DNA of 64,000 nucleotides from Streptomyces sp. 846.5 (GTDB lineage: Bacteria > Actinomycetota > Actinomycetes > Streptomycetales > Streptomycetaceae): NCBI RefSeq assembly GCF_004365705.1, contig NZ_SOBN01000001.1, positions 5,628,001-5,692,000 on the forward strand. Reading direction: 5' to 3'. The position numbers were made by a program, and so were the translations under genes. Each line of letters starts with the position of its first letter. Position 1 is the first letter of the stretch. The notes below the pieces were generated by a model that saw only the letters and a program-made list of their open reading frames with translations, had not been told where the DNA came from and searched no databases. This document shows, one piece after another, positions 1-64,000 of the stretch.

Positions 1-3000
1 TCAGTCTTCCTGAGACTGATGTCGTTGAGCTGTCGACAACTAAACCGAAGATGCCACTTCGCCAGGCTGCCTGCATGCTGTTTAATATCACTGCGCCTGA
101 GTATGGATTCGAAGCGATACCGATAGGGCAGCTCCAAGGGAAAAAGTATAGTGAGCTTCTGGAGCGCCTGAAAGAATCGGCTGGTGTATATGGCTCAGTA
201 GCTTGGGTCAGGGCTGAAATGCTCACGCCTCTGCGTCGGTTACTGGCGGAGGCGCTGCTTCATCCGGATTTCCCGATTATCAGGGCGCCTGAAGTTGTGC
301 GAGCAGCTGGGGCGTTCGTTGTTCGGCCGACGCTCGCGGATAACTACGAGGCTGGCGTCCGCGAGCTACTCGCGTCCTCTGCCGCCTACGTGCGCGACAT
401 CCGCATCGATGCCGATCTGCACATAGTGCGCACTTTCGAACCCGATCTGCTTGAAAATCTCAAGGATGCAAGTCATCCGTGGCCGCGGGCCGTCATCGGG
501 GAGGCCGGATCCGGCAAGAGCACACTGCTATGGTCGCTCCACCAGAGCCTGGCCGCTCAGCCAGCTATGGAGCCGGTACTGCTGTCCGCGACGTGGCTAC
601 TGCGCGACCGGAATAACGAACCTGTTGAGAATCTCGCCGGATTGTTTCAGGAGATTGCCGAGGCGGGCAGCACGCCCGTCTTGTTGCTCGATACCACCGA
701 CTTGATGCTCCATGATGAAGAAGCGCGGCAGACGCTATTGCGCCTTCTCGATGCTGTCTATGTGGCTGGCTTTACCGGCTTGTACTCCACCAGACCGCAG
801 GAGGCCGCGCTCCTTTCGCACGAAAAACTCCGCCGTCATGACCTTCAGTCCTACGACGACGCCGAGCTTGATCATGCAGTTGCTGCGTTGGTGGCCCGCT
901 ACTGCTCGGATGCTCCCAATACTGAGGTTGCCACGCGTGTCCGCCGAGCAACCGCCCGTGGCTTGCCGGTCGCCGATGTATGCAGAAGCCCGCTGCTCCT
1001 GCGCATGCTGTTCGACCTCTCTGCGCCTGCCGCTCCTGAACTCAACGACGTAGACGTCACTCGGCTTTTCGACGCCTACTGGCAGCGACGAGTGATTCGC
1101 GACGCCCGCACCGATACCGAGATCAGCCTGCGTGCCCGTGCCGCCGACAATCTGAGCGCTATGGCTGGCCATGCTGCTATCGGGCTGCTCGCGTCAGGCT
1201 TGCCCGAGCTACTCGGCGCCACGCTACGCGAGACGACTGCCGTGGTGGCCGGCTCACCCGGTGACCTTGCATCTGTCGAAGAAGGACTCGCGGTTCTCAT
1301 TGAACGAGGTGTACTCGTCCCCAGTGGCGAGCTGCTTGGCTTCTTCCACCAGACTATGTTCGAGTTTGCTGCCGCCAAGGGGCTGCTCGCTCGATCAAAC
1401 CCGACGACGATCGGCACGCTGGCGACCCGGGCGGTCAGTCGCGGCGGCGACCTGTTTGTCGGCGCTGTTCTCGAGCAGGTGCTGATCCTTGCGGGTGCCA
1501 ACCCGCTTCTACAGATTGCTGTCCAAGACGCCGTCGAAACGTTGGTCACCTCGGATAGCCAGGCGGTGCAGGGGATCGGACTTGTCGCCTGGGCTCACTA
1601 CCCTGCGCTGCTCGACAATGCCACCGACACTCTACGAACCACTGGGACATCGGCTCTTGAACGCGTGACGCGGATCCTCCCCACCATCGCGGCCAAACCG
1701 ACCGGGCAGACCATCAGCCAGCTCATGCTCATCTGGCAGTCCACGAGCGAGCCGCATGTTCGTACTGCGGTGCTCGATGCGTTCGCCCGGCTCGCTTTGC
1801 ATGCACCGCGAGTCGTGGCCGAGGCACTGGACTACCTAGAGCCGCTCCAATCCTTCGCCAGCACTACAGTCACGCACGCGATGCGACGTAGTTTTCTCGG
1901 CCTCCTTCACACGATCTCTTCGGAGGCGCGCCTTCTCGTACGGTCCACGCTCGTTGCCATGCTTATGAGTAGTGATGACAGGGAATCTATCGAGCTGGAC
2001 TACCTGGCCAGTCAATGGTCCTTCATCGGCGATGATCACCTGCTGACCCAGGTCGTCCAGACGCTGGACGCTGAGGGACCGCCGAACCACAGCGTCGCGT
2101 TGGGGCTCGGGAAGGTCATCGCTGCGGAATGGCATCGGGCCGGCACCTGGGACGATGCCGAGGCCTGGGCAGACTTCCTCGCACGCGCCGTCGATCCTGG
2201 CCCCGCCGAACTTACGCTGTGCGGCGAGGCAACGCTCTGCGCCATCGGTGTCTTTGTCGTCGCCACGAATGATGACGACCGTATTCGCGTTGCCATCCTG
2301 ACGTTGCTTGATGCATTGGACCCGCGAGTGCGTGACATCGTCTGTCAGAGCGTACTCCGTGGCATGCTCTCATCCGAATCAGACGCCGCCGCCATTCTTG
2401 AATCTTTGGCCAGATCCTCGCTCGCAAATATTGGGTCTGCTGCACAATATGGCAGGATTGACGATCGGCAACGGCTTCTGCTCGACCTGCTCGCCCAGGC
2501 TAGTCTCCCCGACACGCTTCTCGCCCGACTTCTCCCGCCTCACCTTGAGGCCCAGGACTGGAAGGCTGACCTTCACCTCATTAGAATCGCACCGGCTGCG
2601 GCCGATCACGGACATATAAAGGCCCAGCAATTCATGGAAGAGCTCAGCCGCACCTCGCAGATGATCTCGACAGCTCAGCTCGATGCGCTCTTCTCAACTC
2701 AAGCTGCACACGTGCCTAGAAGTGATGCGACCTTTGAGGCCATCGTTTCCATTGCTACCCGAACCGGGCGGACGGCTGACCTAGTCAAGATCGTAAACTT
2801 GGCTGAGCGACGAAGTAGGCGTCTAAACACGCACAGCCCTACACTTTTGGCCCACGCGCACGAGCTACTGGCAGGCGACGACGAATCCAAGCGCCGAGGT
2901 AGTCAGTTTCTTGCTGAACTCATGGCCCAGATCGACATAGAGATGGCCTGGCCCGAGCTGCGCGCCGTTCTCGATGACGTCGACGACCCACGAGCCCTTG

Positions 3001-3704
3001 CGCAGCTCATCCAGAAACTCTGGCAGCAGACCCCTGCCGGGAATGTCTCTGCCCAACTCGACTATCTCGGCCAGTTTATTTCGGTGCAGCCCAATGCCGA
3101 AAGGCCGGTGACACGCCCAGCTGGCCAGCCTATCGCGATTTCAGTCGCCGTTGCATCGGCTTGGGCCATACTGTATATCCTCGGAACTCGCACTGAAGCT
3201 AACGTCGATGATTGGACTGTGATCCGTACACTCGGGCTCTACGAGGTCGATCAGGATGCGATCTTCGTCGACGACAGAAGGTTTCTGATCGTCTGCGACT
3301 ACCTGGCACGACTCGGTCAAGTGACCCCTCATCAGGCCGGGGAGATCCTAACTAGCTACCTCAAAGCTCTCGCGAGTGGCGAATTCTATGGAAACATCAC
3401 TCCCGCGCCGTGGCGGCGTGAACTTAGCAATGCCGTCCAATACGCTTGCGCCCCGGGTGATCATAGAGTCGTCGAGCATCTCATCGCCCTTTGCCGCAGC
3501 GTTGACGACAGCATCGCCATGGTGATTGCGACTGCCATCGCAGAGCGTCATTATGCAGTCGCTCGGGAGCACCTTCAGAAACTCAGCCATGCCGACATCA
3601 CGGCAAGTCTGCGGAGTTTCCTTTTCGACCTTATACGCACTCACGACCGCAGCTTCGGCACCCGGGCCTTTCCAGAGGTCTTTGCGGCTGCTAAAAATAG
3701 TTGA
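1..3704 (+). CDS. STAND/NACHT-like NTPase with long helical C-terminus, 5'-truncated by window edge
   Basis: The reading frame is open to the left edge of the window. The first ATG (position 51) has no stop upstream and the preceding codons read as plausible protein, so the true N-terminus, perhaps with an effector domain, lies outside. Counting from that ATG, a P-loop GEAGSGKST is at residues 150-158, a Walker B-like PVLLLDTTD at about 209-217, and a sensor-like STRPQE near 246-251. The segment FFHQTMFEFAAAKG resembles the winged-helix end of NACHT/STAND modules (F-H-x-T-F-x-E). Residues from about 480 to 1217 are rich in short amphipathic helices, consistent with HEAT or TPR-like sensing repeats. 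Proteins of this build often act in anti-phage defence; that role is inference. It ends alone on the plus strand, 160 bases before a minus-strand gene. Confidence 0.75.
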   Translation, partial: SLPETDVVELSTTKPKMPLRQAACMLFNITAPEYGFEAIPIGQLQGKKYSELLERLKESAGVYGSVAWVRAEMLTPLRRLLAEALLHPDFPIIRAPEVVRAAGAFVVRPTLADNYEAGVRELLASSAAYVRDIRIDADLHIVRTFEPDLLENLKDASHPWPRAVIGEAGSGKSTLLWSLHQSLAAQPAMEPVLLSATWLLRDRNNEPVENLAGLFQEIAEAGSTPVLLLDTTDLMLHDEEARQTLLRLLDAVYVAGFTGLYSTRPQEAALLSHEKLRRHDLQSYDDAELDHAVAALVARYCSDAPNTEVATRVRRATARGLPVADVCRSPLLLRMLFDLSAPAAPELNDVDVTRLFDAYWQRRVIRDARTDTEISLRARAADNLSAMAGHAAIGLLASGLPELLGATLRETTAVVAGSPGDLASVEEGLAVLIERGVLVPSGELLGFFHQTMFEFAAAKGLLARSNPTTIGTLATRAVSRGGDLFVGAVLEQVLILAGANPLLQIAVQDAVETLVTSDSQAVQGIGLVAWAHYPALLDNATDTLRTTGTSALERVTRILPTIAAKPTGQTISQLMLIWQSTSEPHVRTAVLDAFARLALHAPRVVAEALDYLEPLQSFASTTVTHAMRRSFLGLLHTISSEARLLVRSTLVAMLMSSDDRESIELDYLASQWSFIGDDHLLTQVVQTLDAEGPPNHSVALGLGKVIAAEWHRAGTWDDAEAWADFLARAVDPGPAELTLCGEATLCAIGVFVVATNDDDRIRVAILTLLDALDPRVRDIVCQSVLRGMLSSESDAAAILESLARSSLANIGSAAQYGRIDDRQRLLLDLLAQASLPDTLLARLLPPHLEAQDWKADLHLIRIAPAAADHGHIKAQQFMEELSRTSQMISTAQLDALFSTQAAHVPRSDATFEAIVSIATRTGRTADLVKIVNLAERRSRRLNTHSPTLLAHAHELLAGDDESKRRGSQFLAELMAQIDIEMAWPELRAVLDDVDDPRALAQLIQKLWQQTPAGNVSAQLDYLGQFISVQPNAERPVTRPAGQPIAISVAVASAWAILYILGTRTEANVDDWTVIRTLGLYEVDQDAIFVDDRRFLIVCDYLARLGQVTPHQAGEILTSYLKALASGEFYGNITPAPWRRELSNAVQYACAPGDHRVVEHLIALCRSVDDSIAMVIATAIAERHYAVAREHLQKLSHADITASLRSFLFDLIRTHDRSFGTRAFPEVFAAAKNS

Positions 3705-3759
3705 ATAAAGCTAGAGACCCACACCCGCTTCTGCGTTGTCTAAATTGAGAAATAAAGCA

Positions 3760-3820
3760 GGCGGAAGCCCTACCCTGGACGCCGATCATGATTGACCAGC
3801 ATCCAGGATGGGCTCCCGCC
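3760..3820. terminator. imperfect stem-loop between convergent genes
   Basis: The arms ggcggaagccctaccctgga (3760-3779) and tccaggatgggctcccgcc (3802-3820) pair almost throughout, with a 22-base loop. The hairpin lies between the end of the STAND-like gene and the end of the ribbon-helix-helix gene, which face each other. A bidirectional terminator is the simplest reading. There is no clear T-run, so a remnant of a mobile-element end is also possible. Confidence 0.45.
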
Positions 3821-3862
3821 ATATGCTTCTCCTGAGCTCACGCTCAAAGGTGAAGCGGCGTG

Positions 3863-4201
3863 CTACTCGTCAGAGGTCTTGCCTCGACGGGTAGCGGGGC
3901 GGCCGGCGGGAGCAGACTCCTCAGTCTGGTCCTCCGCTGTGACCTCGGCACCGAAGATCGCGGCGATTGCGTTGCGGCGCGTCTGCGCTTCACGCTCGAT
4001 CTCGGTGCGGATTGCCTCGGCCTTCTGGAGGGTAGCCGGATCGGACTTGGTCTTCTCGATCCAGTGCTCCAGGGCCAGGCGGATCTCCTCGGTGGTGCTG
4101 CGGCCGGTGATCTGGGCGACGACGTCCAGCTGTGCCCGCAGGTCCTCGGTAATGCGTACGGCCAGCGTTCGGAGCTGGCCTCCTACTGGTTGCTCGCTCA
4201 C
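3863..4201 (-). CDS. ribbon-helix-helix-type DNA-binding protein, 112 aa
   Basis: The chosen GTG start (4199-4201) is preceded by GGAGG at 4211-4215 with suitable spacing; a longer reading to 4327 lacks such support and adds a non-conserved-looking tail. The N-terminal half (LRTLAVRITEDLRAQLDVVA followed by TGRSTTEEIRLALEHWIE) has the beta-strand, helix, helix pattern of CopG/Arc-type ribbon-helix-helix repressors. The C-terminus is charged and low-complexity. Such proteins regulate plasmid, toxin-antitoxin or mobile-element genes, but no partner toxin is adjacent. Its target is unknown. Confidence 0.65.
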   Translation of the reverse strand: MSEQPVGGQLRTLAVRITEDLRAQLDVVAQITGRSTTEEIRLALEHWIEKTKSDPATLQKAEAIRTEIEREAQTRRNAIAAIFGAEVTAEDQTEESAPAGRPATRRGKTSDE

Positions 4202-4397
4202 GCGAGCCACCTCCTCGGTGAATTGCGGCCGACAAACCACTACTGGTTTATCTGGTAAGCCGCAGAATGCCGATGAGGTGCCAAAGTTGCACTTTTGTAG
4301 CTTCTTGCTGTTGATGACTATCAACACATTTTATTATGAATTATGCGTTGTGGAAAGTCAACACCTTCTTTGCTCTTGGTCCGTAAATCGAATCTAA

Positions 4398-4760
4398 TCA
4401 GTGATTGCTGGGCAAGAACGTGGGGATACCCTTGATCGGAACCTGAATAAGACCTTGGATACCGCCAATCGGATCCAGGCTCGTGGGTGGCCACCAGATC
4501 CTCGGATGCTGGGCTGGCCAGAGAGGTAGCAGTGCCTTTGCAAGGTCTTCTCCGAGATCGACTTCAAGCTCCATGTTCGGGCTCTCGTATCCGAAGATCT
4601 CAAAGAAAATATTTAGAAGGCGAAACCGTGCGAAGTATGCGGAAATGGCTACCGCTCGCTGGTTGCCTATGGTGGCGTGTGCCTTATGCGGCTGGAAGGC
4701 AAACTCGCCAAGCTGCGTCCCCGAGACGCCTGTGGGTGACCCATGCGGTGCCAATGCCAA
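4398..4760 (-). CDS. hypothetical protein or truncated gene remnant, up to 120 aa
   Basis: A minus-strand frame whose C-terminal 80 residues look protein-like (AYFARFRLLNIFFEIFGYES and LGEDLAKALLPLWPAQHP), while the N-terminal 35 do not. No good ribosome binding site is seen at the first possible start. The protein-like part stops about 100 bases from the inverted repeat at 4774-4886, so this may be the 3' end of a gene cut off by an insertion or deletion. No family is recognised. Confidence 0.25.
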   Translation of the reverse strand: MALAPHGSPTGVSGTQLGEFAFQPHKAHATIGNQRAVAISAYFARFRLLNIFFEIFGYESPNMELEVDLGEDLAKALLPLWPAQHPRIWWPPTSLDPIGGIQGLIQVPIKGIPTFLPSNH

Positions 4761-4773
4761 TGGTGGAGCGAGC

Positions 4774-4886
4774 CCTTTCCAACCTGGCGGTACGGGTGAT
4801 CTTGGTCGTGAACCCGTCTAGGAGCTTCACTGCGTCGTACAGCCCTCCGCCACCAACCCGCCAACCCCACCGCCAGGTTGGAAAGG
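4774..4886. repeat. 113-bp element bounded by perfect 18-bp inverted repeats
   Basis: cctttccaacctggcggt at 4774-4791 is repeated exactly inverted at 4869-4886. The enclosed 77 bases carry no start-to-stop frame. The layout suits a MITE-like remnant or a large RNA hairpin. It sits at the junction between AT-richer sequence and the GC-rich ABC transporter genes. Confidence 0.5.
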
Positions 4887-4893
4887 ACTCCGT

Positions 4894-4915
4894 GTCTCTG
4901 CGGATCCGCAGAGAC
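4894..4915. repeat. perfect 22-bp palindrome
   Basis: gtctctgcgga at 4894-4904 is followed immediately by its reverse complement, 8 bases after the 113-bp inverted-repeat element. It could be an operator for a dimeric regulator, a terminator stem without a loop, or the outer end of the same remnant. It is about 250 bases upstream of the ABC ATPase gene. Confidence 0.45.
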
Positions 4916-5167
4916 CGCTGGATCCTCATTCTTGGTCGATCTCACGGAGCTCGTACTCGTTCCGCCCCCCGCGCAGCTTTGCGGACACACCCCGACGCCG
5001 TAGGGCGTGAGAGGGATCGACTGGCGTTCGGTGTTGAGGGGGTGGTGTTGCCGCCTGTGGGTGTCTGTCTGCCCACTGCCGTCCAGGGGCGAAGCAAGCG
5101 ATCACATCAGCAGGATCCGTCACCGTGGTACACGCAGCGACAACAAGATGACGCTAGTCTGGGGCGC

Positions 5168-5893
5168 GTGCGACTCGACGGTATCGCTCTGCGCTACAGC
5201 CTCCGTGATCCCTGGGTGCTGCGCGGGGTTACCCTGGACGTCCCGATGGGCCGACTGATCCGGGCCCAAGGTGGCAATGGCGGCGGGAAGTCCACGTTGC
5301 TGCGGTTGGTCGCCGGGGTCTGCGCGCCGACCCGCGGCAGCGTGCTGGACCGGCCGGCGCGCCGGGTGTACGTGCCAGAGCGTTTCCCCGCTGCGCTTCC
5401 CTTTACTGCTCAAGACTACCTGTGCCACCTCGGCCGGATCCACGGCCTGCGCGGCGCGGAGCCCGCGCGCCGGGCCGGCCTGTTGCTGGAGCGCTTCGGC
5501 GCGGCCGAATTTGCCCGTACCCCGCTGGCCGAACTGTCTAAGGGGACCTGCCAAAAAGTCGCTGTCGCCCAGGCCCTCCTTGGCGAACCCGAACTGCTAG
5601 TCCTCGACGAAGCCTGGACCGGTCTGGACCAGGACGCCAGAGCCGAACTGGACGCCGCCGTGGACGAACACCTAGGGCAGGGCAGCACGGTCCTGTTCGT
5701 GGACCACGACCCGGCCCGGCTGGACACGCGCCCCACCTTGCGCTGGCAGGTCGGCAACGGTACGGTCACCGCGACCGACCAGGCGACGCCCCCCAGCGTC
5801 CTGCGGATCACCCTGACCGCCGACGCCTCGGTGCTGGCCGAACTGCGAGAAGATACGCGCGTTCGCATCGAACGCACCGAGGCTGTCAGATGA
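5168..5893 (+). CDS. ABC transporter ATP-binding protein, 241 aa
   Basis: Cytoplasmic ATPase of a small export-type ABC system. The GTG at 5168 is chosen because it places the conserved first strand (RLDGIALRY) at the N-terminus; upstream sequence in this frame is low-complexity. Visible motifs are Walker A GGNGGGKST near residue 35-43, a degenerate signature LSKGT where LSGGQ is usual, Walker B LLVLDEAW, and the H-loop in FVDHD. It overlaps the next gene by four bases (ATGA), so the two are translationally coupled and form one transporter. Only a weak ribosome binding site is visible. The substrate cannot be told from sequence. Confidence 0.85.
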   Translation: MRLDGIALRYSLRDPWVLRGVTLDVPMGRLIRAQGGNGGGKSTLLRLVAGVCAPTRGSVLDRPARRVYVPERFPAALPFTAQDYLCHLGRIHGLRGAEPARRAGLLLERFGAAEFARTPLAELSKGTCQKVAVAQALLGEPELLVLDEAWTGLDQDARAELDAAVDEHLGQGSTVLFVDHDPARLDTRPTLRWQVGNGTVTATDQATPPSVLRITLTADASVLAELREDTRVRIERTEAVR

Positions 5894-6582
5894 CCCGAAA
5901 CAGCGACCTGATGAGGTATCAACTCGCGCTGTTGCTCCGCTCCCAGCGCTGGCTCCCACCACTGCTGCTCTTCGCGCTGCTGATCGTCGCCGGGACCTTC
6001 GGCGGTCAGCAGTACGGCGACTCGCTCGGCTGGTGCGCTGCGATGCTGGTGCCCTGCGTCGGCTGGCTCACGCGCACTGTGCTCACCGGCGAACCGGACG
6101 CCGCCCGGGCCTGCGTCGCCGCCGCGAGTGGCCCGCGCCGGGCCCATTTTGCTGCGTTGAGCGCGGCGCTGGTGTTCGGTACTGCGCTGGCCGTGGTCGC
6201 CGGGGTGTTCGAATGGACCACCAGCGGCCCACCGCCCAATATCGCCCACCCGCCGCTCGTGATGATCGCTCGCGACGGTGGTATTGCCATCCTGGTCGGC
6301 CTGCTGGCCGGGGCCGCGCTCGGGGCGCTCTGCGCGCCCCCGGTGCTGAACCGTCCCGCCACCGGGGTGTTGACTCTAGCCGCGGCATCACTGCTGCTTC
6401 TGGTCGCCCCCTACTCTCCCGTCAACATCGCCGTCCGCGACGCCTTCACCTCCAACTCGTCCACCGCCACGACCACCTTCCCGGCACTGTCGCTACTGGG
6501 TGCGGTGACGCTTCTGGTGATCAGTTGGGCGGTAGCCCTGTGCCAGGCTGGGCAGCGGCCCCTCGGTCAGCAGTCGGCTTGA
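5890..6582 (+). CDS. ABC transporter membrane protein, 230 aa
   Basis: Integral membrane partner of the preceding ATPase, coupled through an ATGA overlap. About six hydrophobic segments are visible: near residues 18-35, 45-62, 90-108, 128-150, 158-176 and 200-220. There is no signal peptide or soluble domain. Size and order match two-component exporters of antibiotics or lipids in actinomycetes. The sequence is poorly conserved by nature and gives no hint of substrate. Confidence 0.75.
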   Translation: MTRNSDLMRYQLALLLRSQRWLPPLLLFALLIVAGTFGGQQYGDSLGWCAAMLVPCVGWLTRTVLTGEPDAARACVAAASGPRRAHFAALSAALVFGTALAVVAGVFEWTTSGPPPNIAHPPLVMIARDGGIAILVGLLAGAALGALCAPPVLNRPATGVLTLAAASLLLLVAPYSPVNIAVRDAFTSNSSTATTTFPALSLLGAVTLLVISWAVALCQAGQRPLGQQSA

Positions 6583-6821
6583 GTAGTGCTCTGCCCGGTA
6601 CCTCCTGAACTTCATCGAGGCAGATACGCTCTTCATGGAAGGAGCCGCCCACAGGGCCTGCTGGCAAGTCGATGCCGGGAGAAGTTCCAACGCCCATTGA
6701 GCCAGGTTGTCCCAATGAAGATCGGCATGGGCGATCCATTGCGCCTCGCCCATCGGTCGACGGCGTCCCGGCTTGTTCGTGCCTCGAGGAGCGCAACAAT
6801 ACGCGCCTCTGTCTCGTCCAA
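6583..6821 (-). pseudogene. frameshifted remnant of a small conserved actinomycete protein
   Basis: A start at 6821 opens a frame beginning MDETEARIVALLEARTSRD. The continuation that reads as protein jumps frames: HADLHWDNLAQWALELL lies in a second frame, GIDLPAGPVGGSFHEERICL in a third, and FRRYRAEH returns to the second. At least two and probably three frameshifts are therefore needed to rebuild one protein of about 85 residues. I recall similar small hypothetical proteins in streptomycetes but assign no function. It lies between the ABC transporter and lsr2. Confidence 0.45.
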
Positions 6822-6880
6822 GGTTGGGCTGCCTGCTACTAGTCACGGGTCGACCGTGACGCGACCCTGACAAGCACTGT

Positions 6881-7213
6881 TCAGTGAGCGGCCTGGAACT
6901 TCTCAATCACCTCGGCAGGCACCCGGCCACGGGCCGCTACCTCAATGCCCTGGGACTCAGCCCACGCACGCACCTTCGCCGGATCGGGCCGACTGCTGTC
7001 TCGTGTCAGGGCAGCTCGCTTCGCTCCACGCCGAGCGCCACCCTGCTTGCGTCCGGCGTCGGTGTAGGGCGCAAGCGCCTTGCGAAGCTTGTCCGCGTTC
7101 TTGGTACTCAGGTCGATTTCGTAAGACCGACCGTCAAGGGCGAAGGTGATGGTCTCATCAGCCTGCGACCCGTCCAAGTCGTCAGAGAGTTCAACGACTA
7201 CCTTCTGCGCCAT
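6881..7213 (-). CDS. lsr2: Lsr2-family nucleoid-associated protein, 110 aa
   Basis: Lsr2 is a DNA-bridging xenogeneic silencer that coats AT-rich, usually acquired, DNA. The N-terminal dimerisation part (AQKVVVELSDDLDG, FALDGRSYEIDL) and the C-terminal AT-hook-like domain with the R-G-R core at residues 95-97 (AARGRVPAEVIEKF) are both intact, and the length is typical. The ATG at 7213 has GAGG seven bases upstream. It stands next to an AT-richer operon (7.5-11.5 kb) of the type Lsr2 silences, and could be a second, locally acquired copy. That pairing is inference. Confidence 0.93.
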   Translation of the reverse strand: MAQKVVVELSDDLDGSQADETITFALDGRSYEIDLSTKNADKLRKALAPYTDAGRKQGGARRGAKRAALTRDSSRPDPAKVRAWAESQGIEVAARGRVPAEVIEKFQAAH

Positions 7214-7308
7214 GACTGTGCCTCTCTAGGTTGCCCGTGCTGCTATCTGCACGATGCCAGATGACGCCTGTTAGCGCAAAGGATGACTGAGAGACTCAAT
7301 CCATAAAG

Positions 7309-7542
7309 CTAAGCCGACTTTGGCAGCCGCAGGTCAGGATAAGGGGTAACCCGGTAGTCGCGGTCGTCGCCTGGCATCACGGAAGCGGTGGATCCGGCGC
7401 GTTTTGTCCACGACCCCTCACCGCTCTCCTCTGGGCTTGCGGGTTGATCCGTGTCTTCTCGATTTGTTGCCGGCCGAGCCTGTGAGTAGACACCCGTGAT
7501 GGGCTTGGCCGCAAAAGACTCCGGCACTGAAATGTCTTGCAA
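7309..7542 (-). CDS. doubtful small hypothetical protein, 77 aa
   Basis: This frame begins at a TTG 15 bases after the methyltransferase stop and could be the last gene of the operon above it. The sequence is hydrophilic and rich in Pro, Ser, Asp and Arg, with no recognisable domain or membrane segment. No ribosome binding site is evident. Codon usage is neither clearly coding nor clearly random. It may be chance reading of a 3' untranslated region. Confidence 0.22.
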   Translation of the reverse strand: MQDISVPESFAAKPITGVYSQARPATNREDTDQPASPEESGEGSWTKRAGSTASVMPGDDRDYRVTPYPDLRLPKSA

Positions 7543-7557
7543 CTACATCACCGATGT

Positions 7558-8058
7558 CTAACGGGGCGTTGCGACGAAGGTCATTATCGGATTTGCCGGA
7601 TATGATCTTCTCTTGATTGATATGTCGTAATCGGCTGAGTCAAGTTCTGCAGATACATCAAGACCGAGGTGACAGAGACCATGCTTGGCTCTAAATTTGT
7701 TGCGAAGCAATTGCACCCAAGCTAGGGGAAGTAACGGATCGCGGCAGTGCTCAAGCCCCACGTAGACGCCTTCAGGGCTTAATATCCGTTTTACCTCATC
7801 TAGGGCATGCGGGATATCTACCACGCTACAGAGGAGTCGGGAGCCAATCACAATGTCGGCATAAGCAGAGCGGACCGGTAGGGCATCGACCGAGCCCTGA
7901 ACACGCCGAGGTCCGGCAATGAATTTTGCATCAATCGATAAGTATAGGCAGTTGCTGAGGTTTAGCGAAGCCTTGCCGCCACCAATTTCAATAACTACCA
8001 ACCGTGGATCTAGAGGAGGCATCGCATCAAGTAGCATTCCGCGGAAGTCTAGCATCAA
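7558..8058 (-). CDS. class I SAM-dependent methyltransferase-like protein, 166 aa
   Basis: The fold signature is visible: a motif I variant VVIEIGGGKA at residues 21-30, an acidic strand end (SIDAK, 41-45), then GSVDALPVRSAYADIVI (56-71) and the late DEVKRILSPEGVYVGLEH segment typical of Methyltransf_11 enzymes. It is shorter than usual and lacks an N-terminal cap. Its ATG overlaps the stop of the upstream membrane-protein gene (TGATG), so it belongs to the operon descending from 11,490. In this setting a peptide, lipid or isoprenoid product is the likely substrate, possibly a carboxyl methylation; that is inference. Confidence 0.7.
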   Translation of the reverse strand: MMLDFRGMLLDAMPPLDPRLVVIEIGGGKASLNLSNCLYLSIDAKFIAGPRRVQGSVDALPVRSAYADIVIGSRLLCSVVDIPHALDEVKRILSPEGVYVGLEHCRDPLLPLAWVQLLRNKFRAKHGLCHLGLDVSAELDSADYDISIKRRSYPANPIMTFVATPR

Positions 8059-8885
8059 GAGCTCTCTGAGATTAGAGCCTGGGAGAGTTCTTCTCTTAAG
8101 CTCATGACATCAACCGTGCGAGCGTACGTCACCGTTCTCAAAAATAGAAGCGGGATGACAAGAGCGATTGATCCTAGAACGTGGACCCAAATCGAGTCCG
8201 AGGAAACAATTACGCTGATGTATAGGACGGCTCCCGCGAGAAGATATTCCAAGCCAATGCGCGCGAGGTAGTAGAAATATAGAGAGCGCGTAAATTGCCA
8301 TCCGAGCGCGTGTATGGTGCCCACCCACCTTGCTCTTCGCTCAATGGGGAGTACCGAGATTAGAGCAGTGCTCGCCAACCACGAGATGTACAGCGGGTAT
8401 CCGACTCCGCACAGAAGGAGGATTGCCAGAGTAACATCAACCTTGAAAGCCTTCCATGCCATCCAGCCGGCCACCCACAGGACCGTAAAGATAATCAGCG
8501 TAACCATGAAAAGTCCGGCGCTCACTAGCGCATACCAAACGAAGATAGCCGGCTTGAGTCCCGTCAGAGGTCTTGCCATTCGGACTGGATGCCCTACGGA
8601 AATCCGATACATCTGCTGTGTGACAATCAGCGTGAGCGCGACGCGTGTCAACCAAATTCCCACGACTGCGGCAAGGACGGTCCAACTTGCCAGAGAGCCG
8701 AGTTCGCTTGGTGCTGTATCGAAGAGCCATCCGCTGCGAAAGACAGGAGTCAGGATATGAGGTACTGATACGAGCGTATTGTAGATCGCCACGACGAGGA
8801 GCATGGACAGAAATGCGGACGACCGTAGTTCACGAGCGAATAGAATTGCTCCGCTCTTCATGCTGCTTGTAATTTTGAGCCTCAT
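8055..8885 (-). CDS. polytopic membrane protein of unknown function, 276 aa
   Basis: About six membrane segments are visible, near residues 22-42, 65-88, 113-140, 146-172, 200-228 and 230-250. No ABC, MFS, rhomboid or CPBP (EExxxR) motif was found. The gene starts 18 bases after the desaturase stop and overlaps the methyltransferase start, so it is co-transcribed with them. It could export or anchor the product of the operon, but nothing in the sequence proves this. Base composition is clearly less GC-rich than in the flanking regions. Confidence 0.7.
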   Translation of the reverse strand: MRLKITSSMKSGAILFARELRSSAFLSMLLVVAIYNTLVSVPHILTPVFRSGWLFDTAPSELGSLASWTVLAAVVGIWLTRVALTLIVTQQMYRISVGHPVRMARPLTGLKPAIFVWYALVSAGLFMVTLIIFTVLWVAGWMAWKAFKVDVTLAILLLCGVGYPLYISWLASTALISVLPIERRARWVGTIHALGWQFTRSLYFYYLARIGLEYLLAGAVLYISVIVSSDSIWVHVLGSIALVIPLLFLRTVTYARTVDVMSLREELSQALISESS

Positions 8886-8903
8886 TCAATTTGATTATAA
8901 CAT

Positions 8904-9899
8904 CTAACTATTTCTCTTGACATACGTACGCCCTCGCCGGTAGTCGTACGCGGCAACATAGTCGCTCTCCGGCCTGTCGAGCTCCGCGACCCAATCCAGT
9001 GTCAGATCAGATACTGCAACAGGTCCGCGAAATTGCTTCACGATGTCTACGACATAGGGGGTGATCCCGTATTTTGGCCTTATAGTCAAGCGGAGGCGTT
9101 CCTCCACCCTTCCTAGCTTCTCAGGCGAGTATAGGTCACTGGCTCGCAGGCTCATATCGGCGTGGTGCAGGAAGTGGGCGGTTGACCCGTAGGTGATCCA
9201 CGAAAACGGCTTGGGCAGATAATAGGTATGGGCACACACTCGATCCGTGGAAGGGTCGATCCCAGTCAGCCCGTAGTGTGCGATATTTTGCTGAATGCAC
9301 CAAAGAAAGCAAAGCCCGAACCAAAATCCGATGAAGACGGGAAGCCCTGCCATCGCGATGTAGTAGATCGGATATGCAATCGTCAGCGCCATCGCCACTA
9401 TATACCTCCCAGTGACGCGATCATGGTAGCCAATCTGCGTCAAATAGGACTGGTATTTTAGCGGAAAGAAGGGACGAGCGATCCCCGCTACTTGCCAGCA
9501 GAATGCTGGCAAGAGAATCAGGCCGATGTAATAGCGAAAGCGCTGACCCAGAGACGGCTTACCAGGAGAAATGTCCGGTGCCCACCCGCTGCCGTACCTA
9601 CCCATCCGATGATGGAAGAGATGAGCCAGGCGGAGTATTTCGATATTTTGAAGCTGAAATGCCATTCCAACTGTTGCGATGACCCGTGGCGCATACAGAT
9701 CGGGGTCTTCGCCTTCGTTGGATTCTATGTGAAGTGCCTCGTGAGTAGCATAGATTACGGGCTCTATGGCGCAGAGTGCCACTACTAGTCCAAGCCACCA
9801 GGGAGCAAGCGGCGCTACGAGAAGCAATGCAGCAGATAGCCAGAATATGAAGGTTCCAAGCATCTTTCCGGGCGGGGCTCCAGTTTTCTTGTCTCTCAT
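8904..9899 (-). CDS. membrane fatty-acid desaturase-like di-iron enzyme, 331 aa
   Basis: Three histidine boxes of the membrane di-iron desaturase/hydroxylase family are present: HEALH at residues 53-57, HLFHH at 93-97 and HFLHH at 242-246, with an extra HY at 208-209. Hydrophobic stretches around 15-55, 122-146 and 165-204 fit four membrane spans. Such enzymes desaturate or hydroxylate acyl or isoprenoid chains using O2. The start overlaps the preceding gene by four bases (ATGA). Its place behind an isoprenoid-synthase-like gene suggests it tailors a lipid or prenyl group; that is inference. Confidence 0.85.
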   Translation of the reverse strand: MRDKKTGAPPGKMLGTFIFWLSAALLLVAPLAPWWLGLVVALCAIEPVIYATHEALHIESNEGEDPDLYAPRVIATVGMAFQLQNIEILRLAHLFHHRMGRYGSGWAPDISPGKPSLGQRFRYYIGLILLPAFCWQVAGIARPFFPLKYQSYLTQIGYHDRVTGRYIVAMALTIAYPIYYIAMAGLPVFIGFWFGLCFLWCIQQNIAHYGLTGIDPSTDRVCAHTYYLPKPFSWITYGSTAHFLHHADMSLRASDLYSPEKLGRVEERLRLTIRPKYGITPYVVDIVKQFRGPVAVSDLTLDWVAELDRPESDYVAAYDYRRGRTYVKRNS

Positions 9900-10453
9900 T
9901 TCCTCTCCATCCCTTCCAGGGGCTTCCCGCTTTTTATGTCGATTGGATTCTTTTCAATCCTTGGGAGTCGTACTTTTGCGAACCGGATAATTCGAAGACT
10001 TCGAAACTCCCCAGTGGGCGTGAAGCCCAACAGGGAAGCTGCCTCCTTCAGCTTTGGCGAGCTACTCCAGAATGCAAGCCGCGGCCACGAGTCGACCTTG
10101 AAATAGTTGTCAAAAACTGCAATGCCCTGCTGGAATACCTGGTCATGCCGGAACTCCCGCCGCAGGCTCGCATTGAATATGGTGCCGCGAGATCCCACGA
10201 GAAGCCCGCCAACTACTCTGCTGTTGCGTCGTACCACGAGGCAGTGAATATTGACGCCTCTGGATACGGAGAAAACGCCTTCTAGCACTGCCAGCGCAAG
10301 GAGAACACACCTTATTGGAGGAGAACATGAAGCACGCGCAGCCGAGCTCTGATAGAACTCGTAGATTATACTGGCGACGTCTCGCGCGCTGGCTCTCTTG
10401 GCTTCAATAACCAAGTCGCCAAACGAGTCAGTGCTGCTGGCTAATCTTGTCAA
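9896..10453 (-). CDS. GNAT-like acyltransferase (tentative), about 185 aa
   Basis: The segment LVVRRNSRVVGGLLVGSRG looks like the central beta-hairpin of a GNAT fold, and KEAASLLGFTPTGEF matches the usual final helix and LGF turn. The acetyl-CoA pyrophosphate loop is not clearly recognisable, so the call is tentative. No ATG or GTG start is available; a TTG at 10453 preceded by AGGAG is preferred over a TTG at 10486. It overlaps the upstream isoprenoid-enzyme gene by about 26 bases and the desaturase by four, implying tight coupling. Confidence 0.5.
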   Translation of the reverse strand: MTRLASSTDSFGDLVIEAKRASARDVASIIYEFYQSSAARASCSPPIRCVLLALAVLEGVFSVSRGVNIHCLVVRRNSRVVGGLLVGSRGTIFNASLRREFRHDQVFQQGIAVFDNYFKVDSWPRLAFWSSSPKLKEAASLLGFTPTGEFRSLRIIRFAKVRLPRIEKNPIDIKSGKPLEGMERK

Positions 10454-11297
10454 TGTTCTCCTTGACAATACTGTGCAGGTGCACAATTATGGACACCATT
10501 TTTTCGGTAGTTCCGCTTATTTTGCGGACATTCGATGTGATATCGAGGAGCTCTCGATGGCATTCGTTCAATTCGCGGAGCAGTAGCCCTTCCAGGTAGA
10601 CGGAACGAAGAACTTCCGGATAGAATCTCTCGCCGTATTCTGCAATGCTGCTTCCCGATTGCTCTAGGAAGCTCTGAACGACTGGCGTGTATCTTCCCTG
10701 GAGGAGATCATCCTCCCAATCGCTCAGATCGTCACAACGTTGGGCAACTATCAGATATCGCATTAGTAGTGGCTTGAGCGCTGACGCATAGATTGCTACA
10801 CCATGTCGAGCAATAGCCTCAAAGTAGCTAAGAACCGGAGCTGACCGTCCTAGGACGTTCTCCTCGTCTACATAGCCCTGGCGACTCGAGTACCTTTGGA
10901 GTTCGACCTCCAGTGCTTGGGCTTGAGTTCCACTCCACTCGAATGCAATTTTGGCGTCAGGCCATCCCAGTGCCGCTGCGGCGACCGATACCTCAACCTC
11001 CTTCAATGCTGGAATTAGCTTTACGTCTACATTGGCTACTTGTCCATCATTGACATCATCTACCAAAAATGCTTGTCCAAGCGCCAATTGGTAGCTGACA
11101 TCTAAAAGAGACTGAGTTTTTTGGTTCATGTCAGGAGAAACTGCTTCTGCCATAGCTTGGATGTGTCCCTGGCCGATAGGCTTGAGGCGATTTCTACAAC
11201 AAATGGCCCATGCCCTCGCGGCGAGCGTGGGTTCAAGATGCGCTGCGAGGGCATGGGCCAATGTGCTGTACTCCCGAGGTAGATTACCCGGGGCCAC
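10428..11297 (-). CDS. class I isoprenoid biosynthesis enzyme-like protein, 289 aa
   Basis: All-helical protein with two Asp-rich motifs like those that bind Mg-diphosphate in prenyl- and terpene-synthases: FLVDDVNDGQ (Asp82-Asp86 of the longer reading) and CDDLSDWEDDL (about 190-200). Size and spacing fit the class I isoprenoid-synthase superfamily, which includes ComQ, the enzyme that prenylates the ComX pheromone in Bacillus. The GTG at 11297 has GGAG six bases upstream; an ATG at 11303 lies too close to that site. The start sits inside the 3' end of the 56-codon peptide gene, giving direct coupling. Substrate is unknown; peptide prenylation is hypothesised from context only. Confidence 0.72.
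   Translation of the reverse strand: MAPGNLPREYSTLAHALAAHLEPTLAARAWAICCRNRLKPIGQGHIQAMAEAVSPDMNQKTQSLLDVSYQLALGQAFLVDDVNDGQVANVDVKLIPALKEVEVSVAAAALGWPDAKIAFEWSGTQAQALEVELQRYSSRQGYVDEENVLGRSAPVLSYFEAIARHGVAIYASALKPLLMRYLIVAQRCDDLSDWEDDLLQGRYTPVVQSFLEQSGSSIAEYGERFYPEVLRSVYLEGLLLRELNECHRELLDITSNVRKISGTTEKMVSIIVHLHSIVKENIDKISQQH
11204..11260. repeat. perfect 16-bp inverted repeat inside the start of the isoprenoid-enzyme gene
   Basis: tggcccatgccctcgc (11204-11219) and gcgagggcatgggcca (11245-11260) are exact reverse complements with a 25-base loop. In mRNA this is a strong hairpin within the first 35 codons. It may attenuate expression of the operon relative to the peptide gene, protect a 5' transcript end, or be an operator. 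Confidence 0.5.
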
Positions 11298-11454
11298 AGG
11301 CATCTCCGGTCATCATCGGAATCAGGGCCGTACGGACAGCTTCGATCGCTTCAAGCTCCTCAAACGTGAGGAACGGATCGCTGGTTTTGCGACTTTCTAC
11401 TGTCACTATCTGATCATTCATGTCCAGGCGCCTCTCGATTTGATCAAGCTGCAC
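11284..11454 (-). CDS. 56-aa peptide, candidate prenylated or ribosomal natural-product precursor
   Basis: Read directly from the gap: GTG at 11452-11454 with GGAGG at 11463-11467 and an 8-base spacer, and TAA at 11284-11286. The product is acidic and helical in the middle (DPFLTFEELEAIEAVRTAL) and ends IPMMTGDACGPG. Its only Cys is the fourth residue from the C-terminus, the position of the prenylated Cys in eukaryotic CaaX boxes. There is no Trp, so it differs from ComX. It is the first gene of the operon and its 3' end overlaps the isoprenoid-enzyme start. The frame is well supported; the modification is a hypothesis. Confidence 0.6.
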   Translation of the reverse strand: MQLDQIERRLDMNDQIVTVESRKTSDPFLTFEELEAIEAVRTALIPMMTGDACGPG

Positions 11455-11481
11455 AGTGAGCCCCTCCGAAGAGAGGCCTAA

Positions 11482-11490
11482 TTTATAGCA
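11482..11490 (-). promoter_or_regulatory. extended -10 promoter of the peptide/isoprenoid operon
   Basis: On the minus strand tgctataaa reads as TGn followed by TATAAA, an extended -10. Initiation would fall roughly 20 bases upstream of the peptide GTG, leaving room for its ribosome binding site. No good -35 is seen, as is usual for extended -10 promoters. Confidence 0.4.
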
Positions 11491-11620
11491 CGCATGCCAA
11501 TGGATGCGCTACGGATAGCCATCCAGATGTAGTGAGCATCTTCGATCCAGGGATCTTGGCCGAGCTAGCTCCTATGTTTTGGGAGGAGTTCTCTGTGCCG
11601 CTTAGAGCCCCAATAGTCGC

Positions 11621-12151
11621 TTACAGCTTCCGGAGCCCGTCCAGCACCTTGCGCAACAGATGAGGATCCGGCAGCGGCAGTTGAATAGTCGGCGTCTTCG
11701 CCTGCCGTCGCGGAAGTGGTGGTACGGGTGCTTCAAGGGCCAGCTCAGCCCAGACGACCTTGCCGCCGCCCTTGGGGTAGAAGTGGCCCACCTGTCGGGC
11801 GACACTGCGCACGATGAACAACCCGCGCCCGCCGTCGGCGTCGTCCGAAGCGCCGACCGCTGGTTGAACTGGTGGTTCCAGCGACACGTCCCATACCTGG
11901 ATGGAGACACCATCTCCATGCGCCGCGACGCGCACGGTCAGGAGCGCCACCTTCTCCAGGTCACCCCAGGTTGGATCGGGTGTGACTACCCCTGTGGCCT
12001 TGACTGCGTTGGTCACCAGTTCAGAGGCGATCAGCTCGGCTGCGTCGATCTGATCGGGCAGGTTCCAGCGCAGCAGTGTGTGACGCACGAACATCCGGGA
12101 ACAGCTCACCGCCGTCGGTAGTGCAGCGAGGTTGAGCGAGGCGGGCTGCAT
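11621..12151 (-). CDS. RsbW/SpoIIAB-like ATP-binding protein (HATPase_c_2), 176 aa
   Basis: Small GHKL ATPase related to anti-sigma factors. Visible parts are the first strand and helix (LNLAALPTAVSCSRMFVRHTL), the N-box ELVTNAVKATG, the G1-like VWDVSLEPP and the G2 loop DDADGGRGLFIVRSVARQVG. The C-terminal 40 residues are an extra Pro/Leu-rich tail. The ATG at 12151 is chosen because it starts just before the first strand; a GTG at 12211 would add 20 residues and overlap the upstream gene. It is the last gene of a four-gene operon starting at 13,050. Its partner sigma or anti-anti-sigma factor is not in the window. Confidence 0.78.
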   Translation of the reverse strand: MQPASLNLAALPTAVSCSRMFVRHTLLRWNLPDQIDAAELIASELVTNAVKATGVVTPDPTWGDLEKVALLTVRVAAHGDGVSIQVWDVSLEPPVQPAVGASDDADGGRGLFIVRSVARQVGHFYPKGGGKVVWAELALEAPVPPLPRRQAKTPTIQLPLPDPHLLRKVLDGLRKL

Positions 12152-12161
12152 GGCGTGCCGT

Positions 12162-12410
12162 TCACCCTGCTTTGCTGCCGCTGACGTCTTCCCGAGCACT
12201 GCTGATGTCACTTACGTTCCCCTTGGCTGTTCGCTTTCCGGTGCGCTCAGCCCGTTCATGGACCGTGTCTGCCAAGACGGCGAGGCGCTTTGCGAAGTGC
12301 TGCTGTTCCTTCTGGGTGAGCCCGTCAGTGACGAGGTGAGTGGTGAACTTCCCGGCGTCTCGGATCAGCTGGGAGAACTGCACGAGGATCGCTTCATCGA
12401 GCTCGTCCAC
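12162..12410 (-). CDS. small helical protein of unknown function, 82 aa
   Basis: The GTG at 12408-12410 shares a base with the TAG of the upstream gene (TAGTG). The protein is mostly amphipathic helix (LVQFSQLIRDAGKFTTHLV, QKEQQHFAKRLAVLADTVHE) with a basic, probably disordered tail. No domain is recognised. Its fixed place between two resolvase-like genes and an RsbW-like ATPase suggests a regulatory partner role, which is inference. Confidence 0.6.
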   Translation of the reverse strand: MDELDEAILVQFSQLIRDAGKFTTHLVTDGLTQKEQQHFAKRLAVLADTVHERAERTGKRTAKGNVSDISSAREDVSGSKAG

Positions 12411-12730
12411 TAGTCGCGCCTCGATTCATGCATGGCTGCACCGGTTTCGAGTTCCACCCGGTCGACCATGAGGACCTGGACTATCTGCGACTCAGCCAGC
12501 TGTCCCAGCGAAAGCACAACAACATGACGTGCCTCTGACCGTTGAAGCTCGTGGATCACGGCTAAGGCCGCCTGAGAGCCGCTGTCGTACTCATAAAAGA
12601 TAGTTCCGAGGCAGTACCCCTCGCCCTCGGCGAAGGTCGTCAGCGCTTGCTCGATGAGCTGGACTTCGAGATCGTCCATGTCATCTGTGACCCGCATGTA
12701 GCCGTGGATTAGGGGCTTCAAGTCGCTCAT
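12410..12730 (-). CDS. small resolvase-like protein without catalytic serine, 106 aa
   Basis: Start ATG at 12730 overlaps the upstream stop (ATGA); a longer reading to 12829 only adds an out-of-family tail. The fold is that of the serine-recombinase N-terminal domain: an opening strand HGYMRV, a helix, FAEGEGYCLGTIFYEYDSGS, then RHVVVLSLGQLAES. The residue expected to be the catalytic Ser after RV is Thr/Asp (RVTDD), and there is no DNA-binding C-terminal domain. It is a paralogue of the next upstream gene. A non-catalytic regulatory or scaffold role is likely. Confidence 0.65.
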   Translation of the reverse strand: MSDLKPLIHGYMRVTDDMDDLEVQLIEQALTTFAEGEGYCLGTIFYEYDSGSQAALAVIHELQRSEARHVVVLSLGQLAESQIVQVLMVDRVELETGAAMHESRRD

Positions 12731-13050
12731 CGGCGCTGCCCTTGAACGACCCAGATACGTGCGCCTGTCTCCTGCTCGATGTGCTGGCGCATCGCCCCCT
12801 GGAGCCCAGGCAGACGCGCGAAGTGCCACAGGGAGGGCACGATGATGTCCTTCACGTCGTGGCGCTTCAACGCATCGAGCATCGCCTCGAATGCGGACTC
12901 CGATCGCCTGATGTATTCGGTGAACACTTGGTCGAGAGTGAAGCCCTCACGCGCCGCGTATTCGGCCAACTCATGCTTGGCCCGCTCGGCTTCGTCATCC
13001 CTCTCGTCATTGCTCACGACGCGCAAGTAGCCGAAAATGGCAGGTCGCAT
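12727..13050 (-). CDS. small resolvase-like protein, paralogue of its neighbour, 107 aa
   Basis: First gene of the operon; the ATG at 13050 follows a strong site (ggggagga) about six bases upstream. It begins IFGYLRVVSNDERDD, the serine-resolvase signature GYxRVS with the Ser displaced by one residue, and continues AAREGFTLDQVFTEYIRRSE and VKDIIVPSLWHFARL, equivalent to the dimer-forming part of the fold. There is no HTH or zinc domain, so it cannot be a full recombinase. Small proteins of this type recur next to XRE-TPR regulators in actinomycetes as I recall; function unknown. Confidence 0.65.
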   Translation of the reverse strand: MRPAIFGYLRVVSNDERDDEAERAKHELAEYAAREGFTLDQVFTEYIRRSESAFEAMLDALKRHDVKDIIVPSLWHFARLPGLQGAMRQHIEQETGARIWVVQGQRR

Positions 13051-13138
13051 AGGGTTCCTCCCCGCTTGATGGAAGCCGGTCCAACAGCGGGCTCTGGGCC
13101 AGGCGCTGCTGGACCGGCGTACTAGCCAGAAAAGCCCT

Positions 13139-13219
13139 TTGACCTGCGGAAACCCAGAGCGTAAGAGAGGCGGAAGCGACGCAAAAATGAGGCAGGGGTG
13201 GCTTTGACCTGCAAAAACG
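13139..13219. promoter_or_regulatory. two direct repeats in the divergent intergenic region, candidate operator
   Basis: tttgacctgcggaaac at 13139-13154 and tttgacctgcaaaaac at 13204-13219 match at 14 of 16 positions and lie 65 bp apart in the same orientation. They sit between the divergent resolvase-like operon and the XRE-TPR gene. The first is followed 17 bases later by taagag, so it may also serve as a -35. They are plausible binding sites for the XRE regulator. Confidence 0.4.
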
Positions 13220-13269
13220 GAACCCGGGTGGCTATGGTGGGGAGGCCCCGGCTTCGGAAGGAATTAGTG

Positions 13270-14436
13270 ATGGCGGCCAAGCGCGTACGACTCGCTCAGC
13301 GTCGCAAGGCAGCAGGCTACAGCCAAGAAAAGCTCGCCGAGCTCCTGGGTGTCGAACGGTCAACGGTCGTGCGGTGGGAAGGGGCTGAGACTGAGCCCCA
13401 ACCTTGGCTACGTCCAAAACTCGCGGCCATGCTCAAGGTGACATCCGTCGAACTACAGGTACTGCTCGACGATGTGACGGTCGTTCAAGCCCAGCCGAGC
13501 CAGCGTATGAGCTACGTGCTCGAACACCCCTCCCGCGTCGACCTGGTGGCCGTCGCGTACCTGCACGAACGTATTCGTCAGCTCGATGAGCGCTACGACC
13601 AGGCACCCTCGACTGCACTCCTCGGACCCGCCGGCCAGGTCCATGGGCAGGTGAAGTTCCTTCGAGAGAACGCAACCAATCCGCGGGTGCGAAAAGCACT
13701 GTACGAGGTGGAGGCTGAGTCAGCGACGTTCATGGGCCAGCTTGTCTGGGACGTCAGCCAACGGCGCGATCATGAAACGCCGATCACCTACCTGGATGAG
13801 GCAGTTGCGGCTGCCCGCCAGGTGCAAGATCCCTGTGCAGCGGCGTATGCGACACTCCGCAAGTCCTTCGTCGCCCTCTACGGGGAGAAGGACCCCGTCA
13901 AGGGGTCATCGCTCGCGGGAGAGGCGGCCAACGTCGCCCAGTTGTGTAGTCCATCGCTCACGGGGTTGGGCCTGCTCCACGTCGCCGAGGGCAAGGCGAT
14001 GACGGGCGACCTTAGATCCTGCGAAGAGGCGTTGAAGAAGGCGGAGGCCCAGTTCGATCGGGTCGATGCCGATGACGTCACGGCGGAGTACTACACGATC
14101 AACGAGTTCAACCGTCTGGCTGGGTCGTGCTACCTCTTTCTCGATCTCCCTGAGCGAGCCGAGCCCATCCTCGAGATGACGGCCAGGGCGCTGGCAGGCA
14201 AGAAGAAGAGTCAGGCCATCGCCCTTGGTAACCTCACGATCTCCATGATCCGTCAGCGCAAGCTCGACGAGGCGGCCACCACGATGCACCGGACAATCGA
14301 TGCGGTGGAGCTGACACGTGGCGGAGGGGGTCTTAACCTGGCATTCGCTGCTGGACGAGAGCTTCGGGAGTGGCGACACGAGCCGTGGGTCCAGGACATC
14401 AACGATCGTCTGCTGGCCCTCATGGCAGTGATCTAG
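13270..14436 (+). CDS. XRE-family transcriptional regulator with TPR-like C-terminus, 388 aa
   Basis: The ATG at 13270 is preceded by ggaagga with good spacing. Residues 1-60 form a helix-turn-helix (VRLAQRRKAAGYSQEKLAEL, then GVERSTVVRWE). The remainder is helical with repeat-like segments (ATLRKSFVALYGEKDP, ALGNLTISMIRQRKLDEAAT), like the TPR sensor half of streptomycete XRE-TPR regulators that bind small ligands or peptides. It is divergent from the resolvase-like operon and followed 11 bases later by the cyclo-ligase gene. The direct repeats at 13139 and 13204 lie in its upstream region. Confidence 0.85.
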   Translation: MAAKRVRLAQRRKAAGYSQEKLAELLGVERSTVVRWEGAETEPQPWLRPKLAAMLKVTSVELQVLLDDVTVVQAQPSQRMSYVLEHPSRVDLVAVAYLHERIRQLDERYDQAPSTALLGPAGQVHGQVKFLRENATNPRVRKALYEVEAESATFMGQLVWDVSQRRDHETPITYLDEAVAAARQVQDPCAAAYATLRKSFVALYGEKDPVKGSSLAGEAANVAQLCSPSLTGLGLLHVAEGKAMTGDLRSCEEALKKAEAQFDRVDADDVTAEYYTINEFNRLAGSCYLFLDLPERAEPILEMTARALAGKKKSQAIALGNLTISMIRQRKLDEAATTMHRTIDAVELTRGGGGLNLAFAAGRELREWRHEPWVQDINDRLLALMAVI

Positions 14437-14447
14437 AGGTAGGGCAC

Positions 14448-15164
14448 GTGAGCAACATCGACCAGGCCAAGGCAGCCATCCGCGACCATGTGTGGCGACT
14501 GCTTGAACGTGAAGGTGCAGTACCGGAGGGGTCGTATGGCAAGATCCCCGGCTTCTACGGCACCGAGGCGACGGCCGAGCGTCTGGCTGGGCTGGACGTC
14601 TGGAAGCACTCCCGGACGGTCAAGGCGAATCCCGACTGGGCGCAGTTGCCGGTCCGCATCCGAGCACTCAAGGACGGCAAGCTGCTCTATATGGCCGTTC
14701 CCAGGATGGCGAGTCTCCAGCCGTTCTTTTTGCTCGATCCTGTGTCCCTGGACTTGTCGCCCGAGCAGGCCGCTGAGAAGCAGGGAGCTGCGCAGGTCGC
14801 TCGCCGTGTCGGTGTTGAGGACATGCGCCCCATCGACGTGGTGATCTGCGGCAGTGTGGCCGTGAACCGTTCCGGTGCGCGCATCGGCAAGGGCGCCGGG
14901 TACTCCGACCTGGAGGTGGCACTCCTCGTCGAGGCTGGTCTCGTGACGGACGCTACGGTGATCGTTGCCACGGTGCATCAGCTCCAGGTGATCGACGAGG
15001 AGATCCCCGAGACCGAGCACGACTTTAGTGTCGATCTAATCGTCACGCCGGACGAGGTGATCGAATGTGCCAATCGCCGCCGGCCGCCGGGCCTCGTCTG
15101 GAACGACCTCACAGCGGACAAGATTGCGGCGATCCCGGTGCTGGCTGCCCGGACGCAAAGTTAA
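14448..15164 (+). CDS. 5-formyltetrahydrofolate cyclo-ligase-like protein, 238 aa
   Basis: Predicted to convert 5-formyltetrahydrofolate to methenyl-tetrahydrofolate with ATP. The signature GKGAGYSDLEVALL corresponds to the family's GxGxGYYD loop, and the N-terminal helix (AAIRDHVWRLLEREG) and late HDFSVDLIVTPDEVI match. The usual double Tyr of the loop is Tyr-Ser here. The GTG at 14448 follows the XRE stop by 11 bases. A fragment of a second copy lies near 26.6 kb, again beside regulator or recombinase debris, suggesting that this gene travels with such modules. It may not be a housekeeping enzyme. Confidence 0.8.
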   Translation: MSNIDQAKAAIRDHVWRLLEREGAVPEGSYGKIPGFYGTEATAERLAGLDVWKHSRTVKANPDWAQLPVRIRALKDGKLLYMAVPRMASLQPFFLLDPVSLDLSPEQAAEKQGAAQVARRVGVEDMRPIDVVICGSVAVNRSGARIGKGAGYSDLEVALLVEAGLVTDATVIVATVHQLQVIDEEIPETEHDFSVDLIVTPDEVIECANRRRPPGLVWNDLTADKIAAIPVLAARTQS

Positions 15165-15235
15165 GAAGTGGAGAGACAGGTTTCCCGTTGAAGCTGGCTG
15201 CTTGTATTTGTAGACCTTAATATCTAACAGCGACT

Positions 15236-15272
15236 CCCGGGATGCGATGACGGCATGTCATCGCATCCCGGG
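15236..15272. terminator. strong bidirectional terminator hairpin
   Basis: cccgggatgcgatgac (15236-15251) pairs perfectly with gtcatcgcatcccggg (15257-15272) across a five-base loop. It lies between the convergent cyclo-ligase and CHAP-protein genes. There is little T-run on either side, as is common in high-GC actinomycetes. Confidence 0.8.
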
Positions 15273-15331
15273 GGCTTGCCTTCTCGACTCGTTGCGCACG
15301 AGGCTGACCGGTCTGGTCACTCGTTCATCCT

Positions 15332-16993
15332 CTACGACAGGTTCGCCAGCAAAGTCGTCTTCGGGCCGTTGCCGTTCCCGAAGTACGTCTCGTAGGCGTA
15401 CCCGTTCGACGTGACGCTAAAGATGTGCGTATAGCCATCCGTGGTCGTCATGGCACTGACTCCCATAACCGTGGAGCCGTCGGGCGTTCCGAGTAGGTCC
15501 GACTGGGGACTGACGCCGCTCTTGTAGTAGGTTTCCCAGGCGCTTCCGGACTGGATGCCCGAGTAGACGTGTATGTAGCCGTCCGACGTCAACATGCTGG
15601 TGACGCTGTCAACCTTGACCAGGTTGGTGAGCGGCAACCATCTGGGACTGACGCCGCCCGCGTAATAGAGGTCGCCGACGTCTCCAGATGTCATGCTGGC
15701 AATCACATGGACGTAGCCGTCGGGGGTCTGAAGGCTACTCACACTTGTGACTGGCCACCCCGTAGGCGTTCCGAGTAGGTCCGACTTGGGGTTGGGAGTG
15801 CCGGTGCCCGGTTCGTAGGTCTCCCAGAGGCTGCCTCCTCTGTTGCCGCTGAAGACATGGATGTAGCCAGCCGAATCGTACAGGCTGCTGATCCCATTGA
15901 CCGGCCCGCCAGGTCCGGACAGATCCACCATCAGATTCGTCACCGGCCCACCACCGTTGCCGAATTTCGTCTCGTAGACCTTGCCGTCCAGAGTGGCGCT
16001 GAACACGTGAATGAAACCGTCCGGCGTCAGCATGCTGCTGATGCTTGTAATCGGCTGAGTGCCGTTCGGCGTACTGAGAAGATCTTGTGTCGGGGAAATA
16101 CCGTTCCCGTAGTACGTCTCCCAGACCTTGCCTCCGGCGTCGCCGTCGAAGACATGGATTATGCCGTCAGGAGTCTGCATGCTGCTGACACTCGTGACGG
16201 CGGACTGATCCGGTGTACCGAGGAGATCTGGTGTCGGGGACGTTCCATTCCCGTAATAAATCTCCCAAATACTGCCGGTTGCATTACCTGCGAACACGTG
16301 GATGTAACCATCCGATGTGTGAAGACTGCTCACGGTGAGGAGCTTGGGACCGGCGGGGGGTGGCGAACCGCCACCCGATAGATCCTTGAAGTGGATGTAC
16401 TGCACCTGCTCGGTACTCGACGCCGTAATGGTCCGTGTGTGATAAGCACCATCGAAGCCGCCGCCCTTTACGACGTGGTTATACTCCTCGATGTTGACTG
16501 AGCCGCTTGTGTTGACAGAGCTGACGTAGGCGACATGTCCCCACGCCTCGGTGCTGACTCCCTGGTCCTTCGAATTCGCAGGCCACCAAGCAACAGCACC
16601 TGCCGCTGCCGTGGTGTTGACGGTGTAGGTATGTCCGGGCTGCTGAGCCCAGTTGCCCCAGTCTGCACCATTTCCGATTCCACCTGGAAGATTGAAACCG
16701 TTGTCGTTATGCAGACGCCACGCAACGAAGTCGGTGCAGTTGCGGTAGTTGTAACCGTAGGTTGAGGTCCCCTTGCCGTTGCTGTCGGTCCAGTATGAAC
16801 CCGCTGAGTTTGTCCCCGGACCGTTGTAGCTGGCGAACGGATAGTCGTTCGTGCCGATGGCTGCCATTGCTGGTGTCGCCGTCACTACTGTCCCTCCTGT
16901 TAAGCCAACGAGCACAAGGCTCATGGTCAATAGGAGGGCACGAAGACGCGTGAGCGTCTTACGTCTAACCTTTTCAGTTATCAATGTTCTCAT
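15332..16993 (-). CDS. secreted CHAP-domain peptidoglycan hydrolase with tectonin-like beta-propeller, 553 aa
   Basis: A Sec signal peptide is clear: basic RKTLTRLRAL, a hydrophobic core at residues 20-40, and a cleavage site after PAMA (about 44). The CHAP amidase/peptidase domain follows, with the catalytic pair in NCTDFVAW (Cys86) and WGHVAYV (His153). After a Gly/Pro linker come about seven repeats of some 48 residues with the theme DGYIHVF-G-x-x-ETYYGNG-x-DLLGTP, which fit a seven-bladed propeller that may bind sugars. The ATG at 16993 is chosen because it begins the signal peptide. It is a single-gene unit flanked by terminators. Confidence 0.85.
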   Translation of the reverse strand: MRTLITEKVRRKTLTRLRALLLTMSLVLVGLTGGTVVTATPAMAAIGTNDYPFASYNGPGTNSAGSYWTDSNGKGTSTYGYNYRNCTDFVAWRLHNDNGFNLPGGIGNGADWGNWAQQPGHTYTVNTTAAAGAVAWWPANSKDQGVSTEAWGHVAYVSSVNTSGSVNIEEYNHVVKGGGFDGAYHTRTITASSTEQVQYIHFKDLSGGGSPPPAGPKLLTVSSLHTSDGYIHVFAGNATGSIWEIYYGNGTSPTPDLLGTPDQSAVTSVSSMQTPDGIIHVFDGDAGGKVWETYYGNGISPTQDLLSTPNGTQPITSISSMLTPDGFIHVFSATLDGKVYETKFGNGGGPVTNLMVDLSGPGGPVNGISSLYDSAGYIHVFSGNRGGSLWETYEPGTGTPNPKSDLLGTPTGWPVTSVSSLQTPDGYVHVIASMTSGDVGDLYYAGGVSPRWLPLTNLVKVDSVTSMLTSDGYIHVYSGIQSGSAWETYYKSGVSPQSDLLGTPDGSTVMGVSAMTTTDGYTHIFSVTSNGYAYETYFGNGNGPKTTLLANLS

Positions 16994-17200
16994 CCTCTCC
17001 CCGGATGCTATTGAGGGGCACATAGCGGAACACCTAAGGCCACTCTCCTGATCGCTCAATCGTTCTATCTTGAATTACCTCTCCTATTCGTTACTCGTTT
17101 AAACACCCCCGCCCCAATGATTCCTTGCGATCATCAGAACAGGAGCTTCCGGCGTGACTGCCGGGAACATTGGTGGAGATGGGGCTTGTGGGACAGGGAA

Positions 17201-17237
17201 AACAAGAGAGCCACCCTACTAGGGTGGCTCTCTTGTT
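17201..17237 (-). terminator. terminator of the RiPP-like cassette
   Basis: aacaagagagccaccct (17201-17217) and agggtggctctcttgtt (17221-17237) form a perfect 17-bp stem with a three-base loop. On the minus strand it is followed by TTTT, placing termination after the APH-like gene. Confidence 0.8.
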
Positions 17238-17286
17238 CTGATTGACCTTTCAGAAAGGCGGACGTATCCCTTCTTCATCTGACCAT

Positions 17287-18117
17287 CTACCGGCCCGGGA
17301 ATTCCGTCATACCGGCCTCTCTATACTCGGCCCAGAGGCGCGCCGAGACGGCCATGCGCTTCTGCCACTGGACATCTGTACTGTGGGTTGCGATTTCTTG
17401 CCACATGCAGGCGTTCGCCTGAGCGAATACCGTCACCGCTGACGAGGGTGCGGTCTGCCACGCTGGCAGCCGAACGGTCCATTCCTCCGCCGTCTTTGGT
17501 GCGTGTCCGGCGTCAACGAGGCGGATAATCCAAACTGCGGCATCGACCCAACCGGCACCTCTCGTCGGCCAGGCCCAGTCAATGAGGTGCGCAACGCCTC
17601 CATTCTGGTTGTCGACGAGGACGTTGTGTGGGGCCATGTCGGTATGGAGCAGCGCGTCACCGGCAAACAGCTCGGGCCGATCAGTGTAGGCCGCGTACCG
17701 CTGTGCGCAATCAAGAAGCGGAATGTCGGGGCAGCCGGTGGCGGCCAGGTCCTCCAAGGCGGTGACGACAAGGGGGAGATCCGGCGAGCCAGGTGCGTAG
17801 TTGGCGATCCGTCCGTCGACCAGCTCGAAGCCGAGCAGGTCCCAGCCGCCGGCCTGGACGTGCCACAGGAGCCTGGGTGCAGACACCGGGAGGTACGGGT
17901 TGATGTCCGCCTCTCGCGCCTGCGTCTTCACCTGGGGGTGGTCGAGGAGGATGCCCTTCACGAACACCGGGCCGGTCTGGGTGTGCAGCTTCACAGCTAG
18001 GCCGGAATTGGCGCCGGTGGAGACGTTGGCGGCCGCCAGGACGGGGCCGGTGCACTCGTGGACGGCGGACCGGGCAAGTCGGGGAAGGTCATGCCAGGCG
18101 ATACGCGGCATGGACAC
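17287..18117 (-). CDS. aminoglycoside phosphotransferase (APH)-like kinase, 276 aa
   Basis: Protein-kinase-like small-molecule kinase. The brenner motif HTDMAPHN spans residues 158-165 (catalytic Asp160, Asn165), the DFG-equivalent is LIDWAWP with Asp180, and the ATP-lysine is probably Lys54 in VFVKG. The GTG at 18117 follows AGGAG with seven bases between; an ATG two codons later is possible. It is third in a minus-strand cassette after a radical SAM enzyme and a 43-residue peptide. It may phosphorylate the peptide, a precursor of its modification, or a self-resistance substrate; which one cannot be told. A cluster-associated role is favoured over drug resistance. Confidence 0.8.
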   Translation of the reverse strand: MSMPRIAWHDLPRLARSAVHECTGPVLAAANVSTGANSGLAVKLHTQTGPVFVKGILLDHPQVKTQAREADINPYLPVSAPRLLWHVQAGGWDLLGFELVDGRIANYAPGSPDLPLVVTALEDLAATGCPDIPLLDCAQRYAAYTDRPELFAGDALLHTDMAPHNVLVDNQNGGVAHLIDWAWPTRGAGWVDAAVWIIRLVDAGHAPKTAEEWTVRLPAWQTAPSSAVTVFAQANACMWQEIATHSTDVQWQKRMAVSARLWAEYREAGMTEFPGR

Positions 18118-18180
18118 GGTGGTGCTCCTGAGCGTGGGACAGAGAAGTCCCGGCCCAACGTACAGACCGGGACACCCCTC

Positions 18181-18312
18181 TTACGAGTACGGGTTGGCGT
18201 CGCTGGATGAGCAGGAGCACATGGCGACTTCGAGGACCTCGTCCAGGTCGCCGACGAACGCGATCTCCTCGTCGCCGAGGGGACGCTCGGTGAGTTCAAG
18301 CATGAGCGGCAT
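18181..18312 (-). CDS. 43-aa RiPP precursor candidate with Cys-Ser core
   Basis: Read directly from the gap. The ATG at 18310-18312 has an excellent site (gggaggtg, overlapping the radical SAM stop) and the TAA is at 18181-18183. An acidic leader (LGDEEIAFVGDLDEVLEVAM) is followed by the short tail CSCSSSDANPYS. An acidic E/D/V/L leader next to a Cys-containing core is the usual build of radical-SAM-modified peptides. Cys32 and Cys34 could form thioethers with nearby residues. It lies three bases after the radical SAM gene and before the APH-like gene. No named family is claimed. Confidence 0.72.
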   Translation of the reverse strand: MPLMLELTERPLGDEEIAFVGDLDEVLEVAMCSCSSSDANPYS

Positions 18313-18315
18313 GGT

Positions 18316-19401
18316 TCACCTCCCTCCGTGCTGGCAGTAGGTGTCGAGCGGGGCCTTCGCCTCCTGGTAGAGCTTGGCCAGCGGCCGACAGGTGTAGCAG
18401 CTGCCGGACAGCGCGCAGCCGGAGCAGCCACCGGTGCGAAGTTGAAGGGAGTCGGCGACCTCGCCGAGCTGCCGTAGGCCGTCGAGGCCCTGGGTGATCA
18501 GGTCGAACTGGGGGTCACGCCCGACCTTGCAGATGGAGGCTTTGCCCCACGGGTCGGAGTGGAAGAAGGTGTGCCCGGCATTGCAGCCTTTGAAGGGCTC
18601 GCGCTTGACGACGAACTTGGCCGCCTGCGTGTCGAGCCGTTCGCCACCGCCCTCGATGGTCGGGCTCATGCTGGTGAACACCTGGTGCGGAAAGCCGTAG
18701 CTGTCGGCTAAGGCTTCCATAGCCTCGATCTCGTGGACGTTACGCTCGGCCACGACGATGTTGAGCTTGAGTGAAAGGTCGGCCTCACGGGCGGCGTCCA
18801 GGCCCTTGATGAACCGACCGAAGGCGCCGCGGTTACGAGTCAGCCCGTCGTAGGTCTCGGCGGTGGCACCGTAGACGCTGACCGCTATGAGGTACGGCCG
18901 GTGCCGGGTGAGGATCTCAATAATTCGGGGCTTACTCAGCTGGCTGCCGTTGCTGGAGATCGAGACCATCATGCCCAGTTGGTTGGCATACTCGTAGGCT
19001 GCGGGAAAGTCCCGGTCGATCAGCGGTTCGCCGCCGGTGATCTGAAGCCACAGGGCCCCTGAGTCATGCATGACGGTAAGCAGCTTGACCTTGTTCTCCC
19101 AGGTCAAGCCCTCGAAGCGCTTGAGTCCCAGGTAGCAGTGCTCACAGTCGTAGTCGCACCCTTTGTTGATCTCCCAGGACGCTCGGCCATAGGCGAGCGG
19201 AGCGGGTTCCCGAACCATGACCGAGGTCAACTTGTCGATCCCCCATGCCTTCTGCGCGGCCTCGGCCAGCCACGCCGGAACGCTGCTCGGGTTGGCGCGT
19301 AGCTCCTCGAACCGGCCCTTGCCGATCTTCATACCGTTGGTGGAGCCGGGTCGGACGACGAGAAAGTGATCTAGGAATGGGCTCGCGATCAGCTGGTGCA
19401 T
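18316..19401 (-). CDS. radical SAM/SPASM-type peptide maturase, 361 aa
   Basis: The [4Fe-4S]-SAM motif CDYDCEHC gives Cys82, Cys86 and Cys89 (CxxxCxxC). GGEP follows (ITGGEPLIDRDF), and conserved radical SAM strands (SISSNGSQL, IAVSVYGATAETYDGLT) are present. The C-terminus is Cys-rich (GCSGCALSGSCYTCRPL and a final YCQH), like SPASM/twitch auxiliary-cluster domains of peptide maturases. The ATG at 19401 has GGAGG four bases upstream; a longer frame above it is not protein-like. The first 75 residues may bind the leader. Genes downstream encode the putative precursor and an APH-like kinase. Confidence 0.85.
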   Translation of the reverse strand: MHQLIASPFLDHFLVVRPGSTNGMKIGKGRFEELRANPSSVPAWLAEAAQKAWGIDKLTSVMVREPAPLAYGRASWEINKGCDYDCEHCYLGLKRFEGLTWENKVKLLTVMHDSGALWLQITGGEPLIDRDFPAAYEYANQLGMMVSISSNGSQLSKPRIIEILTRHRPYLIAVSVYGATAETYDGLTRNRGAFGRFIKGLDAAREADLSLKLNIVVAERNVHEIEAMEALADSYGFPHQVFTSMSPTIEGGGERLDTQAAKFVVKREPFKGCNAGHTFFHSDPWGKASICKVGRDPQFDLITQGLDGLRQLGEVADSLQLRTGGCSGCALSGSCYTCRPLAKLYQEAKAPLDTYCQHGGR

Positions 19402-19429
19402 GTTGCCTCCATGAGCGTCGCGTGTGGAG

Positions 19430-19492
19430 CCCTGCCCCTGGCGGAGGGTGCTTCCGACGGGGGAGCCGGTGGTGTCACCGCCAGGGGCAGGG
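19430..19492 (-). promoter_or_regulatory. 15-bp stem-loop in the leader of the radical SAM cassette
   Basis: ccctgcccctggcgg (19430-19444) pairs perfectly with ccgccaggggcaggg (19478-19492), with a 33-base loop. It lies 29 bases upstream of the radical SAM start, between it and a 58-residue ORF. It may terminate transcription from upstream or regulate the cassette as an attenuator. Confidence 0.5.
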
Positions 19493-19585
19493 AATCTATG
19501 GCGGCGAGGCTGCGCGCTTGGTGTGCGCCGTAGAACGCCTGAGCTATGCCTTGAGAACGAGTCCAACGGAGCTCGCCGATGACCA

Positions 19586-19762
19586 TCAGCTGGCGATCTT
19601 CCGCTGCGGCGGAGCCGGGACATTGCCGGGATGCAGGGGACACTGGCACGGCGGGAGGACGTCCGAAATGGTGTAACTGGAAACGGGAGCGACCTCATGC
19701 CGGGGTACCAGTTCAGTGACATCTTTCGCGGTGACCTCGTACACCCGAAGAGTCATCCCCAT
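19586..19762 (-). CDS. 58-aa small protein with PPCQCP motif
   Basis: Read from the gap: ATG at 19760-19762 with GAGG eight bases upstream, TGA at 19586-19588. The product begins MGMTLRVYEVTAKDVTELVP and contains SDVLPPCQCPLHPGNVP near the C-terminus. It lies between the XRE regulator and the radical SAM cassette on the same strand. Two Cys in a CxC arrangement with Pro and His could bind metal, but no family is recognised. It could be a second peptide substrate of the cassette or part of the XRE/DUF6879 module. Confidence 0.45.
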   Translation of the reverse strand: MGMTLRVYEVTAKDVTELVPRHEVAPVSSYTISDVLPPCQCPLHPGNVPAPPQRKIAS

Positions 19763-19895
19763 GGCCAGCCCTCGCCGGATTGGTTCGCCTTCAGCTGTCT
19801 CATCGACGCCTCGCTCTATCTCGCTGACTGGATGTCACCGACGTTAAGAGCAAGCAAAAGCAGCGGTCTACGAACTTGCAGGCGCTTGCAGATTT

Positions 19896-20741
19896 TCACC
19901 CAAGCGCGTCGACAGCGGCGGTGATCAAGGCCCGGGCCGGACCTCCGTAGACGGCCAGTTCCGCCAACTCGGAAAACGCCTGGACGTACAACTCAATCTC
20001 GCCTGGCTGGGTGATCGTCAGGTAGCCCGAGATCAGCTCCACGTTGACCTGGACCGTGTCGTAGAGCCAGAAGCCTTCAACCGGTAGCCGTGTGCGATCC
20101 GGCCTCATGGGGATGATCCCGAGGCTGACGTTCGGCAGGGATCCCACGGTCAACAGGTGGCCGAGTTGGCCAGCCATGACCTCTGTACCGCCAATGCCGC
20201 TGCGCAAGACCGATTCCTCGATGAGGAACGCGAAGCGCTGGTCGCCCTGCAGAATGCGCTGTCGCTCCATGCGGACGGATACCGCCGCCTCAACGTCGTC
20301 CACCGCGACCCGGCTCTGCTGGACGGCACGCAGCACGGCGGTCGTGTAGCCCCGGGTCTGGATCATCCCGGGGACAAGCCAGGAGGAGTAGGAGCGAAAA
20401 CGCCGGGTTCGCTCGTAGAGCGGCAGGACGGCTTCCTGGGCTTGCTTCAGCCCAGCCCGTTCCATCCGGTGCCACTCGATGAACATGCCGTTCACGGCGC
20501 GCAATGAGGCGACGAGGTCGGCTGTCTGGCTCTCTGCTCCGCACGCCGAGCACCAAGCACGGATGTCGGCCGGCGACGGCGACGTCTTGGCATGCTCGAT
20601 GCGGGAAACCTTGGACTCGCTCCAGCCACAGCGGGCAGCCAATGCCCGTCCCGTCAGTCCGGCATCATCGCGAATCTCGCCCAGGCGCGCACCAAGAGCC
20701 TGGCGGGCTTGCTGGACACTGGAAGAAGACGAGGCGGGCAT
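19896..20741 (-). CDS. XRE-family regulator with DUF5753 domain, 281 aa
   Basis: Residues 12-70 form a helix-turn-helix (LGARLGEIRDDAGLTGRALA, GWSESKVSRIEHAKTSPS). From about residue 100 the DUF5753 domain follows (ERTRRFRSYSSWLVPGMIQT, QRFAFLIEESVLRSGIGG, LPNVSLGIIPM). Such proteins are numerous in streptomycetes and usually pair with a small DUF397 or DUF6879 partner. Here the upstream same-strand gene is DUF6879, 12 bases away. The likely role is DNA-binding control of a developmental or stress switch, or of its own operon. Confidence 0.88.
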   Translation of the reverse strand: MPASSSSSVQQARQALGARLGEIRDDAGLTGRALAARCGWSESKVSRIEHAKTSPSPADIRAWCSACGAESQTADLVASLRAVNGMFIEWHRMERAGLKQAQEAVLPLYERTRRFRSYSSWLVPGMIQTRGYTTAVLRAVQQSRVAVDDVEAAVSVRMERQRILQGDQRFAFLIEESVLRSGIGGTEVMAGQLGHLLTVGSLPNVSLGIIPMRPDRTRLPVEGFWLYDTVQVNVELISGYLTITQPGEIELYVQAFSELAELAVYGGPARALITAAVDALG

Positions 20742-20753
20742 GGCGTGCGTCTA

Positions 20754-21287
20754 TCAGACCGGCCGGTACTCCTCGTGGGGGGTCGCGCGTTCCCAGACGG
20801 CCTCGAACGCCGAAGCGCAGTGCTTCACGAGCGCCGGGTCCCGGACGATCTCCTCACCCAGCTCGGCCAGTTGGCCATCGCCGGTGAAGTGGTGGAAGTG
20901 CACGATCTCGTCGTCGAAGACCCAAAAGTCCAACCCGGGCAGGGAGAGATCCTTCGTGTCTCGACGCGGCAACCACCGGACCTGCTCACCTGCGGCCAGG
21001 TTGCCGTAGGTGAGGTCATGTTCGTACCGGATGTAATTGTGCAGCGGCTCGGACACGATCCGGGCGCGGCGAACGACCACTCCGCGGGCAGTAGCCTCAG
21101 CGACGGCGTCGTGCCACCCGTGCCACCACGAGTCGCGGTTGTCCGGGTCGAGGCGCTTGCCGTGCTGCCAGGCGATGAACTCAGGGTCGTCGAGCATGTA
21201 GCTGTCGCGCATCTCCAGATGCACTGCCGACCGCTGGGACCTGGCCAGCGCCTCACGTACCGGTGTTGCCACGTCCTGTCTCTCCAT
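20754..21287 (-). CDS. DUF6879-type protein, 177 aa
   Basis: Recognised by the pattern SAVHLEMRDSYMLDD, then VVVRRARIVSEPLHNYIRYE, RWLPRR and the late LDFWVFDDEIVHFHHFTGDG, as in the DUF6879 family that co-occurs with XRE-DUF5753 regulators. Its biochemical function is unknown; an antitoxin- or ligand-sensing-like partner role is commonly supposed. The ATG at 21287 lacks a good ribosome binding site, while a GTG at 21272 has GGAGAG upstream, so the protein may be five residues shorter. It overlaps the preceding gene. Confidence 0.82.
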   Translation of the reverse strand: MERQDVATPVREALARSQRSAVHLEMRDSYMLDDPEFIAWQHGKRLDPDNRDSWWHGWHDAVAEATARGVVVRRARIVSEPLHNYIRYEHDLTYGNLAAGEQVRWLPRRDTKDLSLPGLDFWVFDDEIVHFHHFTGDGQLAELGEEIVRDPALVKHCASAFEAVWERATPHEEYRPV

Positions 21288-21519
21288 CGGGTCGGGGGAT
21301 GAACTGAAGCATGTTCGCGGGCAGCCGGATGACGGTCTCGTGCTCGGGGATGTCTGTGGTGTGGCCCGGTACCGAGCCGACGTCCTGGGCCTCCTTGACG
21401 GTTGCCTCGTCCGCCTTCCACGACTGGATGATCAGGTCGCCCGTCGCTTCGTCCTGCCAGATGGTCGGGGACTGGTCGGAGGGCGTGTTCGGCCATATAC
21501 CCAAGAACCGTAGTGCCAT
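21253..21519 (-). CDS. small conserved protein of the DUF6879/XRE operon, 88 aa
   Basis: The ATG at 21519 has GGAGG five bases upstream; a longer reading to 21588 is not supported. The body WQDEATGDLIIQSWKADEAT and HETVIRLPANMLQFIPRPDG suggests a compact beta-rich fold. I recall proteins of this kind as the first gene in front of DUF6879 genes in streptomycetes, but no function is known. It is the first gene of the trio and carries the likely promoter at 21560-21588. Confidence 0.68.
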   Translation of the reverse strand: MALRFLGIWPNTPSDQSPTIWQDEATGDLIIQSWKADEATVKEAQDVGSVPGHTTDIPEHETVIRLPANMLQFIPRPDGETGRGNTGT

Positions 21520-21559
21520 GGAAGCCTCCGCTGTCGAGGGGGTTGCTGCTACTTGCACG

Positions 21560-21588
21560 ACCATCACCCGTCTGATGTACACGGTCAA
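21560..21588 (-). promoter_or_regulatory. candidate promoter of the XRE/DUF6879 trio
   Basis: On the minus strand ttgacc (21583-21588) and gatggt (21560-21565) are 17 bases apart, close to the actinomycete housekeeping consensus, and lie 40-70 bases upstream of the first gene. The rest of the 368-base divergent gap up to the type III methylase shows no other clear signal. Confidence 0.35.
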
Positions 21589-21887
21589 GGGTGCCCGTTG
21601 ATCAGCCAGCCCGGGCCTGCCCCAGGATGGGCGCCTTGGCCGTCCTCGAGTTCACTGTCGATCACCTGTGTCCTGCGCTCGCTAGGCAGCAGCTGCAGCA
21701 GGATGGGATTGAAAAACAGCAGGTCAGTGGGTGCAACGAGTCTCTAGACGGTGTCAGGAGGCCGCGTTGTCGTACCTCCGTGGCAAGCTTCTGGACGTGT
21801 ACTGCTTCAAGCAGCACCAGCAGAGTGGATCGGCGTACTAGATTCGCTCCTGCCGTACCAATCATCTCGACCGCAAGGGCAGCTTCT

Positions 21888-23843
21888 ATGGATGACACGA
21901 GGAACCTCGACGAGCTGAGCCGAGAGGAACTACTAAAGCTGCTGGAGGAGAGGCCCGAAGCGGGCATCAGTCTCGGCTTCGCGGGTAAGGAAACAGCTCG
22001 AACCCTAGCTCGCAAGGTACGTCCCCGTGTGCAACGTACTGTTAATTCTCTAAGTGCTGGCTCTGAACGAGATCGAGCAAGGAACCTTTTGCTCGAAGGC
22101 GACAATTTGCATGCACTTGTGACTCTCTATCGAGAGCGAGGTCAAGTCGACCTCATCGTTACTGATCCGCCCTATAATACGGGGAACGATTTTCGATACA
22201 ACGACAAGTGGGACTCTGACCCCAATAACACGGACTTGGGTGATTGGGTCAGTGCGGATGACGGCGCACGTCACACTAAGTGGATGAAGCTCATGCTTCC
22301 CCGCCTGCAGATGATGAAGTCGATGCTAAAGCCGACTGGGGTACTCGCCATCTGCATCGATCATAGGGAGCTCTTTCATCTCGGCCAGATGTTGGACGAG
22401 TTGTTTGGCGAGCGTAATCGTATCGCCATCATTAACTGGCAGAAGATTACCTCTCCCAAAAACCATGACCATGGCGTTTCTACTGCAACGGAATACGTCC
22501 TTGTCTACGCCAACAATGAAGATCTCGTGCAGACCGGGCGCCTGCCACATTCGACTGAAACGGCGAAGAGCTATCGCAGTCGGGATGGAGACCCCCTCGG
22601 GGAGTGGGCTCCGTCGGACTCGACTCTCATGGGAGCTTCGACCCATCCCGGTCAAGTTTATGGAATCCAGAACCCATTCACCGGGAAGCTTCACTATCCG
22701 CAAGAGGGTCGCTGCTGGCGCAATGAGCGGTCGAAAATGAAGGCGGGAGTGGAGGAGTGGGGGATTGAATATGAGGACCGAGAAGTGGGAGATGGTCTTC
22801 GGCCAGCACTGCTGATCCGCGGTGCCAAGAACCCCTTGACCAGTGACTACTCTAATGACCGTGTCGTCAAGCGGGCGCAAAAGATTGTGGAGAAGCACCG
22901 CGAAACGCAGGTGTGGCCGCGCTTCTTTTGGCGTGATGACCAACGGCGTCAGGCGGGACATGGTGAACTTCGCTACAAGACCTATCTCGCTGACGTAGCA
23001 AAAGGTGTAGTGCCGACTACCTTTTGGGCCAACGACGATTTTGAACCTATCGCAATGGGTGCAACATCCTGGGAACATCCTCAGTCGGGAACGAGCGAGA
23101 CAGGCGTCGGCGAGCTAAACGCTGTTGTAGGACGTGGCCACGGTTTCGACACCGTGAAACCGCTGATGCTTATGAGGAAGATCATTAGTCTCTGGTGTCC
23201 AACCGATGGCTTGGTCCTAGACCCGTTCGCGGGATCAGGTACGACAGGCCACGCCGTGCTGGCGCTGAATCATGAAATGGGTGCCGATCGGCAGTTCATT
23301 CTGATCGAACAGGGCAGGCCAGAGCGTGGGGACTCATATGCTAAGACTCTCACGGCCAAGAGGCTTGCTAATGCCGTAACGGGAAAATGGGCGAATAAGA
23401 AGGGCTTGCCGCTTGGTGGCGGTTTTCAATTTTCCGAACTGACCAAGCAAGTAGATGCAGAAACCCTGCTGAAGATGGAACGTGATGAGATGCGAGACAC
23501 TGTCTTGGCCTCCTATCATGATTCTAGTCGTCGCCGTGGTCCCAGGATTGAAAAGATTGACGATCCGTCATGTCGCCACCTTGTGGGCAAGAATACCGAT
23601 AACGAGGGATTCTTCCTGATCTGGGACGGCCCGACCGGAAATACGGACCTAACTGAAGACGTGTACGAGGAGTGCGCGTTGGAGGCTGAGCAAAAGATGC
23701 TTGAGCCGTTCTTTCATGTCTATGCTCGCAGAGAGCTGTTTCGCACGGACAACGTCAACTTCCTGCAAATCCCCGAGCGCATTCTAGTAGACTTTGGCTT
23801 GGACCTTCGTACTGACGCCTTCAGCGAGAGTGATGACCTGTGA
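21888..23843 (+). CDS. type III restriction-modification DNA methyltransferase (Mod), 651 aa
   Basis: Adenine-N6 methyltransferase of the beta arrangement: catalytic DPPY at residues 93-96 in LIVTDPPYNTGNDF comes before the SAM-binding FAGSGTTGHAVL near 446-457. Between them is a long target-recognition region, as in type III Mod subunits, and the length is typical. The ATG at 21888 is preceded by aaggg. The stop overlaps the GTG of the restriction subunit (GTGA), so both are coupled. It modifies one strand of a short asymmetric site not deducible here. Composition is less GC-rich than the flanks, which suggests acquisition. Confidence 0.92.
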   Translation: MDDTRNLDELSREELLKLLEERPEAGISLGFAGKETARTLARKVRPRVQRTVNSLSAGSERDRARNLLLEGDNLHALVTLYRERGQVDLIVTDPPYNTGNDFRYNDKWDSDPNNTDLGDWVSADDGARHTKWMKLMLPRLQMMKSMLKPTGVLAICIDHRELFHLGQMLDELFGERNRIAIINWQKITSPKNHDHGVSTATEYVLVYANNEDLVQTGRLPHSTETAKSYRSRDGDPLGEWAPSDSTLMGASTHPGQVYGIQNPFTGKLHYPQEGRCWRNERSKMKAGVEEWGIEYEDREVGDGLRPALLIRGAKNPLTSDYSNDRVVKRAQKIVEKHRETQVWPRFFWRDDQRRQAGHGELRYKTYLADVAKGVVPTTFWANDDFEPIAMGATSWEHPQSGTSETGVGELNAVVGRGHGFDTVKPLMLMRKIISLWCPTDGLVLDPFAGSGTTGHAVLALNHEMGADRQFILIEQGRPERGDSYAKTLTAKRLANAVTGKWANKKGLPLGGGFQFSELTKQVDAETLLKMERDEMRDTVLASYHDSSRRRGPRIEKIDDPSCRHLVGKNTDNEGFFLIWDGPTGNTDLTEDVYEECALEAEQKMLEPFFHVYARRELFRTDNVNFLQIPERILVDFGLDLRTDAFSESDDL

Positions 23844-26155
23844 TCAATCTGCTGCCGTTCCAGCAAGCTGCCTCTGCTCAGATCGCTCAGCGCTATCAGG
23901 AGTATGCTGCCGATCCAGTCAATGCTGGTACTGCGAAAAACCCGCACACAGTCCCGTTCTTTCAGGCTCTCTCATCGCTCACAGCATCCGGAAAGACCGT
24001 CATCATGGCAGATGCCTTGAATGTGATTGCCTCATCCATGGCGATTGATCCAGTCGTCTTGTGGCTTTCCAAGCTGAACGTAGTTGTCGAGCAAACATAT
24101 TCAAATTTTCAGTCTGGCGGCAAGTATCATCACCTACTAGGCAATTTTTCGATTAAACCTCTAGGTGATTACAAGGCCCAGCGCGTGCGCGAGTCAGATC
24201 GCCCCATAATGTTTTTTGCCACTGTCGGCACTTTCAATCAGAAGGGCAAGGAGAAAAGCAGCCTTCTTATTTTTAAGACCGGGCTGGATTCTACAGATCA
24301 GTCGATTTGGGACGGCTTGAAGCAGCGAGAGGACAGCACTGGAAAGCGCCGGCCTCTGATCATTGTTTACGATGAGGCGCACAACCTTAGCGACCAGCAG
24401 TGCGATTTGCTCATGGAGCTCCAGCCAGAAGCTATGTTGCTGGCAAGCGCGACGATGAAGCTTCCAGCTCGGATGTCGCGAGAAATTGATCACTTGCGCA
24501 GCATCGGTGGAAAGAGTGATGACTGGCTCACTACGCGAATCGATGCTAAGCAGGTAGCGGATTCTGGGCTCGTCAAAAGTACGGTCGTTCTCGCCGGATA
24601 CAACACGCCCATGGAGGACACTATTGCAGACATGCTTGATGACATGGAGCAGGCTGAATCGGAGGCTGGACCCTACGGTCTCCAAGGCTCGCCCAAGGCC
24701 ATCTATGTCTGCAATACAAACATCGCCGCAGATGACGGATATCGTATCGATGATCCTAAGCGCCCCTTTATGCAGCGCAAGGCACCTCCAATTTTGATTT
24801 GGCGATATCTTACTGAGCAGCGCCAAATCGATCCATCTAAGATCGCGGTTTATTCATCACTTCGGGTTGATAAGGATTTCCCTCTTCCTGATGAGTTCAA
24901 CCTATTTGCTGGAGGGGATAACGATTACGAGAATTTCACCAATGGCAGCTTTCAGCATGTGATTTTCAATCTTAGTTTGCAGGAGGGCTGGGATGACCCT
25001 CTTTGTTATTTCGCCTATGTCGACAAGAGTATGGAGTCCCGGGTACAGATCGAACAGATCGTCGGTCGCGTCATGCGACAGCCTGGAGCCCAGCACTATT
25101 CGGCCGAGCGGCTGAACACAGCGCACTTCTACGTCCGAGTTGACAGGAACGAAGTGTTCCAGCAGGTACTGCGGGACGTGGAAAGTCGCCTCAACAGCGA
25201 CGCTCCGCAGGTAAAGTTCATTAGCAGTGCGCCGGGCTCGACACGAGCAGTGGAATACGCTCCGAAGGATCTCTACTCACTGCCCGCAACTGGCTATGAC
25301 ACGAAAGATGCTTTGGCTCCGATGGATGCTGCGTTGGAGAAGCTACACGACTATTCTGTTCCTACTGTGAATACGCAAGGTAAAGGTAGTCGTAAGCGAA
25401 CATCATTCAATTTGAGCAAGCGGCTCACCTTCGAGGGGGACTGGGAATCTCTGGAGAATCCGAGCCTAGTGTCGGTGCGCTGGGTATTCAGTCGAGAAAT
25501 TCGGCAGCGGCACGCTAGTGTCAACAATGTTATTCTGACGGATAGCCCAAAATTCGATGCGGGGATTGGAGTCGGCAGCCCGGCTCATGCTCACGTGATT
25601 GATGTGGCTACTGAAGTTGTTCAGTGCTACCTGGATAACGTCGTTCTGACGCAGCGGAAGTCACACCCGCACAAGGTAGGTCCGATCCTGGCGCGGCCTG
25701 ATGAAATGAAGTACTTTCAGCATTCGATTCATGAGGGGTATGACCGCCTCAACTCTTTCGAGCTGGAATTTGCTCAAGAGTTGGATAGGCTGGGAATCCC
25801 CTGGTGTCGGAATCCTTCCCGCTCGGGCTATGGGATTCCGCTGGCAAAGCTAGGGCCGACGCTAAAATTTTACCCGGACTTCATCGCTTGGGCAGGGAGT
25901 AAGGTTTTGCTTTTGGACACCAAGGGTGAACACTTGGTGCATGAAGCCGCCGTCCGGAAGCTAGCCAATATTCGGTATCGCCCTGATGCAACAGAGTTTG
26001 TTTCTGTGCACTTTGTCACCAAGGGTAAATGGAGTCCCGAGCCGACCCAGCAGAGCCCCGATGGATATACTCTGTGGGGACACAAAGGTGACGGAAGTCG
26101 AAAAACAACGCATTTTGTGAGCCTGCAAAAGTTGGCTGCTAGCCTGGCGAGCTAA
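23840..26155 (+). CDS. type III restriction endonuclease (Res) subunit, 771 aa
   Basis: SF2 helicase-translocase plus nuclease. Motif I is TASGKT near residue 48-53, a reduced form of GxGKT. The DEAH box is in IIVYDEAHN near residue 177, and motif VI-like QIVGRVMRQ follows. A PD-(D/E)xK nuclease is visible near the C-terminus: FYPDFIAWAG and then LLLDTKGEH (about residues 680-697). It starts at a GTG overlapping the Mod stop. Slightly short for a Res subunit but all core motifs are present, so the system looks functional against foreign DNA. Confidence 0.9.
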   Translation: MINLLPFQQAASAQIAQRYQEYAADPVNAGTAKNPHTVPFFQALSSLTASGKTVIMADALNVIASSMAIDPVVLWLSKLNVVVEQTYSNFQSGGKYHHLLGNFSIKPLGDYKAQRVRESDRPIMFFATVGTFNQKGKEKSSLLIFKTGLDSTDQSIWDGLKQREDSTGKRRPLIIVYDEAHNLSDQQCDLLMELQPEAMLLASATMKLPARMSREIDHLRSIGGKSDDWLTTRIDAKQVADSGLVKSTVVLAGYNTPMEDTIADMLDDMEQAESEAGPYGLQGSPKAIYVCNTNIAADDGYRIDDPKRPFMQRKAPPILIWRYLTEQRQIDPSKIAVYSSLRVDKDFPLPDEFNLFAGGDNDYENFTNGSFQHVIFNLSLQEGWDDPLCYFAYVDKSMESRVQIEQIVGRVMRQPGAQHYSAERLNTAHFYVRVDRNEVFQQVLRDVESRLNSDAPQVKFISSAPGSTRAVEYAPKDLYSLPATGYDTKDALAPMDAALEKLHDYSVPTVNTQGKGSRKRTSFNLSKRLTFEGDWESLENPSLVSVRWVFSREIRQRHASVNNVILTDSPKFDAGIGVGSPAHAHVIDVATEVVQCYLDNVVLTQRKSHPHKVGPILARPDEMKYFQHSIHEGYDRLNSFELEFAQELDRLGIPWCRNPSRSGYGIPLAKLGPTLKFYPDFIAWAGSKVLLLDTKGEHLVHEAAVRKLANIRYRPDATEFVSVHFVTKGKWSPEPTQQSPDGYTLWGHKGDGSRKTTHFVSLQKLAASLAS

Positions 26156-26176
26156 AATCCGCTGGTGGCACTTGGA

Positions 26177-26590
26177 TTACGCTCCCGTCCATGTGCATCC
26201 CTGGTCTTCACCCCCTCGCTCTCGTAGCCGGTTCAGCACCGTCGTCGGATCGACCCCCATCCGTTCGCCGATCCGTGCCAGCGACTGGCCGGCCCCATAG
26301 AGCCTCACGGCTTCGTCGGTCTGGTCGGGGGACAGGCCACGCATCCGCATCTCAACGCCGTGTCGCTTCAGGGTGGTGCCTACTGTCTGCCGATTGACTC
26401 CGAACCGATCGCCCAGTTGGTAGACGGTTTCTCCTGCCCGGTAGCCTTCGATGAGTTTTTGTACTTGATCAACATCGAGCTGCCTCGCTCGGTTCGGCTT
26501 TCGGTGGCTGGGTGTCTGCCGAACGGGGCCGTGAGATCGGGTAGCTTGTTCAGCAGGGTTTCGAGGGCTCCGACTTACGCTAGCGTGTTG
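26177..26590 (-). pseudogene. frameshifted helix-turn-helix fragment, serine-recombinase C-terminal type
   Basis: The 3' part reads [20 protein letters not shown], then a second helix-turn-helix ([20 protein letters not shown]), ending at TAA 26177-26179. The expected N-terminal continuation [16 protein letters not shown] lies in a different frame, so one frameshift near 26,530 is needed, and a stop sits just upstream of that part. Tandem HTH modules of this style occur in recombinase-associated proteins. It is homologous in pattern to the gene at 26713-27204. Confidence 0.6.
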
Positions 26591-26599
26591 TAGTAGCTT

Positions 26600-26682
26600 C
26601 GCCGGAGGTCCAGGTGGTCGACGAGGAGATCCCGGAGACTGGGTATGACTTCAGCGCCGATCTGGCGAGGGCTTCCTGGTGA
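26600..26682 (+). pseudogene. fragment of a second 5-formyltetrahydrofolate cyclo-ligase-like gene
   Basis: In frame from 26611 the sequence reads [19 protein letters not shown] and stops at 26680-26682. This matches QVIDEEIPETEHDFSVDLI in the complete gene at 14448-15164, and the DNA is visibly similar as well. No start or upstream half is present, so it is a relic. Confidence 0.6.
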
Positions 26683-26712
26683 TCAAGAACTGTGAGTTCG
26701 GTTGCGGGCGGT

Positions 26713-27204
26713 CTACCGCATCCGTCGCACTTGTCCTCGTCGCTCCACGCCCCGCCTTCTCAGTACATTCCGGACCGCTCCCGTGGAAACCTCGAACATT
26801 GGCGCAATCTCCGCCAGAGTCTGTTGTTGCTCTACATAGAGTCGAACAACCTCGCGCTCCTGCGCATCGGTGAAGACGGCCTTCGGTCGAATCGAGACTC
26901 CGCGCTTGACGAGGTACTGACGCACAGTGTGCTTATGGACACCGAACTGTCGCGCCAACTGGAGCATCGACTCGCCAGCGACGTATCCCTCCACCAGTTC
27001 GTCGATCTCGATAGGTGAGAGCTTGTGGTTTTCCTTGATCTCTACCCGCACCACGGTTTGATCATCGACGTCGACCTGCGCAACGGCTGCATGCTCAGCA
27101 TGGGCCTTGACCTGCGCGTTTACCGGCTCACCACCGCGATCCAGCGTCGTAAGCAGCCGCCGTACAGGCTCTCTCGGGTTCGTAAGGGAGTCGCGTAGGT
27201 GCAC
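26713..27204 (-). CDS. tandem helix-turn-helix protein, recombinase-related, up to 163 aa
   Basis: Two Hin/resolvase-type helix-turn-helix units are visible: LSPIEIDELVEGYVAGESML followed by FGVHKHTVRQYLVKRGV, and FTDAQEREVVRLYVEQQQTL followed by FEVSTGAVRNVLRRRGV. No catalytic recombinase domain is present. The only start, GTG at 27204, has no evident ribosome binding site, so this may be the surviving C-terminal part of a larger gene rather than a free-standing protein. It lies next to two other relics, marking a former mobile-element site. Confidence 0.5.
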   Translation of the reverse strand: MHLRDSLTNPREPVRRLLTTLDRGGEPVNAQVKAHAEHAAVAQVDVDDQTVVRVEIKENHKLSPIEIDELVEGYVAGESMLQLARQFGVHKHTVRQYLVKRGVSIRPKAVFTDAQEREVVRLYVEQQQTLAEIAPMFEVSTGAVRNVLRRRGVERRGQVRRMR

Positions 27205-27262
27205 AAGCCGATCATTGCGCGAAGAAGTGCCATGGCCTGTGGGTCAGCGTGAATATGCGGGC

Positions 27263-27679
27263 TCAAGCGCCTGTCGGACGCGTGACAGCAACGATCTCCA
27301 CGAGATCCTCCAGGCCATGGAAGTCCTTCGGGTTCGATGTGTAGAGGGGGAGTCCATTGCTGGCCGCTGTGGCGGCGATCATGAGGTCGGCCGAGCGCCC
27401 GCGAGGTCGGCGGCCGATGGCGATCACTGCGGCGCACATCTGGCCGTAGATCCTTGCTGCGTCGCGGTCGTAGGGGAGGGGGTCGAAGGTGGCCTCGACG
27501 TGCTGGAGTACCGCCATGCGCTTGGCGCGTTTGGCAGGGTCGTCGGTCGCGTGCGGGCCGTGCGAGAGCTCGCCCAGGGTGACGGCTGTGATCAGCAGCT
27601 CCTGTGGAAGTTCGGAGGAGTCGTAGGCCGCCAGTGCGGCGATGATGTTGGTGTCGAGCACTCCCTCCGCATGCGTCAC
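27263..27679 (-). CDS. PIN-domain toxin, VapC-like, 138 aa
   Basis: Ribonuclease of the PIN fold with the expected acidic residues: Asp9 in VLDTNI, Glu37 in TLGELSHG, Asp98 in SADLMIAATA, and the C-terminal TSNPKDF (Asn116, Asp119). Such toxins cleave tRNA or rRNA. Its ATG overlaps the antitoxin stop by four bases (ATGA), the classical antitoxin-first arrangement. Length is typical and the gene looks intact. Confidence 0.88.
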   Translation of the reverse strand: MTHAEGVLDTNIIAALAAYDSSELPQELLITAVTLGELSHGPHATDDPAKRAKRMAVLQHVEATFDPLPYDRDAARIYGQMCAAVIAIGRRPRGRSADLMIAATAASNGLPLYTSNPKDFHGLEDLVEIVAVTRPTGA

Positions 27680-27963
27680 AGATCTGTTCCTTCGAAGGGA
27701 TCGCGCAGGTCCTGCTCTACCGTGGCGTCCAGGTCGTCGCGCAGGTCGTCGGCGTCGAGCAGAGGGGCTGTGGCGAAGATGTCCAGAGCTTCGTCCCTGG
27801 GAACGGACCGGCGGCGTCGAATGGGGATCATCTGAGCCAACGGCTCGCCGTTGAGGGTGAGTATGTAGGGGTGGCCCTGGCGGAGGCCGCGTGTGACGGT
27901 TCCGGAGTCAGCGACGAACTGCCGCACGCTGACGTCCGTGGGGTGGCGTTTCGGAAGGGCCAT
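27676..27963 (-). CDS. Phd/YefM-type antitoxin, 95 aa
   Basis: The N-terminal part DVSVRQFVADSGTVTRGLRQ followed by PYILTLNGEPLAQMIPIRRR follows the Phd/YefM DNA-binding fold. The acidic C-terminus (LLDADDLRDDLDATVEQDL) is what would wrap and inhibit the PIN toxin encoded just downstream. The ATG at 27963 lacks a spaced ribosome binding site, so translation may be leaderless. A palindrome 18 bases upstream is a candidate autoregulatory operator. Confidence 0.82.
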   Translation of the reverse strand: MALPKRHPTDVSVRQFVADSGTVTRGLRQGHPYILTLNGEPLAQMIPIRRRRSVPRDEALDIFATAPLLDADDLRDDLDATVEQDLRDPFEGTDL

Positions 27964-27980
27964 ACTCCCAGGATAGCGCG

Positions 27981-28001
27981 CCGTACCACGGTGTGGTACG
28001 G
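27981..28001. promoter_or_regulatory. palindromic operator of the toxin-antitoxin pair
   Basis: ccgtaccac (27981-27989) and gtggtacgg (27993-28001) are exact inverted repeats around a three-base centre, immediately upstream of the antitoxin ATG. Phd-type antitoxins repress from such sites. Confidence 0.55.
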
Positions 28002-28088
28002 ATACTTTCGGGCTTTTCGGAATCGAGTCGCTGACCCTCATGTCGCACGCCGACCACCCGTCTCGCTCCGGGACGGCCGGGTCAGCGG

Positions 28089-29483
28089 TCAGGCGGTCCC
28101 GGTGGCGGGTTGGATGTTCTGGTTGATGTGGAAGGTGTTGGCGGGGTCGTAGCGGTGCTTGATCTGGGCGAGGCGGGCGTGGTTGCCGCGGTAGGAGGCC
28201 TTGACCCGGTCCTGGCCCTCGTCCATCAGGAAGTTGACGTAGGCGCCGCCGGCCGAGGTCGGGTGCAGTTCCTCCCAGTAGTCCTGGGCCCAGTGCGAGA
28301 TGAGGCCGGCGTTGGCCGGGTCCGGGTCGACGCCCACGATGACGCCGGCCCAGCCGCCGTCGCGGTAGGCGAAGGCGGTGGCGTCGGCGGGCACGCGGCC
28401 GGCGGCGCCGTCGATGGGGTAGAGGTGCATGGTGGAGTGGCCGGTCGGCAGTTGTTCGCCGTACTTCTGGTGGACCTGGATCGCCTCGTCGGAGATCTCG
28501 TCGAAGAAGTCCGCCCGCCAGTACCACTGAAGCCCGGCCGGGTAGAGCCCGTCGAACGCGCTCTGCAGCACGTTGAACGGCATCGCGCCGACCCCGACGA
28601 GCAGCGGCGAGCCGAAGCTCCGGACCGGTGCGAGCACCTCGTCGGCCCGGTCGTGCGAGCCGGTGTAGCACCAGACGATGGCGCAGGACTTGCGGCCCCA
28701 GAGCGCCTCGGGGAAGGGCGGGGCGGGCGGGATGGTGATCAGTCCGAGCCAACCGCTCAGCTCCTCCGGCAGCGAAGGCAGCAACTCCCGGTACCAGCGC
28801 ATCACTTCGGCCGTGTCGGCGAGGTCGTACAGCACCGGGCCGCCGATGATCGTGCCGCTCGCGCCGATGTCGTGGCAGCGGAACGTGAACGAGGTGACGA
28901 CGCCGAAGTTGCCGCCCCCGCCCCGCAGGGCCCAGAACAGGTCGCTGTGGGAGCTCTCGTCGGCCGTCACGAAGGTGCCGTCGGCGAGCACCACGTCGGC
29001 GGACAGGAGGTTGTCGACGGTGAGACCGAAGCGGCGGCTCAGGTAGCCGATGCCGCCCCCCAGCGTCAGACCGCCCACCCCGGTGGACGCGAGGAAGCCG
29101 GAGGGTGTGGCCATCCCGAACGCCACGGTCGCGTGGTCGACGTCCCCCCAGGTGCATCCGGCGTCGGCACGGACGGTGTGGTGCTGCGGGCTGACGGTGG
29201 TGCTGCGCAGCAGCGAGAGGTCGATGACCAGGGCGTCGTCCCACACGCCCAGGCCGGCCGCGTTGTGGCCGCCGCCCCGGACGGCGATCTCGACGCCGTG
29301 CTCGCGGCCGAAGCGCACGCAGGCGATGACGTCGGCGGTGTCCCGGCAGCGGGCGACGGCGGCCGGGCGCTTGTCGATCATGGCGTTGTAGACGGCGCGC
29401 GCCTGGTCGTACCCCGGGTCCCCCGGCGTGATCAGCTCGCCGCGCAGGACGGCGGCCAGTCGGTCGTACGGTGTGGTGCTCAT
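28089..29483 (-). CDS. FAD-dependent oxidoreductase, BBE/PCMH type, 464 aa
   Basis: Flavoenzyme of the berberine-bridge family. The PCMH FAD-binding domain is seen in EIAVRGGGHNAAG, with His73 the usual covalent flavin attachment, and in STGVGGLTLGGGIGYLSRRF. The second attachment Cys of bicovalent members appears replaced by Ser/Thr in that segment, so a single covalent link is predicted. The C-terminal BBE motif is RYDPANTFHINQNI. No signal peptide is seen. It lies downstream of the SARP regulator on the same strand with heptamer-like repeats in between, suggesting direct control. Substrate unknown. Confidence 0.88.
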   Translation of the reverse strand: MSTTPYDRLAAVLRGELITPGDPGYDQARAVYNAMIDKRPAAVARCRDTADVIACVRFGREHGVEIAVRGGGHNAAGLGVWDDALVIDLSLLRSTTVSPQHHTVRADAGCTWGDVDHATVAFGMATPSGFLASTGVGGLTLGGGIGYLSRRFGLTVDNLLSADVVLADGTFVTADESSHSDLFWALRGGGGNFGVVTSFTFRCHDIGASGTIIGGPVLYDLADTAEVMRWYRELLPSLPEELSGWLGLITIPPAPPFPEALWGRKSCAIVWCYTGSHDRADEVLAPVRSFGSPLLVGVGAMPFNVLQSAFDGLYPAGLQWYWRADFFDEISDEAIQVHQKYGEQLPTGHSTMHLYPIDGAAGRVPADATAFAYRDGGWAGVIVGVDPDPANAGLISHWAQDYWEELHPTSAGGAYVNFLMDEGQDRVKASYRGNHARLAQIKHRYDPANTFHINQNIQPATGTA

Positions 29484-29544
29484 ATCGCTTCCCCCTCGAA
29501 CGCGTTGCCCGAACCTCGGGCGACAGCGACGTTAGGACCGACGG

Positions 29545-29573
29545 CGTTCGCACAGCGTTCGCGGAGACGTTCG
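29545..29573 (-). promoter_or_regulatory. three direct repeats, candidate SARP binding site
   Basis: cgttcg occurs at 29545, 29556 and 29568, that is with 11- and 12-base steps and the same orientation. SARP proteins bind direct heptamers spaced by about one helical turn. The site lies between the SARP gene and the oxidoreductase, about 60 bases upstream of the latter's start. Confidence 0.5.
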
Positions 29574-29575
29574 GG

Positions 29576-32500
29576 TCAGGAGGCCGGGGGAGTGTCGGTG
29601 GTCGGAAGCCGAACGCCGCGCTCGGCGAGGTCGCTTTCGCAGCGCCGGAGCAGCGCGGTGCTGCCGTGGGCCGACGCCATCCGCGCGGCGGCACGCAGCC
29701 GTGAGACGGCCGCTGCCTCGTTGCTGTCGTAGGCGGCGCGCATCCGGGCCACCTCCGGCAGCCACCACAGGTCGTCCCGGGCCTGCCCGGCGACGAGGGC
29801 GGCGTCCAGGGCCGCCCGGGCGGCGTCCGGGCGGCCGCTGCGCGCCAACAGGTCGGCGAGCAGCGACAGCCAGTACGGCATGCGGGCGAACGAGCCCTCC
29901 GACGTGAGGTTGTGGATGCCTCGTCGGGCCAGTCCGAGTCCGGACTCGTCGGTGCGGGACCAGCCGTCGAGAACGAGCCCCCACTCGCGGTAGTAGGCGA
30001 AGCCGTACCGCTCGCAGAGCTCGCGCAACTCGCCGACGGTGTCCCGCAGTGCGGACATGTCGTGACGCATCTGGTGGGTGACGCCGCCGTACGCCAGGGC
30101 CACGGCCAGGCTGTACGGATGCTCGATCTCCCGGGCCAGCCCGATGGCGTCGAGGCAGCCGGACCGGGCCTGCTCGTCCTGGCCCAGCAGCCAGTTGGCG
30201 TGCGCGGCGAACGCCGTGCTGTGCACGTCGGGGCGGGTGCCGATGCTCAACGAGACGGCACCGCTGGCCAGTTGGGCGGCCAACTGGAGGTGACGGAGCC
30301 CTTCGGCGGGCCTCCCGAGGCTCACCGCCGAGCCGCCGACGCCGAAGTGGGCCGGGCCGCTCAGCTCGGAGTCGGGACCGACGAGGCCCAGCGCGCGGGC
30401 GGCCGTCCGGTATCCGTCGGCGGTGCGCCCCTGGACGAACCGGGACGCCCAGAGGCCGGCCAGGCCGGTGAGCATGGCGTCCTTGCGGCCGAGCGATTCC
30501 GCGAGGGCGATGGAGCGTTCCAGCGCCTGCTGCAACTCCGGGGAGGCGTAGCCGTGTCGGGCATTGAGCGGCGCTGCCATGGCTTCGAGGACGGCGAGTT
30601 CCATTGTGTCCCGGCTTCTCCCCTGGGGCAGGCCGCGCACCAGGGACAGCGCCTCCTGGTGCAGCCGGATCGCCTCGGTGTGGGCGAACATGCCTGCCGC
30701 GACGTCGGCCGCACGCCGGTAGTAGGCCACCGCTCGATCGGTCCGCCCGCCACGGGCGTACTGCTCCGCGAGCTGGGCCGAGACCAGGTCCGTGTCGGCG
30801 GCGTGGAGCAACTCAAGGCCCTGGGCGACGCGCCGGTGAAGCAGCCACCGTCTCGGCGGGCTGACCTGTGCGTATGCCGTCTCGCGGAGCAGATCGTGGG
30901 CGAAGTCGTAGCCGTCGCGGAACTCGCGTACGATCCTGCGCTGCCACAGTTCGTCGACGGCTGCGACCACGGTGTCGGCTTCGAGGTCGCTGGCCTCGGT
31001 GAGCAGGTCGAGGGTGAAGTTCGTCCCCACCGCCGCGGCGAGGCCGGCCACCTCCCGGGCCGTCGGAGTCGCCTGTTCGAGACGATGGCGCAGTACTCCG
31101 GTGAGGTCACCGACCGCGAGTGGGGTGCGGCCGAGGTCGATGCTGCCGCGTACTGCCTCGATGATGTGCAGCGGGAATCCGCCCGTGGTCGCCTGGAGCA
31201 GGCCGGTGTCGGCCCGGTCGAGGCGGTGCCCGGAGATCGTCTCGGCTAGACGTGCCGTGTCGGCGGCCTCCAGCGGGCTGAGGGAGAGCTCGGTGAGCAG
31301 TCCGGTGGCCCGCATCCTGACCGTCCAGTCCATGAGTTCCGGGTCTTCGTCGAGGTTGTCGTTGCGCAGCGTCCCGGCGACGAGGATCGGCGCTTCGGGG
31401 GCGAGTCCCAGGCAGAACGTGAGGAACGTCAGCGTCTCCTGGTCGCACCACTGCACGTTGTCCAGGACCAGCAGCATCGGGCGGTCGACCGCGATCAACG
31501 CCCGTGCCAGGCCCTCGAAGAAGCGGTGGCGCTGCCAGGCGTCCACCATGGCCCGCGCGGTCGCCTCGCGTTCTCCCTCGCGTTCTCCCTCGCGTTCTTC
31601 GGGGCGGCCCCTCGATGGCACCAGTCTGTCGACCTCGGCGCGCCAGGCCGGGTCGAGCGTCTCCGTCGCCGACCGGACCGCCGGGTGCCGGACCCAGTCC
31701 GCCACAGGCGCCAGCGCCAGCCGCCGTGACGTCCCGAAGCACTGGGTACTGGCCACCACCGCCCCCTGCAGGCGTGCCGCTTCGGCGACCTCCGCCACCA
31801 GCCGGGTCTTTCCGACGCCGGCGCCGCCGCGGACCAGGGCGACGGCGGGACGGCCTGCGGCAGCGGTCCGCCACAGGTCCTGCAGCAGGCTCAGTTCCTT
31901 GGACCGCCCGACGAGTTGTGCCGCGGCGAAGCCGGAGCGGCCGACGGCGGGCCGGAGCGTCGGCAGTCCCGCGTCCGTCGGGTCCACGCGGGCCATCAGG
32001 CGTTGGATCGCCTGCTGCGTCGCCGGGTCCGGGACGAGACCGAGTTCACGGTCGAGGACCGAAGCGCAGTGGTGGTACGTGCTCACGGCGCCGGCACGGT
32101 CCCCCAGGTCGGCCTGTAACTGCATCAGGGTGCGATAGCCGACCTCCTCCAGCGGCTGCAGCCGGATGCGGTGGCGGGCGGCGTCCACGGCCCCGGTCAG
32201 GTCGCCTCGTCGCGCCCGTGTCTCGCAGATCAGGTCGCAGAGGTCGACGCACTGGCGCTCGAGCTCCGACCTGGCGTCGAGGAGCCAGTCGTCGTACATG
32301 CCGGGGAGGAACTCCCCTCGGTACTGGGCAACGGCCGTGGTGGCGTGTGCGAGAACTCCCTCGGCGTCCTCGGCCGCCGCGGCGGCCAGGGCGGCCCTGC
32401 GCTCGCCGGCGAAGACGAGTACGTCGACGCGGCAGGTTCCGGTCTCGCACCAGCACAGATCTCTGGGCGTCACGACGAGGGCGGGCTCGTCGCCGAGGAT

Positions 32501-32719
32501 GTGACGCAGGTGGTGCAGTTCGCGACGCAGGTTGGTCAGCGCCTGTGCGTCCGTCGACTCGGGCCAGAACAGCCCGGCGATGCGCTGTCGTGTCTGGGGT
32601 GAACCCGCATGGGTGACCAGAAAGGCGACGAGAGCGATCGAGCGTGACGAACACGCGCGCACGGTGCCGGACGCGACGTCGGTGATCGCCTGCTGTCCCA
32701 AGAGACTGACGTGCAGCAT
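29576..32719 (-). CDS. SARP/AfsR-like regulator: winged helix-BTAD, AAA ATPase, TPR-like tail, 1047 aa
   Basis: Residues 1-90 form an OmpR-type DNA-binding domain (LGQQAITDVASGTVR, ALTNLRRELHHLRHILGDEP) and 95-240 the BTAD bacterial activation domain (EFLPGMYDDWLLDARSELER). A Walker A GGAGVGKTRL lies near 293-302, with Walker B MLLVLDNVQW later, and the C-terminal half is helical and TPR-like. The ATG at 32719 is chosen because it starts just before the winged helix. Large SARPs activate biosynthetic genes and use ATP binding as a switch. The only near target is the FAD oxidoreductase. A 12-bp tandem repeat encodes the segment EREGEREGERE. Confidence 0.88.
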   Translation of the reverse strand: MLHVSLLGQQAITDVASGTVRACSSRSIALVAFLVTHAGSPQTRQRIAGLFWPESTDAQALTNLRRELHHLRHILGDEPALVVTPRDLCWCETGTCRVDVLVFAGERRAALAAAAAEDAEGVLAHATTAVAQYRGEFLPGMYDDWLLDARSELERQCVDLCDLICETRARRGDLTGAVDAARHRIRLQPLEEVGYRTLMQLQADLGDRAGAVSTYHHCASVLDRELGLVPDPATQQAIQRLMARVDPTDAGLPTLRPAVGRSGFAAAQLVGRSKELSLLQDLWRTAAAGRPAVALVRGGAGVGKTRLVAEVAEAARLQGAVVASTQCFGTSRRLALAPVADWVRHPAVRSATETLDPAWRAEVDRLVPSRGRPEEREGEREGEREATARAMVDAWQRHRFFEGLARALIAVDRPMLLVLDNVQWCDQETLTFLTFCLGLAPEAPILVAGTLRNDNLDEDPELMDWTVRMRATGLLTELSLSPLEAADTARLAETISGHRLDRADTGLLQATTGGFPLHIIEAVRGSIDLGRTPLAVGDLTGVLRHRLEQATPTAREVAGLAAAVGTNFTLDLLTEASDLEADTVVAAVDELWQRRIVREFRDGYDFAHDLLRETAYAQVSPPRRWLLHRRVAQGLELLHAADTDLVSAQLAEQYARGGRTDRAVAYYRRAADVAAGMFAHTEAIRLHQEALSLVRGLPQGRSRDTMELAVLEAMAAPLNARHGYASPELQQALERSIALAESLGRKDAMLTGLAGLWASRFVQGRTADGYRTAARALGLVGPDSELSGPAHFGVGGSAVSLGRPAEGLRHLQLAAQLASGAVSLSIGTRPDVHSTAFAAHANWLLGQDEQARSGCLDAIGLAREIEHPYSLAVALAYGGVTHQMRHDMSALRDTVGELRELCERYGFAYYREWGLVLDGWSRTDESGLGLARRGIHNLTSEGSFARMPYWLSLLADLLARSGRPDAARAALDAALVAGQARDDLWWLPEVARMRAAYDSNEAAAVSRLRAAARMASAHGSTALLRRCESDLAERGVRLPTTDTPPAS

Positions 32720-32968
32720 CAGGCCGCGACCCCCTGACCTCTCGGACCGGACGCACCTGCCGTCGATGCTCCCAAGGTAGCGGCGGGCAGCCATGTTCCG
32801 GTGTGCAATTCCCGCCCCTGTCAGGTCACTGTTCAGCAGGGGGTGCCTGTGTTCGCGGACAGGTACTTATGAGTCGGATGTCACTCCGGGCCTACCCGGA
32901 ACGCCGGGGCGGGCACGCCGTCCAAGCGGGGATCCGGTATCCCCAGCGCTGAGCAGACAGGGACCCCC

Positions 32969-33360
32969 ATGGCCGCCATGACTTCCCCGAACTTCCTGAC
33001 CACCACGCGGCTGCGGCGCGCTGCCGCGTTCGGCCTCGCAGGCGGGATGGCTGCTCTGCTCCCCGTAGTTGGTCCGATGCGGAAACGGCAACCGCGACCG
33101 CTTTCGTCAACGACGCCTACCATTTCGCCGAGTACATCACAGCGAGCGGGCGGGCCAACTGGGTTGGCTACTTCTGGACCACAAACTCCGCAGGCACAGC
33201 CGCGATCTTCACCATCGACGAGTGGTCGGTATCACGGCTGGAACAGGCTGCATCCACCGCGACAGCTCCGACCTCACCAGGGTCACCTGCACCGTCACCT
33301 GTGCCAAGGCCACGAACACCTCAGGTTCCCCCAGCTTGGCGACCCGTCAAGCCTGGCGCG
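32969..33360 (+). pseudogene. frameshifted small secreted-protein gene
   Basis: The start gives a twin-Arg/hydrophobic signal-like N-terminus (TRLRRAAAFGLAGGMAALLP). The mature part AFVNDAYHFAEYITASGRAN and WVGYFWTTNSAG lies in another frame, and the Cys-containing end GCIHRDSSDLTRVTCTVTCA in a third. At least two frameshifts therefore break what was a secreted protein of about 120 residues. No family is named. It ends against the convergent M48-like gene. Confidence 0.5.
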
Positions 33361-33361
33361 C

Positions 33362-34897
33362 TCACCCCGATACGCGGCTGGTGCTGACGAGCAGAGCGCG
33401 CAGGGGGGCGGTGTCGGGCTTGTCGGCGACGGCCGCGTCGATGGCGTCGTCCATGCCGTTCTCCCAGGCTTCGGGCAGGGCGAGTCCCGGTCGGCCGGAC
33501 CAAGCGATGTCCGCCGTGGCGTGTCCGGCCTGGGCGAGATGCAGGTGGACCATGCCCGCGATCCCGTCGAAGACCCTAGGCCGGATGTAGTCGCGGGCCG
33601 ACGACCCGGTCAGTCGCGACGCCTGGTCTGGCTTGGGAATCCGATCGGCGACTTCCGGCCACAGCAGATCTCGGTCGAACGCGTCGAGCACCTCCTCCAG
33701 GCCGGGCAACTCGTCGTTCGCCACCCCCTCGGCCCTGGCACCTCGGCGTACGGTCGCCGTGCCGTCTGCAGCTCGGGCCTCGGAGCGCAGCGCCCGGGCC
33801 ACGGCGACTCTCAGCGGCTGCGACCAGCCTTCGGCGTCGGAGAGCGCGCGGGCCATGACGAGTTCATCCCAGCCCATGCGCCGCAGCCCTGCCGCCTCCT
33901 GCGGCAGCGTGCGCGCTTCCAGCGCAGCGAACACTCGCTCCGGGTCGCGTAGCAGAACGAGCGCGGCTGTCTCATCGGCCGACCCGTCGGGTCGTCCGTC
34001 GGCGGGCAACTTCTCGATCAGGGCGATTCGTTCGGCAGCCGGCGGGTGCGAATCGTACGTGTGCGGACGCCGTGGACGCTGCCCGGCCGAGAGCGCAGCG
34101 AGCCGCTCGCCCGACCGGGCGGCGAGCAGGCGCGGGAAACCGGCGTGCACCTCGCCCATGGGCGGCAGCGCTCCCAGCGGCTTGCCCATCCCGGCGTAGG
34201 TTTCGAGATAGTGGGTGTGCGCGGCGGTGAGCACCGGAATGAAGCGCAGCGCGGCCGCCGTCGCGTCACGGCCTGCGTGCCGAGCGGCCACTTGGTCGGC
34301 TGCCAGTTCCTGTTGGCGGGCGACGGGCTGCGAGGTTCGCAGGAACATCCGTGCGTAGCCGACGTACAGGGAGCCGATCAGGTACTGCAGTCGGAGGCCG
34401 CCACCCGTGCGGAACGCCTCCACGGTATGCAGCACCGCCGCCCGGCCGCGCATGGTGACCCCGCCGAGCATCGGCAGGCCCAGGAGCATGCGGCGCCGTC
34501 CGGGCAGCAGCCCCAGCAAGCGGCTGTGTTCGGCGACCCCCGCGTTGACCTCGGCGATCAGATAGAGCTCGTCGGGCGGCCGCTCCCCGGTCGCTTCGGC
34601 GGCGGCTCGCACCTGTTCCCAAAGCTCGGGTTGCTCCTCGGGCGTAACTGCAACCGCGTGAGACTCGGGCCCCAGTCGCCCGGCGTGCAGAAAGGCGAAC
34701 ATGCCCCGAAGGATCGCCACCGCCGCCAGTACGGTGCCAATCAGCATTGTGGGTATGAGCCAGCCTGCGGCTGCAATGAACGGTGGTTTCATCAGCAGCC
34801 AGTCGGCCGTCGCCATGGCCGCCAGCAGAACCAGACCCATCAGATAGAAGCCCGCCAGCAGTGCCAGCGCACGGACGGCGCGCAGTCGGAACGTCAT
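33362..34897 (-). CDS. M48-family-like membrane protein lacking the HExxH motif, 511 aa
   Basis: N-terminal hydrophobic segments at about residues 8-30 and 40-62 and the following sequence (ELYLIAEVNAGVAEHSRLLG, RRMLLGLPMLGGVTM) match streptomycete M48 peptidases. The stretch that should carry the HExxH zinc site right after this point is absent, and the sequence runs straight into RGRAAVLHTVEAF. The later zinc-Glu region RQQELAADQVAARHAGR is kept. It therefore looks like an in-frame deletion giving a pseudo-enzyme. The ATG at 34897 has ggggga six to seven bases upstream. Confidence 0.7.
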   Translation of the reverse strand: MTFRLRAVRALALLAGFYLMGLVLLAAMATADWLLMKPPFIAAAGWLIPTMLIGTVLAAVAILRGMFAFLHAGRLGPESHAVAVTPEEQPELWEQVRAAAEATGERPPDELYLIAEVNAGVAEHSRLLGLLPGRRRMLLGLPMLGGVTMRGRAAVLHTVEAFRTGGGLRLQYLIGSLYVGYARMFLRTSQPVARQQELAADQVAARHAGRDATAAALRFIPVLTAAHTHYLETYAGMGKPLGALPPMGEVHAGFPRLLAARSGERLAALSAGQRPRRPHTYDSHPPAAERIALIEKLPADGRPDGSADETAALVLLRDPERVFAALEARTLPQEAAGLRRMGWDELVMARALSDAEGWSQPLRVAVARALRSEARAADGTATVRRGARAEGVANDELPGLEEVLDAFDRDLLWPEVADRIPKPDQASRLTGSSARDYIRPRVFDGIAGMVHLHLAQAGHATADIAWSGRPGLALPEAWENGMDDAIDAAVADKPDTAPLRALLVSTSRVSG

Positions 34898-35170
34898 CGC
34901 AATTTCCCCCACAGGACTCGGCCGGCCCGAATCGGCCAAGCAGCGCTCGCGGATCGTACCGCCAGCCTCCCAAGCAGGTCAGCCGCCCTCTGCTCCGTGG
35001 CTTCGGCGGCTCGAGGGAGGACACCCGCTCGGCCGGTCCCGACGCGGCACTCCTGTACGGCGGCTCGGGCGGGGACCGCTCTCCAGCGACTTCGGTAGCG
35101 ATCGTGACCGCGCGCCAAGGGCCGGTACGTGTTCGCTGCTCAACGGCTCGGCGTGTGACTCGTCCGGTGC

Positions 35171-35231
35171 GGGGTTTCTGCCAGGCGCAAACCGGAGGGC
35201 TGGCTGACGACCAGCCCTCGACAGAAACCCC
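35171..35231. terminator. nested double stem-loop
   Basis: The outer stem ggggtttctg (35171-35180) pairs with cagaaacccc (35222-35231); the inner stem gagggctgg (35195-35203) pairs with ccagccctc (35211-35219). It is a strong structure just upstream of the AlbA_2-type gene and may insulate it from upstream transcription. Confidence 0.55.
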
Positions 35232-35253
35232 CGGCCCGCCTGCTGAATTGTAT

Positions 35254-35280
35254 ATTTACATTAACTTGATGTAGATTTAC
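35254..35280. promoter_or_regulatory. AT-rich operator/promoter of the AlbA_2-type gene
   Basis: A strikingly AT-rich stretch in GC-rich surroundings. tacat (35257-35261) and atgta (35269-35273) form an inverted repeat with a seven-base centre, and the half-site atttac occurs at each end. It ends three bases before the ATG, so the mRNA may be leaderless and binding here would block transcription. Confidence 0.4.
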
Positions 35281-35283
35281 TTC

Positions 35284-37053
35284 ATGGACCTGGCCACCCT
35301 GCGTGCCCTGATCGAAGACCTTCGAGCTGAGGGCAGTGACACTGCCGAAGTCGAGGTCAAGGCTGCCGCCGGTGGGTTCCCGGACTCGCTGGCACCCACG
35401 CTCTCGGCGTTCGGCAATACACCGGGCGGCGGACTTGTCGTACTGGGTTTGGATGAGCAGGCCGGCTTCCGAGCCACCGGCGTCTATGATGTAGCCGCAT
35501 GCAAAGGGGCGTTGGCGTCGTTGGCCCGGCAAGGCCTGGAGCCACCGGTGGCAGTCGAGCTGAACGATCTCGATGTGGACGGGGCCAGGATCGTCGTGGC
35601 GCAGGTCCATGAGGTGGCGGCCGCCGTCAAGCCCTGCCGGGTCCGTCGAACCGGCCGCGCCTACCTCCGGGCGTACGACGGGGACTACGAACTGGCTCAG
35701 ACCGAGGAGCAGTCCTTCCTCGCGCATCGCGAGGCGCCCCGTTTTGATCAGGCTCCTGTCGCCGGGGCGAGCCGGAGGGATCTCGATCCGGCACTTCTGC
35801 CGGGATATCTGGCCAACTGTCGTCTTGCCTCCCCAGCTCTTGCCCGGTTCGATGACGAAGAAGTTCTCGTTCGTACCGGCGTCACTGTCGACGAGGAGGG
35901 CAGGCCGAGCACGGCCGGCCTGCTCGCATTGGGGTCCTACCCGCAGCAGTACTTCCCCAACTTCGTGATCCAGGCGCACATCGCACCCGATCCGACGTCG
36001 CCCCCAGGGACCAGGGCGATCGACAGCCGCACCTTCGACGGCCCAATTCCGCTCATGCTCGATGAGGCACTGCGCTGGGTGCAGCGCAATACCCGCACCC
36101 GCATCCGCTTCGGCGCGGACGGGCACGGTCGTGACGAGGCCGAGTACCCCGTGGACGCGGTGCGGGAATTGCTCTCCAATGCGCTGGTACACCGCGACCT
36201 GGGCCCCCATGCGTTCGGTGAGGCGATCACGCTGAGCCTGGAACAGCATCAACTCGTGCTCGGCAACCCCGGGGGCCTGTGGGGCCTCACCGTCGATCGC
36301 CTGGGCCGCACAGGCGTCACCTCGGCCCGCAACGGCTGGCTCCTGCGGATCTGCCAGCGGATCCGGTTCGGAACGGACCAACGAGTCGTCGAGGCACTCG
36401 CGACGGGTATTCCGACTATCTTGGCCAGCCTGGCCGCGGCTGGCATGACGCCACCGCGATTCCACGACCGAGCCGTGGGCTTCACGGTGCGAATCCCCAA
36501 CCACACCTTGCTCGATGCTTCTGACCTGACCTGGCTTGCCGGGCTTCCGGAAGCCACTCAATTGGGCGACCTGCAGCGCCATGCGCTGGTCGCCATGCGT
36601 CACGGAGTTACCTGGACCAACCGGACCTTGCGTGAAGCGTTTCCGATGGACTCGCGACAGGCGCTCGACGTCCTCAGCGGGTTGGTGGCAACTGGCCTGG
36701 TGGAGGCGGTGGGTGAGCGCGGCGGGCGGGTCTATCGCTATGCCGGAGCCGGGACGGAGGTGGCCGAGCGGGTTGTGGTGGAGCCGAGACCGCCGCGTAC
36801 GGAGGCTCCGGCCGCGCGGCGAGCCGCAGGACGTCGAAACCTGGAGGCGATTCATCGCCAGCTCGCGGTAGGACCGGCGACGATTGCCGAGATCGTTGAG
36901 GCCACAGCACTGACGCAGCGACAAGTGCACTACGCGCTCAGCATCATGAGAACCGAGGGCTCCGCTCGGATGAAGGGCGGTCCCGGAACTCAGTCCAGCC
37001 GGTATGAACTGGTCACTGGTCAAGCGGAAGACGGACAATCACCGGGGGAGTAG
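35284..37053 (+). CDS. AlbA_2/Schlafen-type ATP-binding regulator, 589 aa
   Basis: Residues 1-130 match the AlbA_2 (Schlafen-like) domain: EVEVKAAAGGFPDSLAPTLS, AFGNTPGGGLVVLGLDE and RAYLRAYDGDY. The middle (AVRELLSNALVHRDLGPHA, then LGNPGGLWGLTVDRLG) is the GHKL-like HATPase_c_4 module seen in RecG-related regulators. The C-terminus contains winged-helix segments (TLREAFPMDSRQALDVLSGL, ATIAEIVEATALTQRQVHYA). Proteins of this build are transcriptional regulators or defence-associated. The ATG follows an AT-rich palindromic stretch directly, suggesting autoregulation. A defence role is possible but unproven. Confidence 0.82.
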   Translation: MDLATLRALIEDLRAEGSDTAEVEVKAAAGGFPDSLAPTLSAFGNTPGGGLVVLGLDEQAGFRATGVYDVAACKGALASLARQGLEPPVAVELNDLDVDGARIVVAQVHEVAAAVKPCRVRRTGRAYLRAYDGDYELAQTEEQSFLAHREAPRFDQAPVAGASRRDLDPALLPGYLANCRLASPALARFDDEEVLVRTGVTVDEEGRPSTAGLLALGSYPQQYFPNFVIQAHIAPDPTSPPGTRAIDSRTFDGPIPLMLDEALRWVQRNTRTRIRFGADGHGRDEAEYPVDAVRELLSNALVHRDLGPHAFGEAITLSLEQHQLVLGNPGGLWGLTVDRLGRTGVTSARNGWLLRICQRIRFGTDQRVVEALATGIPTILASLAAAGMTPPRFHDRAVGFTVRIPNHTLLDASDLTWLAGLPEATQLGDLQRHALVAMRHGVTWTNRTLREAFPMDSRQALDVLSGLVATGLVEAVGERGGRVYRYAGAGTEVAERVVVEPRPPRTEAPAARRAAGRRNLEAIHRQLAVGPATIAEIVEATALTQRQVHYALSIMRTEGSARMKGGPGTQSSRYELVTGQAEDGQSPGE

Positions 37054-37101
37054 AAGCACGCAATTGCGGCGCGTTCTCGAGCCTTGGTGGTCGTTGATGA
37101 T

Positions 37102-38049
37102 TCATTCGGGGGCGGTGATCTGGCGGGTCTCCTCGGTCACCTCGGTGAGTTCGTCGGTCGGTGCCTGGGTGCGCCAGGCGTGGCGGCCTGCGGAGGGGAG
37201 GCCGAGTTGGGCGGCCTCCTCGGCGTTTCCGGTGGTGAGTGCGAGGGTGGCGATCCCGTCGGCACTGGCCAGGACTTCGAAGCGGCTGCCGTGCCAGGTC
37301 GCGAGCAGTCGACGGTAGGTCACCTCGTCGCACAGCCCGAACTCCAGCGGACGGGACATCATCGTGCCGTCCTCGGCGGCTCGGTAGACGGTGGCCTCGC
37401 CCGGGTTGGGGCCGAAGTCGGCGAGGTAGGGCGAGCCCTGGAAGGTGACGACCGGGCCGCGCGGGATGCTGCCGTCCGGGGCGGGTGCGACGCGGCCGGA
37501 GGAGAGGCCCAGCGTCTCGGCGGCGGGGAAGGCGTGCCAGCCGGTGAAGCGGCCGGGGTAGCGGGCCAGCGCCTGTTCCCAGCCTTCGGCGCCGTCCTCG
37601 GCGAGGTGCCAGATCTCGGCGCCGACCGGGATGTCGGTGAGTTCCAGCCAGTACTCGGGGACGGCCGCAGGTGCGTACTTGGTGTAGCCGGTGCCGAGGA
37701 ACGGGTCGGGCAGGACGAGCGTGGAGCCGAGCCGCGCTGCGCCCGCGGTGCTCTGGCCGCCGAAGGAGGCCTGGAACAGGGCCGGCCAGTGCGCCTGGAA
37801 GCGGAGCACGAACAGGCCGTCGCCCGCGGGGAAGTTCAACTCGTCCTCGGCCAGGCCTTGGTAGGCCCGCGCCTGCGCTCCGGACTCGGCGGCGGTGACG
37901 TCCACCAGGCGGGAGCACAGGCCCCATATCCGGGACGGCTCGAACTCGCCGGGGACGACGGTGTTGCCCAGGTATCGCTCGGCGAGCTGACGGGTGATCG
38001 GGAGCTGGATGACGGTGCGGGGGGAGAGGCCGGCGGTGGGGGTGGTCAT
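37102..38049 (-). CDS. unknown protein of the WXG100/toxin operon, 315 aa
   Basis: Last gene of a four-gene coupled operon (ATGA overlap with the gene above). The segment DPFLGTGYTKYAPAAVPEYW and DIPVGAEIWHLAEDG closely parallels DPFTGTGYTGGGIPEWEAAR and RIPPGAEIWRMTPDG at the end of the toxin-like protein two genes upstream. It may thus be a decoy-type immunity protein or a second toxin-domain protein. No signal peptide or membrane segment is visible. No named family is assigned. Confidence 0.6.
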   Translation of the reverse strand: MTTPTAGLSPRTVIQLPITRQLAERYLGNTVVPGEFEPSRIWGLCSRLVDVTAAESGAQARAYQGLAEDELNFPAGDGLFVLRFQAHWPALFQASFGGQSTAGAARLGSTLVLPDPFLGTGYTKYAPAAVPEYWLELTDIPVGAEIWHLAEDGAEGWEQALARYPGRFTGWHAFPAAETLGLSSGRVAPAPDGSIPRGPVVTFQGSPYLADFGPNPGEATVYRAAEDGTMMSRPLEFGLCDEVTYRRLLATWHGSRFEVLASADGIATLALTTGNAEEAAQLGLPSAGRHAWRTQAPTDELTEVTEETRQITAPE

Positions 38050-38486
38050 TCGGGGTGCTTGGCCTTCCAGGAGGCGAGTAGGTCGTAGCGCTCCTCGGTG
38101 AGATCGGTGACCTCTTCCAGGGGGAACGTGCCTTCGTACTCGATGACACCGACGCGCTTCAGATACACCGAGGCGAAAGGCGCCCCTTGGGAGCCCTGGT
38201 AGTAGCCGGTGATCCGGCCGTCGCCGGATCCATAGCTGGCGAACTCTTCGCCCTTCCAGCGGAAGGTCCAGCTGGAGTCGTACCAGGCGGTGACGGCTCG
38301 GGGGTTCACGAGGTAGGAGTCGGCGGGTCCGCGCGGGTCGGGATTGGGTTCCAGCCCCTCCGGCACGGGGTCGCCGTCGCGTACGCAGAGCGTGATCATG
38401 GGCGAGTTGCTGTCTCCGACGGCCCAGTAGGCATGTCCGTGGTACACGGCATATCGGCCCCCTCGGTGATTGGATGTGTCAGCCAT
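38046..38486 (-). CDS. unknown protein, possible immunity or toxin-domain paralogue, 146 aa
   Basis: The ATG overlaps the toxin-gene stop by eight bases. The soluble protein contains RITGYYQGSQGAP, which echoes SLAGYYNGSKWIG at the toxin C-terminus, and an aromatic-rich N-terminus (YAVYHGHAYWAVGDSNS). Its position directly behind a toxin-like gene is where immunity genes usually sit. Shared motifs with the toxin could mean it arose from a toxin C-terminal module. Function is inferred from context only. Confidence 0.6.
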   Translation of the reverse strand: MADTSNHRGGRYAVYHGHAYWAVGDSNSPMITLCVRDGDPVPEGLEPNPDPRGPADSYLVNPRAVTAWYDSSWTFRWKGEEFASYGSGDGRITGYYQGSQGAPFASVYLKRVGVIEYEGTFPLEEVTDLTEERYDLLASWKAKHPE

Positions 38487-39453
38487 TGGTTCCGATCCAC
38501 TTGCTTCCGTTGTAGTAGCCCGCGAGGGATTCGCTGCCGTCCGGAGTCATTCTCCAGATCTCCGCGCCTGGTGGAATCCGGGTGCGAGCCGCCTCCCACT
38601 CGGGGATTCCGCCGCCCGTGTATCCGGTCCCGGTGAAAGGATCATTCCAGGGCCGCCCCTTGCTCGCCCCCGCCAGGTCCGCGACGTGCTGCGCGGCGGC
38701 GGGGTCGTCCACGGCGCCGAAGGTGGTGTCGGCCTTGAGCCCCTCCGGCGCTTTCAGACGCAACTGGTACGCCTCTGTGGCTCCCTCGGGGACGGGTGTC
38801 CAACCGACGCCCTTGTCGTCAAGTGCGAGGGCGTCGCGCAGTTCGGAGGGAGTGGTGAGGCCGGCGGTGTCGGTGCCGCGCGCGATGGAACCACCGAAAC
38901 GGGTGGAGTCGAATACCCCTCCGTCGGGCATGTGCTCCGCGTTCTTCAGGTACGACGTGGCCACGTCCGGGCCGAGGACCTTGGTGACGATCTGTCCGTC
39001 CATGATTTTGATCGTGTTGCGGACGTCCACCACCTGCTGGATCTGCTCGTCCGTCAGGTTGTTGGTGGGGGTGGTGCGGAGGCTGTCGTGTTCGGTACGG
39101 TCGAGGCCGCGGGCGTTCAGTTCGTGGTCGATCTGAGTGTTGAAGTCGGGCGAGTCGTGCAGGGCGTCGCGGCCCAGTTGGGGGGCTGCGCCGGAGTCCA
39201 GGGCCTGGGTGATCCGTGACGTTCCCGGTGCGGGCGGCTTTGGGTCCGTCAGCGGGTTGTCCTTGGGCATTTTGGACCGGAAGGCGTCGGTGAGTTCCTT
39301 CTCGTTGGCCGCGTGCTCGGCGAGGTTCCTGGTCCCCTTCTCCACCGTTGCGTCGACCAGCCCGGCGTGCTTCTCCGCGATCTTGGGGAGGCTCTTCTCC
39401 GCGTCCGCCTTCAGGGCGTGGAAGACCGCCTTCTCCTCTCCGCCGCCGCTCAT
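38479..39453 (-). CDS. putative polymorphic toxin with enzymatic C-terminal domain, 324 aa
   Basis: The ATG at 39453 overlaps the stop of the WXG100-like gene. The first 100 residues are charged helix. The second half (FGGSIARGTDTAGLTTPSEL, DKGVGWTPVPEGATEAYQLR, FTGTGYTGGGIPEW, IPPGAEIWRMTPDG) resembles C-terminal domains of actinobacterial secreted toxins, possibly of ADP-ribosyltransferase or NAD-glycohydrolase type, but the catalytic residues cannot be named with confidence. No signal peptide is present, consistent with type VII export with the helical partner encoded upstream. Confidence 0.6.
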   Translation of the reverse strand: MSGGGEEKAVFHALKADAEKSLPKIAEKHAGLVDATVEKGTRNLAEHAANEKELTDAFRSKMPKDNPLTDPKPPAPGTSRITQALDSGAAPQLGRDALHDSPDFNTQIDHELNARGLDRTEHDSLRTTPTNNLTDEQIQQVVDVRNTIKIMDGQIVTKVLGPDVATSYLKNAEHMPDGGVFDSTRFGGSIARGTDTAGLTTPSELRDALALDDKGVGWTPVPEGATEAYQLRLKAPEGLKADTTFGAVDDPAAAQHVADLAGASKGRPWNDPFTGTGYTGGGIPEWEAARTRIPPGAEIWRMTPDGSESLAGYYNGSKWIGTNG

Positions 39454-40166
39454 CAGAAGGCCAGCCCGGCCATGCCTTGCCGCAGCACGTCCGCATGGCC
39501 GCGGAGGGTGTCGGCGTGCCCGCTGAGCACCTTCAGGTGCGCTCCGGCGGTGCCGTGGTCGATGGTGAAGCCGTCGCCGAGGTCGCTCGCGGCTGCGGGG
39601 CTGGTCTGCGACCAGTCCAGGCCCGACATGGCTGTCTCGATCTTGGCGAAGAGCGGTTTGGCGGCGGCCTCGATGACCTCGCCCATGATGTGCTGGATGA
39701 TCTGCTGCTTCAGCGTCTCCAGCAGCTTCTTCCCGGTGGCGATGATCACCGGGACGGCGGCCTCGGCCAGTCCGAGCGTGGCCACCGCCGCCGCCTGGTC
39801 GGCCACGAACGTCGCCGCCATGGCGATGAGTTCGGCCAGCGCCTCGACCTTCTGGGCGATGATGTAGTCCGCCGCGAGGTCCAGTGCCTCCGCGAGGAGG
39901 CGGCAGCCCTCCACCAGTTCCCGGGTGTGCCGCTCGGACAGCTGGGTCCAGCCGGACTGCATCTGCCGCGTCGCCGCGCCCTGGTAGGCCTGGGCGAAGT
40001 TCGCCATGGCGGTGGTGGACTCCTGGTGCGTGTGCTCCACGGCCTGGCCGAACTTCCGGACCATGTCGGCGAACCGACGCACTTCGTCCTCGTTCAGATA
40101 GGGCCAGGGGACGCCGATGACATTGAGGAATGTCACCACCGGGCCCGGTAGATCGTCGGCAGCCAA
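39453..40166 (-). CDS. WXG100/type VII-like helical export-domain protein, 237 aa
   Basis: All-helical protein that begins PWPYLNEDEVRRFADMVRKF and has a central TRQMQSGWTQLSERHTRELV, like N-terminal export domains of CpnT-type and other WXG-related type VII substrates. A hydrophobic helical stretch (AELIAMAATFVADQAAAVA) may insert in membranes. The first possible start is a TTG at 40166 after gggggcgg; GTG codons nine to ten residues in are alternatives. First gene of the operon, coupled to the toxin-like gene by TGATG. Confidence 0.65.
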   Translation of the reverse strand: MAADDLPGPVVTFLNVIGVPWPYLNEDEVRRFADMVRKFGQAVEHTHQESTTAMANFAQAYQGAATRQMQSGWTQLSERHTRELVEGCRLLAEALDLAADYIIAQKVEALAELIAMAATFVADQAAAVATLGLAEAAVPVIIATGKKLLETLKQQIIQHIMGEVIEAAAKPLFAKIETAMSGLDWSQTSPAAASDLGDGFTIDHGTAGAHLKVLSGHADTLRGHADVLRQGMAGLAF

Positions 40167-40269
40167 GTTCCGCCCCCGTGTGTGCTGTGATGCGTTTCGA
40201 TGATGTGTGTCCGGACACGGACCCTACCGGGAACCTGTGACGGAAGGTGACAGGGGGATTCGGAGGGTC

Positions 40270-40977
40270 TCAGGGGGCGTTGTCGGGCAGGCCGAGGAAG
40301 TCGGCCATCTCCTCGACGGTGTGGGCGAAGAAGCCGTCGGCAGGGGTGACCGATCCGACCAGGTGTCCGAAGAGTTCGAAGCTGATCATGCCGAAGAGCT
40401 GGGTCCAGGCGACCAGGCCGCGGCTGAGGATGCCGGCGTTGACGTCCGGGGCGACCTGGGCGACCAGGGCGGCGATCTGCTCGGCGAAGACGCCCTGCAG
40501 GGGACGGACCGGAGCGGTGAGCTCGACCCGGTCGGCGCCGTGGCGGAGTACCGAGATCAGCGCGAGGGCGACCCGGGCGGCGGGGGCGACCGTCTCGGGC
40601 GGGGCGGCGTAGCCGGGGACGGGGGTGCCGTAGAGGAGGGCGTACTCGTGCGGGTGCTGCTGGGCCCAGCTGCGGACGGCGTGGCAGAGGGCCCGCCACT
40701 GGGCGCGGGCGTCCTGGGGCGGGGCTGCGGCCGCGGCCTGTTCGGCGCGCTCGCCCAGGGCGTTGTAGGCGTCGATGATCAGCGCGGTGAGCAGGTCGTC
40801 CCGGCTGGGGAAGTAGCGGTACAGGGCGGAGGAGACCATGCCCAGTTCGCGGGCGACGGCGCGCAGGGAGAGGCGCTGGGCGCCCTCCTCCGCCAGCTGC
40901 CGGCGGGCTTCCTTCTTGATCTCGCGGGTGAGCTCCTCGCGGGCCCGTTCACGTGCGGTTCGGATCGCTGCTGCCAT
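40270..40977 (-). CDS. TetR-family transcriptional regulator, 235 aa
   Basis: The N-terminal helix-turn-helix is canonical: EIKKEARRQLAEEGAQRLSL, RAVARELGMVSSALYRYFPS. The ligand-binding half is helical. It is divergent from the nitroreductase-family gene, and two near-identical palindromes in the 169-base intergenic region are its likely operators. It probably represses both itself and the F420-type enzyme until an effector binds. The signal is unknown. Confidence 0.9.
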   Translation of the reverse strand: MAAAIRTARERAREELTREIKKEARRQLAEEGAQRLSLRAVARELGMVSSALYRYFPSRDDLLTALIIDAYNALGERAEQAAAAAPPQDARAQWRALCHAVRSWAQQHPHEYALLYGTPVPGYAAPPETVAPAARVALALISVLRHGADRVELTAPVRPLQGVFAEQIAALVAQVAPDVNAGILSRGLVAWTQLFGMISFELFGHLVGSVTPADGFFAHTVEEMADFLGLPDNAP

Positions 40978-41036
40978 GTCGCACAGTGTGCCACGTTCAA
41001 GAGCGCTGCACGCAGGAGGGTGCGGTGGACATGTTC

Positions 41037-41107
41037 GAGAGCAGTGCTCTTGACAGTGTGCACCGACCGCGCGATAGTCGTATCAGGCAAGCGAGAGCAC
41101 TGCTCTC
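41037..41107. promoter_or_regulatory. pair of TetR operators
   Basis: agagcagtgctct (41038-41050) and agagcactgctct (41094-41106) are 13-base palindromes differing only at the centre, with 56 bases between their starts. A weaker half-site, agagcgctgc, lies near 41000. All are in the divergent region between the TetR and nitroreductase-family genes. Confidence 0.65.
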
Positions 41108-41146
41108 AAAACAGATCCCCGCCCGCATCCACCGAAGGAGCACATC

Positions 41147-41626
41147 ATGAGCACTGCCGCCGACGCCGCGACCACCCGCCTGATCACCCCGCAGGGCCGC
41201 CTGATGGTCACCATGGACCGGATCACCCGCAAGGTCATGATCTGGCTGACCAACCGGGGCATCAGCATCCTCGACTCCCGCGTGCTGGCCGTCCGCGGCC
41301 GCAAGAGCGGCGAGTGGCGCACCACCCCGGTCAATCTGATGACCCTCGACGGCGAGCGCTTCCTGGTCGCCCCGCGCGGCCACACCCAGTGGGTCCGCAA
41401 CATGCGCGCCGCCGGCGGCGGTGAGCTGCGGCTCGGCAGGAAGGCAGAGGCCTTCACCGCCGTCGAGATCGCCGACGCCGACAAGCCGGCCGTGCTGCGC
41501 CACTACCTCAAGCGCTGGGCCTGGGAGGTCGGCTACTTCTTCGAGGGCATCACCGCCGACTCCCCGGAGGAGGACCTGGAGCGCATCGCCCCGGGATTCC
41601 CGGTCTTCCGGATCACCGCCGCCTGA
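41147..41626 (+). CDS. F420-type nitroreductase-family oxidoreductase (Ddn-like), 159 aa
   Basis: Matches the deazaflavin-dependent split beta-barrel family: ILDSRVLAVRGRKSGEWRTT, PVNLMTLDGERFLVAPRGHT, QWVRNMRAAGGGELR. These small enzymes use F420H2 to reduce quinones or nitro compounds. The length is normal and a ribosome binding site (aaggag) precedes the ATG. It is divergent from the TetR regulator and its promoter overlaps the two operators, so it should be inducible. Confidence 0.88.
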   Translation: MSTAADAATTRLITPQGRLMVTMDRITRKVMIWLTNRGISILDSRVLAVRGRKSGEWRTTPVNLMTLDGERFLVAPRGHTQWVRNMRAAGGGELRLGRKAEAFTAVEIADADKPAVLRHYLKRWAWEVGYFFEGITADSPEEDLERIAPGFPVFRITAA

Positions 41627-41743
41627 GAGGGCCGGGCGGACCCGTCAGGAATGGAGAAGCGCGGCCCCTGTGACGCCCCTAGGGTGACCGTCAGGGACAT
41701 GAACCAGGCCCGCCCACCCTGATCCCAACCCGATGGAGACGCG

Positions 41744-44179
<2,436 letters not shown>

Positions 44180-44220
44180 CCGCACCGACGGTCGGAATCG
44201 GGTGTGGCACGATTTCGAGA

Positions 44221-44664
<444 letters not shown>

Positions 44665-44681
44665 GACCTGTACCTGGGGCG

Positions 44682-47600
44682 TCAGCCGAGGCTGTCCCGC
44701 AGGCGCTGGAGCGTGGTGGCGGCGTTGGTCAGACCTGCGGCCCGGGCCTCGGCGGCGGCCTTGGCCAGGCGCTCCCGCGCCGCGGCGGCCCGGTCCAGGG
44801 CCCGTCCCTCCATGAGCGCCGCCATCCGGATTGCCTCGAAGCGGGCCGGCACGGTGGCATGGCCCGCTTCCTCGTAGCAGGCGATCGCCTGCTCGAAGGC
44901 GGCCAGTGCGTCCCCGGGGTCGCCCACGGCGGCGTGGACCCGGCCGCGGGTGTAGCAGCACTGCGCCCGGTCGACCTCCATGCTGATGAACTGATCACGC
45001 GCGGCGTCCGGGAACTCCTCGCGCAGTCGGTCGGCCCGGTCCACATAGCCGAGCGCCTCTTCGATCGCCTCCGCGCCCCGGGCGTCGACCGCCTCGACGG
45101 CGAGGGTGCGCAAGGCGTCGGTCAGGTCCGGGATGCACGGGGACTCCGCGTTGGAGGCCAGCGCGCGCTCCAGCGCCGCCCGGGCGCCCTCCCAGTTGCC
45201 AGCCAGGGCGAGCGCGCCCGTGGCGCCCGCTGCGGCGGAGGTCAGCGGCCCCTTGTCGGACCAGCGGCTGACGGCGTCGGCCAGGAGCAGGAACTCCGCC
45301 GCGGCGTCGCGCGGCTCGCCGATCGTCAGCAGGGCGTTGGCCAGGTCGACCCGGATCTGTGCCGTCAACTGCTCGTCCGCGGAAGGCGCTGCGGCGCCGT
45401 CGTGGTTGTCGTCGTAGCCGACGTCGGCGCTCGCAGGCGCGATCGGGCCGGCCGGGTCCAGCAGCGTCTCCAGCACGGCCACCGCGTCGCCGGTCGAACC
45501 CTGCGCCAGCAGCGCCCGGCTGAGCTCCCAGCGTGTCTCGCGCGCCTGCGACGCCTTGCCCTCGCGGTCCAGCCGCGCCGCCGCCTCGGAGAACGCCCGT
45601 ACCGACGTCGGGTACTGCTTGGCCCGCAGGGCCATGCTGCCCAGCAGCCGGTGCAGCGGTGTCAGGTCGTCCGCCTCGACCTCCGGCGTGGCCTCGGCCA
45701 GTCCCCGTTCGAGCTCGGCCATCGCCTCGGCGGGCCGTCCCTGCCCGCCGAGCGCGAGCGCGAGCATGAGACGGCCGCGAGGCAGCCGCCACGTCCAGTC
45801 CTGCTCGGTGAAGATCTCGACGGCGCGACGGGCCGAGGCCTCGGCCTCCACCGCCTCGCCGTGCCTGGCCTGGAACTCGGCGAGCACCTCCAGGGCCACC
45901 GAGGACTGTGCCGGCCGCTCGACGGCGGAACCTTCGGCGATCAAGGTCCTGGCCTCGGCGGTGAACAGTTCGGTCCACCGGGCGTGCTGCTCCGGGCTGC
46001 CCGCCCGGATCGCCGCCTGACGTGCCGTGAACACCCGGCTCTGCCGCACCACCAGCTTCCGCCGCAGCGTCTCGGCCGCCTCCTCCTCGGTGGCGAAGCC
46101 GGCCGCGATCAGCGCCTCGATGCGGGCCAGCAGGTCGTCGAGGACCGGCCAGGCCGCCTCCACCGCCGCGGGCGCGTCGGCCACGTCGTCGCGGACCGCC
46201 TCGCTCCAGGCGAGCCGGGACTCCGACGCGATCCTGCGCGCGGGCCGGTCGGCCCTGGTGAAGTGCTCGACGGCCTCGCACAACCGGGCGGAACAGGCGT
46301 CCCAGTCCTTGCTGTTGGCCGCGCGCTGGGCCAGTTCCGAGGCGATCTCACCGCGCAGCAGGTCGTCCACGGCGTCGGCGTCCGCACCTTCGGCGCGTTC
46401 CAGCAGCGCGTCCCACAGCGCCCGCGCGCCGGGGTGGCCCTCCTGGTCCAACCGGTGCACCTCGGCGACGAGTTCGGTGAAGTCTGCGGGGATCCCGATG
46501 GCCGGCGACGTCCTTGCTTCCCCCGGGGCGGAGGCAGCGCCGGTGAGCGGTCCCGCTTCCGAGGCCGGCGCAGATGCCCGCGTTGAGGTCTGCACGCCCA
46601 GGTTCAGCTGCGCGATCAGCGGCCGGACGGCCAGTCGCTCGCGACGGCGCCGTGACACCGCGTCGTTCCCGTTGCGGGCGTCGAAGCGGGCTGCCAGCGC
46701 ATCGGCCTGGGCGCCGACCGAGTCCCGGAGCGAGGCCACGCCCCACTCCGTCCCGTCCCTCAGCAGCGGTCCGGCGCACGGCACTTGGCCGTGGCCGGTC
46801 TCGACCAGCCGGGCCAGCAGCAGTTCGACGCCGGTGAGGAACTCCAGATGGCTGGACGGGGCGGCGTTGAAGTCGAAGAGTGCGCGGTTCTGCGCCAGCA
46901 GTTCCAGGCCGCGGGCCTCGTTGCCGGTGAGCGCGCAGAACTCCAGGTGCCGGCCGACCGGGGTGAGCTCGGACTCCTGGCCGCGCACCTTGCGGTAGCC
47001 GGTCAGATGCGCGGCCCGGGCCTCGTCGTGCCGTCCGAGACGCAGCAGCGGCAGCAGGGCCAGCGCCTGGCTGCCGTGCGGCTCCTCGTCACAGCTGCTG
47101 CGGCCCTCCAGGGTCGGCCGGAGCTCGGCGAGGCCGCGCTCGTCCTCGCCGTGCGCGATGTGGTGGTCGGCCCGGGCCCTGGCCTCGCAGGCCTCGCAGT
47201 CGCTGAACTCCGTCCGCCCACGGGTGGTCCACAGCTCGAAGGCGAGCTCCTCGCGCTCACCCAACTGATCTGCCAGGTAGTACTCCTGGGCATAGACCGG
47301 CTGCAGGTCATGGCCGGCCTCCCGGTAGCGGCGGCGCATCTCGGCGATCCAGCCACGGACCGACGCGAGCGGCACGTCCGGCGTGGACAGCAGACCGGTG
47401 CCGACCCATTTGAAGAACCAGTACAGCCGGTGCACCTCCTGCTCGTCGAAGGACTCCGGGGTCTCGTCCCACAGCCGCAGCAACCGTGCGAAGGCGACCG
47501 GGTACTTCACCGCCTCACCGCTGCCGTGGTAGGCGCGCATCAGCTCCACCAGGGCCGAGACGGTGACCTCGGGGTCGCCGAAGGCCTCGGCGGCCTCCAC

Positions 47601-47699
47601 CAGTTCCTCGGCCACCGCCGCCGTGGCGCGCCCCCTGGGGCGCTCCCGGTTCTCGGCCATCGCCTGGAAGAACTCTTCCTTCGTGGTGGGCGCGGTCAT
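44682..47699 (-). CDS. large TPR-repeat protein, partner of HSP90-like protein, 1005 aa
   Basis: Nearly all helical with many 34-residue TPR-like units (AARLDREGKASQARETRWEL, LANALLTIGEPRDAAAEFLL, AQCCYTRGRVHAAVGDPGDA). A Cys-pair segment FSDCEACEARARADHH could bind metal. The ATG at 47699 overlaps the HSP90-like stop (TGATG). TPR proteins are classic HSP90 co-chaperones, so a physical partnership is plausible. It lacks a catalytic domain. The gene converges on the AraC-type gene with only 17 bases between. Confidence 0.8.
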   Translation of the reverse strand: MTAPTTKEEFFQAMAENRERPRGRATAAVAEELVEAAEAFGDPEVTVSALVELMRAYHGSGEAVKYPVAFARLLRLWDETPESFDEQEVHRLYWFFKWVGTGLLSTPDVPLASVRGWIAEMRRRYREAGHDLQPVYAQEYYLADQLGEREELAFELWTTRGRTEFSDCEACEARARADHHIAHGEDERGLAELRPTLEGRSSCDEEPHGSQALALLPLLRLGRHDEARAAHLTGYRKVRGQESELTPVGRHLEFCALTGNEARGLELLAQNRALFDFNAAPSSHLEFLTGVELLLARLVETGHGQVPCAGPLLRDGTEWGVASLRDSVGAQADALAARFDARNGNDAVSRRRRERLAVRPLIAQLNLGVQTSTRASAPASEAGPLTGAASAPGEARTSPAIGIPADFTELVAEVHRLDQEGHPGARALWDALLERAEGADADAVDDLLRGEIASELAQRAANSKDWDACSARLCEAVEHFTRADRPARRIASESRLAWSEAVRDDVADAPAAVEAAWPVLDDLLARIEALIAAGFATEEEAAETLRRKLVVRQSRVFTARQAAIRAGSPEQHARWTELFTAEARTLIAEGSAVERPAQSSVALEVLAEFQARHGEAVEAEASARRAVEIFTEQDWTWRLPRGRLMLALALGGQGRPAEAMAELERGLAEATPEVEADDLTPLHRLLGSMALRAKQYPTSVRAFSEAAARLDREGKASQARETRWELSRALLAQGSTGDAVAVLETLLDPAGPIAPASADVGYDDNHDGAAAPSADEQLTAQIRVDLANALLTIGEPRDAAAEFLLLADAVSRWSDKGPLTSAAAGATGALALAGNWEGARAALERALASNAESPCIPDLTDALRTLAVEAVDARGAEAIEEALGYVDRADRLREEFPDAARDQFISMEVDRAQCCYTRGRVHAAVGDPGDALAAFEQAIACYEEAGHATVPARFEAIRMAALMEGRALDRAAAARERLAKAAAEARAAGLTNAATTLQRLRDSLG

Positions 47700-49582
47700 C
47701 AGCGGGCCTCCCCGGTTGTGGTGCCGGTGCCAGTAGTGCCAGGGCTGGTGCCGGCGGCCTGGGTCGCGAACTCCAGCAGGCCCAGGAACGAGCGGTTGAG
47801 CAGCGCGTGGTCCGTCGGACGCAGCGGTCGCCGGGACAACAGCAGGGCCTGGCCGTAGAGCGCCTCGATCGCCGTCTCGGACAGCTGCGGGTCGACCGTC
47901 CCGGCCAGCTCCGCGAGCCTGCGGATCAGCGGGTTGAGGTGGTTGAGGATCAGCTGGGCGCGTGGCGCGGACGAGCTCAGCGAGCCGAGGATCCCGGCCC
48001 ACAACTCGTCTGCACCGGACGACAGTTCGGAACGCCGGCGCTCATGGCGGGCCTCCCGGTTGTCCACCAGCATCGCGGGCACCCCGACGGGCTGGAAGGA
48101 GCGCAGCGCCACATCGGTGTCGAACCGGTCCGCCACCGCACGGGCGCGCGCCAGGAACGCGGCGGCGGCGAGCTCGGCCGCCGGGTCGACGCTGTCGAGG
48201 TGCGCGGTGACCGTCTCCGGGTCCAGGTCCGCGACGCTGACACCGGGCCGGACCTGCGGGAGCTGGTGCACCAGCTCCCGGTCGTAGGTGTAGCCGCCGT
48301 TGACCACCCCGAGCCCGGCGGCGGCCGCGATCGGCGCGACCTGCCGGAACTCCTCGACGGTCTGAGTGACCAGCACCACCGGGTGGGCGCGGCTGAACTC
48401 GTCCAGGCTGACCGTGCCGTCCGTGGTCTCGAAGGGCAGCCACGGCAGCAGCAGCGCCAGCAGTTGGTCGTCGTACCTGGCCAGCGCCTTGACGGCGAGG
48501 TGGTGCACGTCCAGGAAGCGCCGCAGCAGCGCCAGGTCTGAGGCGGCGAGTCCGGTCAGCCACTGGCGGATGCGCTCGCCGATCGCGTCGCGGACGGCGG
48601 CCAGCGTCTCGTCCTCGTACAGCGCCTCCCGCGAGGCGGTCGGGCGCAGGCCGGTGGTGTCCACCACGCAGGACACGAAGAAGGCCCAGTCCGGGACCAG
48701 TTCGGTGGCCTGGTCGGACAGCAGCATGCCCTTGAGGTGCACCCGGTTGCCGGACCGCTTGGTCGGGTGCGCGGGCGTCGGCAGTACGAAGGCCACGCCC
48801 TTGAGCCCGACCAGCGGGATGTCCAGGTCGATGGTGTCCAGCGGCGTGAAGTCGAAGACCGTCCGCCCGTACGCGGCCAGCGCCTCCCGCCGGGCGAAGG
48901 GTGAGCCGTACGGCCGCTCCCAGACCGGCGGGGTGTCGTTCACCCGGACCACGTCGCCGTGCCGGTCCACCACGTCGACCTCGTGGCGGAGCAACGACCC
49001 GAAGTGCCGGGCCAGTTGGAGCACTCGTCCGGGCTCAAGCCACTCGCTGCCGTCGGCGCGGGGGGCCAGGGTCACCGTGGTGCCGGGCTGAGCGACGGCC
49101 CCGCTCGGCAGCCGTCGGAGGCTGTACGTGCCGTCGCTGCGGCCGCGCCATTCGACGGCGGGCGCACCCGGTTCCCGGGCGCTGCGCGACACCACGGTGA
49201 TCTCGTCGGCGACGACGAAGCAGGCGAGCAGGCCGATGCCGAACTGGCCGATGAAGTCGGAGCGTGCGGCGGACAGGTCCAGATTGCCGTCGGCGCCCCG
49301 CTTGGAGGAGCGGCCGATGGTGGCCAGGAAGGTGTGGACGTCGGCCTCGGTGAGCCCGACACCGGAGTCCTCGACCGTGACGCCGCCGTCGACGCCGGTA
49401 CGGATGGTGATCCGGCCCGGGGCCGACGGGTCGAGCAGGCGCCGCGCGGTGATCGCGTCGACGGCGTTCTGCAGGAGCTCCCGCAGATAGACCCGGGGGG
49501 AGGAGTAGAGATGGTGCGACAGCAGGTCGACGAGGCCGCGGAGGTCGACCTGGAACGTGTGGTCCGGCTCGGTGGTGCTCAC
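47699..49582 (-). CDS. HSP90-family (HtpG-like) ATPase, 627 aa
   Basis: GHKL ATP-binding motifs are clear near the N-terminus: YLRELLQNAVDAITARR, VTVEDSGVGLTEADV and SDFIGQFGIGLLACFVVADE. A middle domain with KGVAFVLPTPA and RLHLKGMLLS-type sequence and a shorter C-terminal part follow, as in a divergent actinobacterial HSP90 paralogue rather than canonical HtpG. GTG at 49582 with AGGA is preferred over ATG at 49609, which has no spacing to its site. It is flanked by TPR genes on both sides in one operon. Confidence 0.87.
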   Translation of the reverse strand: MSTTEPDHTFQVDLRGLVDLLSHHLYSSPRVYLRELLQNAVDAITARRLLDPSAPGRITIRTGVDGGVTVEDSGVGLTEADVHTFLATIGRSSKRGADGNLDLSAARSDFIGQFGIGLLACFVVADEITVVSRSAREPGAPAVEWRGRSDGTYSLRRLPSGAVAQPGTTVTLAPRADGSEWLEPGRVLQLARHFGSLLRHEVDVVDRHGDVVRVNDTPPVWERPYGSPFARREALAAYGRTVFDFTPLDTIDLDIPLVGLKGVAFVLPTPAHPTKRSGNRVHLKGMLLSDQATELVPDWAFFVSCVVDTTGLRPTASREALYEDETLAAVRDAIGERIRQWLTGLAASDLALLRRFLDVHHLAVKALARYDDQLLALLLPWLPFETTDGTVSLDEFSRAHPVVLVTQTVEEFRQVAPIAAAAGLGVVNGGYTYDRELVHQLPQVRPGVSVADLDPETVTAHLDSVDPAAELAAAAFLARARAVADRFDTDVALRSFQPVGVPAMLVDNREARHERRRSELSSGADELWAGILGSLSSSAPRAQLILNHLNPLIRRLAELAGTVDPQLSETAIEALYGQALLLSRRPLRPTDHALLNRSFLGLLEFATQAAGTSPGTTGTGTTTGEAR

Positions 49583-49590
49583 TGTGGTTC

Positions 49591-50619
49591 CTACTTCCCC
49601 TTCTTGCATTCCTGCCGTGCCCCGGCGAAGACCTGACCCGGATTCCCGGCGTAGCCCCAGGGCGTGCGGGTCGGACGGTCGCCGATGCGCCGGAACATCT
49701 CCTTGGCGGAACCCCGGTCGCCCGCCAGCCAGTACGCCATGGCGAAGGCGTTGAGGGCAGTACAGGGCGATTCGGAGGGAGCGAAGGCCGGGTGCAGCAC
49801 CGAAACGGCGGCGGCCCGGTCGAGTTCGGCGCGGACCTCGGAGCTGCGCATATAGCCGGCCCGTTCGCCCTGCGGCAGGTCGAGCCAGTGCTCAAGGTGC
49901 GCGATGGCGGTCAGCAGGCCCATGGCGCTGCCGGGCGGGGCCTGCGCCAACGACTCCCGGGCGAAGTCGTGCATCTTCTCGTGGGAGCCGCCCCACTTGG
50001 CGCACAGCTGCTGCAGCATCGCCGAGTGCAGGGCGACGTGGTGCGGTGCGCGGCGGACCCCGGCCTCGAACCGTCGACGGGTCACCTCGTGGCCGTGCGC
50101 CAGACCGCGCGAGGCATTGGTCAGGGCGTGCCAGGGCGTGGCCGACTCCGGGTCCAACTCGATGGCGGCGTAGAGGTGTTCCTCGGCGGTGCGGAGGAGT
50201 TCGTGGAAGGTCCGGAACTGCTGCTGGGAGACCTGGGAGGCACGGGCGCCGCTGCGCGCCTCCCAGGCCCGGGCGACCTGTCGCACGCCGGAGAGGGTGA
50301 GGGCGAGCGGGTCGTCCGGCCGCTGCTCCGGGAGCTGGAGCAGGAAGTTGCCGCTGATGTCCTCGACGGCGAGGGTCAGCCAGGTCAGCCGGGCATGGTC
50401 GCCCCGGTCCCGGCAGGGCTGCAGGATCGCGGCCGTCGCGGACCAGTCCGCGGCCGTCACGGCCTTCCGCAGCGCCACCAGCTCCGGGTCGCCGTAGCCG
50501 GGGTCGATCGGCACCGGTTTCGGTCCGGCGGCGGCGCCGGCGGTTCTCCGCTTCCCGTACCTGCTGGCGGCGAAGCCGGCCCCGATCATGGCAGGAACCA
50601 GCAGCGAAAGGTTTGACAC
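49591..50619 (-). CDS. TPR-like protein, first gene of the HSP90 operon, 342 aa
   Basis: GTG at 50619 has a strong ggagggg site upstream. A single hydrophobic N-terminal segment (SLLVPAMIGAGFAASRYG) may be a membrane anchor. The rest is helical with TPR-like units (HLYAAIELDPESATPWHALT, AHLEHWLDLPQGERAGYM) resembling DUF4034-type proteins. The stop is only eight bases before the HSP90-like start. Function unknown; it may recruit the chaperone system to the membrane. Confidence 0.72.
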   Translation of the reverse strand: MSNLSLLVPAMIGAGFAASRYGKRRTAGAAAGPKPVPIDPGYGDPELVALRKAVTAADWSATAAILQPCRDRGDHARLTWLTLAVEDISGNFLLQLPEQRPDDPLALTLSGVRQVARAWEARSGARASQVSQQQFRTFHELLRTAEEHLYAAIELDPESATPWHALTNASRGLAHGHEVTRRRFEAGVRRAPHHVALHSAMLQQLCAKWGGSHEKMHDFARESLAQAPPGSAMGLLTAIAHLEHWLDLPQGERAGYMRSSEVRAELDRAAAVSVLHPAFAPSESPCTALNAFAMAYWLAGDRGSAKEMFRRIGDRPTRTPWGYAGNPGQVFAGARQECKKGK

Positions 50620-50876
50620 GTGTTCCCCCTCCAACGCCGGCTCGGCGGTTCGCGCGGCTGGCAGCCGCAGAATAGCGGAGATCAGCAGCGCTGCCGCAGC
50701 GGGTTTTTGGGCGCTCCGCCGCAGTTGAGGGGACTTGTGGAGGTTCGGCGGCAGTGCCGGGAGAGGATCCGGGCAACCTTTTTCGGCTCGGGGGCCACTG
50801 AGGGGTGCCGCACGACCGCTGCAGCGGTGCGCGCCTGACCCCCGTCCTGACGCAACGCACAGGAGAGACCCCAGTA

Positions 50877-51686
50877 ATGAGTCCTACCCCCGACTCCGTT
50901 CCCGACCCGAGTTCGAGCCCGGCTCCGAGCCCCGACTCCCGCCCCCGCCACCGGGCGCTCCGCCGCCCGCGCCGTCTCGCAGCCATCGGCCTCGGGACGG
51001 TCACCGCTCTCGTCGCCGCCGGGGCGGTGGTGCACAGCGCCGGTGCGGCCACCGTCACCAAGGGCACCGGGTACAACTTCGGGTCCGGCTACTCGGCGAT
51101 CAACGGGACCTTCACCTCGGTGACGGCGAACTGGATCCAGCCGTCCGCCGTCTGCGCCGGGGGCAACCAGCAGACCGGCTTCTGGGTCGGGCTCAGCGGC
51201 GCCGGCACCATCGCGCAGACCGGCACCGCCGCGAACTGCAACGGCACCACGCCGGACTACTACGCCTGGTGGGAGATGTACCCGGCGGCCGGCGTGCCGA
51301 TGACCGTGAAGACCGCGCCGGGCGACCACATCCATGCCTCGGTCACCTACAAGGGGAACAACGTGTTCACCCTGACCCTGGCCAATGTCACCCAGGGCTG
51401 GACCAGGACCGAGACCGAGACCCAGGTCTCCACCGGTGGCACCCCCACCTCGGCGAACGTGATCGTCGAGGCCAACTCCGACAACGGCGACGCCGGCACG
51501 TCGGGCAGCGTCACCGACTTCGGCTCGGTGACCTTCGGCGGCGCCACCGCCAACGGCAAGAGCCTCGGCAGCTACGACCTGTGGACCGGCAACCTCCAGG
51601 ACATGAAGGGCGTCCAGGAGGACTCCGTCTCGGCCCTGAGCGGTGGCCGCAAGTTCACCGCCACCTGGCTGAGCGCCGGGGGCTGA
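50877..51686 (+). CDS. secreted glutamic peptidase, G1/eqolisin family, 269 aa
   Basis: After a Pro/Ser/Asp-rich start comes a basic Arg stretch and a signal segment (AIGLGTVTALVAAGAVVHSA) with cleavage near AGAA (about 58). The mature domain shows the eqolisin catalytic pair: Gln114 in TIAQTGTAAN and Glu198 in SANVIVEAN, with the supporting WWEMYP around Glu133. Length is normal for the family. The ATG at 50877 has aggaga upstream. It works outside the cell as an acid-active protease; single-gene unit. Confidence 0.88.
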   Translation: MSPTPDSVPDPSSSPAPSPDSRPRHRALRRPRRLAAIGLGTVTALVAAGAVVHSAGAATVTKGTGYNFGSGYSAINGTFTSVTANWIQPSAVCAGGNQQTGFWVGLSGAGTIAQTGTAANCNGTTPDYYAWWEMYPAAGVPMTVKTAPGDHIHASVTYKGNNVFTLTLANVTQGWTRTETETQVSTGGTPTSANVIVEANSDNGDAGTSGSVTDFGSVTFGGATANGKSLGSYDLWTGNLQDMKGVQEDSVSALSGGRKFTATWLSAGG

Positions 51687-51718
51687 CCGGGCTGCCGTGC
51701 GCAATGCCCGTCCCGCAC

Positions 51719-53119
51719 TCAGCCGCCGCTGAAGGCGGTGACCCCGTTGCCGGTGCCCAGCAGCACGCGGGAGCCGCTGAGCACCGGCGAGGCGAAGTGG
51801 GGGACGGGGCCGGTCGGCGCCTCGGCGAGGGAACGGCCGGTTGCGGGGTCCAGGGCGTTCAGCGTGCCCGACGCGTAGTCGACGACCCAGACCGCGCCAC
51901 CGCCGACGGCCGGTGAGCCGGCCGCGCCCAGCGGGATGCGCCAGGCGGTGCGGAGCGCACCGTCCGGCCCGATGTCCACCCGGGCCAGGGCGTGGTCGCA
52001 GGGCACGAAGGCGGAGCTGCCCTGCACTGCCGCGGTGCCGTACGCGCTGCAGACCGGCGCCTGCGACAGCTGGCCACCGGTGCCGCCGAGACGGGTGGAG
52101 TCGAGGACGAAGCCGGTGCCGCGCTTGCCCACGATCAGCACATAGCGGCCGACCATGGCCGGGGTCATCGAGCCCAGGTCGAGATCCCGGCTGTTGTCGT
52201 CGGCCCAGGTGGCCGGCGCGAACCAGTCGGCGCGGGTCAGCGCGGGGGTGAGGTCCAGGACCGAGTCCGATCCGTCGTAGCCGGTGCTGGACTCGCCGTT
52301 GCCCACCGAGACGAAGATCCTGGTGGTGCCGCCGCTGCCGGTCACCACTGGGCCTCCGGTCGCCCAGATCCCGCCCTCGCGGCCGGTGGGCACAGCGTAG
52401 TCGCGCACCGGCCCGCTGCCCTCGGCAGGCACGGAGACCACGCTGCCGATGTAGTCGCCGCAGTCCCCGTACAGCCCGCCGTAGGCGATCAGCACCCTGC
52501 CGTCGACCGCGGCCAGCGCGCCCCGCTGCTGGTGGGCGCGGGGATCGCCGCGCGGGGGCTCCACCTCGCGCCGGGTCACCAGCGCGCCGGTGGCCGGGTC
52601 GACCCCCACCAGCAGATGACGTCCGCCGCTGAGCTCGGCGACGGCGAAGACCAGGCCGGTCGTCGGCTCGTAGACCGGGGTTCCGGTGATGCCCAGCGGG
52701 TCGATGTTGCCGCAGGGCAGCTCGTCCAGGCGGGCCGGAGTGCCGATGTGGCGCTGCCAGAGGATGTGGCCGTCGGTCCCGCTCAGGCCGTAGAGGGTGT
52801 CGTTCTCGGTCGCCGCGACGACGGTGCCGCGGACGACCAGCGGCTGGCCGTAGACCGCGCCGTCGAGGGCCGTGCTCCAGGCCCGCCGGATCGGACCCGC
52901 CTGCGGCAGGCCGGTCACCGAGCCGCTGCGGGCCGCGTCATGGTGGTAGGTCGTCGAGTCACCGGGGAGCAGCGGGGCCGGGTGGCGGCTGCCCGGGGTG
53001 AGCGTGAGCGGCGCGGGGGCCGGCGCGGCGACGGTCCCCGAGCCGCCGCAGGCCGCGGTGCCGACCAGCAGCGCGGCAGCGCAGAGCGGGACCAGCAGCC
53101 CTGCCCGGGAACGCGCCAT
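51719..53119 (-). CDS. PQQ-like beta-propeller lipoprotein, 466 aa
   Basis: The ATG at 53119 begins a lipoprotein signal peptide with the lipobox LVGTAAC and lipidated Cys24. The mature part has repeated propeller blades (TLYGLSGTDGHILWQRHIGT, VGVDPATGALVTRREVE, LNALDPATGRSLAEAP), as in PQQ-binding-like or BamB-like WD/PQQ propellers. Such exposed propellers act as scaffolds or sensors, and no dehydrogenase metal-binding residues are evident. Convergent with the eqolisin gene, 32 bases apart. Confidence 0.83.
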   Translation of the reverse strand: MARSRAGLLVPLCAAALLVGTAACGGSGTVAAPAPAPLTLTPGSRHPAPLLPGDSTTYHHDAARSGSVTGLPQAGPIRRAWSTALDGAVYGQPLVVRGTVVAATENDTLYGLSGTDGHILWQRHIGTPARLDELPCGNIDPLGITGTPVYEPTTGLVFAVAELSGGRHLLVGVDPATGALVTRREVEPPRGDPRAHQQRGALAAVDGRVLIAYGGLYGDCGDYIGSVVSVPAEGSGPVRDYAVPTGREGGIWATGGPVVTGSGGTTRIFVSVGNGESSTGYDGSDSVLDLTPALTRADWFAPATWADDNSRDLDLGSMTPAMVGRYVLIVGKRGTGFVLDSTRLGGTGGQLSQAPVCSAYGTAAVQGSSAFVPCDHALARVDIGPDGALRTAWRIPLGAAGSPAVGGGAVWVVDYASGTLNALDPATGRSLAEAPTGPVPHFASPVLSGSRVLLGTGNGVTAFSGG

Positions 53120-53189
53120 GCCCGACCACCTCCTGGGTCCAGCCCGGTCCATGTCGATCGCCGGCCCCAGTCTCCCGCACTCCCCGGCC

Positions 53190-54890
53190 CTAGCGCCGCT
53201 CCTGGGGCAGTGTGCACCGGGCCGCGAGCACGGCGACGTCGTCCTCGGCGTCGGTGCCGTAGCGCATCAGCTGCTCCAGGAGGTCGTCCAGCAGCCGGTC
53301 CAGCGGTGGGTCGGGCGGGAGCTGAATCTCCGTCAGCCGTTGCAGCGAGCGGTCGATGTCCTCGCCGCGGCGCTCCACCAGTCCGTCGGTGTAGAGCAGC
53401 AGGGTGTCCCCGCCGACGCAGGGCCGGGTGAACGAGGCGTAGCCGCCCTGGCCGGTGCCCAGCGGCGGGCCGGTCGGCACGTCCAGGAGCTGCAGCCGGT
53501 TGTGGTGGTCCACGACCGCGGGCGGCAGATGGCCGGCGCTGGAGTAGGTGCAGATGCCGTGGCGGGCGTCGACCAGGGCCAGCAGGCAGGTGGCCGGCCG
53601 CTCCCCGGACACCCGGGCCATCAGGGCGTCCATCCGTGCCAGGATCTCGTGCGGCGGCAGCCCCTCGTCGGCGACCACGCGCAGTGTCGCGCTGTAGTGG
53701 CTCATGTCCACGGCCGCGGCGACGCCGTGGCCCATGACGTCGCCGATGACCAGCAGGGTCCGCTCGTCGGACAGCCGGACGCTGTCGAACCAGTCGCCGC
53801 CGACCAGCGCGCTGGTGCCGGAGGGCAGGTAGCGGGTGGCGATCTCCAGGCCCGGATGCGGATGGCTGGGGCCCGACAGCAGGGCGCGCTGCAGCTGCAG
53901 GGCGATGTGGTGCTCGCGGGTGTAGCGGCGGGCGTTGTCCAGGCTGATCGCGGCACGTCCGGCCAGGTCCTGGGCGGTGACGATGTCCTGGTCGGTGAAG
54001 GCGGGGGAGCCGCCCGCGCGGACCATGGTGAGGGTGCCGACCGGCGCCCCCCGCGCCGAGAGCGGGATCACCATCGCGGAGTGGATGCCCGCCTCCCGGT
54101 AGCGGGCCACCCGCTGCGGGTCCGGTGCGGAGCGGCTCAGCGCCTCGTCGCTGGGCAGGTTCTCGACGATCGGCTGCCCGGTCTCCAGACAGCGCGGGAT
54201 GGCCGATCCGGGCTGGTAGTCCACGTACTGGCCGGGGGCCTCGAACATCCGCGACCGTTCGCGCAGCCGCGGCAGTGCCGCCATCGCGGCGCGGCGCAGC
54301 CGCAGCACCCCCGGGGGCGGTGGCCGCAGCTCGGTGATGCCGTCCACCGGGATCACCTCCACCGTGGCGATGTCGGCGAGGGTGGGCACCAGGAAGGTGG
54401 CCAGCTCCTCGCAGGTGGTGTCCATGTCCAGGGTGGTGCCGATCACGGTGGCCGCCCGGTCCAGCATCGCCAGCCGGGCCCGGGCCTCCTCCAGGGCGTG
54501 CTGCTGCTCCCGGGCGTCGGTGACCTCCAGCACGATGCCGATGATGCCCAGCACCTGCCCGTCGTCCTCGATGCGGTGGTACGCGCCGTGCCAGTAGCGC
54601 CGCTCACGGTCGGACCCGGCCCGGGTGTGGCCGCTGGAGGTCACCTCCCTGGGGATGCCGTCGCCCAGGACCAGCCACAGCACGTCCTCCCTGGCGTCGA
54701 TCCCGGGCACTACCTCGCCGATGGTGCGGCCCAGGTGCTCCTCCGGCGGCACGCCGTTCATCCGGGCCAGGGTCGGGTTGACATAGGCGTAGCGCAGCTC
54801 ACGGTCCAGCACCCCGACCCCGGCCGTGGTGCCGTCCAGCATCTGTCGCAGGATCTCCTGCGCCAGCGGCGAGGAGGCGTCGTTCAGCAC
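53190..54890 (-). CDS. PAS-GAF-SpoIIE (PP2C-type) serine phosphatase, 566 aa
   Basis: PAS domain at about residues 15-130 (GVGVLDRELRYAYVNPTLAR), GAF at 140-325 (SAMVIPLSARGAPVGTLTMV), then SpoIIE/PP2C with the metal-binding Asp residues in VGGDWFDSVRL, VIGDVMGHGVAAAVDM and DAEDDVAVLAAR. These proteins dephosphorylate anti-anti-sigma factors in partner-switching networks. The first start in frame is a GTG at 54890 without a clear ribosome binding site. A good site near 54,950 lacks a start after it, so the N-terminus is uncertain. Confidence 0.88.
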   Translation of the reverse strand: MLNDASSPLAQEILRQMLDGTTAGVGVLDRELRYAYVNPTLARMNGVPPEEHLGRTIGEVVPGIDAREDVLWLVLGDGIPREVTSSGHTRAGSDRERRYWHGAYHRIEDDGQVLGIIGIVLEVTDAREQQHALEEARARLAMLDRAATVIGTTLDMDTTCEELATFLVPTLADIATVEVIPVDGITELRPPPPGVLRLRRAAMAALPRLRERSRMFEAPGQYVDYQPGSAIPRCLETGQPIVENLPSDEALSRSAPDPQRVARYREAGIHSAMVIPLSARGAPVGTLTMVRAGGSPAFTDQDIVTAQDLAGRAAISLDNARRYTREHHIALQLQRALLSGPSHPHPGLEIATRYLPSGTSALVGGDWFDSVRLSDERTLLVIGDVMGHGVAAAVDMSHYSATLRVVADEGLPPHEILARMDALMARVSGERPATCLLALVDARHGICTYSSAGHLPPAVVDHHNRLQLLDVPTGPPLGTGQGGYASFTRPCVGGDTLLLYTDGLVERRGEDIDRSLQRLTEIQLPPDPPLDRLLDDLLEQLMRYGTDAEDDVAVLAARCTLPQERR

Positions 54891-55225
54891 GGCGGACGGC
54901 CCGGGCCGGCGGCCGGCTGCTCCCCGACGGCGGACCCGCCGCGGTCGGACACCTCCTGGGTACAGCTCTCTCGGCCGAGCACTGCGGGATCCTCCTTGCC
55001 GTCCGGTGCCGCCTCACGGTAACCGACCCCACCCCCGACCAGCGCCGTTGGCTCGCGGAAAAGCCCAGGAAGCCCGGCGGCCGCCTCTGCTACGGTCGGC
55101 GGGCCGGCCGCGGGACTCCGGTGCGACTTCCGGAACGTGCCTATGAAGCAATGATTCGCAGCTCGTGCCCCCATTCCCCGGCCGGCGCCCGGAGCTGCGG
55201 GGGAAGCGATGCCGAGGGGGGCCTG
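54891..55225. other. 335-base divergent intergenic region
   Basis: Lies between the divergent phosphatase and vWA genes. It is very GC-rich with several short C/G inverted repeats but no palindrome long enough to name. A strong aggaggtg on the minus strand near 54,945-54,955 has no start codon at the right distance. No gene is supported. Confidence 0.4.
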
Positions 55226-56665
55226 ATGGAGACTCAGCGTGACCTCGTCGCGGCCGAGGACGTGCTGCTCTTCGTCAATGCCGCGATCACGGCCACCGGC
55301 CAGCGCGAGTTCCACACCGGCGCGCAGGAGCAGCGGCTCTCCCTCGACTTCCTGCACGCCTACATGCTCGGCAACTACCGCGACCTCTACGCGGCGGCCC
55401 TCGCCCTGGACATCAACGACCACAACGCGGCTCTGATCATCCAGCGGCTGCTGGCGACCGGCGGCGAGGCCACCGCTGAGCAGCGCCGCACCGAGGGCCG
55501 CCTGATCGCCCGTCGGCTCGCGCTGCTGCCGCCGCAGCGGGTGTACCGGTTGTTCCGGGCGCTGCGGCAGGCCAGGGTCAACAACCGCAGGACCCGGGCT
55601 GTCATCCGGGACTGGATCGCCGCCCGGCCCGACCCGGCCTTCGACGCGGTGAAGTACCGCAGCGGGCTCAAGGAGGCCCTGCGGCACGCCCATCTGACGC
55701 CTGTCACCGAGGAGTTGGGGACCTTCTTCTTCGCCGCACGGACCCCGGCCAGGTTCGCCACCCCGATCCTGGACAGCTGGCGCCGGGCCCACTACGAGCA
55801 GGCCGCCCTCTACGAGCTGCCCTACACCGTGGCCGAGGGCTTCGCGGCCCGGCGCGGCGTCGCCAGGGGAGACTTCCTGGAGCGGATCGCGCCCCGGATG
55901 ACCCGGCTGGAGCAACTGCGCCTGCAGGAGTCGGGCCGGGGCCACCGGGCCGAGGCGGTCCGGGCCGACCTCTCCCGGATGCCGCTCACCCGGCTGGCTT
56001 CGTACGCGCTGGCGCTGACCCCCGCCGACCGGGTGGCCCGCCGCGCCGAGCTGACCTCGGCGCTGCGCAGCGCCGCCCGGCGCGCGGCCGGACCGCAGCA
56101 GGGTAGCTGGGGCCGGGTCGCCGCCGTCCTCGACGACAGCTACTCCGCCTCGGGGTCGGGGCAGAAGCGCCGCCGCCCGCTGGCGGTGGCCCTGGCCTGC
56201 CACTACCTGCTGGGGGCGCTCGCCGCCGAGTACACCCCGCTGTGGACGTCCGGGAGCAGCGACGCGCTGCTCAGCCGCCCCTTCGGCGCGACGCCGCTGG
56301 GCCGGCGGATCCTCGACGCCCTGGACACCGCGCCGGACCGGATCCTCATCGTCTCCGACGGCTGGGACAACGCACCGCCCGGCCTGGCCGCCGAGGTGCT
56401 GCGGATCTGGCGCACCCGACTGGACCCGGACCGGCGCACCAGCATCGTCCACCTCAACCCGGTCTACGACGCGGAGGGCTTCGACGTGCGCCGACTTGCC
56501 CCGACCGTGCCGACGGCCGGCATCCGGGACGCGGAGGACCTCCCCGCGCTGGTCGAACTCGCTGCCTTCGCCGAAGGCCGCACCGGACTGGCCGAGTTGA
56601 CGCGGCATCTGGCAGCGAGGACCGCGCAGTTCACGGGAACGCAAGTCACAGGAGCCCCGTCATGA
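55226..56665 (+). CDS. vWA-domain protein, TROVE/Ro60-like, 479 aa
   Basis: The ATG at 55226 has gagggggg upstream. The N-terminal helical part (LLFVNAAITATGQREFHTGA, LHAYMLGNYRDLYAAALALD) resembles the opening of bacterial Ro60/TROVE RNA-binding proteins. The C-terminal vWA module has a MIDAS-like DDSYSAS near residues 302-308 and DRILIVSDGWDN around 372-383. Ro60-type proteins bind Y-like RNAs and take part in RNA quality control. It overlaps the next gene by four bases (ATGA), forming a fixed pair. The TROVE assignment is from pattern and memory only. Confidence 0.65.
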   Translation: METQRDLVAAEDVLLFVNAAITATGQREFHTGAQEQRLSLDFLHAYMLGNYRDLYAAALALDINDHNAALIIQRLLATGGEATAEQRRTEGRLIARRLALLPPQRVYRLFRALRQARVNNRRTRAVIRDWIAARPDPAFDAVKYRSGLKEALRHAHLTPVTEELGTFFFAARTPARFATPILDSWRRAHYEQAALYELPYTVAEGFAARRGVARGDFLERIAPRMTRLEQLRLQESGRGHRAEAVRADLSRMPLTRLASYALALTPADRVARRAELTSALRSAARRAAGPQQGSWGRVAAVLDDSYSASGSGQKRRRPLAVALACHYLLGALAAEYTPLWTSGSSDALLSRPFGATPLGRRILDALDTAPDRILIVSDGWDNAPPGLAAEVLRIWRTRLDPDRRTSIVHLNPVYDAEGFDVRRLAPTVPTAGIRDAEDLPALVELAAFAEGRTGLAELTRHLAARTAQFTGTQVTGAPS

Positions 56666-57822
56666 CGGCGCCGGACCGGGCCACGCCGGGCCTGACCGGC
56701 CTCGACCTGAGCGGGCTGACCGCAGGCCCTTCGCAGGTCTGGGGCGGGATCCGCCTGGTCCCGCTGCTGCGCGCGGAGCCGGTCACCGACCTCCGGCTGC
56801 ACCGGCAGGTCTACGAGGACGGGCTCGGCCTGGTCGAGCTCGGCCCGCGCGACCACTACCTCTCCTACATCCCGCACGGCTTCGTCGCCGACTGGACCGG
56901 CGACGGCTCCCCGGTCGCCGCCTACGGCACCCAGCTGGCCACCGACCGTCCGAGCTGCATGCCGCTGCGGTTCCACCGCAGGATGGCCCGGCGCGAGCAG
57001 CGCAACCGGCTGCGCTTCCTGCCGTTGCACCTCGCCCTGGAGGGCTATCTGGCGCTGCACTTCGGTGGTCCCTCGGTGGTCTGGGAGCAGTGGTCGCAGC
57101 AGGCGGTCCGTCGCGGCCTCTCGCCTCGGGTCGAGGAGGCCTACGCCGGAGCGGCGGTGCTCGGCCTCGCGGACGCGCTCCGGGTGTTCGAGATCCACCC
57201 CGGCCAGTGCGGGGTGCTGCTGTACGTCGCCGACTCGCTCGCCGCGGCCTTCGCCGTCCCGCACCCGGCCGACTACCGCGCGCTGCACCCGACCCTGGTC
57301 CAGGACCTCTACGGTGAGCTGGTCTTCCACGGCGCGACGCTGATGATGCCGCTGCCCGATTTCCGGGCCCGGATCACCGACACCGAAGTCCGCTCGCTCG
57401 CCGACCTGCGCGCGGCCGCGGAGCAGCAGGAACGGGAGTGGACCGGCTTCCACGACTCGGCCATGGCCGGCGGCCTGCTCGACTCCTCCTACACCTCGCA
57501 GCAGGTGTACCGGATGGGTCGCTTCACGCTCTCCCGGTTCCTGCCGCCCTTCCGGCCGAAGCAGGAGAGCCACATCGGCGAGACGATCACGGACGAGGCC
57601 GGCCGGGTGGTCTACCTGAAGACCTTCCGCCTCTCCGAGGCCCAGGTCCGCCGCGGCCACCTGCTCGACCGGCTGGCCGCCCACGACTGGCACCTGGCCG
57701 ACACCGCCGCCGAACTCTCGGTCACCGAAGCCCAGCTGGGCCTGCGCCTGGAGTCCTCCGGCTTCGGCTTCCTGCTCCGTCAGGACATCCTGGACGGATA
57801 CCGCAAGCGAGCCCGCGGCTGA
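56662..57822 (+). CDS. conserved protein coupled to the vWA gene, with C-terminal HTH-like region, 386 aa
   Basis: Begins around LTAGPSQVWGGIRLVPLLR, a style I recall from ARPP-type proteins that accompany vWA/TROVE genes in actinobacteria; the family name is not asserted. The middle has conserved-looking segments (YAGAAVLGLADALRVFEIHP, DLYGELVFHGATLMMPLPDF). The last 45 residues (HLLDRLAAHDWHLADTAAEL, SVTEAQLGLRLESSGFGFLL) look like a Fis-type helix-turn-helix. It may be a regulator or RNA-processing partner of the preceding protein. Confidence 0.6.
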   Translation: MTAPDRATPGLTGLDLSGLTAGPSQVWGGIRLVPLLRAEPVTDLRLHRQVYEDGLGLVELGPRDHYLSYIPHGFVADWTGDGSPVAAYGTQLATDRPSCMPLRFHRRMARREQRNRLRFLPLHLALEGYLALHFGGPSVVWEQWSQQAVRRGLSPRVEEAYAGAAVLGLADALRVFEIHPGQCGVLLYVADSLAAAFAVPHPADYRALHPTLVQDLYGELVFHGATLMMPLPDFRARITDTEVRSLADLRAAAEQQEREWTGFHDSAMAGGLLDSSYTSQQVYRMGRFTLSRFLPPFRPKQESHIGETITDEAGRVVYLKTFRLSEAQVRRGHLLDRLAAHDWHLADTAAELSVTEAQLGLRLESSGFGFLLRQDILDGYRKRARG

Positions 57823-57911
57823 GCGGCTGTCGGCGCCGACAGCGAAAGCGGACTCCTGACAGGACCTCCGCACCGTTCCCGCCGCCGCCGTCGCGGGCTA
57901 CGCTCGCGGGC

Positions 57912-60227
57912 ATGACTGCCACCACGCACCGCACCTGCCCGCTGTGCGAGGCGACCTGCGGGCTCACCGTCACCATCGGTCCCGGCCCCGAGGGCGCCGG
58001 TGAGGCGATCGGGGTGCGCGGGGACGCCGAGGACCCGTTCAGCCGCGGCTACATCTGTCCCAAGGGCGTCGCCCTCGGCCAGCTGCACTCGGACCCGGCC
58101 CGGCTGCGCACGCCGCTGGTCCGGCGGGGCAGCAGCTGGACCGAGGTCAGCTGGGACGAGGCGTTCGCCGAGGGGGGACGGCTGCTGGCGCCGCTGCTGC
58201 GGGAGCACGGAGCCGACAGCGTCGGCGTCTACCTGGGCAATCCGACCGTGCACAACCTCGGACTGAGCCTCTACAGCCGCACCCTGATGCAGGCCCTGGG
58301 CACCGGCTACCGCTTCAGCGCCAGCACCGTCGACCAGATGCCCAAGCAGGTCGCCTCCGGGCTGATGTACGGGACCGAACTGTCGATCGCCATCCCCGAC
58401 ATCGACCGCACCGACTACCTGCTCGTCCTCGGCGCCAACCCGATGGTGTCCAACGGCAGCCTGCTCACCGCCCCCGACCTGCCCGGACGGCTCCGCGCCC
58501 TGCGTCGGCGCGGCGGACGGCTGGTCGTGGTCGACCCGCGGCGCACCCGTACCGCCGAGATCGCCGACGAGCACCTGGCCATCCGCCCGGGCACCGACGC
58601 GCTGCTGCTCGCCGGGATCGCCCGGACGCTGATCGAGGAGGGCCTGGCCGACCCGGGACCCCGGGTGGCTCCCCACCTCAACGGCCTGGACGAACTCGGC
58701 GTCGCCCTCAAGCCGTTCACCCCGGAGGCAGTGGCCGCCGCGACCCGGATCCCGGCCGACACCGTGCGCAGGATCGCCCGGGAGCTCGCCGCCGCCCCCA
58801 GCGCCGCCGTCTACGGCCGGATCGGGACCACCACCACCGCCTATGGCACCGCGGCGAGTTGGCTGGTCGACGTGGTCAATACGCTGACCGGCAACCTGGA
58901 CCGCCCCGGCGGGGTGATGTGGCCCGAACCGGCAGCCGGCTCGCCCACGACCACGGGGGAGCCCGGACGGGGGCGAGGCGTGCGGGTACCCGGCTCCCGC
59001 CGCACCAGGGTCCGCGGCCTCCCCAGCGTCTTCGGTGAGTTCCCGGCCGGGGCCCTGGCCGAGGAGATCGACACACCGTCAGCGGACGCGGACGGTTCGG
59101 CGAACGGCCCCGCGTCCGGGTCCGGGGCCCGGCTGCGCGGCTTGATCACCATCGCCGGCAACCCGGTCCTGTCGACCCCCAACAGCTCCCGCCTCGGCAC
59201 AGCACTGGCCTCGCTCGACGCCATGGTCAGCGTCGACGCCTACCTCAACGAGACGACCCGGCACGCGCATGTCGTCCTGCCCGCCGCGTCCCCGCTCGCC
59301 CGCAGCCACTACGACCTGGTGTTCGCCTCCTTCTCGATCCGCAACACCGCCCACTGGTCGCCCCCGAGCCTGCCGCTCGGCCCCGGCGAGCTGGACGAGT
59401 CCGAGGTACTGCTGCGACTCGCCGCCGCCGCGCTCGGCGGCACCGTCACCGCCCAGCAGCTCGACGACCTCACCGCCGCCGACACCGCCCGCCGCATCGC
59501 CGCCGACCCCTCCTCCCCGGCTCACGGCCGCGACCCCGAGGAACTCCTCGCAGCCGTCGCCCACCGCAGCCGCCAGGAGCGCCTGCTCGACCTGATGCTG
59601 CGCGGCGGCCCCTACGGCGACGGCTTCGGCGCCAAGCCGGAGGGCCTCAGCCTGGACGTCCTCGCCGCCGCCCCGCACGGCCTCGACCTCGGCCCGCTGC
59701 GCCCCCGCCTGCCCGGAGTCCTCCGCACCCCCAGCGGCAGGGTCGAACTCGCGCCCCCGCAACTGCTCGCCGAGGCCGCCCGACTGGCCGACCACCTGGC
59801 CGAGCTCGGTTCCGCCCCGACGGACGGCCTGCTCCTGATCGGCCGCAGGCAGCTGCGCTCCAACAACTCCTGGATGCACAACGTCCCGCTGCTCGCAGGC
59901 GGCAGCAACCGCTGCACCCTCCAGCTCCACCCGGCGGACGCCGAACGCCTCGGCATCGACACCGGCCAGCAGGTCCAGGTCCGCTCCCGGGTCGGCGAAC
60001 TCCACGCCGAGGCCGAGGTCACCGACGGCGTCATGCCGGGCGTCGTCAGCCTCCCCCACGGCTGGGGCCACGACGACCCGGCCACCCGCCTCCCCCTCGC
60101 CGCCCGCGAACCGGGCGTCAACAGCAACGTCCTGACGGACGAGATCCCCCTCGACCTGCTGTCCGGAACCGCCGTCCTGAACGGAATCCCGGTGGAGGTA
60201 CGGGGGGTGGTGGCAGCAGCACCGTAG
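57912..60227 (+). CDS. molybdopterin-dependent oxidoreductase with [4Fe-4S] site, 771 aa
   Basis: The N-terminal cluster motif is C9-x2-C12-x3-C16 with Cys49 (CPLCEATCGL and CPKG). Molybdopterin-binding segments (YLLVLGANPMVSNGSLL, VVVDPRRTRTAEIADEHLAI, AIRPGTDALLLAGIA) and a C-terminal dinucleotide domain (LHPADAERLGIDTGQQVQVR, SLPHGWGHDD) complete a DMSO-reductase-superfamily protein. No Tat signal is present, so it is cytoplasmic. No small subunits are nearby. Substrate is unknown; formate-dehydrogenase- or nitrate-reductase-like chemistry is possible. Confidence 0.88.
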   Translation: MTATTHRTCPLCEATCGLTVTIGPGPEGAGEAIGVRGDAEDPFSRGYICPKGVALGQLHSDPARLRTPLVRRGSSWTEVSWDEAFAEGGRLLAPLLREHGADSVGVYLGNPTVHNLGLSLYSRTLMQALGTGYRFSASTVDQMPKQVASGLMYGTELSIAIPDIDRTDYLLVLGANPMVSNGSLLTAPDLPGRLRALRRRGGRLVVVDPRRTRTAEIADEHLAIRPGTDALLLAGIARTLIEEGLADPGPRVAPHLNGLDELGVALKPFTPEAVAAATRIPADTVRRIARELAAAPSAAVYGRIGTTTTAYGTAASWLVDVVNTLTGNLDRPGGVMWPEPAAGSPTTTGEPGRGRGVRVPGSRRTRVRGLPSVFGEFPAGALAEEIDTPSADADGSANGPASGSGARLRGLITIAGNPVLSTPNSSRLGTALASLDAMVSVDAYLNETTRHAHVVLPAASPLARSHYDLVFASFSIRNTAHWSPPSLPLGPGELDESEVLLRLAAAALGGTVTAQQLDDLTAADTARRIAADPSSPAHGRDPEELLAAVAHRSRQERLLDLMLRGGPYGDGFGAKPEGLSLDVLAAAPHGLDLGPLRPRLPGVLRTPSGRVELAPPQLLAEAARLADHLAELGSAPTDGLLLIGRRQLRSNNSWMHNVPLLAGGSNRCTLQLHPADAERLGIDTGQQVQVRSRVGELHAEAEVTDGVMPGVVSLPHGWGHDDPATRLPLAAREPGVNSNVLTDEIPLDLLSGTAVLNGIPVEVRGVVAAAP

Positions 60228-60239
60228 CTGCGCGCCGAC

Positions 60240-60280
60240 GCCCCGCCTCTCCCGTGGTCGTGCTGCGGGCGAGGCGGGGC
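60240..60280. terminator. bidirectional terminator
   Basis: gccccgcctc (60240-60249) pairs perfectly with gaggcggggc (60271-60280) across a 21-base loop, between the convergent oxidoreductase and GH64-like genes. Confidence 0.65.
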
Positions 60281-60298
60281 ATCGGTGCTGTGCGTGGG

Positions 60299-62101
60299 CT
60301 ACCAGCCGACCGCGACCTCCAGCCACTGCGGGTTCGAGTGGGAGATGAAGGAGGACTGGCCTGCGACGTCGTCGTAGGGGAAGCCGTAGGCGAGGTTGTT
60401 GATGTCGTGGTCGTGCCAGAACTTGGCGTAGTAGTTGGCCGGGGCGGCGAGGTAGTACTGGGTGGGGTCGGACTGCTGGGCCGTGGTCAGGGTGGCCACA
60501 TGGCGGTTGAGGGCGGCGCACTCGTTCGGGTTGCTCGCGAGGACGCCGGCGCAGCCGAAGATGTCGGAGGTCGGGGCGTTGACGCCGACCGAATTGGCGT
60601 AGGCGGTGAAGTAGCCGGCGTTCACGCCGCCGGTCTGGAAGCTGGGGTCGCTGCCGGGGGCGATGATCCGGTACGGAGCCTGGGTCTGCGCCAGTACCTT
60701 GAACTCGGCCGGCACCGAGTCGATGAACTTCTGGAAGGTGACCGACCGGTCCTCGGCGAAGGTCTGCTGGTCCTCGCCGACCTGGACGTCGTAGCCGTCC
60801 TTGGCGTGCAGGCGCATCGCCAGTTTCAGGCCGAAGGCGTCCACCCGGGTGGTGTTGCCGTTGAAGACGCTGGCTCCAACGGTGAACTCGATGAAGTCGA
60901 AGTACTGACTGGTCGGGGACCCCAGGTAGAAGTACATGCGCCCGGCGGAGTTGGCAGGCATGTCCAGGTAGGGCTGGTCGGCGATCGAGTGGGTCTGGCC
61001 GTTGAAGCTCCAGTACACCTGGCTGTCGGGGTACTTGCCGTTGGTGCGGTTGAGGATCTTGACCTCGACGACGTTCTGCGCCGCCGGGATGGTGCTGGTG
61101 TCGCCCCAGAAGCCGTTCGGGTCAGGGGTGGTGGAACTGGTCGGGCTGGCGGAGGCGGTCGGGCTGGCGGTCGCGGACGCGCCGGTGTGGACCTGGAACT
61201 CCCAGAGGGAGTAGCCGTAGGCGGTGGCGCGGGCGGTGCCGTTCATTCTGACGTAGCGTCCGGTGCCGGTGAGGTTGAGGGTCTGGGTTCCGCCGGTTGC
61301 GGTGGTGGTGGAGTAGACGGTGGTCCAGTTGCCGGTTCCGGTGTCGGAGACCTGGATCTGGAAGGCGGTCGCGTACGCGGCCTCCCACTGCAGGACGACC
61401 TGGCAGATCTGCTGGGAGGAGCCCAGGTCGACCTGGATCCACTGCGGATCGCTGAACGCGCTGGACCAGCGGGTGCCGGTGTCGCCGTCGAAGGCGGCCG
61501 AGGCGGGGAAGGTGGCGCTCTCGGCCGAGGACGCGGTGGCCGGATGGTTCAGCGCCGCATTGGCCGTGCCGCAGGCGCCGCTGGTGACCGGAGTCCCGTA
61601 CACCTGGAACTCCCAGAGGGAGTAGCCGTAGGCGGTGGCGCGGGCGGTGCCGTTCATTCTGACGTAGCGTCCGGTGCCGGTGAGGTTGAGGGTCTGGGTG
61701 CCGCCGGTTGCGGTGGTGGTGGAGTAGACGGTGGTCCAGTTGCCGGTTCCGGTGTCGGAGACCTGGATCTGGAAGGCGCTCGCGTACGCCGCCTCCCACT
61801 GCAGGACGACCTGGCTGACGGTGGCCTCGGAGCCGAGGTCGACCTGGATCCACTGCGGATCGCTGAATGCGCTGGACCAGCGGGTGCCGGTGTCGCCGTC
61901 GAAGGCGGCCGAGGCGGGGAAGGTGGCGTTCTCGGTGGAGGAGGCGGTTGCGGGCTTTCCCTGAGAGAGCAGCGTGCCTGCTGCCCGTGCGGGCGACTGG
62001 GTCACGGTCAGGACCAGGGCGGCGAGTACGGCGACCATCAGAGCGATGAGAACGTACGGCCTGCGCCTGGTGCGGAGATGGACAGGAGTGCTGGTGGACA
62101 T
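60299..62101 (-). CDS. secreted GH64-like beta-1,3-glucanase with two CBM32 (F5/8C) domains, 600 aa
   Basis: The signal peptide runs through VLIALMVAVLAALVLTVTQS to a cleavage site near ARA. Two F5/8 type C discoidin modules follow (each with FPASAAFDGDTGTRWSSAFS and SDPQWIQVDLGS), then a Ser/Thr/Pro linker and a thaumatin-like GH64 domain (VEVKILNRTNGKYPDSQVYW, FWHDHDINNLAYGFPYDDVA). It would bind and cut fungal or algal beta-1,3-glucans outside the cell. A LacI-type palindrome about 55 bases upstream of the start suggests sugar-responsive repression. Confidence 0.82.
   Translation of the reverse strand: MSTSTPVHLRTRRRPYVLIALMVAVLAALVLTVTQSPARAAGTLLSQGKPATASSTENATFPASAAFDGDTGTRWSSAFSDPQWIQVDLGSEATVSQVVLQWEAAYASAFQIQVSDTGTGNWTTVYSTTTATGGTQTLNLTGTGRYVRMNGTARATAYGYSLWEFQVYGTPVTSGACGTANAALNHPATASSAESATFPASAAFDGDTGTRWSSAFSDPQWIQVDLGSSQQICQVVLQWEAAYATAFQIQVSDTGTGNWTTVYSTTTATGGTQTLNLTGTGRYVRMNGTARATAYGYSLWEFQVHTGASATASPTASASPTSSTTPDPNGFWGDTSTIPAAQNVVEVKILNRTNGKYPDSQVYWSFNGQTHSIADQPYLDMPANSAGRMYFYLGSPTSQYFDFIEFTVGASVFNGNTTRVDAFGLKLAMRLHAKDGYDVQVGEDQQTFAEDRSVTFQKFIDSVPAEFKVLAQTQAPYRIIAPGSDPSFQTGGVNAGYFTAYANSVGVNAPTSDIFGCAGVLASNPNECAALNRHVATLTTAQQSDPTQYYLAAPANYYAKFWHDHDINNLAYGFPYDDVAGQSSFISHSNPQWLEVAVGW
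61191..61950 (-). repeat. near-identical tandem duplication of the CBM32-coding segment
   Basis: Copy 1 starts at about 61191 and copy 2 at 61602, an offset of 411 bases (137 codons). Long stretches are identical at the DNA level, including silent positions, so the duplication is recent or kept uniform by gene conversion. Confidence 0.75.
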
Positions 62102-62152
62102 GGTCTCTCCTTGAACCGGGTGGGGGGTCCTGTGGAGCCTTGACCTCTCCCT

Positions 62153-62164
62153 GAGAGCGCTCTC
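62153..62164. promoter_or_regulatory. LacI-type operator palindrome
   Basis: gagagcgctctc is a perfect 12-base palindrome with the CG centre typical of LacI-family sugar regulators in streptomycetes (compare the CebR-type box TGGGAGCGCTCCCA). It lies upstream of the GH64-like gene. Confidence 0.6.
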
Positions 62165-62243
62165 TGAAAGGGGTGGTCGATGTCTACAGCGGTTGATGTG
62201 CGGGTGTCAATGTCCCTGTGTGCAAACGGGGTTGCGGAACCAG

Positions 62244-62285
62244 GAAGCCCCTCGGGCCCCGGCGCGGCCGGGTCCGAGGGGCTTC
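62244..62285 (-). terminator. terminator of the acidic repeat-protein gene
   Basis: gaagcccctcgg (62244-62255) pairs perfectly with ccgaggggcttc (62274-62285), with an additional inner cccggc/gccggg stem. It lies 10 bases downstream of the stop at 62296. Confidence 0.75.
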
Positions 62286-62295
62286 GGGTGAACGA

Positions 62296-63930
62296 TCAGG
62301 CGCGGGCTGCGGCGATGGCCGCGCCGAGCGCTTCCTTGATGCGGGGGCCGAGGCGGGAGAAGCCCAGCTCCTTCATGGCGGCGCGGAGGAGTTCGTCCTC
62401 CGTGCGGTCGGTGCCGTCGCCGTCGATCCAGCGCACGACCGAGACGAGCTCGTCGGCGGAGTAGGCGGTGACCGGACGGCCGGCGGTGAACGAGGGCTTG
62501 CGGGGACGGGACGCCGCCTTCGGCTCCTCGACTGCGGGCTCGGCCGCGGCCTCGACAGCCTCGACCTCGACGGGCGCAGCCGTCTCGGCAACCTCGGCCA
62601 CAGCCTCCGGCTCGACCTCAACCTCGACGGCCTCCGGCTGGACCTCGACCTCGGCCTCGACCGTCACCGGCTCAACTGCGACCTCGGCCTCAACCTCGAC
62701 CGTCACCGGCTCGACTGCAGCCTCGACCTCGGCGGCTTCCGCCTCGACCTCGACCTCGGCTTCGGCCTCAACCTCGGCCGTCTCCGGCTCAACTGCGGCC
62801 TCAGTCTCGGCCACCGGCTCGACCTCGGCCTGAGTCTCCTCGACCTCAACCTCCGCCTCAGCCTCGACGGTCTCGGTTTCAGCCACCTCGGCCTCGGCCT
62901 CCGCCGGGACCTCCACCCCCGCCGCGTCGTCCGTCGCGCGGGGGGCGGGCAGCAGGTCGGTGGCGGTGGCCGGGGCCGCCTCGGCGGCTGCGGGCGTCTC
63001 CTCAGTAGCCACCGGGCCGAAGTGGCGGTCGCAGGCGGCGGTGACGGCGTCGGCGTCGGCGCGCTGCTCCGTCAGTTCGGCGAGCAGCTCGCCGTGGCCG
63101 CGCTCCTCGATGCTGTCGCGGAGCGCCCGCAGGGTGGGCAGCCGGTAGAGGGTGCCCTCGTCGGCGGCCAGGCGGTCGACCAGCTCGGCGAGCTCGGCGA
63201 AGGGCAGCCCGGCGAGCTCACCCTGCTCCGGCAGGAGCTTGCCGAGTACGGCCAGGCCGGTGCGGACGGTCTCGACGGACGGGGCCGCGCTGTCCAGCAC
63301 CGCGGCGTCGCTCGGCAGCGCCGGGAGGGTGTCCGGGGCGAGCGCGGCCCAGTCCGCGCGCTGCGCGGCGGCGGCGTTGATCGCGGTGTGCAGCGTGGCG
63401 CGACGGGTGCGCTTGGAGACGGCGAGGTTGCGGGCGGCCTTGGCCAGCGCGCGGCGGTCGCCCCAGGACAGCTTCACGCCCTGCGCCTTGCGGTCGGCGC
63501 TGCTCGCGGTGGCCGCGGAGAGCCGGTCCAGGTCGGCCGACCGGTACGCGGCGGGGGTCAGTGTGGCGAGGGTCTCGCGGACCCGGAGCAGCAGGGCGAC
63601 GGCCTCGGCCACCGCTGCCACCGTGTCCAGCCCGCCCAGCGGCGTGCCGGCGTCGAGCAGCTCGGCGGCCTCGCGGACGGTCGCCAGGTCGCGTCCGCGC
63701 AGCTCGGCGAGGACGGTCGAGGCGGCGCGGGCGTCCTCGGGGGTCGCCACCGTGCCGACCGCCGCGTACCAGGCGTGGGTCTCGGCGGTGAGGGTGAATC
63801 CGCCCTGGGCGGCGTACTTGAGCAGGTCGTCGCGGACGCCTGAGAGGACGTCCGACTGCTGCTCATCGTTCGGAGTGGCCGCAGGGGCCGTTGGTGTCTC
63901 GTCGGTGTTAGTCAGGTCGATCGTCGTCAT
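62296..63930 (-). CDS. acidic Glu/Val/Ala-repeat protein with helicase-associated (DUF3320-like) C-terminus, 544 aa
   Basis: The ATG at 63930 is chosen as the first start with a protein-like follow-up. Residues 1-310 are helical (LPFAELAELVDRLAADEGTL, YRLPTLRALRDSIEERGHGE), in a style I recall from large DUF4011/DUF3320 helicase-like proteins. Residues about 338-478 are a low-complexity tract of Glu, Val, Ala, Thr and Pro repeats (AEVEVEAEAAEVEAAVEP). The last 50 (RWIDGDGTDRTEDELLRAAM, ELGFSRLGPRIKEALGAAIA) resemble the DUF3320 winged-helix-like end. No helicase motifs are present. Confidence 0.68.
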   Translation of the reverse strand: MTTIDLTNTDETPTAPAATPNDEQQSDVLSGVRDDLLKYAAQGGFTLTAETHAWYAAVGTVATPEDARAASTVLAELRGRDLATVREAAELLDAGTPLGGLDTVAAVAEAVALLLRVRETLATLTPAAYRSADLDRLSAATASSADRKAQGVKLSWGDRRALAKAARNLAVSKRTRRATLHTAINAAAAQRADWAALAPDTLPALPSDAAVLDSAAPSVETVRTGLAVLGKLLPEQGELAGLPFAELAELVDRLAADEGTLYRLPTLRALRDSIEERGHGELLAELTEQRADADAVTAACDRHFGPVATEETPAAAEAAPATATDLLPAPRATDDAAGVEVPAEAEAEVAETETVEAEAEVEVEETQAEVEPVAETEAAVEPETAEVEAEAEVEVEAEAAEVEAAVEPVTVEVEAEVAVEPVTVEAEVEVQPEAVEVEVEPEAVAEVAETAAPVEVEAVEAAAEPAVEEPKAASRPRKPSFTAGRPVTAYSADELVSVVRWIDGDGTDRTEDELLRAAMKELGFSRLGPRIKEALGAAIAAARA

Positions 63931-64000
63931 GGTGAGGTCCGCTTCGTGGCAGGGAGGACTGCGGCGTCGGGGCAGAGTCATGCGCAGCGGTGGTCCCGTG

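Follow-up and report, generated by a model that had tools for sequence, protein, structure and literature searches.

What does an operon make when it joins a 56-residue peptide to an isoprenoid-type enzyme and a set of tailoring genes? The operon occupies the minus strand of the window (the whole stretch of 64,000 nucleotides of Streptomyces sp. 846.5 analysed here) from 11454 down to 7558, and all six of its ORFs are confirmed. An earlier note had proposed a prenylated-peptide system, a reading that is supported in part, as regards the type of enzyme and the likeness to the ComX pheromone, and unsupported in its GNAT component. The operon is real and very rare. Tentatively, and at slightly less than an even chance, we read it as making a lipidated ribosomal peptide, with prenylation of the peptide as the best single explanation.

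The candidate precursor peptide

The operon contains the following features.

11461..11467, minus strand: ribosome binding site GGAGGGG of the peptide gene, 7 nt from the GTG start (-10.0 kcal/mol)
11284..11454, minus strand: candidate precursor peptide, 56 aa, C-terminal TGDACGPG (ORF, SD, codon score)
11421, minus strand: alternative ATG start of the peptide, giving 45 aa (fair ribosome site, -7.7 kcal/mol)
11296..11298, minus strand: codon of the sole Cys, fourth from the C-terminus, where prenylation is proposed; shares bases with the enzyme's possible GTG start
11303 (ATG), 11297 (GTG), 11261 (TTG) and 11153 (ATG, database start, 241 aa), minus strand: possible enzyme starts
11204..11260, minus strand: 20-bp inverted repeat and RNA hairpin just past the peptide stop, within the enzyme frame or ahead of it (95% complementary)
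10428..11303, minus strand: trans-IDS-like enzyme, maximal ORF of 291 aa (motifs and structure prediction)
11046..11060, minus strand: first Asp-rich motif DDVND, residues 82-86 of 291 (DDxxD invariant 3/3)
10719..10733, minus strand: second Asp-rich motif DDLSD, residues 191-195, after Q188 (Q, DDL and D invariant 3/3)
9896..10453, minus strand: 185-aa protein (196 aa if started at TTG 10486), overlapping the end of the enzyme gene, no family match
8904..9899, minus strand: membrane di-iron desaturase/hydroxylase family protein with HEALH, HLFHH and HFLHH boxes (PF00487, 5e-12)
8055..8885, minus strand: membrane protein with six hydrophobic segments (simple hydropathy count), no family match
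7558..8058, minus strand: class I SAM methyltransferase, start TTG 8058 or ATG 8055 (PF08241, Methyltransf_11, 6e-7)

By its translation signals, the peptide gene is real. The strong ribosome binding site described in the earlier note gives an anti-SD duplex of -10.0 kcal/mol for the GTG start at 11454, a value equalled at 2.35% of 2000 random operon positions, and with operon codon statistics the peptide frame scores +5.4, the two alternative frames -15.5 and -10.9. The peptide is indeed acidic (net charge -6), with one Cys, fourth from the end, and without Trp, Tyr or His. A scan of the minus strand for ORFs of 20-90 codons (7300-11640, ribosome site dG <= -7) returned nine start sites, and a Cys or Trp at most four residues from the C-terminus occurs at the two peptide starts only. 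A rival small ORF of 42 codons at 11126-11254, overlapping and with Trp eighth from its end, was rejected: its ribosome site is weaker (-5.9) and its start lies within the hairpin. At the other end of the operon, 15 bases past the methyltransferase ORF, a 77-codon ORF with a TTG start (7309-7542, minus strand, ribosome site -9.1 kcal/mol) may be chance or a seventh gene.

A protein-homologue search with the peptide found none. At the DNA level, a pattern of its last eight residues matched 87 loci, 8 of which have a stop directly afterwards, and inspection by eye found no similar leader among them.

Fold, motifs and start of the isoprenoid-type enzyme

Both Asp-rich motifs ascribed to the second gene are present and invariant in the three members (3/3), and the identification as an isoprenoid enzyme, initially a guess from these motifs, is backed by structure prediction. 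In each comparison of the extended model with the PDB, the best 50 rows carry titles of trans-isoprenyl diphosphate synthases, either as whole proteins or as domains within larger ones, and the predicted structure of the long form has the class I all-alpha fold; this support comes from three input sequences and a single model out of five (pLDDT 67.9, against 43-47 for the rest). The 241-aa model (pLDDT 55) brings up mainly generic helical proteins among the rows listed, synthases being represented by two chains (E 2.4 and 3.4). The fold match is confined to the longer enzyme reading, which, like the lack of a peptide homologue, counts against a prenylated peptide. A viral structure library yields nothing at E <= 0.001 (top row a viral trans-prenyltransferase, E 0.039).

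At the profile level, no isoprenoid-synthase Pfam family (PF00348, PF19086 or other) matches the 291-aa form or the three members of 241-242 aa, and the two Pfam matches to the latter (Imm70, E 0.053 in one; Noggin, E 0.1 in one) are taken as chance. Alignment of the enzyme with host synthases by hhalign returned nothing; nor did this test link synthases with terpene synthases. The second gene probably encodes an enzyme of the trans-IDS fold that differs from the ordinary synthases used for comparison.

For comparison we used 14 synthase loci, drawn from four genomes of the genus. The two motifs lie 126-156 residues apart in these loci and 109 apart in the operon enzyme; in terpene synthases of the genus, the distance to the NSE motif is 127-153 (20/20 loci examined, of 21 matches). 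A GGKR.RP-like pattern is found in 12/14 synthase loci and an RR pair after the first motif in 14/14, whereas the operon enzyme lacks the GGK and has no such RR. The helix-F Lys-Thr/Ser pair, found by pattern in 12/14 loci at 41-43 residues before the SARM, is Arg-Ser here, 38 residues before. The Gln ahead of the SARM (Q188 in 291 numbering, Q138 in 241 numbering, invariant 3/3) is also present in all 14 host loci and is therefore not specific to peptide prenyltransferases. Unlike the canonical chain-elongating synthases, the operon enzyme thus has neither GGKR.RP nor RR after the FARM, nor their longer motif spacing, nor their PF00348 match. Because the Asp motifs are retained while GGKR.RP and RR are missing, a loss judged by pattern and not by residue-level structure alignment, the enzyme looks to have kept its allylic-diphosphate side and lost its isopentenyl-diphosphate (IPP) side, the pattern to be expected if it uses a different acceptor.

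Where the enzyme gene starts affects both its fold and its relation to the peptide gene. The overlap of the two genes described in the earlier note exists for ATG 11303 or GTG 11297 and is absent for the database start at ATG 11153. For the short form speak the two other annotations, which begin at the same alignment column, the neutral codon score of the extension (-0.4; other frames +0.3 and -11.3; next 150 bases +5.5), its high second-position G+C (0.56 vs 0.36) and the position of the hairpin. For the long form speak the structural match of the extended model, which runs from residue 9, the helices usually needed ahead of a first Asp-rich motif, and a GGAG 5-6 nt before GTG 11297, the site before ATG 11153 being weaker and 11 nt away. 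We lean slightly towards the long form.

The inverted repeat at 11204-11260 pairs 20 bp with one mismatch. Folding of 11140-11300 gives z -4.75, with 0/200 shuffles equally stable, and the hairpin by itself reaches -40.1 kcal/mol; its single Rfam match (E 0.096) is far below that family's cut-off. With an enzyme start at 11297 or 11303, the hairpin falls within codons 15-34 of the 291-codon frame. With a start at 11153 it would be intergenic, and intergenic hairpin elements often occur between a precursor gene and its enzymes. With either start, it could reduce the amount of enzyme made per peptide.

This hairpin, just after the short ORF, also fits a rival reading in which the ORF is a regulatory upstream peptide that sets enzyme expression together with it, and the enzyme makes or cyclises a small isoprenoid, or prenylates a small molecule, to be decorated by the desaturase, the 185-aa protein and the methyltransferase. 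Such a pathway, which we consider doubtful, fits the two Asp-rich motifs, intact as in ordinary synthases, as well as partners that, where recognised, could all act on lipids and among which no RiPP-specific gene was recognised. It fits less well with a motif spacing unlike that of the 14 host synthase and 20 host terpene-synthase loci, with the missing IPP-site motifs and with the strong codon score of the short ORF, which at 56 residues is also longer than regulatory leader peptides usually are. The acidity of the peptide and the overlapping, possibly coupled genes would in turn suit a small partner subunit of the enzyme. However, known small subunits are far larger than 56 residues, and a full synthase fold is already present in the extended model of the enzyme, so that this reading is very improbable, even though heterodimeric prenyl diphosphate synthases exist (3aqb, by title).

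Rarity and origin of the operon

The search for enzyme homologues that the earlier note had proposed was run against 5.8 billion proteins and found three, the enzyme itself included; it needs shared 5-residue words, and remoter relatives may exist. The other two come from Streptomyces sp. L7 (ACRAWF_11205) and Amycolatopsis samaneae (GCM10023192_34570). A profile search with the enzyme (E <= 10) added no member among 7996 candidates scored, a capped set, and a pattern scan of genome contigs matched 109 stretches, none of which was confirmed. In whole genomes the enzyme occurs in 1/14 of the genus, 1/394 of the family and 1/394 of the class, each time in its own genome. It is absent from the genomes sampled from the genus (0/3 and 0/80) and family (0/297) of Amycolatopsis orientalis and from one further genus of the host's family (0/392); these last four sets contain no genome known to carry the gene and therefore bear on rarity only. 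All of these draws overlap one another. The desaturase, at E <= 1e-8, is likewise found in 1/394 genomes, its own. Plasmids contain no match for the enzyme, desaturase, membrane protein or 185-aa protein, and viral contigs contain no match for the enzyme. Among the open-access papers listed, judged by titles and the starts of abstracts, none describes a peptide-prenylating operon with this layout in actinobacteria, which is weak evidence of novelty because most subscription papers lie outside that literature.

The operon has a G+C content of 50-54% (600-base windows), against mostly 59-71% in the flanks (measured over 4000-16000), where a second low stretch spans 4000-4899 (54-56%). Just outside the operon, 13198-15164 has a match in 1/13 other genomes of the genus, a single 56-base piece. 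Given the low G+C of the operon and this nearly unmatched adjoining DNA, the operon DNA is probably foreign, having been acquired.

Several neighbouring genes are recorded here as observations. On the minus strand, an Lsr2-type xenogeneic silencer gene (6881-7213, PF11774, 4e-29) lies ~340 bases downstream of the low-G+C operon. A 196-aa protein (11621-12211, minus strand), 166 bases upstream of the peptide gene, carries a histidine-kinase-like ATPase domain (PF13581, 1.6e-8) and a weak RsbA-type anti-sigma match (0.0016), and seems to be of the anti-sigma type rather than a complete kinase. A possible mobile-element remnant beside the operon is a short ORF at 12727-13050 (minus strand) that matches PF00239, the N-terminal resolvase domain, at 1e-7 over the first 100 of 145 profile positions; further out, 15332-17059 (minus strand) encodes a 575-aa protein with a CHAP domain (PF05257, 7e-16). 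On the plus strand, the 1217-aa product of 51-3704 is possibly a defence ATPase: it weakly matches a NACHT/STAND-type ATPase (PF05729 at 4.5e-4, which misses its cut-off; PADLOC PifA 0.002). The stretch 4487-6582 (plus strand) encodes an ABC ATPase (PF00005 at residues 245-376, PADLOC mad3 4e-14), whose true start is probably internal, and after it, overlapping, a 230-aa hydrophobic protein; the two are perhaps a two-gene ABC transporter, near the operon on the opposite strand.

Relation to known systems and proposed chemistry

The ComQXPA pheromone system of Bacillus offers the first point of comparison. ComQ is a trans-IDS superfamily enzyme, as the operon enzyme probably is; both keep the first Asp-rich motif and have a small precursor, in the operon a candidate one. 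According to the sections of PMC5331326 drawn on here, six of seven ComX precursors measure 53-58 aa and carry their prenylated Trp at the third- or fourth-last position, geranylation requires a Trp second to fourth from the end, and natto ComX is the exception (73 aa, Trp 20th from the end). With 56 aa and a Cys fourth from the end, the operon peptide comes closer to ComX in size and nucleophile position than the earlier note had claimed; ComX, however, is modified on Trp, which the operon peptide lacks. The same sections give a pseudo-SARM of the form N/GDxxx as a requirement of ComQ and describe DDxx(D) as unsuited to Trp. The operon enzyme has DDxxD (DDLSD) instead and a partner peptide without Trp, and so lacks both marks of the ComQ family. 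Also unlike ComQXPA, no two-component pair is recognised among the genes scanned, and extra lipid-tailoring genes are present.

PalQ of Paenibacillus alvei, compared through published residue positions and not by sequence (D89/D93, D200/D204, Q197; PMC10853753, sections drawn on here), resembles the operon enzyme in its FARM-SARM distance (111 vs 109), its Gln three residues before the SARM and its SARM Asp at +4. PalQ has D200/D204 yet acts on Trp, so DDxxD does not exclude Trp. In the assay described in those sections, PalQ prenylated Trp peptides only, and no other electron-rich residue was modified. Its substrate PalX differs from the operon peptide in having a nitrile-hydratase-type leader and a C-terminal Trp. 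Section 2.4 of PMC13290415 names three trans-IDS-like peptide prenyltransferases (ComQ, PalQ and the P domain of ChrPC) and states that all characterised ones modify Trp; as the operon peptide has none, Cys prenylation would be new.

With eukaryotic CaaX proteins and fungal a-factor, the operon shares a Cys fourth from the C-terminus and a methyltransferase. The CaaX position invoked in the earlier note is correct for the Cys, but CGPG is not C-aliphatic-aliphatic-X and forms no CaaX box in the eukaryotic sense. ICMT is a membrane protein, whereas the operon methyltransferase (Methyltransf_11) has no hydrophobic segment. The predicted fold of the operon enzyme is trans-IDS and not that of FTase, and no CaaX-protease profile matches any of the six genes.

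Downstream of the enzyme, the desaturase (PF00487, three His boxes), the membrane protein and the methyltransferase all bear out their earlier labels. The GNAT-like label finds no support: the 185-aa protein has no Pfam match up to E = 10, a nominal limit at which HMMER filters discard most matches above 0.1 and a distant GNAT could be missed, and no NCBIfam match up to E = 1. As it matches no family, its GNAT identity is a lead only. Neither a protease, nor a dedicated exporter, nor a RiPP recognition domain was recognised in the six operon genes. If the 185-aa protein were nonetheless a GNAT enzyme, it could acylate the peptide with an unsaturated fatty acid after desaturation, leaving the isoprenoid enzyme to supply or modify something else. 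Goadvionins are acylated ribosomal peptides made with GNAT enzymes. Nostolysamides are reported to be so too (PMC13060382), and the operon has a desaturase; this route is nevertheless quite unlikely, given a GNAT label without any profile support and an operon in which no acyl-chain-making genes were recognised.

A ComX-like size and nucleophile position, Cys standing where ComX has Trp, make the peptide the likely acceptor. Beyond this analogy, the peptide as substrate, the Cys as site, the length of the prenyl chain and what each downstream gene contributes are all inferred. For prenylation of the peptide, the preferred reading, the trans-IDS-like enzyme would bind the 56-residue precursor and, with its isopentenyl-diphosphate site lost, an allylic diphosphate at the first Asp-rich motif; it would then transfer the prenyl group to the Cys. 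The desaturase, 185-aa protein and methyltransferase would afterwards tailor the lipid or the peptide, and the membrane protein may assist export or immunity. The most specific version, in which the enzyme S-prenylates the Cys and the desaturase and methyltransferase finish a lipopeptide, making the system a bacterial counterpart of CaaX-type modification, is possible, if somewhat doubtful.

Should Cys prenylation prove true, the enzyme would be the first trans-IDS-like member to act on a non-Trp peptide residue, as judged from the part of PMC13290415 drawn on here, and, within the literature searched, the first trans-IDS-like peptide case in an actinomycete. A Cys-directed enzyme would link bacterial ribosomal lipopeptides to the eukaryotic chemistry of Ras and a-factor and provide a small enzyme for putting prenyl groups on thiols. 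It would also represent a type of lipopeptide that profile-based genome mining overlooks, since the enzyme matches no profile.
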